Positions 1 through 64,000 of a stretch of DNA of 64,000 bases are shown one piece after another (the first letter of the stretch is position 1; each line of letters opens with the position of its first letter). Source of the stretch: Phanerodontia chrysosporium (taxonomy: Eukaryota; Basidiomycota; Agaricomycetes; Polyporales; Phanerochaetaceae); contig MJGA01000045.1 in assembly GCA_001910725.1 (NCBI GenBank), positions 78,192 through 142,191 on the forward strand, written 5' to 3'. Under the pieces are notes generated by a model, which was not told the origin of the DNA, ran no database searches, and saw only the letters and a program-made list of their open reading frames with translations. The position numbers and the translations under genes were made by a program.

Positions 1-2994
1 GGAGCGAGTGAATCCCATCAGATTGACGAGAACGTGGTTGAGGACGTTGTTCCAGGCGCGTCCGGCCTGCTTGAGACCGTACAGAGCCTTGCGCAGAACA
101 TAGACTTGGCCAGAGTTGTCGTCGTAGCCGAATGCCTGACGCATGTAGATGGTCTCCTCGAGGGGGCCGTAGAGATACGCGCCGGTGATGTCGAGACCGT
201 CGTCGTCGAGGTCGTAACGGGCGGCGATGGCGCATGTGGCGCGCCAGGATTCGAGGCGGACGACGGGGGCGAAGGTTTGAAGGTAATCTTGCCCGGGGAT
301 CTGGGAGAAACCTTGTGCGACAAGACGTGCCTTGTACTTGTCGATCGAGCCGTCGGGGTGGCGTTTGATGGCGAAGACCCAGCGTGAACCGATGGCCTTC
401 CGGTCGTCCGGAAGGTCGCCCATCTTCCAAGTTCCCCTCCCCCTGAGCTGTGACATTTCAGCGTCCATGGCAGCCTGCCATTGCGGCCAGTCGTCCCGTG
501 CCTTACACTCCTCAATAGAGGACGGGTGGTCCCAATCTCCGCGTACTGCGAAGCAGATGTGGGCGTGAGCGCTAGCGTTGTGATCCGTCGACTTCGGAGC
601 GATGGTTCCGGTCTGGTGAAGACGTTTGTAGTCGACGCGAGGCGTGTTGCACTCGGACTTGCGCGTAGACTCGGGGGGAACGCTAGAGGATGTCGAGCGA
701 GGAAGGGCGACTGAGGGGGAACGCGATTTGGTCGTCGTAGCAGACAGTTCAGCCTTGGATGCCTTCGAAGAGTCGGGCGCTTGAGGCGCTGATGCCGGTG
801 GTGGCGTCGTGGTATCTGAAGGCGGCGATTTGGCTCGAGAAGGTGTCGGACTCTCCCCCTCAAGGGTGAAGGGGATGCTACAAGGTGGTTCAGCCTTACG
901 CTCGAAAATGACATCGCGAGAGACGAGGATCTGGCGCATGCCAGGGACGAAGTACCTCCAGCCGGCACTGTTGTCCGAGATCCCGGTGAAGATGTAGTGC
1001 TCGGACTTCGGCTCGAGCTTCGAGCGACGATTTTCGGGCACGAGGACCCAGCAGGGCGTGCCGAACTCTTGCGCGTCCTTGATATCAGGGCGGCGACCCC
1101 AGAATAATTCGTAGGGCGTGAGATCACGAGTGCGCGTAGGCGTGCGGTTCTTGAGATAGGTGGCGTATGCCCAGGCCTCCTGCCAAAGGAATTTCGGCAA
1201 GTCGCGCGCGATCAGCATGGCGCGCGCGCGCTCCGCGAGAGTGCGGTTGAGGCGTTCAGCGATGCCGTTCTGCGAAGGGGAATATGGTGCCGTGGTGCGA
1301 ACGAGAATGCCGCGAGAGGCGGCGTAGTCGCGAAACTGGCCTTGAGTGTACTCCTTCGCGTTGTCGACGTGAACTGTCTTGATCTTCGCGTTGAGATGAC
1401 GCTCGAGGAGCGCTTCATACTTCTTGAAACGGTCGAGGGCGGCGTCGCGTGATTTCATGAAGAAAATAACGACGTAGCGCGAAGCGGCATCGGTGAATGT
1501 GATGACGTACGTATTGCCCTGCAGAGAGGCGATGCGCGCCGGGCCCCAGATGTCTGAGAAGACGAGATCGCCGACGGCCAGAGCGCGATCGGCGGCGGTA
1601 TCGGGGAATGGCGCTCGCGAGTGCTTGGCCTGGATGCAGGCGTCGCAGTCGAAGTCGATGTCCGATGAGGTGTCGACTTCCATGCCTTCTACGAGGTCTT
1701 TGCGATGGATTTCCTGCAACTGCTGGCGATTAATGTGTCCCAGAGCGCAGTGCCATTCATACCAAGTGCGCGCAGTGCGCACGGCGAGCGCTCGAGATCG
1801 CGCCGGGTACCGAAGTCTCATATCCATGTGATAGAGATGTCCGACGCGACGGCCGTGGCAGATTGTACGATCGCGGTCCTTGATGAACAAGTCCGGACCA
1901 GTGCCGACGAAGGTCATGCCTGCGCTAGCGAGGCGACCGAGGGACAGGAGATTGAACTCCATGTTCGGCGCGTGTAGAACGTCGGTGAGCTTGACAGAGA
2001 CTTCCCCCTGCTTCGTATTGAAGGTAACTTGCACGTCGCCGCGGCCTAAGGCCTTGCAGACACCTGCGCCGGTGACCGTGTGGTTGGGGGTCTCGATGTA
2101 GTTGCTGAACGCGTTGCGGTCACGTACAATGTGGCGCTCGGTGGCAGAATCGCCGAGCCAAACTTCCCCCTTGACCAGGAAGGCGCGCACGTCTTGGGGG
2201 ACTTCTTCTATTGTGGCGAACATGTAGGAGTCGCCGTCGGTCTCCGCGGCGACAGCGACGTGCGCGCGCGAAGATTTGCCTCCGGAGCCATACTTCTGGT
2301 TGCCGCCGGATCGGCATTCGGGTTTGATGTGACCTTCCTTTCCGCATCCGTGGCAGTAGACGCCCTTGCGGAATTTGGACTGCTTTGGGCGCTGGCGAGC
2401 AACGAGCGCCGTGGAGGACGTGTCGCGCTCCTTGCGGCGGCGTTCTTCGGTCAGAATTCGACCGGTGAGGTCTGACGAGGTTGTGATGCTCTGACAAGAC
2501 GTAATGAACGCGTCCCAGGAAGGGGGAAGAGCAGAAAGGATTTGATAGGTGAAATCTGAATTGGTAATCGTACCGCCAGAAAGGGTAATCTCTTCCATCA
2601 ACTGCCTCATCTTCTTTAATTCCCCTTCCATGTCTGCTCCCTCCTCCATCTGGTACTTCTGGAGCTTTCTGCTCGCTGTGACCTTAGCCATAGTGCCTTG
2701 CGCGGCGTAGATAGACTTGAGCGTGTTCCACGCTGACTTGGACGAAGTGCTTGACGCGATGTGCGTGACTACCGAGGGCGCGCAGCAGAGGCGGATCGCG
2801 CTAAGCGCTTTCCGGTCTGCGCGGTCGAATGTCGCTTGCTCTGCGGCGTCAGTCGCATGGCGCGTCTTGTTGCCAAGGACGTAGTCGATATAACCGAGGT
2901 CAGTCAAGATATCTTGCTCTTGCACCTGCCACGAGAAGTAATTCTCGGTCCCCTTCAAAGGTTCGATGCGTACACTGGACGTGTCTGATGTCAT
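1..2994 (-). CDS. Ty1/Copia Gag-Pol polyprotein, 3' end beyond window
   Basis: One uninterrupted frame of 998 codons, read from the ATG at 2994 to the left edge, so gag and pol are fused as usual in Copia elements. Seen in order: gag domain; zinc knuckle CX2CX4HX4C at about residues 214-227; protease site at about residue 282 reading D-S-A-T instead of the usual D-S/T-G-A; integrase HHCC zinc module (H about 415, CDAC about 450); integrase core with D about 481, D about 544 and E about 580 in a PYSPSQNG-AE context; then the start of reverse transcriptase with YKARLVAQGF at about 887-896. The YVDD active site and RNase H lie outside the window. The protein would assemble virus-like particles and copy and integrate the element. 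No stop or frameshift was found on codon-by-codon reading, so this copy could be recent. Confidence 0.9.
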   Translation of the reverse strand, partial: MTSDTSSVRIEPLKGTENYFSWQVQEQDILTDLGYIDYVLGNKTRHATDAAEQATFDRADRKALSAIRLCCAPSVVTHIASSTSSKSAWNTLKSIYAAQGTMAKVTASRKLQKYQMEEGADMEGELKKMRQLMEEITLSGGTITNSDFTYQILSALPPSWDAFITSCQSITTSSDLTGRILTEERRRKERDTSSTALVARQRPKQSKFRKGVYCHGCGKEGHIKPECRSGGNQKYGSGGKSSRAHVAVAAETDGDSYMFATIEEVPQDVRAFLVKGEVWLGDSATERHIVRDRNAFSNYIETPNHTVTGAGVCKALGRGDVQVTFNTKQGEVSVKLTDVLHAPNMEFNLLSLGRLASAGMTFVGTGPDLFIKDRDRTICHGRRVGHLYHMDMRLRYPARSRALAVRTARTWYEWHCALGHINRQQLQEIHRKDLVEGMEVDTSSDIDFDCDACIQAKHSRAPFPDTAADRALAVGDLVFSDIWGPARIASLQGNTYVITFTDAASRYVVIFFMKSRDAALDRFKKYEALLERHLNAKIKTVHVDNAKEYTQGQFRDYAASRGILVRTTAPYSPSQNGIAERLNRTLAERARAMLIARDLPKFLWQEAWAYATYLKNRTPTRTRDLTPYELFWGRRPDIKDAQEFGTPCWVLVPENRRSKLEPKSEHYIFTGISDNSAGWRYFVPGMRQILVSRDVIFERKAEPPCSIPFTLEGESPTPSRAKSPPSDTTTPPPASAPQAPDSSKASKAELSATTTKSRSPSVALPRSTSSSVPPESTRKSECNTPRVDYKRLHQTGTIAPKSTDHNASAHAHICFAVRGDWDHPSSIEECKARDDWPQWQAAMDAEMSQLRGRGTWKMGDLPDDRKAIGSRWVFAIKRHPDGSIDKYKARLVAQGFSQIPGQDYLQTFAPVVRLESWRATCAIAARYDLDDDGLDITGAYLYGPLEETIYMRQAFGYDDNSGQVYVLRKALYGLKQAGRAWNNVLNHVLVNLMGFTRS

Positions 2995-3125
2995 ACTGAC
3001 AGGGCGATAATCGCGAAATGTGGGCGCCTAGATTTGATCCGCAATGGATCGACAGGGACGAGAGTTTGATCCGCACTGGATCTGCAGAGAGTGGTGATCG
3101 TCGTGTGCGCTCTTTACAGCGCGGA

Positions 3126-3138
3126 GCTCATAACCTCT
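3126..3138 (-). promoter_or_regulatory. Candidate primer-binding site of the Copia element (internal initiator tRNA-Met match)
   Basis: On the minus strand this reads AGAGGTTATGAGC, complementary to the anticodon arm of initiator tRNA-Met (CUCAUAACC around the CAU anticodon). Drosophila copia is known to prime with a tRNA-iMet fragment paired to this part of the tRNA. The site directly follows a minus-strand ...TTCA, which fits the 3' end of the 5' LTR at 3139. The tRNA assignment is inference. Confidence 0.45.
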
Positions 3139-3300
3139 TGAAGAATCAAGCGGGGGTGAGATGCGGGAAACGAACGATAGATATTCGACGAGATGTAACT
3201 AGGATTTTATACATTTTCTTGTAACTACTAGAAAGGAAATGAAATGTGGGTTTTGAGTTATTACAAAGGCAGAAGACTCAGATAAGATAAAGTGGATCGG
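3139..3300 (-). repeat. Probable 5' LTR (downstream part) of the Copia element, outer end not located
   Basis: The region upstream of the Copia start holds no ORF. A minus-strand TATAAAAT lies at 3211-3204, about 65 nt before the proposed LTR end at 3139, so U3/R/U5 probably lie here. The partner LTR is outside the window, so the outer boundary cannot be set; the right coordinate is nominal. Confidence 0.35.
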
Positions 3301-4650
3301 AATGAAGATAAGGAAATGGAGATTACTACCGACGGGTGCCTTTTATGGCATGCCGCCCTGCGTCTGAGGTGGGTCACCTCGGCGGCGCCTCGGGATGACA
3401 ACACCCCGAGCCTCTCGTTCGCCTGTTTGTCCACGTCGTGCTACAGGTCTCCAGCCGGCGCAGCGTGCGGGCGGGTATATGAGAGAGACAGGTTGCACCA
3501 CGTCGAGCGGCCAGATGGCCCTCTGCCAACGCCTAGTCGTCGTGTGTCGTTGGTACACGGAAACGCTGCCCAGGGTATCGTTAACACTGGGGTCACGACG
3601 GTCGCCGCGGACGCGCCTGACAGTGCATGAAGAGCCTTGGCTGGGAGCAGTGTGACGATTTCTTGACCATGCAGGCGGGGCCGCAGCGAGGCGTGTTCGA
3701 GACGACGTCGAGGACTACTGCTCGCGAGCACCAGAGGGGTGGCCAGAGCGCAGGACATGCCTACCACCCTTCGCTTTAGAGGCTAGGAAGCGGTTGAGAC
3801 ACATGTACCTGTCCTCCCGCTACCCACGTCTCCCTCCTCCCCCTATATTCGTCGTTTCGCCTCTCGATTACAACCAGTTTTTCACTCTGCGCGACTTCAC
3901 GTCTCTTGTCCAACGTTTCCCGGGGCCGGATACGGACACAGATGGTGGCACACCTCCGCTCGCGCTGGGCGCATTACACTAGAGCGGTGCACGTGTGCAG
4001 GTGTACGGAGCATGCGGACATGCCAAGGTCGTTGACGAAGACCGGATGAATTCCGAGAGATCGGCTGTGCCCGTGTGGCCATAGCTCCCGAACCGCGCGT
4101 AGGCCGAGGGACCATGGAAGGAGGGCCAATGTCGCACCATGTAGTGTCGAAGTGAGTGCGCCGTCGTCCTCGGGAGTGCACAGGTCGCTCACGGCCGACG
4201 CAGTCTTGGACAGATGCGTCCGAGAGGCAGCAGTACTAACGCTGAGGGCTTCCAATGAGCAGGAACGAGAGCTTCAGCGCTTGATGCCTATAGACACAGC
4301 GGTACAATCAGTTCAGAGATGCGGATGATAAGTGTAGCGTACGCACCTTGGTCCTCGCACTTCCGATGCACCCGGAACACGTAGCCGAGGAGGTTGGACT
4401 GGAGAATGCTGTCCACGCCAGGATCACTGTGCGCCAGGCAGGTTATATCAACGTAAATTCGACACAAGGAGGCCAGCGACGGACCTGGCATCGTCGACGC
4501 ATACCGCAGCTCCCCGTTCGTAGGCCCCTCCTGGTGCCCATCGCCTTCCACGCATGGCATGCACGAGTCCGCGTTGGTATGCTTGCACATGTAGTCCAGG
4601 ACTGCAATGGCCGGCACCGGGGGTGCCGGTGAGGTTGCAAGAGTGGCAGG
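3301..4650. other. Non-coding stretch, no gene recognised
   Basis: Only short, low-complexity overlapping ORFs in several frames are present, with none of the domain motifs, introns or repeat matches seen elsewhere. I see nothing that supports a gene. It separates the Copia element from the left arm of the HET inverted duplication. Confidence 0.4.
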
Positions 4651-5510
4651 CGCGAGCACGGGAACGTGCACGGTACCACGAGGTAGCAGGTGAAGCGCAG
4701 GCTTGCATGTCTGGTTGGTTCCGGTGTGCAGGAATGCTGCCTGAGCAGCGCAGGGGTACCATCGGGAGACAGCGAGGTTGAGAGTCGAGGGCAGGGTGCA
4801 AAGCGAGGGACCGCGGTGCAAGCGCGCGAACCGCGCTCTCGGCCACAAGTCGGGACGTTCGACCCGCTGGGCGGTGTCCCCATCGCACTTGCTCTTGTAA
4901 TACATTTCTTCGGCCGCGTTGGCAGTGCTGTTCGCAAAGTGAACTCACGTCGTCCTGCGTTGCTCACACCCCCGGCATCGAATGCTTGCGATAAAGCTGC
5001 CCACGGACATGACACGCTCGTCCTCGTCCTCGCCCCTCGCTCCATCGTACACCGTGAGTTTGCTGCACCAGTCTCGGTCACATCCAGTCGGTTCTACGTC
5101 TTCTATGAGCCAGCCATGCCGTCCGCCCACGAACGAAGACTGATGCTGCCGCCGACTCCGCTGCCTCTCATCGAGCCCAGCGTAAGCCGTCCACCGATGC
5201 GCCCTTGTAGAGGGGTTCTGACCACCGGGACTCTCGCTGCCGCATAGACGTGTTCCAGTGGGTCGTCTTTATCGCAGCAGGTAGTACAGACGGCAGTGAA
5301 CGACCGCATTCCGGTAGCGGGTGAAGAGAACGACGAGGCGTCGGGGCATTCTGGTGGCGAATCGGGGCGGAAAGCTGAGTGGATGCTGGAGCACACGAAT
5401 TGGGAGGTGTAGATGTAGCGAACGTCGTCTGACATTGAAGATGTATGTATAGACATATCGCATAGCACGATGAACAGCCGGCGAGACGGGTGGGAATACC
5501 AGGGTGGCAC

Positions 5511-5828
5511 CTACGACACCCAGGGAACGATGTCGGTCTGCGTGAGGCATTGCGCCTTGGTTCTTGTCTGCTCGTCACGCCGCTGCACATGCCTTCGAGC
5601 CTGGCATAGCGTGCATCTATCTGGGATGGACGTGCTGCCCCGCAGGTAGCCCGTGGAGGGCAGTTCACGGCCGAGCGTCATGGACAGCCGTCGCGCGCTC
5701 TGTTCTGTGGCAAGCTTGATCAGGGGCTCCGCGAACGTCGTCGGGCTTGCGATGGGCGCGAAGGTGGTGGTGCCGGCAAAGGCTTTCGGTGAGTACAGCT
5801 TAAAAAATTGCGCACCTCTTCTTGGCAT
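5511..5828 (-). pseudogene. Gene-like ORF segment divergent from the HET gene, start codon apparently lost
   Basis: In this frame the peptide beginning YSPKAFAGTTTF and running through CTLCQARRHVQRRDEQ is strongly conserved with the right arm (52113 onward, plus strand), including a CX2C pair. In the right arm the segment starts with ATG in a CACC-ATG context; here the same position reads CTG. The conservation may reflect a small gene transcribed away from the HET promoter or only nucleotide similarity of the duplicated arms. No known domain recognised; exon structure not resolved. Confidence 0.25.
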
Positions 5829-6764
5829 GCAATCCAGTCTCGAGCCCTCGCTCTCACATACCTCAGGCAGTGTTCAGTTCACCTGAATGTGGCCTTGTAC
5901 AGATCCTTTTCAGCGCAGGAGAGCGACGTTAGGCGACGAACTCACCTGGCATCATCGCGAAACCTTTCGCCCTATGACCTCCAGTGTCCCCTAGGCCGGG
6001 CACGTCCCCCTTCTGCACGCTACCGGTGCGATCCTATAAAGGCCCGAGTGGTGCGCGAATCTCGGGGTGTACCAGTGACCAGACTACGGGCGAGCTTGCT
6101 TCTGTCTCTCCCGAAATCCAGCTGGTGTGGAGAGGGAGGAGTGGGGACGCCGTGGACTTCTCCTCTTCAAGTATCGCGCTCCCAAGAGGATACTCGAGGC
6201 TGCTGGTGTGACGACATCCAGAGGTGAGGTAAGAGGCGACCCGCGAGCGAAACACTTGCCGCCGCGATGCACGGGCACATGAGACCCTTCGATCAGTCGT
6301 CGGCCGTGACTCCTTATGCTTGCTCGCTGCCTAACGTGGTAGGGTGACTTCTCGACGAAGGTACGAGTATGCTTGATGCTTGACTTGTTAAGATTATGGC
6401 ACTTACCTCCGGATAGCACACACAGCCTTCCGAACTTGAAGACGGCTCGGACCAGACGACCCTGCAGCGCGGCACGGTTCCAAGACGGCTGAAGAGCTCT
6501 GCAGATCTCTGCACCCTGCACCCGCGTACGCTGTGCTGGGCGAGAGTTGACATCCATACCAGCCGTAGCCCATGTCGCGGACAGTTGACGAGGGCGCGCC
6601 TATATCTCTGGCGCCCATGCACGTTGCCAATCTGATGAGCGGGCTGTCTTCCATGCCTCGCACATGCGGCTGCCAGCTGTACCTCTTGACCACCGACCAC
6701 CACCACTGACCACCACCACACCGTCGCCGTTCAGCCACGTCATCCAGACAGGCTACAACCAGTG

Positions 6765-9700
6765 ATGTCTAGCAACAACAGGAATGTGCTGGAGGTTATG
6801 TTCTCAAAAGATAAGGAGTTGGGTATATACTATGACCTTCCAGAAGGAAAGGCCATAGTGCCATTGTCTGAGGCCATTACTTCATTGGTTTGTGAATTTA
6901 CAGCCTGACTCTGTATTCATTACTGAGAGATTAGCAGACTCAACCTAATGACTATCACAAGCTTGCAAGGATCAGGTGGAAGAATCAAGACTTTATCTGT
7001 ATGCACACTCCATATGGCATTGCGTGGGATGAGAGCCTGTCACCCAAGCCAAGAGTCATTCCTTCAACCCCACAGTCTATGTCATCTGGGGATTATAACA
7101 GCGACTCAGCCTGGCCCAGTTTCAGAGCATGGTTTGTTGCACTACTCTCAACTTTGGTGGACGACAAGGACTTCTTTCAGTTCAGTGGAGATGGCAGATC
7201 TTACACTCTCACTCCTTCAACTCAATCACGTGTTCCTCTTCAAAGAATGCATATTGGCCCTGGTGCAATTCCTACAACACTTGCAGACCAACCATGTGGA
7301 GCTGTTGTTGAGGCACTACAGAACCTGAATGAAGTTATGGGCACAGCACACACTTTGAAGGCAACAAATGGGCTCACTGACTTTCTTCAGTTTATGATCA
7401 ACAACTCACATAACTTTGGAGAGCTTTATGGGCGTGTCCGACCATGGTGGTACAAAGATGCATATCCCAACTCTGATGTGTACTTCAAAGAAATTATTCA
7501 GCGCATGCAGAGGCGTATGCTAACTGATGATTATGATCGTAGTGCCATTATTCAAGAAGACTCCTATATTCCCTCAAACTCTCATCCACCTCCACGGCGC
7601 ATATGGGATCTGTTCAGCAATCGGGTTTTGCCATACTATGCATTTCGAAAAACTAACACACTCAAGGATGATCAAGCTAAGATTGATGAGAGGCTTTGGA
7701 CAGTCTCCCATAGTTGGGTTGCTAAAAAAGAGCGTGAAAACTGCTGGACAAATATCAATGGAAAGCAGTGGCCAGTGCCATTTCCTCGAGCAACAACACT
7801 TGAGCATGTTCGCATTGAGCTCCTCAATATGGGTGCTGAATATGTTTGGCTTGATGTGCTATGTTTGCGACAAGAGGGCCTTAAGAAAGATGAAGAACAA
7901 CGCCTCAAGGAGTGGAAGATTGATGTTCCCACTATTGGATTTGTTTATCAGGGAGAACCAAGAACAAGATACTCCATCGTGTACTTAAATGGTCTTGGTA
8001 TACTATGCACCATAGTTGAAGATGTCCTCATATCATCAAGGCATTGGTTCAAGCGTGTTTGGACAATACAAGAAGCTCTTTATAAACAATGGTTACCAGG
8101 TGGATTAACAATTGACTCTATCTCTCAAGAAGCTGCAGATCATTTCACAAACATTTGGTCAAAGCTTGATGAAAGCGCAATGATACTTCATCATAATTAT
8201 ATTAGATTTCCACGCGATCTTCAGGCATGCCACTGCACCAATAGGGTAGACCGAGTTGCAGTGCTGAACTATTGGCTTCACAAACACTGCACGGCCTTTC
8301 CAGTTTACAATATGAATATCACAGCAGATCAAGCTTGGAAAAAGCTTCACAATCATTTGTCCTCTGCCCTATTGACATCTATTTTTATTAAAATGATTCC
8401 TCTAAAGCCATTTGCCACTCAGATATCCATCAATGTTATTTGTCATCAAAAATATTCAGTTGAAACCTTTCTTGATCAACCTAGCATGATTACTATGACA
8501 AGTCAGCCAAAGTGCAACTTGTTCTCTGAGCAAAAGATGGCAAAGCACAATTCAGATGAATACTACCATTTAGCCACTGTTATTGGACCATATTACATTA
8601 CTAGAAGTAGTATGACATCACTATTATTAAGCTCAGCCTCTATTGAGCTACCTGGACTTCAACTCAGTAGCACTTTTTCTAATGTGCTCAAGCTTTCTAA
8701 GGACTGTAAAGTACAAGGAGTGATACTTCCCAATATACCATATATGCTTGCAAATATAAAATATAAAAATGCATATGGCTCGTATAGTGCTTGGATTGTG
8801 TTTGAAGCTTGTAAAAAAATTTATTCACTGAATGAATACCCTATTATGCATGCAATCAAATGGGGAGCCATTATATATAAGCTCAAGGACAATGAGCCAG
8901 ATCCACTGGCTGTTCATAGTGGCCATAAGATCTATGTGATTTATATGAATGAAGATGAGGCAATAAAATGCAGTGTATATACAGTGCAATATATTCATGC
9001 ATTTGAGGAAATGCAGGCTCGTAAGGGGGTGTACACGTTTGCAGACAATATTCAAGATAAAGACTTGGAATCAGACCCTTTGGACCAAAATTGGGGCAGA
9101 GCAAGCTCTAAATTAGTGGAAACTGTGGAAATCTCTCAACATAGTGCAGAGAAGCACTTAAAGCCATTAAGCATTGCCAGCTCATTTAACAGTAATATTG
9201 AGACCCAAGGTGCAAATGCATCTGCTCAGTATAAGCCATTATTTGAAGATGCAGCTCTTGAAGCTGTTAGCCAGACTGATCAAGATCTCTCTTTGCTACC
9301 TACTCTGGTTATTAACTGTAATCCAACTTCTGACCACACACAAGAGAACTTTGCCACCAGCCCTGGCAAGCATGCAAATACATTCCACAAACTTGAGCCA
9401 GTTACCAATACAGATTCTACATTGCAAGACACACCAGTCCAGACTAGTAAGTCTGAAAACGAGGGCAAAGGCAGAAGCAAGGCAGATAGCAAAACTAAGG
9501 CTGACTGTGGACAAGGTAGCATAGCTGAGTGCGAGGCTGACAATGACAATAAAGCCCAGCCCCTAGTCAGCACTGCACAGGCTGTTACTAATGAGCATGC
9601 AAAGACAGTCTTTGAGTTGCAGAACACAAGCCCAATCATTGCACATAGTGCTATTTTGCCATTGGCACCCATAGCAGAACACTTGGCCAATGCAGAACTG

Positions 9701-9796
9701 TCCAGGAACTATACCCAGCATGTTGCATTTGCTTTGTTTCTTGCACTTGCCTTGATGGCTAGTGGTGTTGAATATACCTTGCGTGGTGTGCTATAG
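6765..9796 (+). CDS. HET-domain (heterokaryon-incompatibility type) protein, left copy
   Basis: Two-exon model: exon 1 6765-6887, intron 6888-6934 (GTTTGT...TACTGA...TAG, 47 nt; an alternative acceptor at 6937 keeps frame), exon 2 6935-9796; about 994 residues. The HET core (PF06985-like) shows as LWTVSHSWV about residue 295, YVWLDVLCLRQ about 343, VPTIGFVYQG about 372 and RVWTIQEAL about 415. HET proteins of filamentous fungi act in non-self recognition and cell death; the trigger for this one is unknown. The long C-terminal part is not recognised and ends in a hydrophobic stretch (about 970-990) that could anchor it to a membrane. A TAG upstream of 6935 in the exon 2 frame supports the intron. 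The body is AT-rich compared with the paralogue at 55 kb. Intact, unlike the right-arm copy. Confidence 0.8.
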
Positions 9797-10051
9797 CTAG
9801 CATATCTCTGGTAGTGTCAGATTGTATTGCATTTTTATTTCTTGGTTCTGTATATTGTGTTCAGTGTATCATGGCAGCTTTGTAATATGTACAGTTCAGG
9901 TGCAGAGTCTGCAGGGTTTTGTTGTCCTTGTATTTCAAAGTGTGTCTCGTAGTATGTATCATCCAGCTTTAGTGTCTACAGGATGTTGCTGTACTTGTAC
10001 TTCAAAGTGCAATTTGTATCTAGCAGTACCTTATGTATCTATGGTCGTGTC

Positions 10052-10651
10052 TATCACAAAAATGTGCTACTCTAGTGTCTATACACCAAACCAACCAGCA
10101 ACACTCACTGGCAAAGGTTTACTTGGACTACAAAGGATGTAGCCAAGCTTAAAGACGAGGTATAGTGACTAGAGAGGTGAGATGCAATGAGATTGAAGCT
10201 GGGGAGGCACCCCCAGCCCTCAGGGTTTATATACATGTGCACCAGGTCCTCAGAGACCAGTGTTCAGGGTTCTCGCTATCTGATATCTACTACGCTATTG
10301 GCTAGTGCCCTATAGGCTTTTCTACATTCTCCTACATGTCCCTAAATGTTCCTTTGATGTTTCAGAACCTTCCATAACATTCCAGCACTGTCCATACCTG
10401 TTCAGAAACCTCCAGGACTTTCTTGTTCATTCTGAAGTGTCTCAGCCCTTCCAGACCTTTGCCTGCTTCTAAACCTTTGACCATGTGACCCTGGAATACT
10501 GCACGTGTGTGCATTACATGACCATCATATTACATGACCAATATCGAGCTTAGAGCTGTCACTTCAGCAGTTCTACATGTCACAGTTCAGAGTAATTGCT
10601 TCTGTCACCTGCTGCCCCTATTTTTAAGGGTTGAGATGAAAAACAGTGACA
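10052..10651 (-). repeat. Solo LTR, O family (600 bp), AT-decayed
   Basis: Same length (600 bp) and orientation as the O element 5' LTR at 45598-46197 and alignable along its whole length. It differs mainly by C-to-T and G-to-A changes. Flanks GTGTC (10047-10051) and GTGAC (10652-10656) look like a target-site duplication with one later mutation. No internal element sequence adjoins it, so it is a solo LTR left by LTR-LTR recombination. Confidence 0.8.
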
Positions 10652-10947
10652 GTGACAATAATTGTACTCAGCAGCAGTGCTCCATGAGTTAGTGTTAAAA
10701 TTATATAGACTTATTTGTAGTGTAGAGACCTGATTAATAGATGAGCTTACACAGGTATAAAACGAGTGAACAACGAAGATGACAGGGATGGCATTCTCAA
10801 AGCTTTATTTATATTCTAGCTATATACATGTCTAGAAAAGCTACAGAAAATGATGTAAAATACCTAGAATATTCACTTGCTGTCTGGTACAGCAAGCTCA
10901 TGTAAAAGTGGTGTAGTAGAATGTGTCTATTGAGCAGGAGGTGCAGG
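10652..10947. other. AT-rich intergenic spacer
   Basis: No ORF or repeat recognised; it lies between the solo O-family LTR and the Y2 LTR. Confidence 0.4.
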
Positions 10948-11480
10948 TGTCACAGTTTTCTAATTCCCTATGGTTGTATTCTCGTTAGCACCCAGTAGGC
11001 ACTAGAGGTTAGGGTTAGGGACTAGGGTTAGGACAGGCACGCGTCAGAACACAGTCAAGTGTTGGTCACGTGCTGAGAATGGACTCAGAGTCATGTGAGG
11101 ATCTTATCTTTATCTTATCTATGATGTAGACGCTCCGATACAAGGGTATAGTAGGTAGCCAGACCCAGGGTCCGGGTAGTGTATTCTAGAATAGCGTAGA
11201 AGGTTCCAAACACATCCGGTACTCGGCTTTAGACTTTGCCGAGCCCAGAGTGTCTTGGCAAGTATCGCACCATCATCACGCCATCGCGCATGTGATGGGC
11301 AGTATCAAGGGTCTCGGGTAGTACCAGGGGTCCTCCCCTTCATGTATATATACCGGGCTCTGCTGGGCTTAAGTCCCCAGCATCATCTACCTCGTCTTTC
11401 ACCCACTTCACTCGCACCACTTGCAGTCAAGTCCAACCCCACCTAAGCTACTAAGGTAAGTAGCGGGGTTTACTTTGACA
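10948..11480 (+). repeat. 5' LTR of truncated element Y2 (Y family, 533 bp)
   Basis: It starts TGTCACAG and ends TTTGACA and matches both LTRs of the complete Y element (33215-33746, 41297-41828). It has the same TATATATA box, the same AGCATCATCTA start region, the splice donor AAG|GTAAGT with GT at 11456, and the complementary primer site TAGATGATGCT at 11483-11493. It carries TTAGGGTTAGGG-like repeats at 11008-11032. Confidence 0.88.
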
Positions 11481-12358
11481 TTTAGATGATGCTATACCCC
11501 TTCGCGTCGACATCGGCCGTAAGGGCTAGATCGTCATGTGCAGCGTGCTCGACGTCGTTGTTGGCGACGTCGGCACCTTTTACCACTTATAATCTTGCGT
11601 TCGCAGGTTTGCTTCTTCGATGCGCGGCTACCACCTGTGATAGGGGTAGTTCTTCATTCGTGGGGCTGGCGACTGAGGTCCACCTGTAAAAGGAGGCTGT
11701 ACGTCGTTGGCTTTAGGGTTGCATGGGCATTACTCGTCGAATTATTGCGAGTGATGTTTGTGTTGGCAGGTTCGAAGCGCACATTAACCTGTAATAGGCA
11801 ATGTTGTGCTCGGCCTGTCCGAAGACCTAAACGACTTGGGATCTGGGGGATACGTTGGGCCACCTGACAAGGGGCTTGATATATTGAGACCCATCGTTGG
11901 ACGCGCGGCACCAGGAGTGCGACCACGTGGGCGGGCTGTGCAATACAGCATGGGAATCTTCTTGCCGAGCCACAGGCGTAAGTGGCCATGTGACGCGTGG
12001 GGTGTTGAGTCCACCGTACGGAACTAAGGCTTGTCCTCCACCGTGCGCAGGTGACTGCATCCCCGAGACTGGATGACAAGCGGTAAGATACTAGCATCTA
12101 GGAAGTCCATGGAGATCGTAGCCGTAAGGCACGACAAACCATTTTCAGCGGGTGTGGAAACCTGACTGAGATCTGAAACTTCCCCATCGCGCATGTGCAG
12201 AGAGATAATGGCATGCCGTAACGACTGTACTCACAAATGCGCGCGCACCAAGATTCAAACCGCAGCAAGAGAGGGCTGGTAACCCTCATTTTCTGAGCAC
12301 TTTTCCTTCCATAAGCCGTACCTGTAAAAGGACGCTGGGTGATTATGTTATCACACAG

Positions 12359-12915
12359 ATGAAGTTCTACAACAAGACCATCATTGCCCGCAACGCCGCC
12401 GCCCCCTACCCCTCCCTTGCCGAGCGTATCTCGCTTCGCAAGGAGACCCAGGAAAAGGTCTACGAGGAGGTCAAGGAGAAGCTGGCCGAGATTGAGTGCC
12501 CCAAACAGTGCGAGAAGTATCTCCTCCAGCGCGAGCGTAACCGTTGCACCGTCACCCATCCGGTCCTGAAGGCCAAGCAGGATCGCATCAACGAGAAGTT
12601 CGAGGAATGCCTCTGGGCACTCGAACAGGCCTCCAGGCTCATCATGAAGATGAAGGCACGCAAGCGTCTCGAGGACCGGATTTCGAATCCGGCTCCCTCA
12701 CTCCTGAGTCGCCTGGGCCCCCCTCAGCACCTGTCTCAAGAGGAGGTCGAGGAGACATACAGGAATGACGGCGATATGCAAGGCGAGGTCCCGAAAGAAG
12801 CAGGTCGTATGCAGAACTCGCACATCATTGATCGAACTAAGGAGATGATGAACTTGTTCAACACGGTAAACCTTCATTTGGTACCGCTCAGCGACCACCT
12901 CGTCGACATCGACAA
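12359..12915 (+). pseudogene. ORF0 of element Y2, truncated by the G3 insertion
   Basis: The first about 186 codons of the Y-type ORF0 (ATG directly after a TCACACAG acceptor), cut at 12915 where the G3 5' LTR begins right after the codons for a DID motif. Compared with the intact Y copy at 34625 it shows R-to-C, R-to-H, P-to-L and E-to-K changes, all explained by C-to-T or G-to-A transitions. The 3' part of Y2 (rest of ORF0, gag, pol) is not found on the far side of G3. The apparent ORF continuation beyond 12915 is LTR sequence. Confidence 0.8.
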
Positions 12916-13610
12916 TGTCACGGATGTGACGGTGTTGCCCTATTTTTCGCCGATTTTTGCCTATTTTCCTCGATTAATCCAACGGGCGAGCAGCCCTCGC
13001 GCCGTCTGGAGTCCTAGCCGCCCACACTCAGCACCTGACCACTTAGCGCCAGCGCCCTGATGGTGCATCACCCCTAGACGCCAGCGCATTCCGCTGCGCG
13101 CTCAGACACTGCCCAGATCACCGGTCTGCTCTGCAACCGGTTCCCTGGATCGCCGAGGAGGCACTGTCATCCCTGATGACTCCCCTCGCCGAGACACACC
13201 GAGCTGATCAGCCTGATGACACAGCCTCGGCCGGACGCAGCCTCGAGACACTGCCAGCTGACACAGCCTCGTGACATAGCCCCCGCACAGCCTCGCCGCA
13301 CAGTCCGCGTCGCAGCCTCGCTGGCTATGCTGAGCGCTGCCAATCAGCTTATGTAATCGTATAGCCTGCCCTAAAGGACCTGTAGTATATAAGGGTAGCT
13401 CCCCTCGCTCCTGTCTGTCATCTCGACCTCTTGGTCAATACGGACAGGTAAGCCCGTGGATTGTATTGTAGTTATAGTGCTAATACTATCTTGGTCAATA
13501 CGGACAGCTGTAGAAGTTGTGCGTCGCTGCGTGACTCGCTCCGCCGCGCCTCGTCGTCGTCCTCCCCATCTGCCCTCCCTCGTGCGGCGTTGAGCCCTTG
13601 CTCCGCAACA
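12916..13610 (+). repeat. 5' LTR of Gypsy element G3 (695 bp)
   Basis: TGTCACGG...CAACA, the same length as the 3' LTR at 20629-21323. It has a TATATAA box at 13386-13392 and a predicted transcript start at 13420, whose first 10 nt pair with 13613-13622. It contains two copies of an 18-nt direct repeat flanking a 60-nt intron-like insert (13448-13507). It differs from the 3' LTR at many positions and almost completely in the insert. Confidence 0.88.
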
Positions 13611-13612
13611 TT

Positions 13613-13622
13613 AGGTCGAGAT
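13613..13622 (+). promoter_or_regulatory. Self-priming primer-binding site of G3
   Basis: AGGTCGAGAT, 2 nt after the LTR end, is the exact reverse complement of ATCTCGACCT at 13420-13429, which begins 34 nt after the start of the TATA box. This matches the self-priming arrangement known for Tf1-type chromoviruses, where the transcript 5' end folds back as primer. Confidence 0.7.
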
Positions 13623-13703
13623 CTTTTGGGTGCCCTAGGCAATTTTCCCCTACCGCTCCCCCATACCACCGTTTAAAAAAGTTTATTCCCTCCGGTTAAA
13701 GCG

Positions 13704-14489
13704 AGTACGTCGTAGTCGAGCAGTCTGCTCACTCCGTGCACGTTGCTAAGGCTTGCATTTGCAGTGCCGAAAGACGTTCGTCGAAGCGCGGCCTCTCTGC
13801 CCCCGAACGCACCCCTCCTCAAAGACCACATCCCCCAACGCATCTTCGACCGCCTCCAACGTCGTCGCGAGGCCGGCAACCCCGTTAAGTGGACAGATCG
13901 CAAAGTCAAAGCGGTCATCAAGTACGTCTCCACGCTCCCGACGCCCCCGCCTTCCATTCCCTCCATCAACTGGACCGCCGTTCGCAAAGCTCGCGAAGCC
14001 GAACAAGGTGTAGGCAACCGCATCTGCGAGCAGCGCCAACGAGAGGGGCAAGAAGCCCAGGCCGCCGTAGCCGCCTCCTCCTCGAAGCTCAGTTTGGCAG
14101 AGCGCCTCAGTGCCGCCCCGACGTACGAGCCCATCGCCCGCAAGCCCGTCGGCATTGACATTCCTAAGTACTCCCCCACCGATCTCATCAGCATCTTCAT
14201 GCCTAAACTCGACGCGACCATCAAGCGTCTCAAGGCCGTCGAGGAAGTCGACCTCTTCCACCTCGTCAGCAGCGACCGCGCACACGGCGTCTGCCAGCTG
14301 CTCGAACACCTTCGGCAGATCCGCGCCGAGCTCAGTTGTCTCGCCCCCACCACCACGTTTAAGGAGTGGCACCAGTATGAGCTCGGACTCGCTCAAATCG
14401 GTGACATTCCGTTTGTCAGTTTAATGCGTAACTTCCGCTGCATCGTGGGAGAGCTAGATATCGTGTACTGGGCCGGCTATTTTGATTAA
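13704..14489 (+). CDS. ORF0 of Gypsy element G3 (extra ORF before gag), spliced start
   Basis: The frame is open from before 13743 to the stop at 14489 but has no suitable in-frame ATG near its start. A 60-nt intron 13705-13764 (GTACGT...GCTAAG...GCAG) joins the A at 13704 to TG at 13765 and creates ATG-CCG-AAA, giving about 241 residues. The protein is charged, with a LAERL-type segment in the middle and a C-terminal part resembling the ORF0 of O and Y (an EW/RW block followed by an F...R block). No known domain recognised. It lies between the primer site and gag in all three families. A GTG at 13764-13766 without splicing is an alternative start. Confidence 0.5.
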
Positions 14490-15613
14490 ATACATACATT
14501 TTCTGTTGCTCTGGATTTCAATTGTTCGAATTGTCTGCACTTCTTCGGGCGAACCACAGAGAACGGTGTCACTGCTGTCGTTGATCTCCACATCGAGGAG
14601 AACAACGGGTCTCGAGAAGTCAGAGAGTGCAGTCAACAGCCCTGCCCTCATCGAGAGACTGCCCCTCCGCTACTCCTGGTTCCGCCTAGCGACCGAGAAA
14701 CACAATTTGAGCGCCCTCGTTTCGCGCAGCAGGTAGAATTCGCCCGCGCCTCCGCTACTACCCCGAATACTCCCGATCGCAGTCCCCGGACAGCAGCCAT
14801 CACTCGTCTCCCGAGACATCGCTCGGCTCCGTCCTCTCCGATCACGAACCCGCTCCCTCGCCCCTCGATCTCTCTCGCGCTCACTCAGGAGCCAATACTC
14901 CCCGTCCCCCCAATATGTCGAGCACTCCCGGTGGAGCGCCGCCCAGTCCGGCTCCCCCCCACCCCATCCCTGCTGCCCTCCTGCAAATGGCCCAGGCAAT
15001 AACGCAGCTCACAAACACGGTTAACACTCTGGCCCAGACTATTGGCGCCAATCGGACAACGGTCAACGCAACGGTCAATGCCAACAAGGAGCTCCCCTTC
15101 GTCGAGAAACCCATGCCGTTCAAAGAAAAGGGTTCAGACACAGCCCGCCTCTTCCGCGCCGCCTATCGCATCTACGCCGACGGACAGCTGGAGAAGTTTG
15201 GCAAGCGCGACGTCAACGGTAACCTCGAGCGGGACGCAAACACTGGCAAAATCCTGGTAGACGGCCAAAAGTGGATCGTCGGCGCTCTCTCATTCACGCA
15301 GGACGAAGTGGCCGAATGGGCACGGCAGTACATCGAGCAGGCAGCAAACGGTACACAGATATTCGACGGCTCCCACGCTACGTTCTGGGAGGCTTTCAAG
15401 AACCGGTTTGAACCCGTCGACGAGAAGGCCAAGGCTCTCAGCAAGCTGCAGGCATGTACGCAAGGCAATCGTCGGTTCGCGGAGTTCTTTGCGGAGTTCC
15501 AAGCCCTCGCCGGTCGCACGAAGCTCATCCCGGAAGATCTGGCAGCTCGGCTACAGACAAAGTTCAACAAGGACTACCTCGAGCGGATCTCGTACATAGT
15601 TAACCCCAGCACC

Positions 15614-16282
15614 TGTCGCGGAGCTAGGGCTCAACGCTACACGAGGGAGGGCGGATGGGGATGACGACGACGAGGTGCAGCGGAGCGAGTCACGCAGCGA
15701 CGCATAACTTATACAGCTGTCCGTATTGACCAAGGTGTATTAGTGGGCTATTCTACTTTACAAACGAGGGCTTACCTGTCCATATTGACCAAGAGGTCGA
15801 GATGACGGACAGGAGCGAGAGGTGCTACCTATATATACTACCAGAGTTCAGGGCAGGCTGTACGGTTACATAAGCTGATGGGCAGTGTTCAGCACAGTCG
15901 GCGAGGCTGCGACGCGGGCTGTGTCATGAGGCTGCGTCAGCTGGCAGTGTTCCGAGGCTGCGTCGGGCCGAGGCTGTGTCAATCAGGATGACAGCTCGGG
16001 GTGTCTCGGCGAGGGGAGTCATCAGAGATGACAGTGCTTCCTCGGCGATCCGGGGGACCGGTTGCAAGGCAGACCGGTGATCCGGGCAGTGTCTGAGCGC
16101 GCAGCGGGATGCGCTGGCGTCTAGGGGTGATGCGCCATCAGGGCGCCGGCGCTGCATGGCCAGGCGCTGAGCGTGGGCGGCTAGGACTCCAGACGGCGCG
16201 AGGGCTGCTCACCCGTTGGATTAATCGAGGAAAATGGCCAAAAATCGGCGAAAAATAGGGCAACACCGTCACATCCGTGACA
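15614..16282 (-). repeat. Solo LTR, G3 family (669 bp), inserted in G3 gag
   Basis: Terminal TGTC...GACA, minus orientation, flanked by perfect 5-bp duplications GCACC (15609-15613 and 16283-16287). It contains the 18-nt repeat pair around a 59-nt GT...AG insert (15717-15775, minus strand). Confidence 0.92.
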
Positions 16283-16826
16283 GCACCGGCAAAGGCCTCG
16301 AGACGTACGACGAGCTCAAGAATGCTGGTTTCGCCGTCGACCGGTCAAAGGACAAGCTTTCGCAAGACCTCTTGGCGCAGCAGGGCAAGACGTCCTCAAC
16401 TCCGTCTAGCTCGTCGACGCGCGCCTTCTGCGATCCAAACGCAATGGACATCGATGCTGCGAACATCGATGAGCTGTTTGAGGGTCTCACCGGCACAGAT
16501 CTCAAGCGCCAGTTCGACGCCGTCATGAAGGATCGCTGCAAGGTCTGCGGCTCGAAGTCCCACAAGTCCACGGACCCCGTTCACCGTGACTCGGTTTGCA
16601 ACCACTGTGGCAAGAAGGGTTACTGGTCCCGCGTCTGTCACGCTCGCCTCGAGGGCAAGCCGAGAACCGTCCCCGCTACCGCCGCCGTCCGCGCCTCGTC
16701 TTCGGATACCTCGTCACAGGACTCCTTGTCTCCGGCCTCCTCGTCTTCTGGCAGCTCGTCTGACGACCAAGCCGCCGCACTCGCCGCCCTCCGCGATCAG
16801 CTGGCTCTGATACAAAAGCAGCTCGG

Positions 16827-16833
16827 GGGTTTT
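16827..16833 (+). promoter_or_regulatory. Candidate -1 ribosomal frameshift site, G3 gag-pol
   Basis: G-GGT-TTT, read in the gag frame (GGT at 16828-16830) and one codon before the gag stop at 16837, fits the canonical X-XXY-YYZ heptamer. Pol is open in the -1 frame across this point. Downstream RNA structure was not tested. Confidence 0.6.
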
Positions 16834-16839
16834 GCTTAA

Positions 16840-19800
16840 GGGGCCGGAGTGACGCTGCATCGTTGGTCACCGTTTTGTCAAGCCCGGATTCAACTCCGGT
16901 GCCTTCGTTAGAACCACAGGACACTTCCGATACCATCCGCTCGTGTACCATATCAGTATTAGACCCCTTTTCGAATCACTATCGTGTACCAATAAAGCTC
17001 ACCGGAATTAATAAAACTATTTGCACGCCTGCAATGATTGACTCTGGTGCAACTTCGTTGTTCATCCACGAGGATTTCTGTAAGCAGCACAAAATCCTCA
17101 CGGTACCGCTCAAGAAGGAGATCACGCTGTACAACATCGACGGAACTAAGAATGAAGCAGGGTCTATCACACGCCGTGCCAGACTCCAGCTCACTGTGGG
17201 TTCTTACACGTTTAAGGAGGAGTTTCTTGTCACGAACATCGGTCCGGAGGACGTCATCCTCGGACTTCCGAGGCTCAAGAAATGGAATCCGAACATCAAC
17301 TGGGAAACGGGAGATGTCCAGTTTCAGCTCCGCGGCAGAGCTGAGGACACCCCGGTTTTCGGTATCCATCAGATTGACGCCAATCGCTCCGAACGCTGAG
17401 AATGGCTTCGAGCAGGCATCGTTGAAGACGCCAAGGACGAAGTCTGGATTCTCGCTGGCTACACTTACTCGCAAGCGATCACTGTCGAAGCCAATCGCGA
17501 GAAGTACGCCAAGACGTTCGAAGAGCTGGTCCCCAAGGAGTACCACCGACACAAGAAAGTGTTCTCTGAAGAGGAATCGCACCGCCTTCCGAAGCATCAG
17601 CCCTGGGACCACGCGATAGATCTCGTTCCGGACGCCCCGGCATCGATCAAATCGAAGGTCTACCCCATGTCCCCAATCGAGAATGAGGAACTACAGCGGT
17701 TCATCGATGATGCACTCGCCAAGGGCTATATCGTCCCCAGCAAGTCTCCGATTGCCTCCCCTGTATTCTTCATCAAGAAGAAGGACGGCAAGCTCCGGTT
17801 CATTCAAGATTATCGCAAGCTCAACGACATCACTGTGAAGAATCGGTACCCCCTTCCGCTCGCCTCCGACATCATCGGGAAGCTCCAGGGCGCTAAGATC
17901 TTCACCAAGTTCGATGTCCGTTGGGGCTACAACAACGTTCGGATTAAGGAAGGTGACGAGTGGAAGGCCGCCTTCGTCACCAACCGCGGCCTCTTCGAGC
18001 CCAGAGTCATGTACTTCGGCCTGTGCAACAGCCCTGCCACGTTCCAGGCCCTCATGAACCACATCTTCGCCGACCTCATTGCTGAGAGCAAGGTCGCAGT
18101 TTACCTCGACGACATTCTCATCTGGTCGAACGATCTCGCTTCACATCGGAAGATTGTTCACGAAGTCCTGGCACGCCTCGCCAAATACGATCTGTGCCTT
18201 CGGCCCGAAAAGTGCGAGTTCGAGCGCTCAGAGATCGAATATCTTGGGCTCCTCATCAGCGAAGGACAAGTCGGCATGGACCCCGGAAAGGTTAAGGCAG
18301 TAGCCGAGTGGCCGACCCCGAAGAACCTCAAAGACGTACGAGGCTTTGTCGGGTTTGCCAACTTCTATCGCCGTTTCATCAAAGACTTCTCAAAGATCTG
18401 CCGCCCACTGCACGATCTGACGAAGAAGGATACTCCGTTTAATTGGGGTCCCGCACAGGCAGAAGCCTTCGAGACGCTCAAGCGCGCTTTCACGACTCAG
18501 CCCGTGCTCGCCATGTGGAGCATTGATCAGCCAACTCGTGTCGAGACTGATGCTTCTGGCTACGCCACCGGTGGAGTGATAGTTCAGCGCAACCCTGAAG
18601 ATGGTCTCTGGCATCCAATCGCGTATCGCTCGCAGACCATGAGCCCCGCCGAGCGGAACTACGAGATCTGGGACCGCGAGATGCTTGCAATCATCGAAGC
18701 TCTCAAGGACTGGCGCCAGTTCCTCGAAGGTCTCCCGGAGCCTTTTGAGATCTGGACCGATCATCAGAATCTCCAGTACTGGAAGACTGCGCAGAATCTC
18801 ATGCGGCGACAAGCCCGCTGGGCCTCCTACCTCGCCGAATACGACTTCCGCATCGTCCATCGCCCCAGCAAGACGCATCTCCTCGCCGACCCACTCTCCC
18901 GGCCTTCCTCGCTGCATGTCTCTGACGAGGAGGACAACCGCTCGCAGATAGTATTGAAGCCAGAGCTGTTTAAGATAGCCGCCACGGTAGCTTTCGCAAA
19001 CCCCTCCCCCCTCGAGAAGCGCATTCGCGACTGCTCCGAAAAGGAACAGGAAGTCGCAGACGCCCTGCAGACTCTCTGGACCAAGGGGCCCCGCAAGCTG
19101 CGCAATGGCGTTCTCGAATGGGAAGAGGACAACGGCCTCCTGTACTACTATGGGAAAGTCTATATGCCGAACAGTGCCGCGCTGCGCAACGACGTCATTA
19201 AGTCTTGCCACGACGCGCCGACTGCCGGACACCCTGGGAAGCACACCATCCTTGAGTTGGTCTCTCGGTACTATTGGTGGCCGCGCATCTCCGCCGACGT
19301 TAGCCGCTATGTGCTCGGCTGCGACCAATGCCAACGGTACAAGTCCGCCCCGCATCCGAAAGCCACTCTACAGCCCCACGATGTCCCTTCAGGGCCCTGG
19401 GAACACGTCGGCGTGGATCTCATCACGCAGCTCCCACGCGACGCCAAGACCAAGAAGGACTCGATCGCGGTCTACGTGGACCACTACTCGGATCAGTGCC
19501 ACCTTGTGCTGGTCGACTCGACGATCACCGCAGCCGGGATGGGCGACGTCCATTACACCGACATCTTCCGCCTCCACGGCCTCCCGCGCAAGATCTTCTC
19601 TGATCGCGGGCCACAGTTTGCAGCTCAGTACATGCGAGCGCTATACCAGTGCCTCAGCATCGCTACCGGCCTCACCACAGCGTATCACCCGGAAGGCAAC
19701 GGCAAGGTCGAACGCAAGAATCAGGAAGTCGAGAAATTCCTGCGTCTCTTCGTCTCCCAGCGCCAAGATGACTGGGTCGATTGGCTCCCGATGGCCGAGT

Positions 19801-20590
19801 TTACCCTGAACTCGCACGTGTCTAGTGCCACCGAGCGCACGCCCTTCGAGATTGTTTACGGCTATACACCGGACTTCACGATCCCGGCCGGCAAACACAC
19901 CAAGGTCCCCGCCCTCGATGAGCGCCTAGACCGCATGGCTCATGTTCGCAAGGAAGCCGAAGCTGCCCTGCGCCTAACCAAAGCCCGCATGAAAGAAGAG
20001 TACGAGGCCGCGAAGAAACGCGCCCACTCCTTCAAAGTCGGTGATCAGGTTTGGCTCAGCACGAAAGACCTCAGCATCGATCAGCCCTCGCCCAAGCTCG
20101 ACACCCGCCAGCTGGGTCTGTTTAGGTTCTGGAAAAGATCAGCGATCTGGACTATCGGCTCGAGCTCCCGAGCTGGCTGAAAATCCACCCGGTTTTCCAT
20201 GTCAACCGCCTCAGCCCGTGGCACGATCAGGGCGTCGAGAAGCCCCTGCCTCCCAAACCTGTCAAGGTTGCCAGCGAGGAAGAATACGTCGTCGAGAAGA
20301 TCCTCGACAGCTGCATATACCGCTGCCAACTGCAGTACAAGGTCCGCTGGAAGGGCTATGGCCAAGCTGGCGACACGTGGGAAAAGGCAGACAACCTCAA
20401 GCACGCCAAAGCTCTAGTCAACAAGTTCCATCGCGAAAATCTGGAAGCGCCCCGCAAGCTCACTGCCACCACCTTCGAAGCCCTCGCCGCCTCTTTTCGC
20501 CCGTTCATCACCGAAGTCGACGTCTCTCTCCTTCCTGCCTCCGATCGCGCTAAGGCCGATCTCGATTGGGAGGAGGGGCGCCACATCTAA
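16840..20590 (+). pseudogene. Pol of Gypsy element G3 (protease-RT-RNase H-integrase-chromodomain), with one stop and one frameshift
   Basis: Pol is read in the -1 frame relative to gag. Seen in order: protease (IDSGATSLFIH, about 17038); reverse transcriptase with YLDDILIW (about 18100); RNase H (TDASGY, DREMLAI, DHQNL); integrase zinc module H...H...CDQC (about 19205-19330) and D,D,E core including SDRGPQF and YHPEGNGKVER; GPF/Y-like module; C-terminal chromodomain (EYVVEKIL...VRWKGYG, about 20280-20440). There is an in-frame TGA at 17397-17399 (CGA-to-TGA would explain it) and a 1-bp deletion at about 20129. Pol ends with TAA at 20588-20590. There is no dUTPase, unlike Y. The chromodomain would direct integration to particular chromatin. 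Confidence 0.9.
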
Positions 20591-20615
20591 CGACCTCGCG
20601 AGGACGCTCAGTTTT

Positions 20616-20625
20616 AGGAGGGGGG
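20616..20625 (+). promoter_or_regulatory. Polypurine tract of G3
   Basis: AGGAGGGGGG just before the 3' LTR (TAA then TGTCAC), the usual primer for plus-strand synthesis. Confidence 0.7.
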
Positions 20626-20628
20626 TAA

Positions 20629-21323
20629 TGTCACGGATGTGACGGTATCGCCCTATTTTTCGCCGATTTTTGCCTATTTTCCTCGATTAATCCAACGGGC
20701 GAGCAGCCCTCGCGCCGTCTGGAGTCCTAGCCGCCCATGCTCAGCGCCTGGCCATTCAGCGCCAGCGCCCTGATGGCGCATCACCCCTAGACGCCAGCAC
20801 ATTCCGCTGCGTGCTCAGACACTGCCCGGATCACCGGTCTGCCCTGCAACTGGTTCCCTGGATCGCCGAAGCGGCACTGTCATCCCTGATGACTCCCCTC
20901 GCCGAGACACACCGAGCTGATCAGCCTGATGACACAGCCTCGGTCCGACGCAGCCTCGGAACACTGCCAGCTGATGCAGCCTCATGACACAGCCCCGGCA
21001 TAGCCTCACCGCGCAGTCCGCGTCGCAGCCTCACCAGCTGTGCTGAACACTGCCCATCAGCTTATGTAACCGTACAGCCTGCCCTGAACTCCTGTAGTAT
21101 ATATAGGTAGCACCGCTCGCTCCTGTCCGTCATCTTGACCTCTTGGTCAATACGGACAGATAAGCCCGTTGTTTGTATAGTAGATACTATTGCTAATATA
21201 TCTTGGTCAATACGGACAGCTGCGCAAGTTTGTTCGTCGCTGCGTGATTCGCTCCGCCGCGCCTTGTCGTCGACCTCCCCACTTGCCCTCCCTCGTGAAG
21301 CGTTGAGCCCTAGCTCCGCGACA
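20629..21323 (+). repeat. 3' LTR of Gypsy element G3 (695 bp)
   Basis: TGTCACGG...GCGACA, preceded by the polypurine tract. The insert between the 18-nt repeats (21160-21219) has lost its GT donor (ATAAGC). The right flank (CATGC, G2 sequence) does not match the left flank of the 5' LTR (GACAA, Y2 sequence). Confidence 0.9.
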
Positions 21324-24300
21324 CATGCCCCGACCGCGGCCACGGCGAGGCAGGGGGATCGCAGGAAGCAGTCACCGCGACTACCGATTTTGCTGCGGGC
21401 AGTCTCGAATACGAGGTCCATCGCCGCACGGTTGGTTTTCAGCTGTTCTTGCGCAAGCTGGGCCTGAAGTGCATCCGGGGCTGCGCCACCAATGGGGGCG
21501 GCAGTTGATACCGGATCGACGGGAGTCGCAGGGCTCATCGCGGGACCCGGGCGAAGTTCCAGGTAGCCTGGCGAGAATGGCGGACGCCAAGACAGGGCAT
21601 CCGGCGAGGCAGCAGTGATGTGCTGGACAAACACCCAGGCATCGTAGCCGAGGGGCGGCCGACCGGTGTTGGCGGGGTCTGCAATGACAAGGTAGGCGTA
21701 AGCAACGTAGGACTGCTCGGGGGAAGCCTCGGCAGGGGAAAACATGGTGTGCGAGGGCGGGCACAAAAGCGGCGGACGGGGGGTCAGGTTATATGGGGGC
21801 GCAGGAGTGATCGAGAGGAAAATTGAGCCCACGAAAACTTCAGGGTCGTCCGGAGGCACTGCAGAGCCGGGTGGAAGGGACGAAATAGTATCGATCCCCA
21901 GGGCCTCAAAGTAGCCCTGGAGCGCCGAGAGGTGGGTGACATCGGCGTACGGCGCCCAGGAGATGTCACCAGCCTGCCATTGGATCTGGAAGCAGGCAGA
22001 CGTGCCTTGGCCGGTGTGCGAGACAATCTTCTCCACTACCCATTCGTCGTCCTCGCCAAGGCCAGTAACCTGTGTATGTAGGCGACCAGGGAAGTGGCGA
22101 TCATCGTTAGGGCGGTGGATGCGGAGCAGTGAGGCATGAAAGCTTGGGTGGATGCTGCGCTGGCGCAGGGCAGCGGGTAGATCGAGCTTGTATGTTGAGT
22201 TGCCATAATCTGAGATGATCTTGTAGGGGCCGATATACTTTGGCAGCAACTTGTGGGCATGATTCTTCGGGACTCGCAGGTTCTTCGTGGACAGGTACAC
22301 CGAGTCGCCCTCCGCGAAAGGCGCGGGGTGGCGGCGGCGGTTGGCCTGGATGGTCTGCTTGACGCAGGCGTGGATAATGGCGTCATGAGCGGCAAGCATC
22401 GCATCCTTCATACGCTGCGCAAAGACGCGGGCACCAGGGAACTCACTTGAAGTGTCCCAGATCATTGGACAGGGTGTGCGGCCGGAATTTAGGAAGAACG
22501 GGCTGAATCCCGTGGTCTCCGAGCGAGCGCAATTCATCGCGAACTCGATAGCCGGGAGTTTCACCACCCAGTCCTTCTGGGTGGGGGATATGCACTGGCG
22601 CAGCATCTGCTCCATGGTGCGGTTAGCACGCTCAGTCATGCCATCGGACTGCGGATGGAAGGAGGAGAACATACGTAGCTGGGTGCCAATCAGCTTGTGC
22701 AGCCGGTCCCAGAAGATGCTTGTGAAGAGGGAGTCGCGGTCACTAACAATGGCACGTGGTAGGCCATGGAGCTTGTAGACGTGCTCAAAGACCAGCTCCG
22801 CGACATCGCGCGCACGGTACGTCTGTTTGGACAGCACGAGGTGGACCATGGCCGAGAAGTGGTCGATGACCACCGTGATCATGTCGAACGCGCCGTGGCG
22901 ATTGCCTGACTCGGGCAGGGAACCGACAAAGTCGATACCAACAGTCTCCCAAGGCCCGGAGGGTATAGGCAGGGGTTGTAGCAGGCCGAAAGGAGCCTGC
23001 GTGGAGGGTTTCGACGTGGCGCAGACCGAGCAAGAGTCGCAGAATGCGCGGACATCAACGATCATGTCCCGCCACCACACGTTGTCCTTCAGGTAGTGCA
23101 AGGTCTTGCAGTTCCCAAGGTGGGCAAGAATAGAGTGTGCATGCGAGATAATGATCTCGCGCACTTTCTGGGACCCTACCGAAGCGTCTGGGATGCACAG
23201 TAGGAGGCGGTCGGAGGCGCGCAGGAAGAGGAGGCTGTCACGGAGGGTAAAGTTGGGGTAGTGCCCAGGGTTTGCCAGGACCAGTTTGAAGAACGGGTCA
23301 GTGGCATAGTGGCCATGCAAACAGCCAGGCAAGTCGACGCCCGGATTGCCGAACGCAATGAGAGTAGTAAGGGGCAGGGAGATCATCGCTTCTAGCGACG
23401 CTTCCGGGGAAAGATCATCGGCGCCTGCAGAGGTGCCACCTGTAGCGTCCTCCCAACCACCGCCATGCGTGTGCGCAGCACCATCCCGGAGACCAGGCGA
23501 GTCTGTGGCATCGAGAGGCGGCGCAGCAGGACCGGCAAGCTCAGGGGGCATCGAGGTCACCGGGGAAGGTGAGTGCAGCGTACGGGCCAGCTGCAGCACT
23601 GGCAGGGTTGTGTCACGCGCGGGCACAGGGGCAGAGGTAGCGGGGGCCGCAAGAGGAACGGGCTCGGCAGCAGGTGGCACGGCGACCGCAGCGTCGGCAG
23701 CACGGGTGCGTGAGCGCGTGTTCATGACGTGCACTGACACAGTCTCCATTGTAGCGGGGGTCGTACACCAAGACGACACCGAGTCCGCCACGGCAGGGCC
23801 AGTATGCACGGGGCGTGACAAGCCAGCGAGCGCGGCGCGCTGGGCAGAGATGTCAACACCCTCAGCAAAGTCAGCGTACTCAGAGCGGCTGCATACAGTG
23901 CCGGCCGTGTCCAACGCATACAGGCGGGAGAGGGCATCAGCGAGTACGTTAGTCTCTTCCGGGATGTATTGCACCTCAAAGTCGAAGGTGGAGATGGTCT
24001 CCAGCCAACGTGTCTGACGCGGGGAGAGGTTCTTTTGTGTCAGGATAAACTCGAGACCCTTGTGGTCGGTCAGCACCCGGAAGTGGGTCCCATATAGGAA
24101 GACAGCGAAGTGCCTCATCGACTCAACGATCGCGAACAGTTCCTGCTCGTGGACGGGGTAGTTCTGCTGCGCGGAATTGAACTTCCCACTCCAGAACGCT
24201 GCGACACGCGCGGACCCCAAATCAGCACCTTGCGCGAGCATGCCGCTCGCGCCGGTGAGGCTCGCGTCAGTGATGAGCAGGATCGGGGGTGCATCAGGTG

Positions 24301-25410
24301 AGTAATTGAGGCGGACGCGGTGGTGGTCGCGCCACCGTTGGACGGTGGCTTTAACAGCATCAAACGCACGCTGCTCAGAGGGGCCCCAGTGCCAGGGCGT
24401 AGTCGTCCCAGTCAGCGGCGTCAGGTCACCCATGGGTATACGAATGCCCTCACAGTCGGGTGCGAGAAATCCGACCACACCGAGGAAGCCGCTCAGTAGT
24501 TCGCGGTTGGTAGGCGTCTTCCAGTGGGCAACGCGGTCAACCTTATCAGGATCCATGCAAACGCCATGGTTGTCCACAACGTGGCCTAGGATCTGAAGTG
24601 CGTCCGCGAAAAACATCAGCTTATGGGCGCTGAGATAGAACTGCTCACGTCGGAGGACGTCGATGACCTGCTTGACATGCCTGACATGATCCTCCGCAGT
24701 GTCAGAGTAAATCACAATGTTGTCGAGATACACATCCATGAATACACCAATAAACGAGGCAAAGATATAATTCATAACCGCCTGATAAGTAGCGGGCCCA
24801 TTGCAGTCGCCTTGCTGCAGAACATGACTAACCATAGTACCCTCGGGCATATTAAAGAGGGTACGGGGGACATGCTCGGGCACGACCCGGATCTGTTCGA
24901 ATGCCTCGTTGCCATCAATGAGTGAACGGTACCGCTTGCCCACAACATTCCACAGGATGTCCTCAATATTGGGCAGTGGTGATGCCAGTTTGCGGGTGTT
25001 GTCGTTGCGTGCATGACAATCAAACGTAGTACGCGCACGAAGGACGCCGTCACCCTTGTCAGGCTTCTGCAGGATCAGGATGGGTACGGAGTTGGTCCCG
25101 GACTGAAATTCCCACTGTCCGGTGCAGGAGTAGGCCTCACGCTTCGCACGCCAGATGGGCTTCAGAGCCTCAGGGCAGCGCGCGGGCCACCACGAAGAGG
25201 TTCGTTGCTCGTCGATGAGCAGAATGGTGTGGTTGATCGCCCGGAGTGGCGGCAAGGGTGTGTCTACCGCGTTCTTGCAGATAGGCAAGGTGTACGCACG
25301 GAGCTACGCGTGGAGGCCCTCGAGGTTAGACTCTAGGGCATCCATCGTGACCGAGGACAGTGTCACCGCCTGGCCATCATCAATAGGCTTCGGCTGGGCA
25401 CTGCCGATCG
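21324..25410 (-). pseudogene. Pol part of Gypsy element G2 (RT-RNase H-integrase-chromodomain and long tail)
   Basis: The same frame as the G2 gag part (one continuous Gag-Pol frame; the intervening LTR plus duplication is 696 bp, a multiple of 3). RT reads YLDN at about 24710-24725: the second catalytic Asp codon is AAC (24719-24721). RNase H (TDASLTG, DHKGLEF), integrase zinc module with CSVCATSK, core with SDRDSLF and HPQSDGMTER, then a chromodomain-like WVVEKIVSH...GDISWAPY segment and about 200 further residues of unknown function. An in-frame TAG lies at 25304-25306. The tail runs straight into the G3 3' LTR at 21323, so its true end and the G2 3' LTR are missing. Confidence 0.85.
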
Positions 25411-26101
25411 TGTCACGGATGTGACGGTGCTGCCCTATTTTTCGCCGATTTTTGGCTACTTTCCTCGATTAATCCAACGGGCGAGCAGCCCTCGCGCCGT
25501 CTGGAGTCCTAGCCGCCCACACTCAGCGCCTGGCCACTCAGCGCCAGCGCCCTGATGGCGCATCACCCCTAGATGCCAGCGCATCCCGCTGCGCGCTCAG
25601 ACACTGCCCGGATCACCGGTCTGCCCTGCAACCGGTTCCCCGGATCGCCGAGGAGGCACTGTCATTCCTGATGACTCCCCTCGCCGAGACACGCCGAGCT
25701 GATCAGCCTGATGACACAGCCTCGGCCCCACACAGCCCCGAACACTGCCAGCTGACACAGCCTCGTGACATAGCCCCGCACAGCCTCGCCGCGCAGCCCG
25801 CGTCGCAGCCTCGCTGGCTATGCTGAGCACTGCCCATCAGCTTAGGTAATCGTACAGCCTGCCCTAAACACTCTGTAGTATATAAGGGTAGCACTCCTCG
25901 CTCCTGTCCGTCATCTCGACCTCTTGGTCAATACGGACAGGTAAGCCGTCGTATGTATTAGTTACTGTTTCAATGTTAACTTGGTCAATACGGACAGCTG
26001 TAGAAGTTTGTTCGTCGCCGCGTGACCCGCTCCGCTGCGCCTCGTCGTCGACCTCCCCATCCGCCCTCCCTCGTGCAGCGTTGAGCCTCTGCTCCGCGAC
26101 A
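25411..26101 (+). repeat. Solo LTR, G3 family (691 bp), inserted in G2
   Basis: TGTCACGG...GCGACA with perfect 5-bp duplications GATCG (25406-25410 and 26102-26106). The repeat-flanked insert is 25941-25997 (57 nt, GTAAGC...CAG). Confidence 0.95.
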
Positions 26102-29100
26102 GATCGCAACGCGGGTGGGGTTCAAGCCGAGGAGGACACTGTGCTGGTATAGGAATGGTGTCCCCAGGATGGCGTCGTAGCTGTCGAGGTTTAGAACGTC
26201 GAAGCGGCGTTGTGTGTCAATGGACTGATAGCGAAAGCCCACTGTCACTGAGTGGTTCACCTTAAAGCGGGAGTCAGACACGGCCAGCTTAACAGGGAGG
26301 GCCTTCGCAAGTGGCTCAACTTTCAGCTTCAACTGGTCAACGATGGATGTGGACAGGAAATCAGCCAGTGAGCCCGAGTCAAGCAGAGCGCGAACAGGAT
26401 GCGCATTGATATAGATTAGGACTACTACAGGACGCGGCAAATGGCGAGGAAAGTCCTTGGGCTGGGCCGCATTGTGCTCAAGGGAGTGCACGACATCAGT
26501 GGCAACAGGCTGTCGTGGGCGACGCGGCTTCGACGCACACAGCATAAGTGAGACCTCTGCAGAGCTCGAGATGCTGGCATGGTCAGCGGAGGATGTCGAG
26601 GGCGGACACGACGAGGTGCCCGAAAAGCTGGTGGCATGGTCATAGGCCGAAGCCGGGGAGGCAACTAAGTCCGTGGGAGACGAGCCACGAGGTGGGGTGA
26701 AGCCACCATGAGACGGCAGGGGGCGTGGAGCCAGGGGTAAGCCTACGCCAGAGGACAGAGTGGAGGCACAACCATCGCGGGCCAGGCTATCCCAGACCGG
26801 ACTCCAGTCAACATCAGGCAAGTCTGGCGGTGCCCTCTCGCGGTGGCGGTCGTCAGGCACACCGGGAGGGTGGTCAGGGAAATGGACCCGATAACAAGCC
26901 TCCAGCCAGGAGACGGGGTCAAACCCATCCAACAGGACGTCAGCGAAGTCGAGGGCACAGCATAGCCCAGTATGATGATCGTCGATGAGAAAGGTGGGGT
27001 CAGCAGGGTCAACCTGACAGATGAGAAACCAAGCCTCATTGTGAGAGTGTACCGCGCCGCGTCCGTCGTCCTGGTCGAACGTGTAGGGAACGCCGGCATG
27101 GAGTGCCGCGAGGAGGGCAGTGGTGACCTCCAAGATGGGATCATCGCCACCATAGGAACTGGCAGTGTCTGGGCCCCTGGAGCCAACAGCGGTGCCCTCA
27201 GTGGTGTCGGCACCACTAACCGAACAAGCGGGCATGGTTCCCCGGACAGAGGAACCGTGTCGTGGCAGGGAAGCGTGGTCAGGCAAGTGGCGGTGGAGGA
27301 AGTCCACGTATGCATCCTCAAACCAGGCGGCCGCACGGAACGCAGGGTCAGTTGCGACAGAAAGGTCGAGGAACCACCACCATCCGATGTAGTCATCGAA
27401 GATCGCGAGCTCGTCACCCTCGTCGAGGAGGACCTCAAAGCGAGAGGGGCTATAGACCCACGGAGCATCTGCGTCCGCGACAGAGTCGAAGCTGTACGGC
27501 ATGCCCATCAACAGGGAGTCCCGGAGGGACGACGCGGCTGCACAGCCGGGGATGGCATGATCTAGGTCGAGGGCGATGGTGCAGAGGTTGAGCGCATCAG
27601 CGTCTCGCAGAGCAGTAAGCTGGTCCACCTCTGTGAGGTCGACGTGGACCGCACGCAACGCAGCCGCTGGCCGAGGCATCGTTTTCCGTCGGGGGCAATC
27701 CTTGGCGAGGTGATCGGTTGTGCCGCAGTCAAAGCATTTGCCCTGAGCATGGTATGCGTCACGCTCTGCCTGGGTGCAGAGGCCGCCGCCAGCGGTGCGG
27801 TGAGGATGATCGCGGTCGACACGGGAGCGGCCAGCGCGGGATGTGTTGTCAGAACCGCCATGGTCACCGCGAGGGTGATCTCGATGGCGGCCGCGAGGTC
27901 ACTCACCCGTGCCGTGAAAGGCATGACCCTGATCACGGGAGTGACCACGACAATGATCGCGTTTACGGGAGTGTGCGCCGCCAGGGCCCTCTGGAGAGCG
28001 GCACCATGGCAAGTCATGGCGATACGGGGCAATGTGGCGCCTGTTGGGGCTATCAGCGCGAGTCCGGTTGAGGTGAGCGTGTTGGCGGTAGAGCTTCTCG
28101 GAGTGTTCCCAGCATTCAGCCTCCGTGAGCAGTTCCTCGAGCGAGCTGTATTCCTCAGACAAGCCTTTCAGAGTCCAGTGGCTTTTCAGAGGGATGTCAG
28201 CGCCACGCCAAAACTGGATAATGAAGGTGCAATGAGCAACATCACCAACGCTGGTGGCAAGGCGTTCGAGCTCACGGTGATACGCGCATATAGGGCTGCC
28301 GCGTTGAGACCAAGTTTCAAAGCGCTGGCGCTACATGGAACGGAAGTCGGTGGGGAAGCAGTGGTTGAAGAGCGCCTCGAGGAAGGGGCTAAGACGCCAT
28401 TCGTACGGTCGGGCGGCGACCTCGCGCATGTAAAACTGTGAGGCCGTGCCGCCGAGGTATCTCTTCAGGTGGGCAACGCGGTGTTTGCGTGTGACGCAGC
28501 CCAGGCGGAGGAAGTCCTTTACGTCTAGAACCCAACGCTCGAAAGTCTCGTAGCAGGGCTCACCATTATAGACGAAAGGGGGGTCCGGTTTGGTGCTGGA
28601 CTGCTCTAGTTTGCGGCGGGCAAGTGTTTTGCGCCAACGGCGGCGAGCTGCCTGTTGTCTCCACTGAGTACGCTCAGAGGCGTCGCTGTCTGGCTCGGAC
28701 AGTTCGGACTGAAGTGAGCTCCGGTCCGAGAAGTCGCTGTCAGATGAGGACGCAGGTTGGCGTTCATCAAGGGAGGATGACGAGCGGTCGTCGGCATTGT
28801 TGGGGTCTATGCACTGCGTAGGGCGCAGGGCCCTACCAGAGGGTGGGTGCTGGCCACCATGCAGTGTCTGGTAGAGGAACGTGCCCAGGGGAAGTTGGGA
28901 CGCAGGGTTCTGCGTCACCGCGGGTGCCGCCACCGCCTGACGGCCCGGCGGGGTGGCTTGCTACGAGGTGTCGGCATTCCCAGAGATGACAGGAATGCAT
29001 ATCCGGGTGGCAGGCGCAGGGCGACGCGGCTTCCCGTGGGTGACTGGGCAGGTACGCGCATCGCAAGGTTGTTGCAGAAAGAGTGAGGCCATGAGGCCAG

Positions 29101-30553
29101 GGTCATCGCATGCATTCGCGGTTGTAGGAACAGGGGTCGCCGGTGGCAAGTATATTGGAGGGGGTGTGAGTTGACGTGTCTCGGCGTCGAGCTGGTCCTG
29201 CAGGAAGCGAGCGTAACGTGCGTCATGAACAACTTGAGCTGCAGTGTACCCGTCAAGAGTCAGCGGCGTTGGGCAAGGTGGAGGCACGTCGCGGGCACGA
29301 GCCTTGCCTTTCTCACGTGGCTGTGTACGGGGTACATTGTCCTCGACCGTGGGGGCGTAGGAAGAGCGCGGGTTAGAGCAGGGAGGCAGAGGTGTGCGGT
29401 GGTCTATCGAGAAGTGGGCGCGTTGTGGACGAGGTGTGTGTGAGTCGCCCAGAGCGGCAACCGGTAGGCATGGCGTCTCAGGCTCAAGCTTGGGCGACGA
29501 CGGCGAAGTCTTCGTGGCAGCTACCGGTGCTGCATAAGGTGTGGACATACCATTCGCCTGGGTCGCGAAGAGTTTGGATGACGCGGTAGGCGGGTTAAGT
29601 GCGCCCTTCGACAGGCGGCGAGCCTTGCGGCGCAGAATATGGAGTGCATCCGGGCTGAGCAGGGTCAACACATCCTCATATAAAGCATCTAAAGGTATAG
29701 GTACATTCAAGGGGACGGTCGACGAGCGCGTGCTGCCGGTCGTATAATCCAACCACGTGTCGGAGTCACTATATACAGTCTCGACGCACGCCTGGCGCTC
29801 ACACGGTGCCAGTGTTGTGGGCATGCCTTGAGGCGCGTTGGCACCGGAGTGGTCGTCGACAATGTCGGACCATGTCGACAGTCGGAACGCGGGCATCGCT
29901 CCGCCTGACAGGGCGTCAGTGGTGTAGTGTGCCACGGCACTGTAGTAGCGCGTACTGGCGTCGTATCCAGCCATGGACGCCGATGAGGCGTACATGGGCT
30001 GAGGGGCAGCGGCGGGGAGTGCAGCAGGGGATGCGGCGTCAGAGTCATCGAGGTAAGACAGACTGACACCACTGTAGGACGCAGTGTCCGAGGTGGGGTC
30101 GTGGCGAGGCTGGCCGGCATCGGGGGCATCGGACGGGGGTAGCCTGTCGCCGGTGTGGTTTTGTTCTGCGTTGAGCTCAACATCGATGGTTGTGATATTC
30201 GATGTAGGATGCACGACATCCGGCACGGTTGCGTGGGATGGTGCCATCTCAGGTCCCGGCTCTGTTGAAAGGGGTATCTGCTGAGGCATCCCGCCATCCA
30301 TCGGACTGGGGCGGGGAACGTCGTCGACGCACTCCACAGTGGGGTAAGCCGCTGCCGTAGAGGAACCTGGAAGCAAGGCAGAGGGCGTCACGCCCTCTGC
30401 GATGGTCAATTCAGACATGAGAGGGGTCAAGGACGTACCGTCTGCAGTCTGAAAATTTTTGGTGTCGGTGAGGGCGCCGGTAACGGCAGTCTTTTTGACT
30501 TTTGGAGCAGCTGGCCGGCTGCTTTGATAGTTGGTACCGCGTCTCGTGGGCAT
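26102..30553 (-). pseudogene. Gag and protease part of Gypsy element G2
   Basis: One frame from the ATG at 30553 (MPTRRGTNYQ) to the solo LTR at 26101, with three in-frame stops: TAG 28961-28963, TAG 28331-28333, TGA 27899-27901. The N-terminal about 500 residues are Ser/Pro/Thr-rich and unrecognised. Next come a Gag capsid-like segment (about 28600-28100), a zinc knuckle CX2CX4HX4C (about 27697-27740), an unusual long linker holding two similar modules of about 75 residues (about 27275-27505 and 26865-27105), and an aspartic protease (ALLDSGSLADF, about 26375). The TGA at 27899 would come from CGA by one C-to-T change. No ORF0 precedes this gag, unlike O, Y and G3. Confidence 0.8.
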
Positions 30554-30960
30554 GACGGACAGCGGTCAGTGGCAGTTGTCCAACGGGTGATCAGGCCGGA
30601 GGGTCGCCAGAAAAGGGGGAAGGGGGAGAAATGAAAAGTACTACGAAAAGCTTGTTAAGCTCGAGAAAAGAGAAAACAGAGGTTCAAAATATGTGAGGAT
30701 AGCCTCTCGTGAACGAGGAGGAGTATCCGCACAAGACGAAACAGAGCTCAGACGAAGTAGAGAACTGGAGAAAGTACTCGATTCTCGGGGTAAGAGCAAT
30801 GCATACAGGAGGAGACGGGCTCTAGCTAGACTATATAGTATAGAGCATGTGACTACTACCTAAACAGTACAGTAAGTGTGATAAGGAAAGGGGCTGAATA
30901 AGAGTAAGTGCACGGTGTTACCGTGCGATTAGTCATAGGTAGCTAAATTGGTTACTGATC
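30554..30960 (-). other. Leader and probable 5' LTR of G2; junction with truncated O pol
   Basis: No ORF. The minus strand contains a TATA-like TATACTATATAG (about 30830-30842) and, nearer gag, TGGCGACCCTCCGGC (about 30593-30607), which could be a tRNA-type primer site, but no LTR boundary could be fixed because the partner LTR is missing. At about 30960 the sequence changes to the O pol frame. Confidence 0.4.
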
Positions 30961-33214
30961 CCTTATAGCCTACTCGCTTTGGTGCCAGTTTCTTGGAGGG
31001 AACGCGAAGGTTCAGATCCTTTGCGTCAAGCCAAACACGGTCTCCGACCTTGAACAAGGGTTCTGATTTACCCTGGCCGTAGTACCACTTCATTCGCTCT
31101 GCAGCCAGCACGAGCGCGGCTTTTGCCTGATCTTGGGCCTCCTGTCTAAGCTTCGTCCAGTCGTCCAGTTCTGACAACCTTGTAACACGGTCCTGCTCTG
31201 GGAACATGCATGGATGACGGCCATATTCGACAAAGAATGGCGAGTTCTTGATGCTTTCATGCGCCTGGTTGTTGTACGCAAACTCGGCAGAGGGCAAAAG
31301 GTACGCCCAGTCGTCCTGCCTAAAGCTTGTGTAGCAGCGCAGATACTGCTCCAATGACTGATTAACTCGCTCAGTCTGACCGTCTGCCTGAGGGTGGAAC
31401 GCTGTAGTCATTGCTGACTTGATCCCCAAGAGTCTGCACCATTCCTGGAAGAGTTTCGTGGCGAACTGCGTTCCTCTATCCGAAATGATCTGTCTGGGTA
31501 GGCCGTGCAAAGGCCAAACGCGCTCATAGAGCAAATTTCCCAGATCCTTGGCTGAAAACTCCTTGGTGATGGGGAGGAAATGTGCTCGCTTGGTTAAGCG
31601 GCAAACGACTACAAAGATAGCATTATAACCGTCCGACTCAGGCAAGTCCGTGATCATATCGCATGAGATTATCTCCCAGGGTTCTGATGGAACCTCATTC
31701 GGCTGTAGCAGGCCAGCAGGCTTCTGGTTGACGTTTTTATGCAACTGGCAGACTTCGCAACCTGCGACGTACTTCTTGATGTAAACTGACATTCCTGGCC
31801 ACCAGTAGTTGCGCGACAGCAACTCTAACTTCTTCCATTGTCCAGGGTGTCCAGCCCCAGGGAAGTCGTGGTGTAACTTGAGTAGATCCGCCCTAATCTT
31901 GTTGTCCTTGGGCACATACACCTTGCCTCGGTGCAGTAGTAGCCCGTCCTCGAGGTGTCATTCCGCTAAGTCCTTCCCGAACTCTCTTGGTCCTTTCAAC
32001 ATCAGGTCTTTGTACGACTTGGTGACTTCGTCGTCTAGCAGGGCTTTTCTGATCCTTTCTAGCAGTTTGCTATCATCCAGTATCGATGAATGGGTTGGTT
32101 GCATGGCTCGAATCGCGAAATATTCTGGCTTCAAAAGGACTTTTTCACGATTGTCGCAATCCACCCCCAATTCATGATCTGGCCTCCTGGACATTGGATC
32201 AGCCCGCTTCATCGTCTTTCCAGGCTTGGGCTCCAACTTGAAGTGAAAACGTGTGAGGAAAAGACTCCAACGTGCTTGACGTCGCGTCAAGTCTTGTGCC
32301 TTGCGGAAATAGGTCAAATTCTGGTGATCTGACCATATTTCAAATGGTAGAGGATGTCCCTCCAAATGGTGGCGCCATTCCTTCAGCGCGCAGATGATGA
32401 CTAGCATCTCCTTGTCGTATATCTCGTAGTTGCACTCATATACGCCTAGCGCCTTGGAGTAAAACGCGACAGGGTGCCAAAGGCCATCCTCGCCCAGTTG
32501 CTCAAGTACAGCCCCCGTAGCAAAGTCTGACGAATCGCATTCGAGCCTGAAAGGGTGCTAGTCATCTGGAATCTTGAGAATAGGCGCAGTAGTGAACGCT
32601 CTCTTGAGCGTATCGAAGGCATCCTGCTGCTCAGGCCCCCATTCCCACTCTTTGCCTTTGCAGGTAAGCTCTGACAATGGGCGAACAATCTTGCCAAAGT
32701 CTCGAATAAACCGTCGGTAGAAGTTGGCAAAATCCAGGAAAGCCTGGACATCTTTGACCCTTTTAGATATGGGCCAAGATAAAACGCCATCTACCTTTGA
32801 TGGATCCATCTGAACCGACCCCTTGCTGATGATCATTCCGAGGTATTCAATGCTATCCGTCTCGAAGAAGCATTTTTCTGGCTTAGCGAACAGGTTGTTG
32901 TCGCGTAGCCGCTGCAATACCTCGTGAACTAATCGGCGATGGTGGTCCAAGTCATTTGTGAAGATGAGAATGTCGTCTAGGTAGACCATGACATGCCCTT
33001 CTCGAATCAGGTCATCGAGAATATGGTTCATCATGCGCTGAAAGATGGCTGGTGCATTGCTGAGGCCGAAGAACATCACCGTAGGTTCGTATAAACCAAA
33101 AGGTGTCATGAAGGCCAGCTTCCACTCATCTCCTTCCTTGATTCTGACGTTGTTATACCCCCATCTTAGGTCAATCTTGGTGTATATACTGGCCTTAGAT
33201 AGTCGATCTATAAG
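30929..33214 (-). pseudogene. Pol of Gypsy element O, distal part (RT to integrase), truncated
   Basis: Continues the O reverse transcriptase interrupted by Y: removing Y and one ATAAG copy joins 41834 to 33214 in frame. Seen: RT with YLDDILIF (about 32990), RNase H (CDSSDF, DKEMLVI, DHQNL), integrase HHCC (HHDFPGAGH, CEVCQLHK) and core D,D,E (SDRGTQF, HPQADGQTER). In-frame stops at 32558-32560 (TAG) and 31958-31960 (TGA in place of the expected Trp codon). The frame ends within the GPF/Y region (KLAPKRVG) at about 30965, so chromodomain, 3' end and 3' LTR are lost. The last residues before the stop at 30929 are not element-like. Confidence 0.88.
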
Positions 33215-33746
33215 TGTCACAGTTTTCTAATTCCCTACGGTTTAATTCTCGTAAGCGCCCAGTAGGTGCTAGGGGTTAGGGTTATGGACTAGGGTTAGGA
33301 CAGGCACGCGTCAGAACGCGGTCACGTGTTGGTCACGTGCTGGGAATGGACTCAGAGTCATGTGAGGATCTTATCTTTATCTTATCTATGATGTAGACGC
33401 TCCGGTACAAGGGTATAGTAGGTAGCCGGACCCAGAGTCCGGGTAGTGTATTCTAGAATAGCGTAGAAGGTTCCGGACACATCCGGTACTCGGCTTTAGA
33501 CTTCGCCGAGCCCGGAGTGTCTTGGCAAGTATCGCACCATCATCACACCATCGTGCATGTGATGGGCAGTATCAGAAGTCTCGGGTAGTACCAGGGGTCC
33601 TCCCCTTCATGTATATATACCGGGCTCTGCTGGGCTTAAGTCCCCAGCATCATCTACCTCGTCTTTCACCCACTTCACTCGCACCCTCGCAGTCAAGTCC
33701 AACCCCACTTAAGCTACTAAGGTAAGTAGCGGGGTTTACTTTGACA
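33215..33746 (+). repeat. 5' LTR of element Y (532 bp)
   Basis: TGTCACAG...TTTGACA. TATATATA at 33612-33619; predicted transcript start AGCATCATCTA at 33646-33656, 34 nt after the TATA start; splice donor AAG|GTAAGT (GT at 33722). Telomere-like TTAGGG units at 33271-33300 in U3. Confidence 0.95.
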
Positions 33747-34624
33747 TTTAGATGATGCTATACCCCTTCGCGTCGACGTCGGCCTTAAGGGCTTGATCGT
33801 CGTGCGCAGCGTGCTCGACGTTGTTGCCGGCGACGTCGGCACCTTTTACTACTTATAATCTTGCGTTAGCAGGTTCGTCTCTTCGATGCGCGGCTACCAC
33901 CTGTAATAGGGGTAGTTCTTCATTCGTGGGGCTGGCGACTGAGGTCCACCTGTAAAAGGGGGCTGTACGTCGTCAGCCATGGGGTCGCATGGGCATTACT
34001 CGTCGAATTATCGCGAGTGATGTTTGTGTAGGCGGGTTCGAAGCGCACATCGACCTGTAATAGGCGATGCTGTGCTCGGCCTGTCCGAAGACCTAAACGA
34101 CTTGGGATCTGGGGGATACGTTGGGCCACCTGACAAGGGGCTTGATATATTGAGACCCATCGTTGGACGCGCGGCACCAGGAGTGCGACCACGTGGGCGG
34201 GCTGTGCAATACAGCATGGGAATCTTCTTGCCGAGCCACAGGCGTAAGTGGCCATGTGACGCGTGGGGTGTTGAGTCCACCGTACGGAACTAAGGCTTGT
34301 CCTCCACCGTGCGCAGGTGACTGCATCCCCGAGACTGGATGACAAGCGGTAAGATACTAGCATCTAGGAAGTCCATGGAGATCGTAGCCGTAAGGCACGA
34401 CAAACCATTTTCAGCGGGTGTGGAAACCTGACTGAGATCTGAAACTTCCCCATCGCGCATGTGCAGAGAGATAATGGCATGCCGTAACGACTGTACTCAC
34501 AAATGCGCGCGCACCAAGATTCAAACCGCAGCAAGAGAGGGCTGGTAACCCTCATTTTCTGAGCACTTTTCCTTCCATAAGCCGTACCTGTAAAAGGACG
34601 CTGGGTGATTATGTTATCACACAG
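33722..34624 (+). other. Predicted leader intron of Y (LTR donor to ORF0 acceptor)
   Basis: Donor AAG|GTAAGT lies inside U5 and acceptor TTATCACACAG lies immediately before the ORF0 ATG at 34625. The 903-nt interval contains the primer site and several CACCTGTAA-type short repeats (for example near 33898, 33948, 34052, 34588) but no credible ORF. Spliced RNA would lack the primer site, so it could serve as mRNA but not as self-primed template. Confidence 0.5.
33749..33759 (+). promoter_or_regulatory. Self-priming primer-binding site of Y
   Basis: TAGATGATGCT, 2 nt after the LTR, is an exact 11-nt reverse complement of the predicted transcript 5' end at 33646-33656. Same geometry in Y2, G3 and O. 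Confidence 0.75.
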
Positions 34625-35410
34625 ATGAAGTTCTACAACAAGACCATCATTGCCCGCAACGCCGCTGCCCCCTACCCCTCCCTTGCCGAGCGCATCTCGC
34701 TTCGCAAGGAGACCCAGGAAAAGGTCTACGAGGAGGTCAAGGAGAAGCTGGCCGAGATCGAGCGCCCCAAACAGCGCGAGAAGTATCTCCTCCAGCGCGA
34801 GCGTAACCGTCGCACCGTCACCCGCCCCGTCCCGAAGGCCGAGCAGGATCGCATCAACGAGGAGTTCGAGGAACGCCTCTGGGCGCTCGAACAGGCCTCC
34901 AGGCTCATCATGGAGATGAAGGCGCGCAAGCGTCTCGAGGACCGGATTTCGAATCCGGCTCCCTCACTCCTGAGTCGTCTGGGCCCCCCTCAGCACCTGT
35001 CTCAAGAAGAGGTCGAGGAGACATACGGGAACGATGGCGACACGCAAGGCAAGGTCCCGAAAGAAGCAGGTCGTATGCAGAAGTCGCACATCATCGATCG
35101 AACAAAAGAGATGATGAATTTGTTCAACGCGGTAAACCTTCGTTTGGTACCGCTCAGCGACCACCTCGTCGACATCGACAAGGTCGACAAGGAGCTAGGC
35201 GACGAGGTCTCGAAGTTGCTCGTCGACTTCGAAGACTTATACGACCACTTCGACGAGAACAAGGGGAGAAAGAAGTTGAAGGGAAAGCATTACAGGTGGA
35301 TTACGAGGGATTTAAAGAAAATAAAATATGTATCCTTCGAAAATTTTAGTACTCGATATGTAGAGATCGCAAGGGAGCTCGTTGCTCTCAATATCTCATT
35401 CGAATACTAA
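34625..35410 (+). CDS. ORF0 of element Y, extra ORF before gag
   Basis: 261 residues from an ATG directly behind a consensus acceptor. The protein is highly charged. A long helical, probably coiled-coil segment occupies about residues 20-110 (rich in E, K, R), followed by a KRLEDRISNPAP segment and a C-terminal part with RWITRDLKK and a final aromatic-rich stretch. O (44475-45205) and G3 (13704-14489) carry similarly placed proteins with matching blocks: L-DRI/L-ERL in the middle, then EW/RW-xxxxRDLKK and F...R...RELI/RELV at the end. No known domain recognised. Y2 has the same ORF, decayed. Its retention as an intact frame in a young copy argues it is used. Confidence 0.75.
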   Translation: MKFYNKTIIARNAAAPYPSLAERISLRKETQEKVYEEVKEKLAEIERPKQREKYLLQRERNRRTVTRPVPKAEQDRINEEFEERLWALEQASRLIMEMKARKRLEDRISNPAPSLLSRLGPPQHLSQEEVEETYGNDGDTQGKVPKEAGRMQKSHIIDRTKEMMNLFNAVNLRLVPLSDHLVDIDKVDKELGDEVSKLLVDFEDLYDHFDENKGRKKLKGKHYRWITRDLKKIKYVSFENFSTRYVEIARELVALNISFEY

Positions 35411-35543
35411 ATCCACCTGTAACCCGATGTAATAAAAACTCCACCTGACACTGAACTTCTGTGTGATACATAAGAGTTTTCCTTACTTTCCAACTGTAAA
35501 AGTGGAAAGAATTTGTACTAACATACCTTTTGACTAAGAAACA

Positions 35544-37105
35544 ATGGCTGACGCTGATCAAATCGCTCAAATCAACTGGACCGACATCAACTTGTCCTCG
35601 GACAATATCCAACTCTCTCACGAGACCACGGTTCAGGCCATCTCCTCGGTCGCAGCACCAGAGGAAATATCGCAGAACCAAAGGATCTTCATCCAAGAAT
35701 CGATCTACGCAGGGGTTGTTGAAGCCTCCCGTCAGAACGAGGCCCACGTGAGGCACCTATTCGATGGGTTCCTCAACATTTTTAACGCGGCTATGACATC
35801 GATTCTGGAGAGGGTGGACGAAGTCCGCCATGAGCTGGTCGAAACCCAGAAAATCACCTATGTTCAGGAAGCCTCGCTGGAAGGCGTCAGGGGGCTCGCA
35901 GAAAATGCGATCAAACAGTTGAACGCCCTCCCAGCCGGTATCGGTTCAGGAGGTGGCGCACCTGCTCGCCCCAAGTCCGCCCAACCGCCGCTCTTCTCAG
36001 GCGAGAAGAATACGACGAAGTTTGAGGAATGGAAAAATCTGGTCGAACTTTGGAACAGCACCCAGGGCATCACGACGGACAAACAGCGCATAGTCAATGC
36101 GTTGTCCCTGTTGCGCGAACCAGCCCTGAAGCTGATGCAACCACTGTTGGACAAGAACGCCAGGGGCGAGGACATGGGCTCGGTCGACAGTTTCTGGGCT
36201 AGTCTCCAGACGGTTTACGGTCAAAAGGATGTTACGCGCACGGCAACGAAGGACCTCGAGAAGCTACTCAACGACAAGTCGGCTCTCCAGAAGGACATCA
36301 TCGACTACTCGGTTCGCTTCAAGGTACTCCTCGACAACAGCAGCAAGCCGTTCACGGATGCGCACATGATTAACAAACTGTACGACAACGTCGAGGAGAA
36401 GCTGGGCATCTTCGTGCTGGGTCGCGGTCGCTCGAGTTGGCCTATAACCGCGTCAGAATTCATGACGTATCTCGTTGAGGCATACAAGGAACTCTACCCC
36501 GACCGCGCAGCGACGCACATCTTCAGCAAGGGAAACTCGCACGGCTCGGGTTCTACACCGGACCCGAATGCTATGGACATCAGCGCGGCTCAGACGGGCA
36601 AGGGCAAAGGCAAGGGGAAACAACAGGCGAATTCACAAGAAGCCAAGAAGGTTTCAACTCCCTGCGCCATTTGCACCGAGCTGAAGAAGTTCGCGCGTGC
36701 TAAAACGCACGTCACTTCGGACTGCTTCTCGCTCAAGGACCAGAAGCCGCAACAGTCTTCCGGTAACAACAACGGCAAGGCCTCCTCCTCGAGCGGGGGA
36801 GTAACAATCAAGGAAAAGGCAAGAACGCGGCGACAATTGCTGCCAAGAAAAACTCCTTCAATCAAGCGAAGGCCAGGATGGCCGAATTAGAGAAGGAGAT
36901 CGCAGGACTCGAGGCCGACGACGAAGTCGTCATTAATGCGGCCCGTATCCACGAATGGACGGAGGAGGACGAGAAGGAGTTGAAACAGACTCCCCCCCAG
37001 GAACCCGTTGATGAGCGGGAAGCTAGGCGTGCACGTATGAGGGCCCGAGCTGCTAAATACGCGAAATCGTCTGACCGGAAAGTGGATTTTCTCAACGACC
37101 TGTAG
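35544..37105 (+). pseudogene. Gag of element Y, with a one-base frame break
   Basis: The ATG at 35544 (AACAATGGCTG context) opens Gag: helical N-terminal part, capsid-type region (about 35980-36500), a CX2C...H...C zinc-type segment (about 36661-36724) and a basic/Ser-rich linker. At a G5 run (36795-36799) the coding frame moves by one base, as if one G of a G6 run were lost; reading on in that frame (NNQGKGKNAATIAAKK) reaches the acidic C-terminal tail and TAG at 37103-37105. The original frame stops at 36890. This is either a true mutation or a base-calling error in a homopolymer. Confidence 0.75.
37084..37090 (+). promoter_or_regulatory. Candidate -1 ribosomal frameshift site, Y gag-pol
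   Basis: G-GAT-TTT read in the Gag tail frame (GAT at 37085). The pol frame is open only from 37075, after TGA 37072-37074, and Gag stops at 37105, so any -1 shift must occur in this 30-nt window. O uses the same heptamer. Confidence 0.6.
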
Positions 37106-40100
37106 TGGATCCCTGCGTCCTACAGGTTAATAACGCTGATCATGTACCCACGGCCGAGTCTACACTGGATGTAGATAGAGTAATTGACATTGATGTATTG
37201 AACGTCTCGCGTAATAAATCATTATCGTTCAAACTTCCTATTACTCTGTGGGTGTATGGTAAAAAAGCGCAGGCAGAAGCCCTGGTTGATTCAGGCGCCA
37301 CGACGAGTTTCATCAATCACAGCTTCGTCGAAAAGAACAATCTGGTAACTATTAAGTTGGCAAATCCGTATGAAGTAAAAAATGCGGATGGAACGATCAA
37401 TAAAGCAGGACGAATCACTCACGCCCTGCGAGCCTACTTGGAAATTGGAACACACAAACACACCCAATACTTGCTCGTGACAGATTTGCACGACAAAGAC
37501 ATGTACATAGGGTACAAGTTCCTACACCGGCATAACCCAGAAATCGACTGGGCAAAAGGCAATTGGGAGTTCACCAGATGTCCTGAATCATGCAAAGTCT
37601 CCAGCATGGCACAGAAAGTCCAAGCCCTCGACATCGAAATCGGCAATGACGAGGAGCTGGCAGAGCTCGAACCAGAGCAACCTTGGGAATCCTCACTGGA
37701 CGATATTGGAGAAGAGGATATTCCCCACCACATCAACTGGGTTGATTTCAGTAACCCAGAGGAACGAACGCAAGCCGAGGCTGTCGCTGACATCCTGAAA
37801 AAGGATGACGACGATACAGTCGACACCTCGCAATGGAAATCACAGGTACCGAGTTGGGTCCACAAATTCGAAAGCGTATTCAGTAAAACCAAGTCTGAAC
37901 GCATGCCCACCCACAAACCATGGGATCATGCCATCGAATTTGAGGAAGGAGCAAAATTGCCCCCAATCGGAAAGGTGTACCCACTAGACCAGAGACAACG
38001 CTCGTCTTTCGACGAGTGGATTCGTGAGGAACGCCGAAAAGGCTACATAGAAGAGTCGAAGTCACCCATCGCTGCATCATTCTTTTTCGTAAAGAAGGCC
38101 GATGGTAGTTTGCGACCTTGCATGGATTACCGCCCCTTGAACGGAATTACAAAGAAAAACCGCTATCCTATCCCTCGCATCGCCGACTTAATCGACGCAC
38201 TGTCTCAGGCGTCGATATTCACAAAAATCGACCTTCGATGGGGATATAACAATGTCCGCATCAAGGAAGGTGACGAGTGGAAAACGGCTTTTGTAACCAA
38301 GGATGGTTTATTCCAGGCCAAAGTTATGTACTTTGGATTCGCAAACGCACCGGCAACATTTCAGAATATGATGAACAACATTTTCGAAGACCTTATCCGT
38401 CAAGGAAAGGTTATGGTCTACCTCGACGATATCCTCATCTTCGGCAATGACCGCGAGGAACATCAAAAGATCGTACACGAAGTGTTGCAGCGACTGGAAG
38501 ACAACGACCTCTTCGCAAAGGCAGAAAAGTGTCTATTCGAGAAGGACAAGCTCGCCTATCTCGGCATGATTATATCCAAAAATCATGTAGAAATGGACCC
38601 TGCTAAAGTCACTGGCGTAACGGAGTGGCCCGTACCGACCAAGGTCAAGCACGTTCAGGCATTCCTTGGATTCGCGAATTTCTATCGCAGGTTTATTAAA
38701 GACTTTGCGAAGATCACGAAGCCACTCACGGTACTCACCAAGAAGGATCAACCATGGGAATGGGGCCCCGACCAGCAGAAGGCGTTTGACGATCTGAAAA
38801 AGACGTTCACTTCTGCACCAATTCTACGAATTCCGGACGACGTTAATCCGTTCAGGCTCTCTACCGACGCGAGTGACTTCGCGATCGGCTCGGTTTTGTC
38901 ACAACTCGACCCAAACGATAAGCTTTACCATCCGGTAGCCTTCCACTCCAAGTCACTCAATGTTCACGAAAGGAACTATGAGATATACGACAAGGAGATG
39001 TTGGCCATAATCCGCGGGTTAGAAGAGTATAGGCACTATCTAGAGGGACATCCGGAGAAATTCGAGATATGGTCAGACCACCAAAACCTGACTTATTTCA
39101 AGCAGGCCCAGAAATTGTCTCGCCGTCAAGCTCGTTGGGCATTATACCTAACAAGATTCCATTTCACACTACACCACAAGCCGGGTAAAACAATGGAAGC
39201 TGAAGACCCTCTGTCCAGGAGACCAGATCATGAAGAGGGGGTAGAACTCGATAATCGCGACCATATTCTTCTGAAACCAGAATTTTTCGCCAATCTGCTC
39301 GAAGTCTGCGCGATCGACGCCTCCCATGACGCTCCAGTAAACGACGATTTACTGCTCCAAGAGGTCAAGAAGGCTCTGTTATCCGACGAAGTCACCAAGA
39401 ACTATCAATCGTTACTCAAATCAGGCCCACGCGAGTTCAAGAAACCGTTAGAGGAATGGAACTTTGAGAATGGATTGCTACTCTTCCGGGGTCATATCTA
39501 CATACCAAAGGATGAGAATGAGGACTTACGACGACGAGTAGTCCAAATGCACCACGACCACCCATCAGCCGGACATCCAGGCAGGTGGAAGACCTACGAA
39601 CTTGTCTCCCGAAACTATTGGTGGCCGGGAATGTCTGTCTTCGTCAAGAAATACGTCACAGGCTGCGACACGTGTCAGCGAATGAAGAATCGCACACAGC
39701 AGACCTACGGACAACTCATGCCCAACAAGGTACCTAATGGACCTTGGGAAGTTATTACCATCGACTTGATTACTCAGTTGATGCCGTCAAGAGGAAAGGA
39801 TGCCATTCTAGTCGTTGTATGCCGACTCACCAAGAGAGCACGTTTCTTCGCGATAACAAACAAATTCTCTGCTAAAGACCTCGCAAAGATCCTGATGGAT
39901 AAAATTTACCCTATCCACGGACTACCTTTGCAGATAATCTCAGACAGAGGAACTCAATTCGCGGCAGAACTCTTTCAAGAATGGTGTAAGCTACTCGATA
40001 TCGAGTCAGCGATGTCTACGGCATATCACCCTCAGACAGACGGTCAAACAGAACGAGTAAATCAAGTTCTAGAACAGTACCTACGCTGCTTCGCTGATAA

Positions 40101-41256
40101 TGTCAATCACGAAGACTGGGTCGATTATCTGCCCACCGCAGAATTCGCCTACAACAATGCAGCACACGAAAGTACAAAGGACACGCCGTTCTTTCTAGAA
40201 TATGGTAGACACCCACGGGCAGGACCAACTCTCGACAAGCAAGCCAAAAGCAAAGACTTGAACGAGATATTCAGACTTAGACAAGACGCCCAAGACAAGG
40301 CCAAAGCAGCCCTACAACTAGCAGCGGACCGTATGAAGTGGTACTACGACCAGAACAAGCAAGAACTGCCGTTTAAAGTCGGCGACAAAGTCCTGCTGAA
40401 TTCAAAGGATTACCAAACCACTCAACGCACGCTGACACCGAGGTACCTAGGACCGTTCGAAATCATCGAGCAACTGTCCAAAGTAACCTTCAAGGTGAAA
40501 CTGCCTTCACAATATAGGGCATATCACCCGGTGTTCCACGCTAGTAAATTAATCCCCTATTCTACACCCTCCATCGTCGGCCAACGAGCCGCACCGCCAG
40601 AGCCAGAAGTTCATGACGGAGAGCTCGAGTACGAGGTCGAGAAAATTCTCAACCACAAGACTACCGGGCGTGTCAGGAAACGAAACTGGTACATGGTTCG
40701 GTGGAAGGGTTATGGGCCAGAAGAAGACAAATGGGAACCAGAGAGTAATCTGGAAGGTGCTAAAGAGAAGATCGCGGAATTTTGGCGCGTTCGGAACGAA
40801 GAAGCACCTATGGAAACAGACGGTTTAGAACTCGATGAAGAGGAAACCCTTCAAATCGTTCTAGATGGTGGAAAGACACCATCCAAGAGCACTACCGAGG
40901 CAGCAGGCTGGGACCTGTATGCAGCAGAAGATGCAACAATTCCAGCAGGAGACCGCAAACTCATCAGCACTGGCATTCACATTCGAGTTCCAACTGGGAC
41001 CTATGGACGAATTGCACCGCGATCAGGACTAGCACTCAAAGGCATTCATGTCGGCGCAGGCGTTATCGACCGGGACTACACGGGTATCGTCAAAATACTA
41101 CTCCTTAACACAAGCGACAGTGACTTCACAGTCACGACTGGAGATAGGACGGCTCAATTGATCCTGGAGAAAATTGCCGATGCCGATATAGAAATCGTCG
41201 AAACGCTACAGTCAACCGATCGTGGATCAGGCGGGTTTGGATCCACTGGAAAATAA
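37106..41256 (+). CDS. Pol polyprotein of element Y with C-terminal chromodomain and dUTPase
   Basis: About 1,383 residues with no stop, entered by -1 frameshift from Gag. Domains, numbered from 37105: aspartic protease ALVDSGATTSF about 60; reverse transcriptase with YLDDILIF about 438; RNase H (TDASDF, DKEMLAII, DHQNL) about 590-660; integrase zinc module HHDHPSAGH...CDTCQRMK about 815-860; integrase core D,D,E with ISDRGTQF and YHPQTDGQTER; GPF module (YLGPFEII); chromodomain YEVEKIL...VRWKGYG about 1172-1227; then a trimeric-type dUTPase about 1252-1383 with all five motifs (AGWDLYAA, APRSGLAL, GVIDRDYTG, GDRTAQLI, GSGGFGSTG). dUTPase hydrolyses dUTP to dUMP and would limit uracil in element cDNA. 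Catalytic residues of RT, integrase and dUTPase all look intact. Confidence 0.93.
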
Positions 41257-41283
41257 AAAGTCTTCTCTCGGGAGTTCGAATCT

Positions 41284-41293
41284 GAAGAGGGGG
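41284..41293 (+). promoter_or_regulatory. Polypurine tract of Y
   Basis: GAAGAGGGGG, followed by TAC and the 3' LTR. Confidence 0.7.
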
Positions 41294-41296
41294 TAC

Positions 41297-41828
41297 TGTC
41301 ACAGTTTTCTAATTCCCTACGGTTTAATTCTCGTAAGCGCCCAGTAGGCGCTAGGGGTTAGGGTTATGGACTAGGGTTAGGACAGGCACGCGTCAGAACG
41401 CGGTCACGTGTTGGTCACGTGCTGGGAATGGACTCAGAGTCATGTGAGGATCTTATCTTTATCTTATCTATGATGTAGACGCTCCGGTACAAGGGTATAG
41501 TAGGTAGCCGGACCCAGGGTCCGGGTAGTGTATTCTAGAATAGCGTAGAAGGTTCCGGACACATCCGGTACTCGGCTTTAGACTTCGCCGAGCCCGGAGT
41601 GTCTTGGCAAGTATCGCACCATCATCACACCATCGTGCATGTGATGGGCAGTATCAGGAGTCTCGGGTAGTACCAGGGGTCCTCCCCTTCATGTATATAT
41701 ACCGGGCTCTGCTGGGCTTAAGTCCCCAGCATCATCTACCTCGTCTTTCACCCACTTCACTCGCACCCTCGCAGTCAAGTCCAACCCCACTTAAGCTACT
41801 AAGGTAAGTAGCGGGGTTTACTTTGACA
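41297..41828 (+). repeat. 3' LTR of element Y (532 bp)
   Basis: Same length as the 5' LTR; followed by the ATAAG duplication. Confidence 0.95.
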
Positions 41829-41833
41829 ATAAG

Positions 41834-42889
41834 GTCTGAGATCTTGGGTATAGAGAAGTGGTCTTTCTTGACAACTTTGTTCAGCTTTCTGTAGTCTTGC
41901 ACCAAGCGCAATGAACCATCCTTCTTCTTCACGAAAAAGACTGGTGCTGCCAGCGGGGATTTACTCAGTCTGATATATCCCTTGGCGAGATTCTCCTGAA
42001 TCCACTCGTCCAGAGAATTCCTCTCTTCTGGCGACAGCGAGTAATTACGAGCTGGTCGAGGTAGTGTAGCTCCATCGATAAACTCGACAGCGTGGTCATA
42101 AGGCTTTCGTACGGGTAACCGTTCACTTACACACTTCGAAAACACGTCCCCATAGTCCTGATACTGTGCAGGGACAAGCTGCTCCCAGCCCTCGATTCCC
42201 TCCAGCGAACGAATACTGCACATCACTGCGATCTTCCGGCAGGTTACTGCCAAAACGCGGCCATCTGGGGTGGAAGGGTCGACCCACTGAAGCCAAGGCT
42301 TCTTTTCTTCCTCCTCGAAGTCCTCGTCCATGGGTTCTTCGAGCTCTGCTTGTGCTACTTGAGCCTTGTGGCTGGTAAAGCGACAAGAATCTGGGCATCT
42401 GGAGTACTTCCACTCGCCCTTATCCCAATCTATCTCAGGATTATGCTTCTTTAAGTAGCTAAAGCCGAGGAACATGTCCTTTCCACCCAGATCTGTAATG
42501 AGGCATGCTTGTCTGGAGACATGGTCCCCTACGGCTACGTCGAGCCAAGCGTACTCCTCAATACTGCCACACTTGTTCCTGGAGCCATCTACGTTGTAAA
42601 CGCGTATCTCCCTGGCCAGCTGGTTCGTCTTTAGCTTATGCTTCTTGACGAAGGGATGGCTAATGAACACAGCATAGGCCCCTGAATCAACCAGCGCGGT
42701 AGTCTGCACTCTGATTTCCTTACCCTGACTCAAAGTTACTGGAACGATAAAGCTCGATTTAGAGGGCAAACTAGAGACTTTTCTCGATTCCAAAACTGAT
42801 CTAATACACTCTACTGAGTCGGGAGGGTAAAGGAAATCTAAAAACGGACCAGATGTCGCAGACTCTACATTGGTCCCTGCAGAAAATCC
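41834..42889 (-). pseudogene. Pol of Gypsy element O, proximal part (protease and RT start)
   Basis: The pol frame opens directly behind TGA at the slippery site (42889) in the -1 frame of gag and is cut at 41829-41833 by the Y insertion. Protease site ALVDSGAYAVFIS (about 42690); RT N-terminal part with SPLAAPVFFVKKKDG and DYRKLNKV (about 41890-41970). It resumes at 33214. Confidence 0.88.
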
Positions 42890-44445
42890 TCATCGTCTGA
42901 GAACACCACGCGGTTAATCTTCTGCGCCTTCTCCTTCGAAGACGACTTCTTCTTTTGCTTGGTCTTGGGGGTATCTTCTTCTTCTGAGCTATCCGAGCTC
43001 GACTCCTCGTCAGAGGCTACCTCCTGGAATCTCTCCGAGTCGCTGGCGTACACCTCGCGCACACTGTTCTTCGTGTGGCGAGAGCCCTTATCCTTCTCCT
43101 TTCCCTTTGAAGACGAAGCCTTTGACGAACTGGCCACCGGTGCATTGGTGGTTTTACTCGACGACGTCGAAGAACCTGAGTTGTTCTTCTTCGATGGACA
43201 CTCCTTGGCGATATGGCCTTTGCCTCCACACTGAGCGCAGCAGCCTTTCTTTTTTGCCTCCTCGAACGACATGGCAACCTTCTGAACTTTGGTTGTCTTG
43301 CCTTTACCCTGGGCTGAGCCCTTCTTCAAGGCGTCGACATCCATAGCGTCAGGGTCTTTCGACGACTGAGGCTGTCCAGAGAGTACGGTGCCCGTCAAGA
43401 GACGTTGATCCTGCAGAATCTTCTGAACATCTTTCAACCAACCATCCCAGGTCGTAGCCCACTGAGCACGACCACGGGCTGCCAGTACATCGGCGGCGGC
43501 ACGAGGGGTATGGGCATAGGCTTTGACCAACAGTTCTTCGTTGGAGAAGCCGGTTTGACAGGCCAGCAAACGGAAACGAGCAGCAAACTCGTTGAAAGTC
43601 TTCTCGTTTGTTCCTTTCTTGCTGACAAGCTGCTCAAACTCTGCCCGTGCCCTGTCCTTCTTGACGGTCTGTTGGAATCCTTTCTGGAGTTTGTTCACAA
43701 AGTTGGTCCAAGTACCAAGGGGCTTTGAGTCTGCCACCTTGTCGAAGTACTCTTGCATGACCTTCTTTGCTGAACCTCGCAGGTAAGTCATTGCTGTCTC
43801 TATCTTCTTTTTATCGTCCATTACGCCACGGTGGCGCAATCAGAGTGCCATCGACTCGAGCCAGTCATCCAGCTTGCTAGCCTTATCACCATTAAAGGTG
43901 TCAGGCTCCTTCATGGTAGGGAACAAAGACTGAGACAACCCAACGTTGCCTCCACTAGTGCCTTGCTGAACCAACACTTTCAAGCTCTCGTTTTCCTGCT
44001 TCAGCACCTGCATAGCGCTCTGCAAAGTGCGATTTTGGTTCTGAGCCTCTGCTATCTGCGCAGACAAGTGCTGTCTAGTCTGCTCAAGAGTGTCTATCTG
44101 CTCCTGAAGTGTTTTGGCCTCGGTTTTGCGTTTGCGAAGGACTTCCTTCAAGCAAAGGACTTCTGAACCCATTTCCGACCTTACTTGAGCTATTTCAGCC
44201 TTTACCCAGTTACCCAGGCTGTCAATGAGGGCCTTAATGTCGCCAGGAGTCAGTCCTTTTTGAGCGGCTTGTACCCATGACTGGCTGTACTCTTCGTAAG
44301 AGGTCGAAAGCGGCGCAGCGGCCAAAACTGGGGTAGGGCCTCCCTCAGCCATAGAGCCAAGTTCTAACGCTCCCCAAGGGTCCATGCCACTTGAACTCGA
44401 AGCAGAACGCAAACCAAAGTCAACAGGATTTGAATTGAGCAACAT
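42865..44445 (-). pseudogene. Gag of Gypsy element O, with one in-frame stop
   Basis: ATG at 44445, then an N-terminal region with a clear coiled coil (heptad-like stretch LKEVLRKRKTEAKTLQEQID and beyond, about residues 95-165), an in-frame TGA at 43840-43842 (CGA-to-TGA possible), the capsid-like region (about 43830-43400), a zinc knuckle CX2CX4HX4C (about 43195-43235) and an acidic/Ser-rich C terminus. Without the TGA it would be about 526 residues. Gag forms the particle; the knuckle binds RNA. It starts 29 nt after the ORF0 stop. Confidence 0.85.
42883..42889 (-). promoter_or_regulatory. Candidate -1 ribosomal frameshift site, O gag-pol
   Basis: On the minus strand G-GAT-TTT in the gag frame, followed by CTGCAGGGACCAATG and the gag stop TAG. 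The pol frame has a TGA immediately upstream, so the shift must take place within about 25 nt, and this heptamer is the only slippery candidate there. Confidence 0.65.
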
Positions 44446-44474
44446 CTTGATTCAAAAACGCGCAGATACAAAAA

Positions 44475-45205
44475 CTAATCGAGGTTCTTCTCCAAAAACA
44501 ACCAATCTTCACCCAACTCCTGAATCAGCTCCCTGCAATGCTCAGTGAAGCGTGGCTTAAGCTCAGTGAAGCTATGTGCGCCTGCCTTCTTCAAATCCCT
44601 CGAAATCTTCTTCCACTCCCTCGTGGTGTACTCCTTTGTCTCGACAATGGTCTGAAGGTGTTTGCGAATGTTGTCGAACCTCTCCTTGAACAAGCCCAAA
44701 ATGTAGAGCTCGTGTTCAGTCAACCCAACTCGAAAACGCTGCTCGTCTAGCTTTTGAAAGAACGAACCCAAGTGGTTAAGGGCGCCGTTGAACTTTCGTC
44801 CGTAGTCACGCAACTGATGGACCTGAGTGTTGGTGTGAAAGCGAAGGTCCTTGGGAATGGGTTTGACTTCGATAGGGGGAGTAGGGGGAGGTTCAATACG
44901 CTCGATGAGGGGGAGAGGGGGAGGGGCGTTCGCGATGCGATCAAGTAGGCGGCGCTTGCGCTGTTCGTTGCGATAGTCTTCGAGCTGAAGCTGGTGCTTG
45001 AAGTCGTTCAAGTCTGCTTCACGAGCAAGCCTTTCACGACGACCAGGGACAGGGGTGTAGGGTGTAGTGCGAGGTTTGTATGCAGGGCGCAGCTTCCCAA
45101 CGTCTCTGAAGCGGTGAAGGTTCGAGATCTTGATGCGCTCAAGCAAGGGTTTGCCAGAGCTCTCGTCCTTAGCGAGGACAAAACGGTTCTTAGCAGCTTT
45201 AGGCA
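44475..45205 (-). CDS. ORF0 of Gypsy element O, with spliced start
   Basis: The frame is open from 45287 but has no upstream ATG in context. An intron from 45654 (donor CCA|GTGAGT, inside U5 of the LTR) to 45206 (acceptor GTTTACTAG) joins A at 45655 to TG at 45205 and creates GCC-ATG-CCT-AAA, giving 243 residues. Features: basic N terminus; Pro-rich segment IANAPPPLPLIERIEPPP; helical C-terminal half with EWKKISRDLKK and RFTEHCRELIQEL. Related in layout and blocks to the Y and G3 ORF0s. The intron contains the primer site, so spliced RNA would be a messenger only. No known domain recognised. Confidence 0.6.
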
Positions 45206-45584
45206 CTAGTAAACACGGGTCAGCCTGTGTACACAAGCCAGAAAACTTCTCCACACAGGCAAAGTGCAAGGCTTTCCTGCCAGCCAACCCTCAACGAAGA
45301 GAAAAGGGGTTTTACTGCGAGTTTCCACGCCACGCAGCTAAAATTGGTTGGACAGGGTATTACACCCTTAGTCCAGCACTACAACAGGGGTTACTCGTCC
45401 GCAGGCAAAGCCCTCTGAGGTGGGTTACACCACGTTCCCCTGTCTGTACCTAAAAAGGTACTATAGTGCCCACTTACGCCTGTGGATTGGCAGAAAACTG
45501 AACAAAGCGCAAAAGCACTTGTTCAAACAAGCTCCCAGAACCCAAAGCAATAACCTAGGCCACCAAAGGTGGAGTAGGTTGGCT

Positions 45585-45595
45585 AGCTTCAATCT
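45585..45595 (-). promoter_or_regulatory. Self-priming primer-binding site of O
   Basis: Minus strand AGATTGAAGCT, 2 nt beyond the LTR end, exactly complementary to AGCTTCAATCT at 45746-45736, which starts 33 nt after the TATATAAA box (45779-45772). Confidence 0.75.
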
Positions 45596-45597
45596 TC

Positions 45598-46197
45598 TAT
45601 CACAAAAATGCGCTGCCCTAGCGCCTATACACCAAACCAACCAGCAATACTCACTGGCAAAGGTTTACTCGGACTACAAAGGGTGTAGCCAAGCTTGAAG
45701 ACGAGGTATAGAGGCTAGAGAGGTGAGATGCGATGAGATTGAAGCTTGGGAGGCACCCCCAGCCCTCAGGGTTTATATACATGTGCACCAGGTCCCCAGG
45801 GACTGGTGTTCAGGGTCCTAGCTATCTAATACCTACTACGCTATTGGCTAGTGCCCTACAGGCATTCCTACATTCTCCTACACGTTCCTAAATGTTCCTA
45901 CGATGTCCCAGAAACCTCCAGAACGTTCCAGCACTGTCCGGACCTGTCCAGAGACCTCCAGGACTTTCTAGTCCATTCTGGAGTGTCTCGGCGCTTCCAG
46001 ACCCTTGCCTGCTTCTAGACCTTCGATCATGTGACCCTGGGATACCGCACGTGTGCGCATCACATGACCGCCGTATCACGTGACCGGCCCCGAGTCTAGA
46101 GCTGTCACTTCAGCGCTTCTGCATGTCACAGTTCGGAGTAGTCGCTTCTGTCACCTGCTGCCCCTAACCCTAAGGGTTGAGACGAAAAACTGTGACA
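45598..46197 (-). repeat. 5' LTR of Gypsy element O (600 bp)
   Basis: Minus strand TGTCACAG...GTGATA (the end would be GTGACA before one C-to-T change). It contains the TATA box, predicted start and splice donor, and a telomere-like CCCTTAGGGTTAGGGG near its 5' end (46161-46176). Confidence 0.88.
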
Positions 46198-46412
46198 CTC
46201 AGTATGATACGTTTCAGTTGTCAACGGTTGCCACTTACATTTGTGGTTACTTAGGTTTACTTGAGCTTCACCCGTGACGTGACAGTCAAGTAACAACGGT
46301 TCGACGTCGTCAAAGCCTTCACTATACTGGAGTGAAGCACCTGCTTACGTGCGAGCAGGCTATCTACTGGAAATTAGGCTCCGTGTAGATGTAGCTTAGG
46401 TCTAACGGCCAA
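46198..46412. other. Spacer, no feature recognised
   Basis: Unique-looking sequence between the O 5' LTR and the Y-family solo LTR; no ORF. Confidence 0.4.
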
Positions 46413-46417
46413 GACCC

Positions 46418-46951
46418 TGTCAAAGTAAACCCTGCTACTTACCTTGGTAGCTTTAGGTGGGGCTGGACTTGACTGCAAGTGGTGCGAGTGAAGTGGGTGA
46501 AAGACGAGGTAGATGATGCTGGGGACTTAAGCCCAGCAGAGCCCGGTATATATACATGAAGGGGAGGACCCCTGGTACTACCCGTGACCCTTGATACTGC
46601 CCATCACATGCGCGATGGCGTGATGATGGTGCGATACTTGCCAAGACACTTCGGGCTCGGCGAAGTCTAAAACCGAGTACCGGATGTGTTTGGAACCTTC
46701 TACGCTATTCTAGAATACACTACCCGGACCCTGGGTCCGGCTACCTACTATACCCTTGTACCGGAGCGTCTACATCATAGATAAGATAAAGATAAGATCC
46801 TCACATGACTCTGAGTCCATTCCCAGCACGTGACCAACACGTGACCGCGTTCTGACGTGTGCCTGTCCTAACCCTAGTCCATAACCCTAACCCCTAGTGC
46901 CTACTGGGCGCTTACGAGAATAAAACCGTAGGGAATTAGAAAACTGTGACA
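46418..46951 (-). repeat. Solo LTR, Y family (534 bp)
   Basis: Minus orientation copy with TGTCAAAG...TGTGACA ends and perfect GACCC duplications (46413-46417 and 46952-46956). Confidence 0.95.
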
Positions 46952-47133
46952 GACCCTAGCTGTATCTACCCCCACGTTCATTGCTCCTACCCCCGCATAC
47001 ATCCATACAACAAACCACACATCCCCAACACGAACCACTGGGAATCCTCGACCTAACGTCTGGTCCAGGCAACTCAGCAAACGGTTGTTCCTCCTGACTA
47101 AACAACAGACCAACCATCCCTGGCAGCGACAAC

Positions 47134-47670
47134 GGCTTACCTGTTCATATTGACCAAGAGGTCGAGATGACAGACAGGAGCAAGGAGTGCTACTCTTATA
47201 TACTACAGGAGTTCAGGGCAGGCTGTACGATTACTTAAGCTGATGGGGAGTGCTCGGCATAGCCAGTGGGGCTGCGACACGAACTGCGCGGCGAGGCTAT
47301 GCTGGGGCTATGTTACGAGGCTATGTCAGCTGGCAGTGTCTCGAGGCTGCGTCGGGCCGAGGTTGTGTCATCAGAATGATCAGCTCGGCATGTCTTGGCG
47401 AAGGGAGTCATCAGGGATGACAGTGCCGCTTCGGCGATCCGGGGAACTGGTTGCAGGGCAGACCAGTGATCCGGGCAATGTCTGAGCACGCAGCGGGATG
47501 CGCTGGCGTCTAGGGATGATGCGCCATCAGGGTGCTGGCGCTGAATGGCCAGACGCTGAGTGTGGGCGGCTAGGACTCCAGACAGCGCGAGGGCTGCTCG
47601 CCTGTTGGATTAATCGAGGAAAATAGCCAAAAATCGGCGAAAAATAGGGCTACGCCGTCACATCCGTGAC
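47134..47670 (-). repeat. Truncated LTR, G3 family
   Basis: Matches G3-family LTRs from the U3 start (47670, TGTCAC without its first base) to the GTAAGCC just after the first 18-nt repeat. The remaining about 130-140 bp of U5 are missing. No target duplication seen. It lies at the inner end of the right arm of the HET duplication. Confidence 0.8.
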
Positions 47671-48143
47671 GCAGGCACACATAAGTGCAGTGACCTTAGC
47701 CTTCTACTAAGAGTAACGGTCAAGCTGTTATATGTGGTCTTGCATTGTAAGTTAACATCAGACCTAGTTACAGCTAACTGTGGCTCAGGAATCTCAGCTG
47801 CCTGTATGAGGTCAGTGAGGACAGCTGTGCTGAAGCTTTGCAATAGACTGTGATCATTTTCATGACATGGATACATAAACTACTGCTAAATACAAGACAC
47901 ACTTTGAGATACAAGTCCAGCAACATCCTATAGTCACCGAAGATGAGTGATATATACTATGCTGATATGACACATATGCATACAGGCTACAAGACACACT
48001 TTGACATACAAGTACAATATAACCCTGCAAACTCTGAACCATAACTGTACATACTATACAGCTGCTACAAGACACTGGAACATAATATACAGGACCTCAG
48101 AAAACAAGTACAATATATTTTAACAGCACCAAAAACACTGCAT

Positions 48144-51129
48144 TTACAACACACCATGCAAGGTGTACTCAACGCTGCTAGCAATCAAGGTAAGTGTGAG
48201 GAACAAAGTCAACGCAACGCGCTGGGGATAGTCCTCATACCATTCTGCATCAGCCAAGTGCTCCGCTGCAGGTACCAATGGCAGAATGGCATTGTGTGCA
48301 GTGACTGGGCTTGTGTTCTGCAGCTCAGGGGCTGTCTGCGCATGCTCTTTGGTAGCAGTCTGTGCAGTGCTGACTAGAGGCTGGACTTTATTGTTATTGT
48401 CAGTGTTGCCCTCAGCCATGCTACCTTTGTCATTATCAGCCTCAGCCTTACTATCAGCTTTGCTCCTGTTTTTGCCCTCGTCTTGAGATGTGCTAGCATG
48501 AAGTTGTGTACCTAGAGTATAGGCTTTGCATTAGTAATCAGCTTAAGTTTGTGGAACATAGTTAAATACTTACTGCTAATGGCAGAGTTCTCTTGTATGT
48601 GCTCAGGAGTTGGGTTACGATCAATAACCAGTGTGGACAGCAAAGGCAGGTTTTCATCAGGCTGAATGGCAGCTTCAAAAGTGGCCTTCTCAATGGAGAG
48701 TTTGTGCTTCTGGTCAGGTGCATCCTCAATTGAAGCCTCAGCATTACTGTCAAATAGGCTAACAGCACTTGACTTGTTCAAATGCGCCTCTGCACTATGC
48801 TGAGAGGATTCAAAGGTTTGCACTGACTCAGAGGTTGCTGTGCCCCAATCTAGCTCCAGGGACTCCAATAGCAAATCTTCATCCCAGCCATTATATTCAA
48901 ATGTGTACTCATCTCCACGAGCCCGCATTCGCTTAAATGCATGAATGTACTGCTCAGTATATGCACTCTGTTGTATTGCCTCATCTTCATTCATGTAGAT
49001 CACATAGGCCTTATGGCTACCATGAGCAGACAGTGGATCTAGCTCATTAGTATCAAGCTCATATCTGATAACTCCCCATTTGATTGCATGAATAACAGAA
49101 TGTCCACCTAGTGAATGACTTGTTCCACAAGCTTCAAAAACAATCCAAGCACTGCATAAGCTGTTGCTGATATTTGCAAGAGTGTATGGTATATTGGAAA
49201 GTATCACTCCTGTTGTTTTTAGATCTCCATTCAACTTGTCAAGTAACTTAACATCGACCGAGCTTGAAAATAGCAGTTTTCCTTTATGTCTGGTAATGTA
49301 GTATGGCCCAATAATAGTAGCTAGATGACAGTATTCATTTGAACTGCATCTTAGTATTCTCTGCTCAGAGATCAAATTGCACTCTGGCTGACTTATCAAA
49401 GTTATCATGCTATGTTGATCAAGAAAGGTTGCAATTGAATGTACTTGCTGACAAATAACATTGATGGATATTTCAGTGGCAAATGGTCTCTTAGGTATCA
49501 TATATATAAAAATAGATGTTAACATAGCAGGGGAGAAATGTTTGCAAAGCTCTTTCCAAGCTTTCTCTGATGTGGTATTCAAATTATAGACTGGAATGAC
49601 ATCACAGTGCCTGTGAAGGCAGTAGCCCAGCACTGCAACTCGATCTAGCTCATTGGTGCAGTGACATGCCTGAAGGTCACGTGGAAATTGAATCCGATTA
49701 TCATCAAGGTGTACTGTGTTCTTCTGGAGCTGGCCCCAAATGTTTGCAAACTGATTTGCACCTTGATGAGTGATAGAGTCAATTGTCAATCCACCTGGAA
49801 GCCATTGTTCACTAAGAGCTTCTTGTATTGTCCAGACACGATTGAACCAATGGCGTGGTGATTGAAGAACATCTTCAGCTGTGGTGCATGGTATACCAAG
49901 GCCATTTAAATACACAATGGAGTATCTGTTCCTTGGCTTTCCCTGATAAACAAATCCAATAGTGGGAACATCAATCTTCCATTCCTTGAGGCGCTGTTCT
50001 TCATCTTTTTCAAGACCCTTTTGCCGCAAACATAGCACATCAAGCCAAACATATTCAGCACCTATGTTGAGAAGCTCAACGCGGACATGCTCAAGTGTTG
50101 TTGCTCGAGGAAAGGGCACAGGCCACTGCCTTCCATTAATGTCTGTCCAGAGAGCTTTACGCTCTTCCTCAGCAACCCAACTGTGAGACACTGTCCAAAG
50201 CCTCTCATCAATCTGAGCAAGGTCCTCCTTGAGCGTGCCAGTCTCTCGAAATGTATAATATGGCAAGACCCGATTGCTGAACAGATCCCATATGCGCTGT
50301 GGAGGTGGATGAGAGTTTGAGGGAATATAGGAGTCTTCTTGAATAATGGCACTACGATCATAATCATCAGTTAGCATACGCCTCTGCATGCGCTGAATAA
50401 TTTCTTTGAAGTACACATCAGAGTTGGGATATGCATCTTTGTACCACCATGGTCGGACACGCCCATAAAGCTCTCCAAAGTTATGTGAGTTGTTGATCAT
50501 AAACTGAAGAAAGTCAGTGAGTCCATTTGTTGCCTTCAAAGTGTGTGCTGTGCCCATAACTTCATTCAGGTTCCGTAGTGCCTCAACAACAGCTCCACAT
50601 GGTTGGTCTGCAAGTGTTGTAGGAATTGCACCAGGGCCAATATGCATTCTTTGAAGAGGAACACGTGATTGAGTTGAAGGAGTGAGAGTGTAAGATCTGC
50701 CATCTCCACTGAACTGAAAGAAGTCCTTGTCGTCCACCAAAGTTGAGAGTAGTGCAACAAACCATGCTCTGAAACTGGGCCAGGCTGAGTCGCTGTTATA
50801 ATCCCCAGATGACATAGACTGTGGGGTTGAAGGAATGACTCTTGGCTTGGGTGACAGGCTCTCATCCCACGCAATGCCATATGGAGTGTGCATACAGATA
50901 AAGTCTTGATTCTTCCACCTGATCCTTGCAAGCTTGTGATAGTCATTAGGTTGAGTCTGCTAATCTCTCAGTAATGAATACAGAGTCAGGCTGTAAATTC
51001 ACAAACCAATGAAGTAATGGCCTCAGACAATGGCACTATGGCCTTTCCTTCTGGAAGGTCATAGTATATACCCAACTCCTTATCTTTTGAGAACATAACC
51101 TCCAGCACATTCCTGTTGTTGCTAGACAT
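48144..51129 (-). pseudogene. HET-domain protein gene, right copy, frameshifted near the C terminus
   Basis: Same model as the left copy: exon 1 51129-51007, intron 51006-50960 (identical sequence), exon 2 from 50959. The HET core is intact (LWTVSHSWV, YVWLDVLCLRQ, VPTIGFVYQG, RVWTIQEAL). After ITNAKPIL the frame ends at TAG 48512-48514. A net 1-bp loss relative to the left copy just around this point puts the rest (TSQDEGK... to the C-terminal hydrophobic segment ending at 48144) in another frame. The product is therefore shortened by about 130 residues and lacks the presumed membrane anchor, or the gene is dead. Its first about 210 exon 2 residues are almost identical to the left copy; the rest is clearly diverged. 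Confidence 0.75.
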
Positions 51130-51972
51130 CACTGGTTGTAGCCTGTCTGGATGACGTGGCTGAACGGCGACGGTGTGGTGGTGGTCGGTGGTGGTGGTCG
51201 GTGGTCAAGAGGTACAGCTGGCAGCCGCATGTGCGAGGCATGGAAGACAGCCCGCTCATCAGATTGGCAACGTGCATGGGCGCCAGAGATATAGGCGCGC
51301 CCTCGTCAACTGTCCGCGACATGGGCTACGGCTGGTATGGATGTCAACTCTCGCCCAGCACAGCGTACGCGGGTGCAGGGTGCAGAGATCTGCAGAGCTC
51401 TTCAGCCGTCTTGGAACCGTGCCGCGCTGCAGGGTCGTCTGGTCCGAGCCGTCTTCAAGTTCGGAAGGCTGTGTGTGCTATCCGGAGGTAAGTGCCATAA
51501 TCTTAACAAGTCAAGCATCAAGCATACTCGTACCTTCGTCGAGAAGTCACCCTACCACGTTAGGCAGCGAGCAAGCATAAGGAGTCACGGCCGACGACTG
51601 ATCGAAGGGTCTCATGTGCCCGTGCATCGCGGCGGCAAATGTTTCGCTCGCGGGTCTCTTGTCCCCTTACCCCAACACGTCTCTCGAATGCCGTCAAACC
51701 ATCAGCCTCGAGTACTCCTTAAGGAGTGTGCTACGTGATTAAGAGAAGTCTATGGCGTCCTCACTCCTCCCCTACACCAGCTGCATTCTGGCGAAGACAG
51801 AAGCAGCTTCGCCCCTAGTGTCGTCGCTGCTACACCTCGCGCATGACTCGGGCCCGTTTAGGTTCGCAACGACAGCGTGTAGAAGACGAGGATGTGTCCG
51901 GCGGAGGGGCCGCTGGCGGATACAGGGCGAATTGTTTCGCGCTGATGCCAGGTGTGTTCGTCGTCTAGCGTC

Positions 51973-51991
51973 GCCCCCCCCCCCCCCCCCC
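51973..51991 (+). repeat. Poly-C tract (19 C)
   Basis: A run of 19 C in the upstream region of the right arm; no equivalent run is seen in the left arm. Length in the assembly may be unreliable. Confidence 0.9.
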
Positions 51992-52112
51992 TACGATGAC
52001 AAGAAGGTCATACGAGGAGACCTCCTCGAGAACATGTATCCTGCCCCACGTCCGCGAGAGCGAGAGTGTAGGAGTGGTCTGCTGCCGAGATGAGGTGTGT
52101 TATCATTTCACC

Positions 52113-52400
52113 ATGTACTCACCGAAAGCCTTTGCCTGCACCACCACGTTCACGCCCGTCGCAACCCCGACGACGTTCACGGAGTTACTGCTCAAGCTTT
52201 CCGCAGAACAGAACGCGCGCCGGCTGTCCACGACGTTCGGCCGTGAACTGCTCTCCCCGGTCTACTTGCGGCGCGGCACGTCCATCCCAGATGGATGCAC
52301 GCTGTGCCAGGCTCAAAGGCACGTGCAGCGGCGTGACGAGCAGACAAGAACCAAGGCGCCATGCCTCGCGCAGATTGACATTTCCCCTGTCTGTTGTGGT
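52113..52400 (+). CDS. Gene-like ORF segment upstream of and divergent from the HET gene, right arm
   Basis: ATG at 52113 (CACCATGTAC) begins MYSPKAFACTTTF and continues through CTLCQAQRHVQRRDEQ; the same frame is conserved in the left arm at 5828-5511. It is read away from the HET gene, so the two could share a bidirectional promoter. A CX2C pair suggests metal binding, but no family is recognised. Downstream the two arms differ by about 130 nt and no intron model could be fixed; the end coordinate is only the limit of clear similarity. It may be a decayed gene or chance conservation. Confidence 0.25.
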
Positions 52401-53400
52401 ACGTGCCGCCCCGTGTTTCTCGTTTGCCTCGCAGGCGACGACTCGCGAATGCTCAAGCTGTCAGGTGCGCACATGCCGTCGATCCCTGTTTCACTCTGCT
52501 TGCTGACTCGTCGCTCTAGAAACTCGCATACACGTACAGGAGAGCACGAAGGACCGCAGACGAGGACGGTGTGCATCGTGCTCTACGACACGTCTATCCA
52601 TACGTCTTCAATGAGACGACATTTGCTACATCTACACGTCCCGAACCGTGTGCTCCCGCAGGCTCTCAGCTTTCGGCCTGGACTTGCCACCAGAATGCCC
52701 CGGCGCATCACCGTTCTCTTTGCCCGCTGCCGGGATGCGGTTGTTCACTGCTGTCCGCACTACTTGCTGCGATCAAGACGACCCACCTGAACACGGCTAT
52801 GCGGCAGCGAGAGTCCCGGTGGTTAGAGCCCCTCGACAAGGGCGCATCGATGGACGGCTTGCGCAGAGTCAGGGGAGTCGGCGGCGGCCCTAGTCTTCGT
52901 TCGTGAGCGGACAGCACGGCTGGCTCAGAGAAGACGTCGAACCGACTAGACGCGACTGGCGCTGGTGCAGCAAACTCACCGTGTACGATGGAGCGAGGGG
53001 CGAGGACGAGTATGAGCGTGTCATGTCCGTGGGCAGCTTTAGCGCAAGCCTTCGATGCCGGGGACGAGAGCAGCGCAGGACGGCGTGGATTCGATTGGCG
53101 AAGAGCACCGCCAACGCGGCCGAAAAAATGTATTTCAAGAGTAAGTGCGATGGGGACACCGCCCAGCGGGTCGAACGTCCCGACTTGTGGCCGCCCACAT
53201 GGCAGAACGCGGTTCGCGCGCTTGCACCCCGGTCCCTCGCTTTGCAATCCTGCCCTCGACTCTCGACCGTCCCGCCTCTCCGCCCATCTGGCAGCACTCC
53301 TGGACACTCAATCCCGCTAGACGTGCAGTCTTGCGCTCGGTACACCCGCTGCTGTCGCGTTGTCGTGTGTCTCCCCGCGTCCCCGTCGTGCGCGTGAACT

Positions 53401-55096
53401 CTCGCCTCTACGCCGCAGCGCCCTTCCTTCATTGCATGGATCTGGCTACCTCCCAAGACGCACGTTAGGAGACAATGCTAGGCTGTACATAAGCGAGGAT
53501 ACGGCCATTTGGCAGACGGCGGGAGCGGCGGTTGGCTCTTTGAAGTGGTCTTGCGGTCCTCGATACCATAAACCGACGCAGACCGACGTTAATATTGTAA
53601 CTCGACGCGTGCAAAGGTCCCACACGAGGAGACTCGGGAAGGGGAGTTAGGAGCTGACGTGTGCGCGCCCACGACATCAGGCCGGTTGGTCGCCTCGTGC
53701 TATCCGGTTCACGCTGATAAACCTGTCATGCAGACCCCGATAGCGCAGCTGTCATTCTGAAGTCAACCTTCAGCTGCCGCATGTCTACCTGCTTGGACGG
53801 GAGGGTGGGAAAAGTGAGCACATTCGTCGCCTTTAGCTCGCACAGTGTCTAACGTAGTGTTGCTGTAGTCAAGGGCAGCAGGATATTGAGTACTGTGCTC
53901 GCTGGACGATATTTATTAAAGACGTTGAACCGTATCTCGTACGACATGGCAGCTGTCCGCGAGGACCTCGGAAATGGTGTCTTGTGCATGGGAGATCGAC
54001 GACATGCAGGATTAAGGTGTGTTCGATGCACCATCCGCTGCGCGCCAATCCTGATCGTTATGGTCTTCTGCCCTACAAGAAGAGTACCTCCGCCCTCGGT
54101 GGCACTTATGCCCTTATTCTCTCTCGTGGCTGCGAGCGAAGACTGCTACACCTGCTTACGCGAGTGTAGTGTCGAAATTCCCGCATCGTCCGTCGTTCGT
54201 ACTCCTTTTCATGCTCATGCCCACGTCGACTGTAGCGCCTGTGCTGTACGTATGACCCACGAACGGCACCGTCGAGGTCATCAGCACGTAGCGTTGCTAG
54301 GGCCGTGCCCATATGCTCAGATCAACGTCTCCCCCTCTCCTGCCTGCACAGAAGACCGTCGATTCTCGCGCCACCCTCGTTTCCCGTGCGTAAACCAACG
54401 CCATACCCGTATGGCACAGCGGTGCGATGGCTATCTGCATGATCAGGACGTTCTCCTTCCCCGGCTCATTCTCGAGCTCGATGTATGGCCGTAGCCGGGG
54501 TCATACGAGGTAGCGCGCTCGCTCCGCAACGTTTCTTTAGTAAAGACTCGGAGGGAGATGCCAGACAACCCAGGCTGTGGGCCCAGACCCCCTTCCAACG
54601 GACAAAGGCATGACGGGCTCTCGTAAGGTGAGTGTATTCCGCATATATGCAAGTCATGTCCAGCTTATCGTTGGTAGGTCCAGGAAAGGCACAGAACGCT
54701 TCCAGAAATATGTCTACCGGGTACAGAAAAACGGCGGACAGCGACTGCTACCCTCATTTGCAGCTAGTTTTCCAGCCTGGCCCCAACCTGAACATGTATT
54801 CAGATGTGTGCGTATGTAATGTACTCGAGCCTGTGTCGAAATAAACTTGACTATTCCCACCCTGGCGTGAGGACGTGAGCGCGGTGCTGCGGGGACAATT
54901 GAAGGTACCGCCAGCATTGGCAACAATCTGATCTGCCTCGCTTTTCTTTGCTGCACTCCGCATATCGGTGGACCGCTGCTGCCTACGACCACTACTTGGA
55001 ATACAGATGAGAACTGTGAGAGATCACACGCCGATCGTCCGTCCCAGCCCCTAACCATAGTTTATACCCAGACTGTCGACAGACCGCTGACGAGAC
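53401..55096. other. Intergenic stretch, no gene recognised
   Basis: Several overlapping open frames occur, the longest at 53886-54494 (+), but none shows domain motifs, conservation with another region of the window, or convincing introns. Confidence 0.4.
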
Positions 55097-57657
55097 CTAA
55101 GAACGCCAAAGACAGCAAAACATCGAGCGCAGCCCATCGAACCACGACGCCTTCGCCTGCGGCGCCCTGCCCGCGTGCTCTACTCCCTTCCGCGGTGGGC
55201 ACGCTGCGTTTTCAGACGGCAACGGCGCCTTGTCCTCGGGAACTTCTTGCGCCGCGCCAGGGCTGGACATTCCGTCGGGGCTCTGCGACGCCGTGTCCTC
55301 CGCCGGGTCGTCGTCCCCAAACGTGCACGCGCGCCCGGCCGCGCGCATCCTCTCAAACGCCGCCACGCCCCGCTCCGCATGCGCGCTGCGCCGCCTCGCC
55401 TCGTCCTCGTGCATGTACACCACATATGCCATGCGGCTGCCGCGCGCGGTGGCGAGCGGGTCCGGCGCGTCGCGTGCGAGCTCGTGCTCGATGACGCCCC
55501 ACTTGGCTGCGCGGACGACGGGGTGGCCGTGCCGCGTCTCGTTCGTGTCGAACGCCTCGAGGACGACCCACGCGCTGCGGTCGCTGCCGTACGCGTACCG
55601 GATGTTCGCGAGCGTGTAGGGCACGTCCGGGAGGAGCACGCCCCGGGCCAGTGAGGCTTCGTCCAGCTCAAGCGACACCGAACGGTCGTCGCTGTGCCGG
55701 AGCCTGAGTGACCCGCTGTACGACGGGCCGCCCGAGTCGGACGCCACGCCACGAGCGATGTAGTAGGGCCCGACCGTAGTGACAAGGTGGCCGTACTCTC
55801 CGGGGACGTGCTCCTGGCGCTGCCGCTCGGATCCTGGGGTGCCTTCTGGCGTCTCTGCGAGGCTGAGCATCTCGGATTCATGGAAGAAGTCGAATATGAG
55901 CGATGACGGGCTCGACACGAAATCGTTCATGGACAGCGTCGTAGCGAACGGGCGGTCGGGCATCCTGTATATGAAGAGGGTCGTGGAGAGAACAGGGAGG
56001 AGATGCCGGATCAGCTCTGCCCACGCTTGCTCGGGCGTCATCAGCGGGTTGTAGACGGGAATGGCTCTGCAGTGTTTGTGGATGCAATAGCTGATCACTG
56101 CGAGCCGGTCCAGTTCGTTGGTGCAGAAGCGATCCTTGAGGTCAAAGGGCAACACGATATCGCCTGCACCGAGGAAGATCGCGGCTTGCGTGAGGTGCGC
56201 CCAAATACTTGTGAGCCATTCTCCGCGTAGCGTTGTTTTCTGGATGACAGAGTCGGCGGTCAGTCCGCCTGGAAGCCATCTCACATTTACGGCTTCCTGG
56301 ACTGTCCATGCACGGCGGAACCAGTGTCGCGGAGACAGAACAACTTCGTCGTCCACGATGCAAGGCATGCCGAGGCCGTTTAGGTAGATGATGCAGTACC
56401 TCTCGCTTGGCTCCCCTTGGTAGACGAAACCGATGGTGGGGACGTCGATTTTCCACTCCTCGAGGCGCCGCGGCTCGTCCTCCTCGTGTCCCTTCTGCCG
56501 CAGACAGAGCACGTCGAGCCAGACGTATTCGGCGCCCGTGTTGAGCAGCTCGACGCGGACGTGCTCCAGCGTTGTTGCGCGAGGGAAGGGCACGGGCCAC
56601 TGCCGCCCGTTGATGTTTGTCCAGAGTTCCTCACGGTCCTCCTCGGCGACCCAGCTGTGCGAAACCGTCCAGAGCCTTTCGTCGATCTCGGCCAGGTCGT
56701 CCTTGAGTGCGTCGGTGCTTCGAAACGCATAGTACGGCAAGACGCGGTTGCTGAACAGATCCCAGATGTGCCGTGGAGGCGGGTGGGAGTCCGAGGGGAT
56801 GTAAGAGTCCGCCTGGATGATGGCGCTGCGATCGCGGTCATCATTCGCCTTCCGCTGCTGCATGCGCTGAACGACGCCCTCGAAGTACGCGCGAGAGTCG
56901 GCGTACGCGTCTCTGTACCACCACGGCCGGACGCGCCCATAGAGCTCGCCAAAGTCGCGCGACTCGCCGATCATGAACTCAAGGAACTCGGCGAGGCCGT
57001 CTGTGGCGTCGAGGGCATGCGCCGTGCCCAGGATCTCGTTGAGGTCGCGCAGAGCCTCCGCCGCGCTCCCGCATGGTTTATCTGCGATTTCCGTAGGGAT
57101 CGCGCCAGGGCCGATGTGCAGCCTCTGTAGAGGGACGAGGGAACGAGTGGGAGGCGTGATAGTGTACAGTTTTCCGCGCCCGCTGAAGCGGAAGAGGTCC
57201 TCGTCGTCCACCAGAGTTGACAGCAGGGCGATGCACCACGCTCTAGTTATGGGGTGATTCCGGTCGCCGTCTCCAAGTCGTGATGGTGCAGAGAATGGGG
57301 TGGAAGGAAGGTCTCGTGTCGTTGAGTGAGGTATTACATACGGGTGCTGAAATGGATTCGATGGTCGCCCAATCATGTAAGGAGGGCCTGTGCAAATAAA
57401 GTCTTGGTTTTTCCAATTCATTCTCATAGGCTGGGTTTCGCTCCACCCAGGCTTAATCTACTGCCCCATTAGCACCAAGAACACGTTGAGACTGCAGATC
57501 GACGAACCGGGAGAGCAATGGCATCAGCGAACGGTGCAATGGCCGTACCAGGAGGAAGCGCGAACCATGCACCGTCGTCTGACTGGTGGACATGTACAGG
57601 CTCGGGGGTCGCCGTGGCCAATTCGTCGCTGGCCGTTGCATCCATCGCTGGCTTCAC
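55097..57657 (-). CDS. HET-domain protein, third paralogue (GC-rich)
   Basis: Two-exon model: exon 1 57657-57508, 50-nt intron 57507-57458 (GTTCGT...GTGCTAATG...CAGTAG), exon 2 57457-55097; about 836 residues. Exon 1 encodes a segment (DDGAWFALPPGTAIAP) matching exon 1 of the arm copies (ELGIYYDLPEGKAIVP), which supports the intron in all three. HET core: LWTVSHSWV, YVWLDVLCLRQ, VPTIGFVYQG, RAWTVQEAV. C-terminal part related to the others to about VVYMHEDEAR, then a different tail ending CCLWRS, without the hydrophobic anchor of the left copy. Codon use is strongly GC-rich, in contrast to the AT-rich arm copies. It probably represents the conserved resident gene. Start codon choice is tentative. 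Confidence 0.8.
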
Positions 57658-57959
57658 TGAACGGCGACGGCGAAGTGGTGGTCACAGTCTTGAAGAGCCC
57701 AGCTGGCAGCCGCGTGGCGTGCGGCGTGCAAGGCATGTTTATCGGATAATCGGCACGATGCGTAGACGCCAGGCGATCAACGCAGTGCGTATCCTGTCGC
57801 GTAGGGTGGTGTTGGCATATGTGCGCGAATGGGCCAGTGACGCGCCGGTGGTCGCCCATGGGCGCCATCCAGAATGTGAGGGGCGGGCAGCGCGGCAGCA
57901 CCCCACCTGCACCGAGCACGACGCACCAACCAGGCGTGGGACGGAGAGTACGATACGAG

Positions 57960-58082
57960 GAATGTCTCGCGTGCCGGCTGACTGATCGTGCAAGGATGTT
58001 GGTATGAGGTCAAGGGCCGCATTGTCATGTGCGGATCGTTCATGCAGAGGTATTCGTCGTCCTTCCACTTGATCCTGTAGCA
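57960..58082 (-). pseudogene. Possible fragment of a fourth HET-family gene
   Basis: On the minus strand YRIKWKDDEYLCMNDPH (about 58080-58030) resembles the start of exon 2 in the other copies (ARIRWKNQDFICMHTPY). No HET core follows before the exon 1 of the 55-57 kb gene, so only a remnant would be present. The match is short and the call is weak. Confidence 0.3.
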
Positions 58083-58553
58083 TTCCTAGCGGGAGACTGC
58101 ACATCTCCTTTGATGTCCGACGCAGTCTCCGAGCGGATGGAGTCCGGGCGCCGCTAGAACGGCTGGGAACGAGACTAGGATGTTCGCTCAACCAGGCGTG
58201 CACGCCGAATGCGCGTGCTCCAGTCGTGATATGCACGGTTAGGGAGGCATTCGCGCCGGAGCGAGCCCAGAGGCGTCGGGAGAGAGCTGCCCTACTACGC
58301 AGGGGCTGGGAATCGTGTCAGCATAAGGACTGTGAGGAGCAGAGGACCAGCTCATCCAACATAGCAAGACGGCGGGAGGAGACACGGATGTAGATCTTTC
58401 GCCGCGAGGTTCGACCCTCGTGGCATCGCCCGCCTCTTGATCTCGTACCACCACCATCTCGGTTAGACGCCCGCTAACCTCCCCGTCGCCCCGTCTCCCC
58501 CTTCCCTTTCCCAGTCGCTTTCCCATACGAGAGTGCGCTGGCTTAGCGTCAGC

Positions 58554-60874
58554 ATGTCAGCGCCAAACCAACATGTCGCCAACTCGCCCCTAGATGCTGC
58601 ACCGGGGCCGAAGAAGGCGTCCCAGCCGCCCCGGGCAGGCCAAACCCGTCCCTCTCCTTATGAGGTTCGTGACCCCTCGCGGACTACTGTCTCGAGGTCT
58701 TATGCTGTCGAGCCAGACCGGCCCTCGACCCCCTCCGCTGGCCCTCCGGGCAGCACATTGCCAGTCGTCCAGACTGCCATAGGACAGCCTGCTGCTCAGG
58801 TAGGCATCCCCATCCTTCAGAGCGCGCCGGCGCTTCTGGAAGCTTCGCTCTCCCCGTCAGCCGTGACTGACGTCATCTCCCCTGCGCAGACCCAGGTACA
58901 ACCACCTGCGTTGCCGCAGTCGGGACCTTCTGGGGCTGCTGTCCCTATGTCCGGTCCAACGCTGGAGTCGTCCCTCAAGTCGGCAATTGAGGGCTTCTCT
59001 TCGTTCGAGCGGTTTCTTGCGGAAAATCTAGCTGCGTTCAACCAACACACCCCGATGTGCAGTTCGTGGGCCTGGTGAACGATGTTTCCTCTGCCCTCCG
59101 TCGCGTCTACATGCGTTGGTACGACCTGATCAACGGTTCCATGGCCGATGCCTCCCTCCTTATCCCTCGCCCGTTCCATGAGGCCCTGTCGCGCGAGCAG
59201 AAGCGCGCCGATGCTCTCGTGCAGCAGATTGAGGATATGCGCAAACGCTACCCCGAACCCGACTCGATCCTTCGGGAGGTTCAGGGTGTCAAGGCTTCAC
59301 TCAATGCCCTGAAGACCAGCATCAAGTCCCTTGTAGACCGTCAGGTCACCTATGCTGACGCCGTCACCGGCCTCAAGCCAGCTGGACCACCGTCCACTGC
59401 TGTGCCCCTCCGGGCTGCTCCCGTGACGCCCAAAAGCGTCCTCCTCCTTACACGCTCCCGGCCCCGGGCTTCGCAGAAGGGCCAGCCCCAAGAAACCTGC
59501 GACGGAGGTGCCTCCGCGCCAGGCCGTCATTCCGGAAGGTACCTCATGGCAGGTCTTAGCCCAGGCAGCTGCGGTCGGTTGCCAGGTTGACGACCTGTCC
59601 GTCACTCAGGCCATTGCGGTCGCGAACCTGTTCGGTGTCCCGCCGGCCCCCGGGTCTGCTCCGCTGCCTCCCGCTGCGAGTCAAGGCTCTGCCGAACACC
59701 GAGGAGCCACTCCCGTTCAGTCCGCGAAACCCAAACCCAACCCTGTGCCGCATGTCCGGCCACCTCGAGACCATGGCCGACTGCTCGTCGCCCGGTTCGC
59801 TCGTCGCATCGACGACCAGCTCCGCCGTTCCTTCGATGACATCAAGTCTTGGCTCGACACCCTCTTGAAGGAGAAAGCTGAGCCCCCTGTGGTGTCGGCG
59901 ACTCAACTTGTCAGTGTCCAATGGGACGTTGGCGGCACCTCCCTCTACCTCCGCTTCGCCTCACGCCCGCCGGTTTCTGCCCAACGGCTCATCGACGAGC
60001 ATGCGGCGTGGCTCGCTAGCCCTCCTCCTGATGGCCCGGTGGAGGTCACGGTCGACTTCTACACCCCGGTCACCCTCCTGGAGGTCAACGCTGTGCGCCG
60101 TGTCGAAGGTTCACGCGACCTCTCCATGGAAGAGATCTACGCCAAGATTCAGGCGGGCAACCCTCACCTCGGGGACTACCTGGTTCCATGCATCCACCCA
60201 CCCCGGCCGTTCTGGCGTGCCCAGAGCGGTGGGTCAGGTACCTTGGTCATCGCGGTTTACGACGACAAGAAGGGTTCTCACTCTCGTTCGTTTGTCAAGA
60301 AGCCGTTCATCATTGATGGCGTCGAGCACCATGTTGCCCTCTATGCCCCTCCCCCGGTCAACGCTTTCTGTCACAACTGCTTCCGCTGGAACCACACCCG
60401 TCGCCGGTGCAAGGCAAAGGTGGAGTTCTGCGCTCGCTGTGGTGGCTCCCATGTCACCTCTCTTCACAACCGTCTCGGTCTCTGCTGTGCTGAGCGCCGA
60501 GCTGAATTGCAATGCGCAGAGGTCGAATGTCTGCCGGATCATGACTTCTGCCCTAACTGCGGCTCCACGGCCATGTCGCGACGTCGCGGAAGTGCGTGTA
60601 CTTCCGTCACCGGTTCAGCAAGGAGTGGCTCCGGGCCCATCCACCGAAGTATCCCGCGGATGTTGTTCGCCGGGCGAACACATACAAGGGATTCAAGGCG
60701 AGACCTGTCGGGTCAGGTGCGTCTGCGCCTGGGGACGCGGACGTGGACATGGAGGGTGCTACCAGTTCTGGGCGCCACCTTGAGGACTCCCAAGGACAGG
60801 AGTCGGATGTTGAGCAGGTTGCCTGGGGCGGCCTCGAGGATGCGGACGACCACGCCCCGCCGCGGTCGGCGTAG
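58554..60874 (+). pseudogene. LINE ORF1 (Gag-like, zinc knuckles), three one-base frame breaks
   Basis: ATG at 58554 (MSAPNQHVAN). Pro/Ser-rich N terminus, helical segment (about 59060-59340), nucleic-acid-binding region, then zinc knuckles: CHNCFRWNHTRRRC (CX2CX4HX4C), CARCGGSH and a third CPNCG...GHVATSRKC. Frames change at about 59050-59053 (C run, apparent loss of one C), about 59432-59435 (A run, apparent gain) and about 60563-60568 (loss). Between breaks each frame is clearly coding. The last frame ends with TAG at 60872-60874, 12 nt before ORF2. The protein would bind element RNA. Either a decayed ORF1 or homopolymer errors in the assembly. Confidence 0.75.
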
Positions 60875-60886
60875 GCTCACTCCTGT

Positions 60887-63800
60887 ATGTCTAGTACGCT
60901 AGAGAATAGATTTTGTGTAGACGCGGCCCCTACTCCATCAACGGATGAGGTGCCGTTGTTACCGCAGCATCCGGCTGAGCTGGGTACCTCTGAGAACGTC
61001 AGTCCAGAGTCCCTGGTCTGTGTCTCCTGCAATGTACAGAAGTCTTTCGAGAATACCCATATTCTCCTCGAGCAACATCGGGACGCTGACATTGTGTGCG
61101 TTCAGGAAATCCCATGGGGTGTTGTCAAGCGGGTTCCTTCGGCGACCTCCCGTAATGGCGCCCCGTATGAAGCGTCGGTGGCGCATCGTAATTTTGTGTG
61201 CCTGGGTGCTGGCCCTTCCTCCCGGGTTGCAGTGTATGTGAACAAGCGGTGGCGTCGTGCCAGCCCGCAGGTCCGCTCTTCGGTGGTTTCCCACCCAGAT
61301 GTACTGTGTGTCTCGCTACGCTTTGACGCGGGTACCTTCACATTCCTGAACGTCTACAACGACTGTGTTACTAATGCAGCAGTGCAGTATCTGTGTGATC
61401 GCGCTGACAGTCTACCGTCCATTGCCTTCATGGCTGGTGACTTCAACTTGCGGCACCCTATGTGGGACCATCGAGAGCGTTCTACGGTGAACGCCCGCTC
61501 ACGCAGCTCTCGGAGGGCTTCTTCTGAAGCCTTAATTGAGCTGGCCACGGTACAGTTGGGCCTTTCGTTGCTCAATGATCCCGTGGGCCCGCCAACATGG
61601 ATCTCCAACAGCCCACGGATGCGCCCGGGCGTCCTGGATTTAGTCTGGGTTGACGATACCTTGGGGGTGTACCGCCCTCTGGAGGTTTTGGTTGGCTCGC
61701 GTCACCGCGGTGACCACGAAATCTTGCGCTGGGAGATGCCTGTCAGCCCTGTGCCTGACAACACTCCGCGCATTAGCAAGCTTTCAGAAGCGGCTCTGGC
61801 TTTTCAAGCTGATGTGGCGGATGGCCTCTCTCGCCTACCCGTCTCCTTCCCGTCTGCAGCTGACGTGGAGGCTGTAGGCGAGGAAGTCCAACGGATCCTG
61901 GATAATGCTTGGGCTGCGCACGCAAAAGTCCCTAATCGTACTCGGTACTCTCGGACGTGGTGGAACGCGGACTGTGGTCAGCGCGCCCGCTACCGTAAGA
62001 GTGCACGTGCTGAAGCTAAGCAGCTGCGAGCTGAGCGACGCGACTGCCAGCGGCGGCTCGCGCAGGGTGAAGATGTGGGAGAACGCCTCCGAGAGCTTGA
62101 CCAAGCCATCGACTACCTGGATAGGGTGGTAGCTAGTGCTACACAGAGCTTGCGGCAGTGTGTGCGCCATGCCAAGAGAGCTTTCTTTGATGACATTATT
62201 ACCAGCTGCCGCCCGCAGCGTGTCTGGGACTTGGTCCAGTGGACCAAGCCCCGCCGCCTGGACACTACGACTGGGTTGCGCCACCCCGACGGCCGGGGGG
62301 CTGATTCAGCTTCGGAACAGCGTGACTTACTTCAGCAGCAATTCACGCCCCGTACTCCTCGCCCGGCTGACCTCGAGTTCGTTCGCGGCCTGCCTCAGTT
62401 TCCGGTTCGCGAGTTTGCTGCTATCAGTGAGCGGGAAATCCTTGAGAACTTGCGTGGCACTAGTAATGCCTCTGCCCCTGGGCCTGACCATTGTGGCTGG
62501 TTCTGGCTCAAACGTATTGTAGGGCGGTCTCCTGATGCTCTGCGCTTCCTTCATGCGTTCTATAACGCCTGTATCCACCATGGGGTTTTTCCGAGGGTCT
62601 TTAAGCAGTCCATAACCATTGTACTTCCCAAGCCTAACAAAGCAGATTACACGTCCCCAAAAGCTTATCGCCCTATTGTGCTCCTCAACTGCATGGGCAA
62701 GCTTCTGGAGAAAGTGTTAGCTAAACGCATGCAGTATGATGCACAGCGCTTTGGCATCATGCATCCATGCCAATTCGGCGGCACTATGCAACACAGCACT
62801 GTGGATGCGGGAGTGCAGCTTGTTCACAATGTGCGGCAGGCTTGGCACCACGGCCTGCAGTCGTCTGCCCTTCTCCTTGACATCTCACAATTTTATCCAT
62901 CCATTAATCATGAAGCCTTACTGCTTATCTTGCAGCGGCAGGGCTTTGCTCCGCAGCTGTGTCGTTTCTTTGCTAGCTATCTATCGGGTCGTGAAACCCG
63001 TTTCCTCTTCAATGGATGCCTTCTGGATCCTGTTGACTTCACGGTGGGCGTGGGCCAGGGGTCCTCACTGTCGCCGGTGCTATCTGGGCTGTATATTGCC
63101 CCAATATTACACAAATGGGCCCCTGTTCATGCCAGTCAGTTTGGCAACGTCACCATGCAGTTTTTTGTGGATGATGGCCTCATCCATGTTGCAGCGCCCC
63201 GCACAGCGGTGCCGGCAGACAGTACAATGCTGGCGGTGAATGCAGCCATCATTGCCCACATCTTCCACGACCTCCTGGGTGACCTCGTTCGTCTTGGCCT
63301 CCAGGTCGAGCCGGATAAGCTCGAACTAATGCACTTCTCCAAGACGCGACGGCCCTGGCATGAGAACCAACCCCTCGGCCCAGACGTCGTCTTGTCTATT
63401 GACGGAAAGTTTGTCCGCATCCAGTCTAAACGCACCATGCGTTATCTCGGCTTTTGGTTGGATCCTAAGCTCTCATTCAAGGATCATGTGCGGCATTACG
63501 CGAACAAGGCATGTAGCACTGTCCATGCTCTTCGTATGCTGGGTAACTCAATGCGGGGGCTGTCCCCAGTTCAGAAGCGCAAGCTTTACCTCTCCAATGT
63601 CCTCCCCGTTTTGGCGTACGGAGCGCAACTATGGTGGCGCCCCAACTGGAAAGGCCTGAAATGGGCTGCGGGCGAGCTCCAGCGCGCACAGAGTGTTGCG
63701 GCCCGTTGGATAACGGGCTGCTTCCGCACCACACCTGTTGGGGCAATGGAAATGATGGCTGGGCTAGTGCCTGTCCGTCTTCAGATAAATAAATACGTCG

Positions 63801-64000
63801 AGAGGGCAGCTCTGCGAGTTCGCCAGCTCCACGAGGGGCACCCGCTGCGGGCTTCTCTACCCAACTACTGGCGCATCAATGAGAGGAACATTACTCCTCC
63901 CTTTCCCCTACAAGCCTGGCCACGGCGTAATGCTGTGACTCCTCTCACACATGTCGATCGGCTAGGGCGTGCAAGCTCTGAAGACTTTGAGCCCTGCGTC
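60887..64000 (+). CDS. LINE ORF2: APE endonuclease and reverse transcriptase, runs off the right edge
   Basis: Open for 1,038 codons from the ATG at 60887 to the window end without a stop. N-terminal apurinic-type endonuclease: VSCNVQKSFEN about residue 45, VCVQEIPWG, SSRVAVYVN, GDFN about 184, GDHEIL. Reverse transcriptase: SAPGPDHCGW, YRPIVLLNCMGKLLEKV, LLDISQFYPSINH, GVGQGSSLSPVL, active site FFVDDG about 761, then KLELMHFSKT and YLGFWLD, and a thumb/C-terminal region. It would nick the target and prime cDNA synthesis on it. A Tad-like or related fungal clade is likely, but this is not tested. RNase H or a C-terminal zinc knuckle, if present, lies beyond the window. Confidence 0.92.
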   Translation, partial: MSSTLENRFCVDAAPTPSTDEVPLLPQHPAELGTSENVSPESLVCVSCNVQKSFENTHILLEQHRDADIVCVQEIPWGVVKRVPSATSRNGAPYEASVAHRNFVCLGAGPSSRVAVYVNKRWRRASPQVRSSVVSHPDVLCVSLRFDAGTFTFLNVYNDCVTNAAVQYLCDRADSLPSIAFMAGDFNLRHPMWDHRERSTVNARSRSSRRASSEALIELATVQLGLSLLNDPVGPPTWISNSPRMRPGVLDLVWVDDTLGVYRPLEVLVGSRHRGDHEILRWEMPVSPVPDNTPRISKLSEAALAFQADVADGLSRLPVSFPSAADVEAVGEEVQRILDNAWAAHAKVPNRTRYSRTWWNADCGQRARYRKSARAEAKQLRAERRDCQRRLAQGEDVGERLRELDQAIDYLDRVVASATQSLRQCVRHAKRAFFDDIITSCRPQRVWDLVQWTKPRRLDTTTGLRHPDGRGADSASEQRDLLQQQFTPRTPRPADLEFVRGLPQFPVREFAAISEREILENLRGTSNASAPGPDHCGWFWLKRIVGRSPDALRFLHAFYNACIHHGVFPRVFKQSITIVLPKPNKADYTSPKAYRPIVLLNCMGKLLEKVLAKRMQYDAQRFGIMHPCQFGGTMQHSTVDAGVQLVHNVRQAWHHGLQSSALLLDISQFYPSINHEALLLILQRQGFAPQLCRFFASYLSGRETRFLFNGCLLDPVDFTVGVGQGSSLSPVLSGLYIAPILHKWAPVHASQFGNVTMQFFVDDGLIHVAAPRTAVPADSTMLAVNAAIIAHIFHDLLGDLVRLGLQVEPDKLELMHFSKTRRPWHENQPLGPDVVLSIDGKFVRIQSKRTMRYLGFWLDPKLSFKDHVRHYANKACSTVHALRMLGNSMRGLSPVQKRKLYLSNVLPVLAYGAQLWWRPNWKGLKWAAGELQRAQSVAARWITGCFRTTPVGAMEMMAGLVPVRLQINKYVERAALRVRQLHEGHPLRASLPNYWRINERNITPPFPLQAWPRRNAVTPLTHVDRLGRASSEDFEPCV

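What the first reader, a model, noticed from the sequence alone, without database searches (positions are those of the whole stretch)
34625..35410. A conserved extra ORF (ORF0) sits before gag in three different Gypsy families
Y (34625-35410), O (44475-45205) and G3 (13704-14489) each carry a 240-260 residue charged protein between primer site and gag. They are much diverged yet share block order: a basic or coiled N-terminal half, a central L-DRI/L-ERL segment near prolines, then EW/RW followed by DLKK-like and F...R...RELI/RELV blocks. G2 lacks it. I do not recognise the domain. A protein kept across divergent families, intact in the young copy, is likely functional (for example accessory, regulatory or Gag-related).
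Basis: partly seen in the sequence, partly recalled or inferred. Interest (0 to 1): 0.75.

Follow-up and report, generated by a model that had tools for sequence, protein, structure and literature searches.

The report
Retrotransposon gene started by splicing
Three families of jumping genes in one fungus share an extra, well-preserved protein gene ahead of their coat-protein gene, and in two of the three it has no start signal of its own: the DNA suggests that cutting out a piece of the RNA builds the start signal, so splicing may decide which protein is made.

Summary
Profile comparison joins Y to O over most of the length and O to G3 over the C-terminal half; Y and G3 are linked only through O. 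All three are under strong purifying selection (dN/dS 0.085-0.105, like gag). No known domain was found, and it is not Gag-related by profile.

In O, donor to gag AUG is AUG-free in 30 of 30 copies. In 24 G3 copies, AUGs before gag occur, apart from three, only inside a 60-nt intron-like stretch of the LTR. Each family has a consensus splice donor after A and an acceptor AG before TG-CCN-AAA, so splicing would build AUG-CCN-AAA.

Proposed mechanism: RNA keeping that intron shows ribosomes no AUG before gag, so Gag is made; one splice builds ORF0's start codon. Y instead has one LTR donor and separate acceptors before ORF0 and gag. No RNA evidence was available; splicing is inferred. The logic resembles AUG-free ORFs of rice tungro bacilliform virus, but the split start codon differs. 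ORF0's biochemical function remains open.

The parts
33215..33746 (+). Y element 5' LTR (3' LTR 41297-41828, 99.4% identical)
   Evidence: self-BLAST
33719..33727 (+). Y putative splice donor AAG|GTAAGT; exon ends 33721, intron starts 33722, 25 nt before the LTR end
   Evidence: AAG|GTAAG in 30 of 30 Y loci
34619..34624 (+). Y putative acceptor ACACAG immediately before the ORF0 ATG
   Evidence: AG kept in 30 of 30 loci through CACACAG, CACTAAG, CACATAG and a 2-nt length variant
34625..35410 (+). Y ORF0, 261 aa
35516..35538 (+). Y putative gag acceptor: branch TACTAAC, acceptor ACTAAG, 5 nt before the gag ATG (35544)
   Evidence: AG in 30 of 30 loci, TACTAAC in 29 of 30
35544..36890 (+). Y gag
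   Evidence: sub-threshold Retrotrans_gag and Ty3_capsid matches
37105..41256 (+). Y pol with RT, RNase H, integrase, chromodomain and dUTPase
   Evidence: Pfam
45596..46197 (-). O element 5' LTR
45206..45654 (-). O putative 449-nt intron: donor GCCA|GTGAGT (last exon base 45655, inside the LTR), branch-like CTGAC, acceptor TACTAG
   Evidence: donor and AG acceptor in 30 of 30 O loci
44475..45205 (-). O ORF0 body (TG-CCT-AAA...); with A45655 it reads ATG-CCT-AAA; 243 aa, no internal Met
43840..44445 (-). O gag start (ATG at 44445, 29 nt after the ORF0 stop); a further gag ORF 42865-43839 has Retrotrans_gag and a sub-threshold CCHC match
12914..13610 (+). G3 5' LTR (3' LTR 20627-21323, 90% identical: an old copy)
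13448..13507 (+). G3 putative 60-nt LTR intron (ACAG|GTAAGC ... CTAAT ... ACAG|); its end repeats the exon end CTTGGTCAATACGGACAG
13705..13764 (+). G3 putative 60-nt ORF0 intron, GCGA|GTACGT ... TTTGCAG|TGCC
   Evidence: donor and acceptor in 12 of 12 loci and 20 of 20 more
13765..14489 (+). G3 ORF0 body; with A13704 it reads ATG-CCG-AAA-GAC; this old copy has three ATGs inside it
14511..14914 (+). G3 coding-like N-terminal extension of gag without AUG, opening at a CTG 19-24 nt after the ORF0 stop in six loci; frame broken in this copy, open in six of six other loci L073-L078
   Evidence: dN/dS 0.12 in the gag frame, over 2 in the other two
14915..15664 (+). G3 gag from its first AUG

Best explanation
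ORF0 is an accessory gene of one clade of fungal Gypsy elements, expressed from a spliced RNA. In O and G3 its start codon is split by the intron (A at the end of the upstream exon, TG at the start of the ORF0 exon) and exists only after splicing. RNA that keeps this intron carries ORF0 as an AUG-free leader through which scanning ribosomes pass to gag. One splice therefore switches the same transcript from Gag to ORF0. In O the donor lies inside the LTR, so ORF0 mRNA would also lose the end of the LTR and whatever primer site follows it, and should not be copied; in G3 the ORF0 intron lies downstream of the LTR. In Y, where ORF0 has its own ATG and the leader is full of AUGs, one LTR donor would be joined to an acceptor before ORF0 or to one before gag. 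Shown: homology, selection, absence of AUG, splice-site sequences and their conservation. Inferred: that the splices occur, that Gag is reached by scanning, and the role of the protein. Most likely role, low confidence (about 0.3): a helper acting on the element's RNA or particles, from its basic, proline-rich N-terminal half and predicted helical C-terminal half.
For: (1) O: 0 ATG in any frame from donor to gag ATG, and 0 in the 100 nt of exon 1, in 30 of 30 loci (one search gave 29 of 30 because L052 holds two LTR donors and the script took the wrong one). Expected 9.0 in 1302 nt of L032; the reverse complement CAT is not depleted (13 against 10.1); gag has 22 ATG against 13.4 expected. (2) G3, 24 copies: exon 1 0 ATG (expected 3.6), leader exon 0 (23.2), ORF0 intron 0 (2.5), ORF0 2 (71.9), ORF0 stop to gag ATG 1 (41.7), but LTR intron 12 (16.2): AUGs are nearly absent except in a stretch bounded by splice signals. 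(3) No internal Met in 11 of 11 database relatives of O and G3 (P0007-P0017), six of them at 39-51% identity; the four Y relatives have 3-7. (4) O CCA|GTGAGT ... AG|TGCCTAAAG in 30 of 30; G3 CGA|GTACGT ... AG|TGCC in 32 of 32. Both join to ATG-CCN-AAR with a purine at -3. (5) Y: AG just before ORF0 in 30 of 30 despite sequence change; TACTAAC...AG before gag; 13-20 ATGs in the leader in the 29 loci counted but 0 in 100 nt of exon 1 in 29 of 30. (6) dN/dS 0.085-0.105. (7) Homology O-P0009 starts at the predicted exon edge.
Against: No RNA, ribosome or protein data. No spliced retrocopy for the three junctions searched: O ORF0 and Y gag (up to 3 mismatches), G3 ORF0 (up to 2), 0 matches each; the Y ORF0 and G3 LTR junctions were not searched. 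This is uninformative if spliced RNA is not copied, but no support. Within the young families the bases around the splice sites are about as conserved as the sites, so invariance there is weak evidence. Given the protein sequence, out-of-frame ATGs alone are not significantly depleted in a single ORF0 (O P=0.10; G3 P=0.09-0.56). Copies share ancestry, so summed counts overstate independence. Exceptions: L097 keeps an open ORF0 with 6 ATGs and has 10 before gag; the window G3 copy has 3; L063, L064, L065 have 1 each and the degraded L068, L069, L070 have 2, 1 and 1 in ORF0. P0009 begins MHKLTSFSLVPK: if that M is an ATG, that relative has an in-frame upstream start. P0010-P0017 begin with M, but a GTG called as start would give the same letter.
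Confidence: 0.72

Rival explanations
1. ORF0 of O and G3 is started at the in-frame GUG (GUG-CCN-AAR) or another near-cognate codon on unspliced RNA, with leaky scanning on to gag, as with the AUU-started ORF I of rice tungro bacilliform virus. The splice-like sequences are coincidence.
For: It also explains the AUG-free stretch, the fixed TG-CCN-AAR and the lack of intron-free copies. In G3 the GUG has a G at -3. The RTBV precedent is described in PMC5902531 section 10.
Against: The GUG has a poor context in O (C at -3, C at +4). It does not explain consensus donors whose last exon base is A in both families, AG acceptors at the same codon, AUGs tolerated only inside the G3 LTR intron, or the Y layout.
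Confidence: 0.17
2. ORF0 is a detached or ancestral part of Gag (matrix-like) and works as a structural protein, possibly fused to Gag by frameshift or splicing.
For: It sits just before gag, is helical and charged, and its stop lies 29 nt (O) before the gag start.
Against: hhalign probability at most 0.6% against the gag ORFs of the Y, O and G3 elements; no Pfam match above cut-off; in G3 the frame of ORF0 relative to gag differs between copies because of indels after its stop, so no programmed frameshift links them.
Confidence: 0.06
3. ORF0 is a captured host gene or a chance open frame without function.
For: No known domain.
Against: dN/dS about 0.1; homology across three families. The 54 matches in the genome search with P0001 all align at 56% identity or more, with no separate, more distant host gene in that list.
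Confidence: 0.02

Closest known systems
Rice tungro bacilliform virus and badnaviruses: leaky scanning through AUG-free ORFs I and II (PMC5902531: passages, and section 10 read whole)
   Same: Long ORFs kept free of internal AUGs over about 900 nt so ribosomes reach the next gene; RTBV also makes P4 from a spliced RNA.
   Different: RTBV ORF I starts at AUU on the unspliced RNA. Here the first ORF appears to get an AUG built by splicing, in a fungal LTR retrotransposon, ahead of gag. No sequence relation was tested.
Barley BARE1 (PMC3735527: abstract and outline seen)
   Same: LTR retrotransposon in which splicing makes a separate message.
   Different: There the spliced RNA encodes only Gag, from an element with one ORF; here splicing would select an extra protein over Gag.
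ORF0 of rice Retrosat2, RIRE3 and RIRE8 (PMC3485330: passages seen)
   Same: Extra ORF upstream of the gag-pol ORF of an LTR retrotransposon, shared by related families, function unsettled.
   Different: Plant elements; [quoted passage not shown] Those passages name no AUG-free design or split start codon. Sequences not compared here.
'Additional ORF' and dUTPase-bearing fungal chromoviruses, e.g. PosPlaTy3 (PMC2864245: passages, and section 5 read whole)
   Same: Basidiomycete chromodomain Gypsy elements; a C-terminal dUTPase in PosPlaTy3-4 as in Y; a figure legend lists an additional ORF of unknown function.
   Different: The position and sequence of that ORF could not be checked (figures are not held, supplements not looked up).
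Yeast GCR1 (PMC7826247: passages seen)
   Same: Spliced and unspliced RNAs use different start codons.
   Different: Isoforms of one protein, with an intact start codon in each.

Membership tests
Chromodomain Ty3/Gypsy retrotransposon (chromovirus) | pol with protease, RT, RNase H, integrase and chromodomain between LTRs (Y) | tested here: met
   Pfam RVP_2, RVT_1, RT_RNaseH, Integrase_H2C2, rve, Chromo, plus dUTPase; LTRs
Chromodomain Ty3/Gypsy retrotransposon (chromovirus) | same for the O and G3 copies of the window | tested here: inconclusive
   G3 pol ORF: RT, RNase H and integrase matches but no Chromo; O pol lies on both sides of Y and was not scanned; pol identity to Y 47% (G3) and 59-70% (O pieces)
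LTR retrotransposon with an additional sense ORF upstream of gag | conserved ORF between 5' LTR and gag, same strand | tested here: met
RTBV-like translation through AUG-free ORFs (works-like, not membership) | upstream ORF free of AUGs in all frames | tested here: met
   O 30 of 30; G3 22 of 24 copies in ORF0, with exceptions listed; not Y
RTBV-like translation through AUG-free ORFs (works-like, not membership) | first ORF started at a non-AUG codon on unspliced RNA | tested here: inconclusive
   No AUG is present; sequence favours a spliced AUG but GUG is not excluded
Gag family | profile similarity to Gag of the same elements or to Pfam Gag models | tested here: not met
Retrosat2 ORF0 family | sequence similarity to plant ORF0 | not tested
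   plant sequences not fetched
Env-like additional ORF | ORF between pol and 3' LTR | tested here: not met
   it lies before gag; transmembrane segments not computed

The most novel reading that the evidence does not exclude
A split start codon (A|TG) in an AUG-free gene works as a one-step splicing switch between an accessory protein and Gag, kept in two divergent retrotransposon families and replaced in a third by alternative acceptors: a design not seen described for a retroelement in the listings of the paper searches made.
Probability: 0.65. Interest if true: 0.8.

Novelty: new variant of a known kind. Interest (0 to 1): 0.7.

Why it matters
A retroelement RNA must serve as genome, as Gag message and here as message for a third protein. 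Making the third gene invisible to ribosomes until one intron is removed would solve this with a small sequence pattern and without a second promoter. It would explain why such genes could be missed by annotation (no ATG), and mapping where AUGs are tolerated becomes a way to look for introns of transposons from DNA alone. It also gives a definite test of how fungal LTR elements split RNA between translation and replication.

Tried and rejected
Programmed frameshift ORF0 to gag in G3: rejected, the relative frame differs between copies. Gag relationship: rejected. Known domains: only a sub-threshold coiled-coil match, LIP-1, for Y. PDB by profile: for Y/O the best match is a single-chain coiled-coil construct (E 1.4e-4), for G3 nothing below E 0.05. 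AlphaFold: G3 mean pLDDT 55, pTM 0.33; Y 75 and 0.41, with residues about 71-100, 161-210 and 241-250 near 90; both give two long then two shorter helices in the C-terminal half, but this is too weak to assign a fold. RNA families: none. A conserved 26-nt leader block shared by Y and O (24 of 26 identical) is not unusually stable as RNA (z 0.07 and -1.21). Relatives in viral contigs: none for Y, O or G3; in prokaryotic contigs: none for G3, the only one tried. Spliced retrocopies: none for three junctions. Searching the genome with divergent members P0009 and P0005 showed, by eye, no family clearly apart from O and Y. Scripts that failed and were redone. The G3 part of the synonymous shuffle used a wrong frame and is replaced. 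One search counted 7 leader ATGs in one O locus; one search shows that L052 has two LTR donors and recounts 0 in 30 of 30. Rows dropped: L088 and L097 failed the pattern and the window copy is outside the totals; include L088 and L097. G3 loci L061-L067, L071-L072 and L079-L098 were chosen from matches without listed internal stops, so their open frames are not evidence by themselves; Y and O loci were the 30 best of 54 and the 30 best of 127 matches, which may bias dN/dS down a little.

Full report
WHAT WAS CHECKED. The only named relative of Y ORF0 in the protein search is a hypothetical protein of Phanerochaete sordida, PsYK624_170810, at 52% identity, so a basidiomycete host is likely (inference). 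Y is flanked by LTRs 33215-33746 and 41297-41828 (99.4% identical); O pol ORFs lie on both sides of it (30929-33220 and 41732-42793), so Y appears inserted in O. G3 has LTRs 12914-13610 and 20627-21323 (90%) and appears inserted in a partial Y copy. Y pol carries RT, RNase H, integrase, chromodomain and dUTPase. Y, O and G3 pol are 40-70% identical to each other and 30-35% to G2, so ORF0 goes with one clade here.

HOMOLOGY. Single-sequence comparison is weak. I collected relatives: four for Y, three for O, eight for G3. Profiles: Y-O probability 95%, E 3.5e-8 over 212 columns; O-G3 94.8%, E 4.9e-8 over 108 columns; Y-G3 not detected. One hundred column shuffles per pair never came near for Y-O and O-G3. 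The profiles do not match the gag ORFs of the Y, O and G3 elements. No Pfam family reaches its cut-off. The N-terminal half is basic in all (pI 9.7-11.6); the C-terminal half is predicted helical in the two models made, Y and G3.

SELECTION. dN/dS is 0.105 for Y (29 distinct of 30 loci), 0.085 for O (19 distinct of 30), 0.097 for the first 400 codons of Y gag (19 distinct among 21 unbroken of 29), and 0.091 for 29 G3 copies, 0.087 without L097. Ranking by protein similarity may bias O a little downwards.

NO START CODON. The O ORF0 frame contains no ATG. In 30 of 30 O loci there is none in any frame from the LTR donor to the gag ATG, and none in the 100 nt before the donor. In the window copy the last ATG before gag is at 45782, touching the TATA box. 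For L032, 0 against 9.0 expected over 1302 nt, while CAT is not depleted and the gag part holds 22. In G3, 27 of 29 copies have no Met in the 219-codon body compared. The window's G3 copy, an old one, has three ATGs in ORF0. Eleven of eleven database relatives of O and G3 have no internal Met; the four Y relatives have 3-7. A shuffle of synonymous codons within single ORFs is not significant for out-of-frame ATGs alone (P 0.10 in O, 0.09-0.56 in nine G3 loci), so the case rests on in-frame, leader and intergenic AUGs together.

SPLICE SIGNALS. O: the LTR ends its presumed first exon in TTTGCCA|GTGAGT; the ORF0 body is preceded by CTGAC...TACTAG|TGCCTAAAG. Joining gives GCC-ATG-CCT-AAA. G3: AAAGCGA|GTACGT, an intron of 59-61 nt in near-intact copies, TTTGCAG|TGCCGAAAGAC; joining gives GCG-ATG-CCG-AAA-GAC. 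Between TATA and acceptor O (L032) has two GTRNGT donors; in the G3 loci checked there is one (L061) or two (L066, the second also after A, CAA|GTGTGT); in each family the one conserved donor named above makes the ATG. Y: AAG|GTAAGT 25 nt before the LTR end, ACACAG|ATG before ORF0, and TACTAAC-N10-ACTAAG 5 nt before the gag ATG. The Y leader has 13-20 ATGs and ORF0 7-12 in the 29 loci counted, so Gag could hardly be reached by scanning there; both messages would need splicing.

AUG TOLERANCE AS A MAP. In 24 G3 copies (27 taken for the count; L088 and L097 failed the pattern, the window copy was left out of the totals), AUGs per segment were: exon 1 0 (expected 3.6), LTR intron 12 (16.2), leader 0 (23.2), ORF0 intron 0 (2.5), ORF0 2 (71.9), ORF0 stop to gag AUG 1 (41.7). 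Not every copy covers every segment: 19 copies for the first three, 24 for the ORF0 intron and ORF0, 21 for the last. AUGs are common only in a 53-60-nt stretch bounded by GTAAG and ACAG. This is what is expected if that intron is always removed and ribosomes scan the rest, ORF0 included, on their way to gag. Copies are related, so the sums are not independent trials. L097 is an exception with ten AUGs before gag, and L063 and the degraded loci L068-L070, not in the totals, have one or two in ORF0.

GAG OF G3. The gag frame continues 135 codons upstream of its first AUG, under purifying selection in that frame (dN/dS 0.12; over 2 in the other frames; six loci), from near a CTG with G at -3 and G at +4. 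In six of six loci no AG lies between the ORF0 stop and this CTG, 19-24 nt on. A CUG-started longer Gag is the simplest reading (inference).

MECHANISM AND LIMITS. See Best explanation. No RNA data could be examined. Spliced retrocopies were not found for the three junctions searched, as expected if spliced RNA is not copied, but this gives no positive support.

KNOWN. RTBV and badnaviruses keep ORFs I and II free of AUGs for leaky scanning (PMC5902531). BARE1 makes a spliced Gag message (PMC3735527 abstract). Retrosat2 has an ORF0 before gag-pol whose relation to this one was not tested (PMC3485330). Fungal chromoviruses with dUTPase and an additional ORF are noted in PMC2864245. PMC7264820 and PMC3248453 were searched for passages only. 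Eight paper searches listed nothing, by the titles and abstract beginnings shown, that describes this ORF0 or a splicing-built start codon in a retroelement; most subscription papers are not held.

Noticed in passing
14511-14914 and loci L073-L078: G3 gag extends about 135 codons upstream of its AUG without any AUG in that frame; possible CUG start just after the ORF0 stop.
   Followed up: partly
13430-13507 and the same place in other G3 copies: An 18-nt repeat (CTTGGTCAATACGGACAG) ends both the exon and the 60-nt LTR intron, as if the intron arose by duplication.
   Followed up: partly
34229-34254 (+), 11963 (+, partial Y copy) and about 45467-45492 (-): A 26-nt leader block, 24 of 26 identical between Y and O, containing a GTAAGT; purpose unknown, not a stable hairpin.
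   Followed up: partly
33896, 33945, 34050, 34583, and by eye variants near 35412 and 35490: Repeated motif ACCTGTAAWAGG in the Y leader and ORF0-gag gap.
   Followed up: no
37105-41256: Y pol ends in a dUTPase domain after the chromodomain.
   Followed up: no
7001-9796, 48512-50893, 55097-57427: Three related long ORFs (71-82% DNA identity) resembling HET-domain proteins by eye (recalled, not tested).
   Followed up: no
L097 (G000 C96): A G3 copy with an open ORF0 but many AUGs and a higher expected AUG content (16.0), perhaps decayed by C-to-T change.
   Followed up: no
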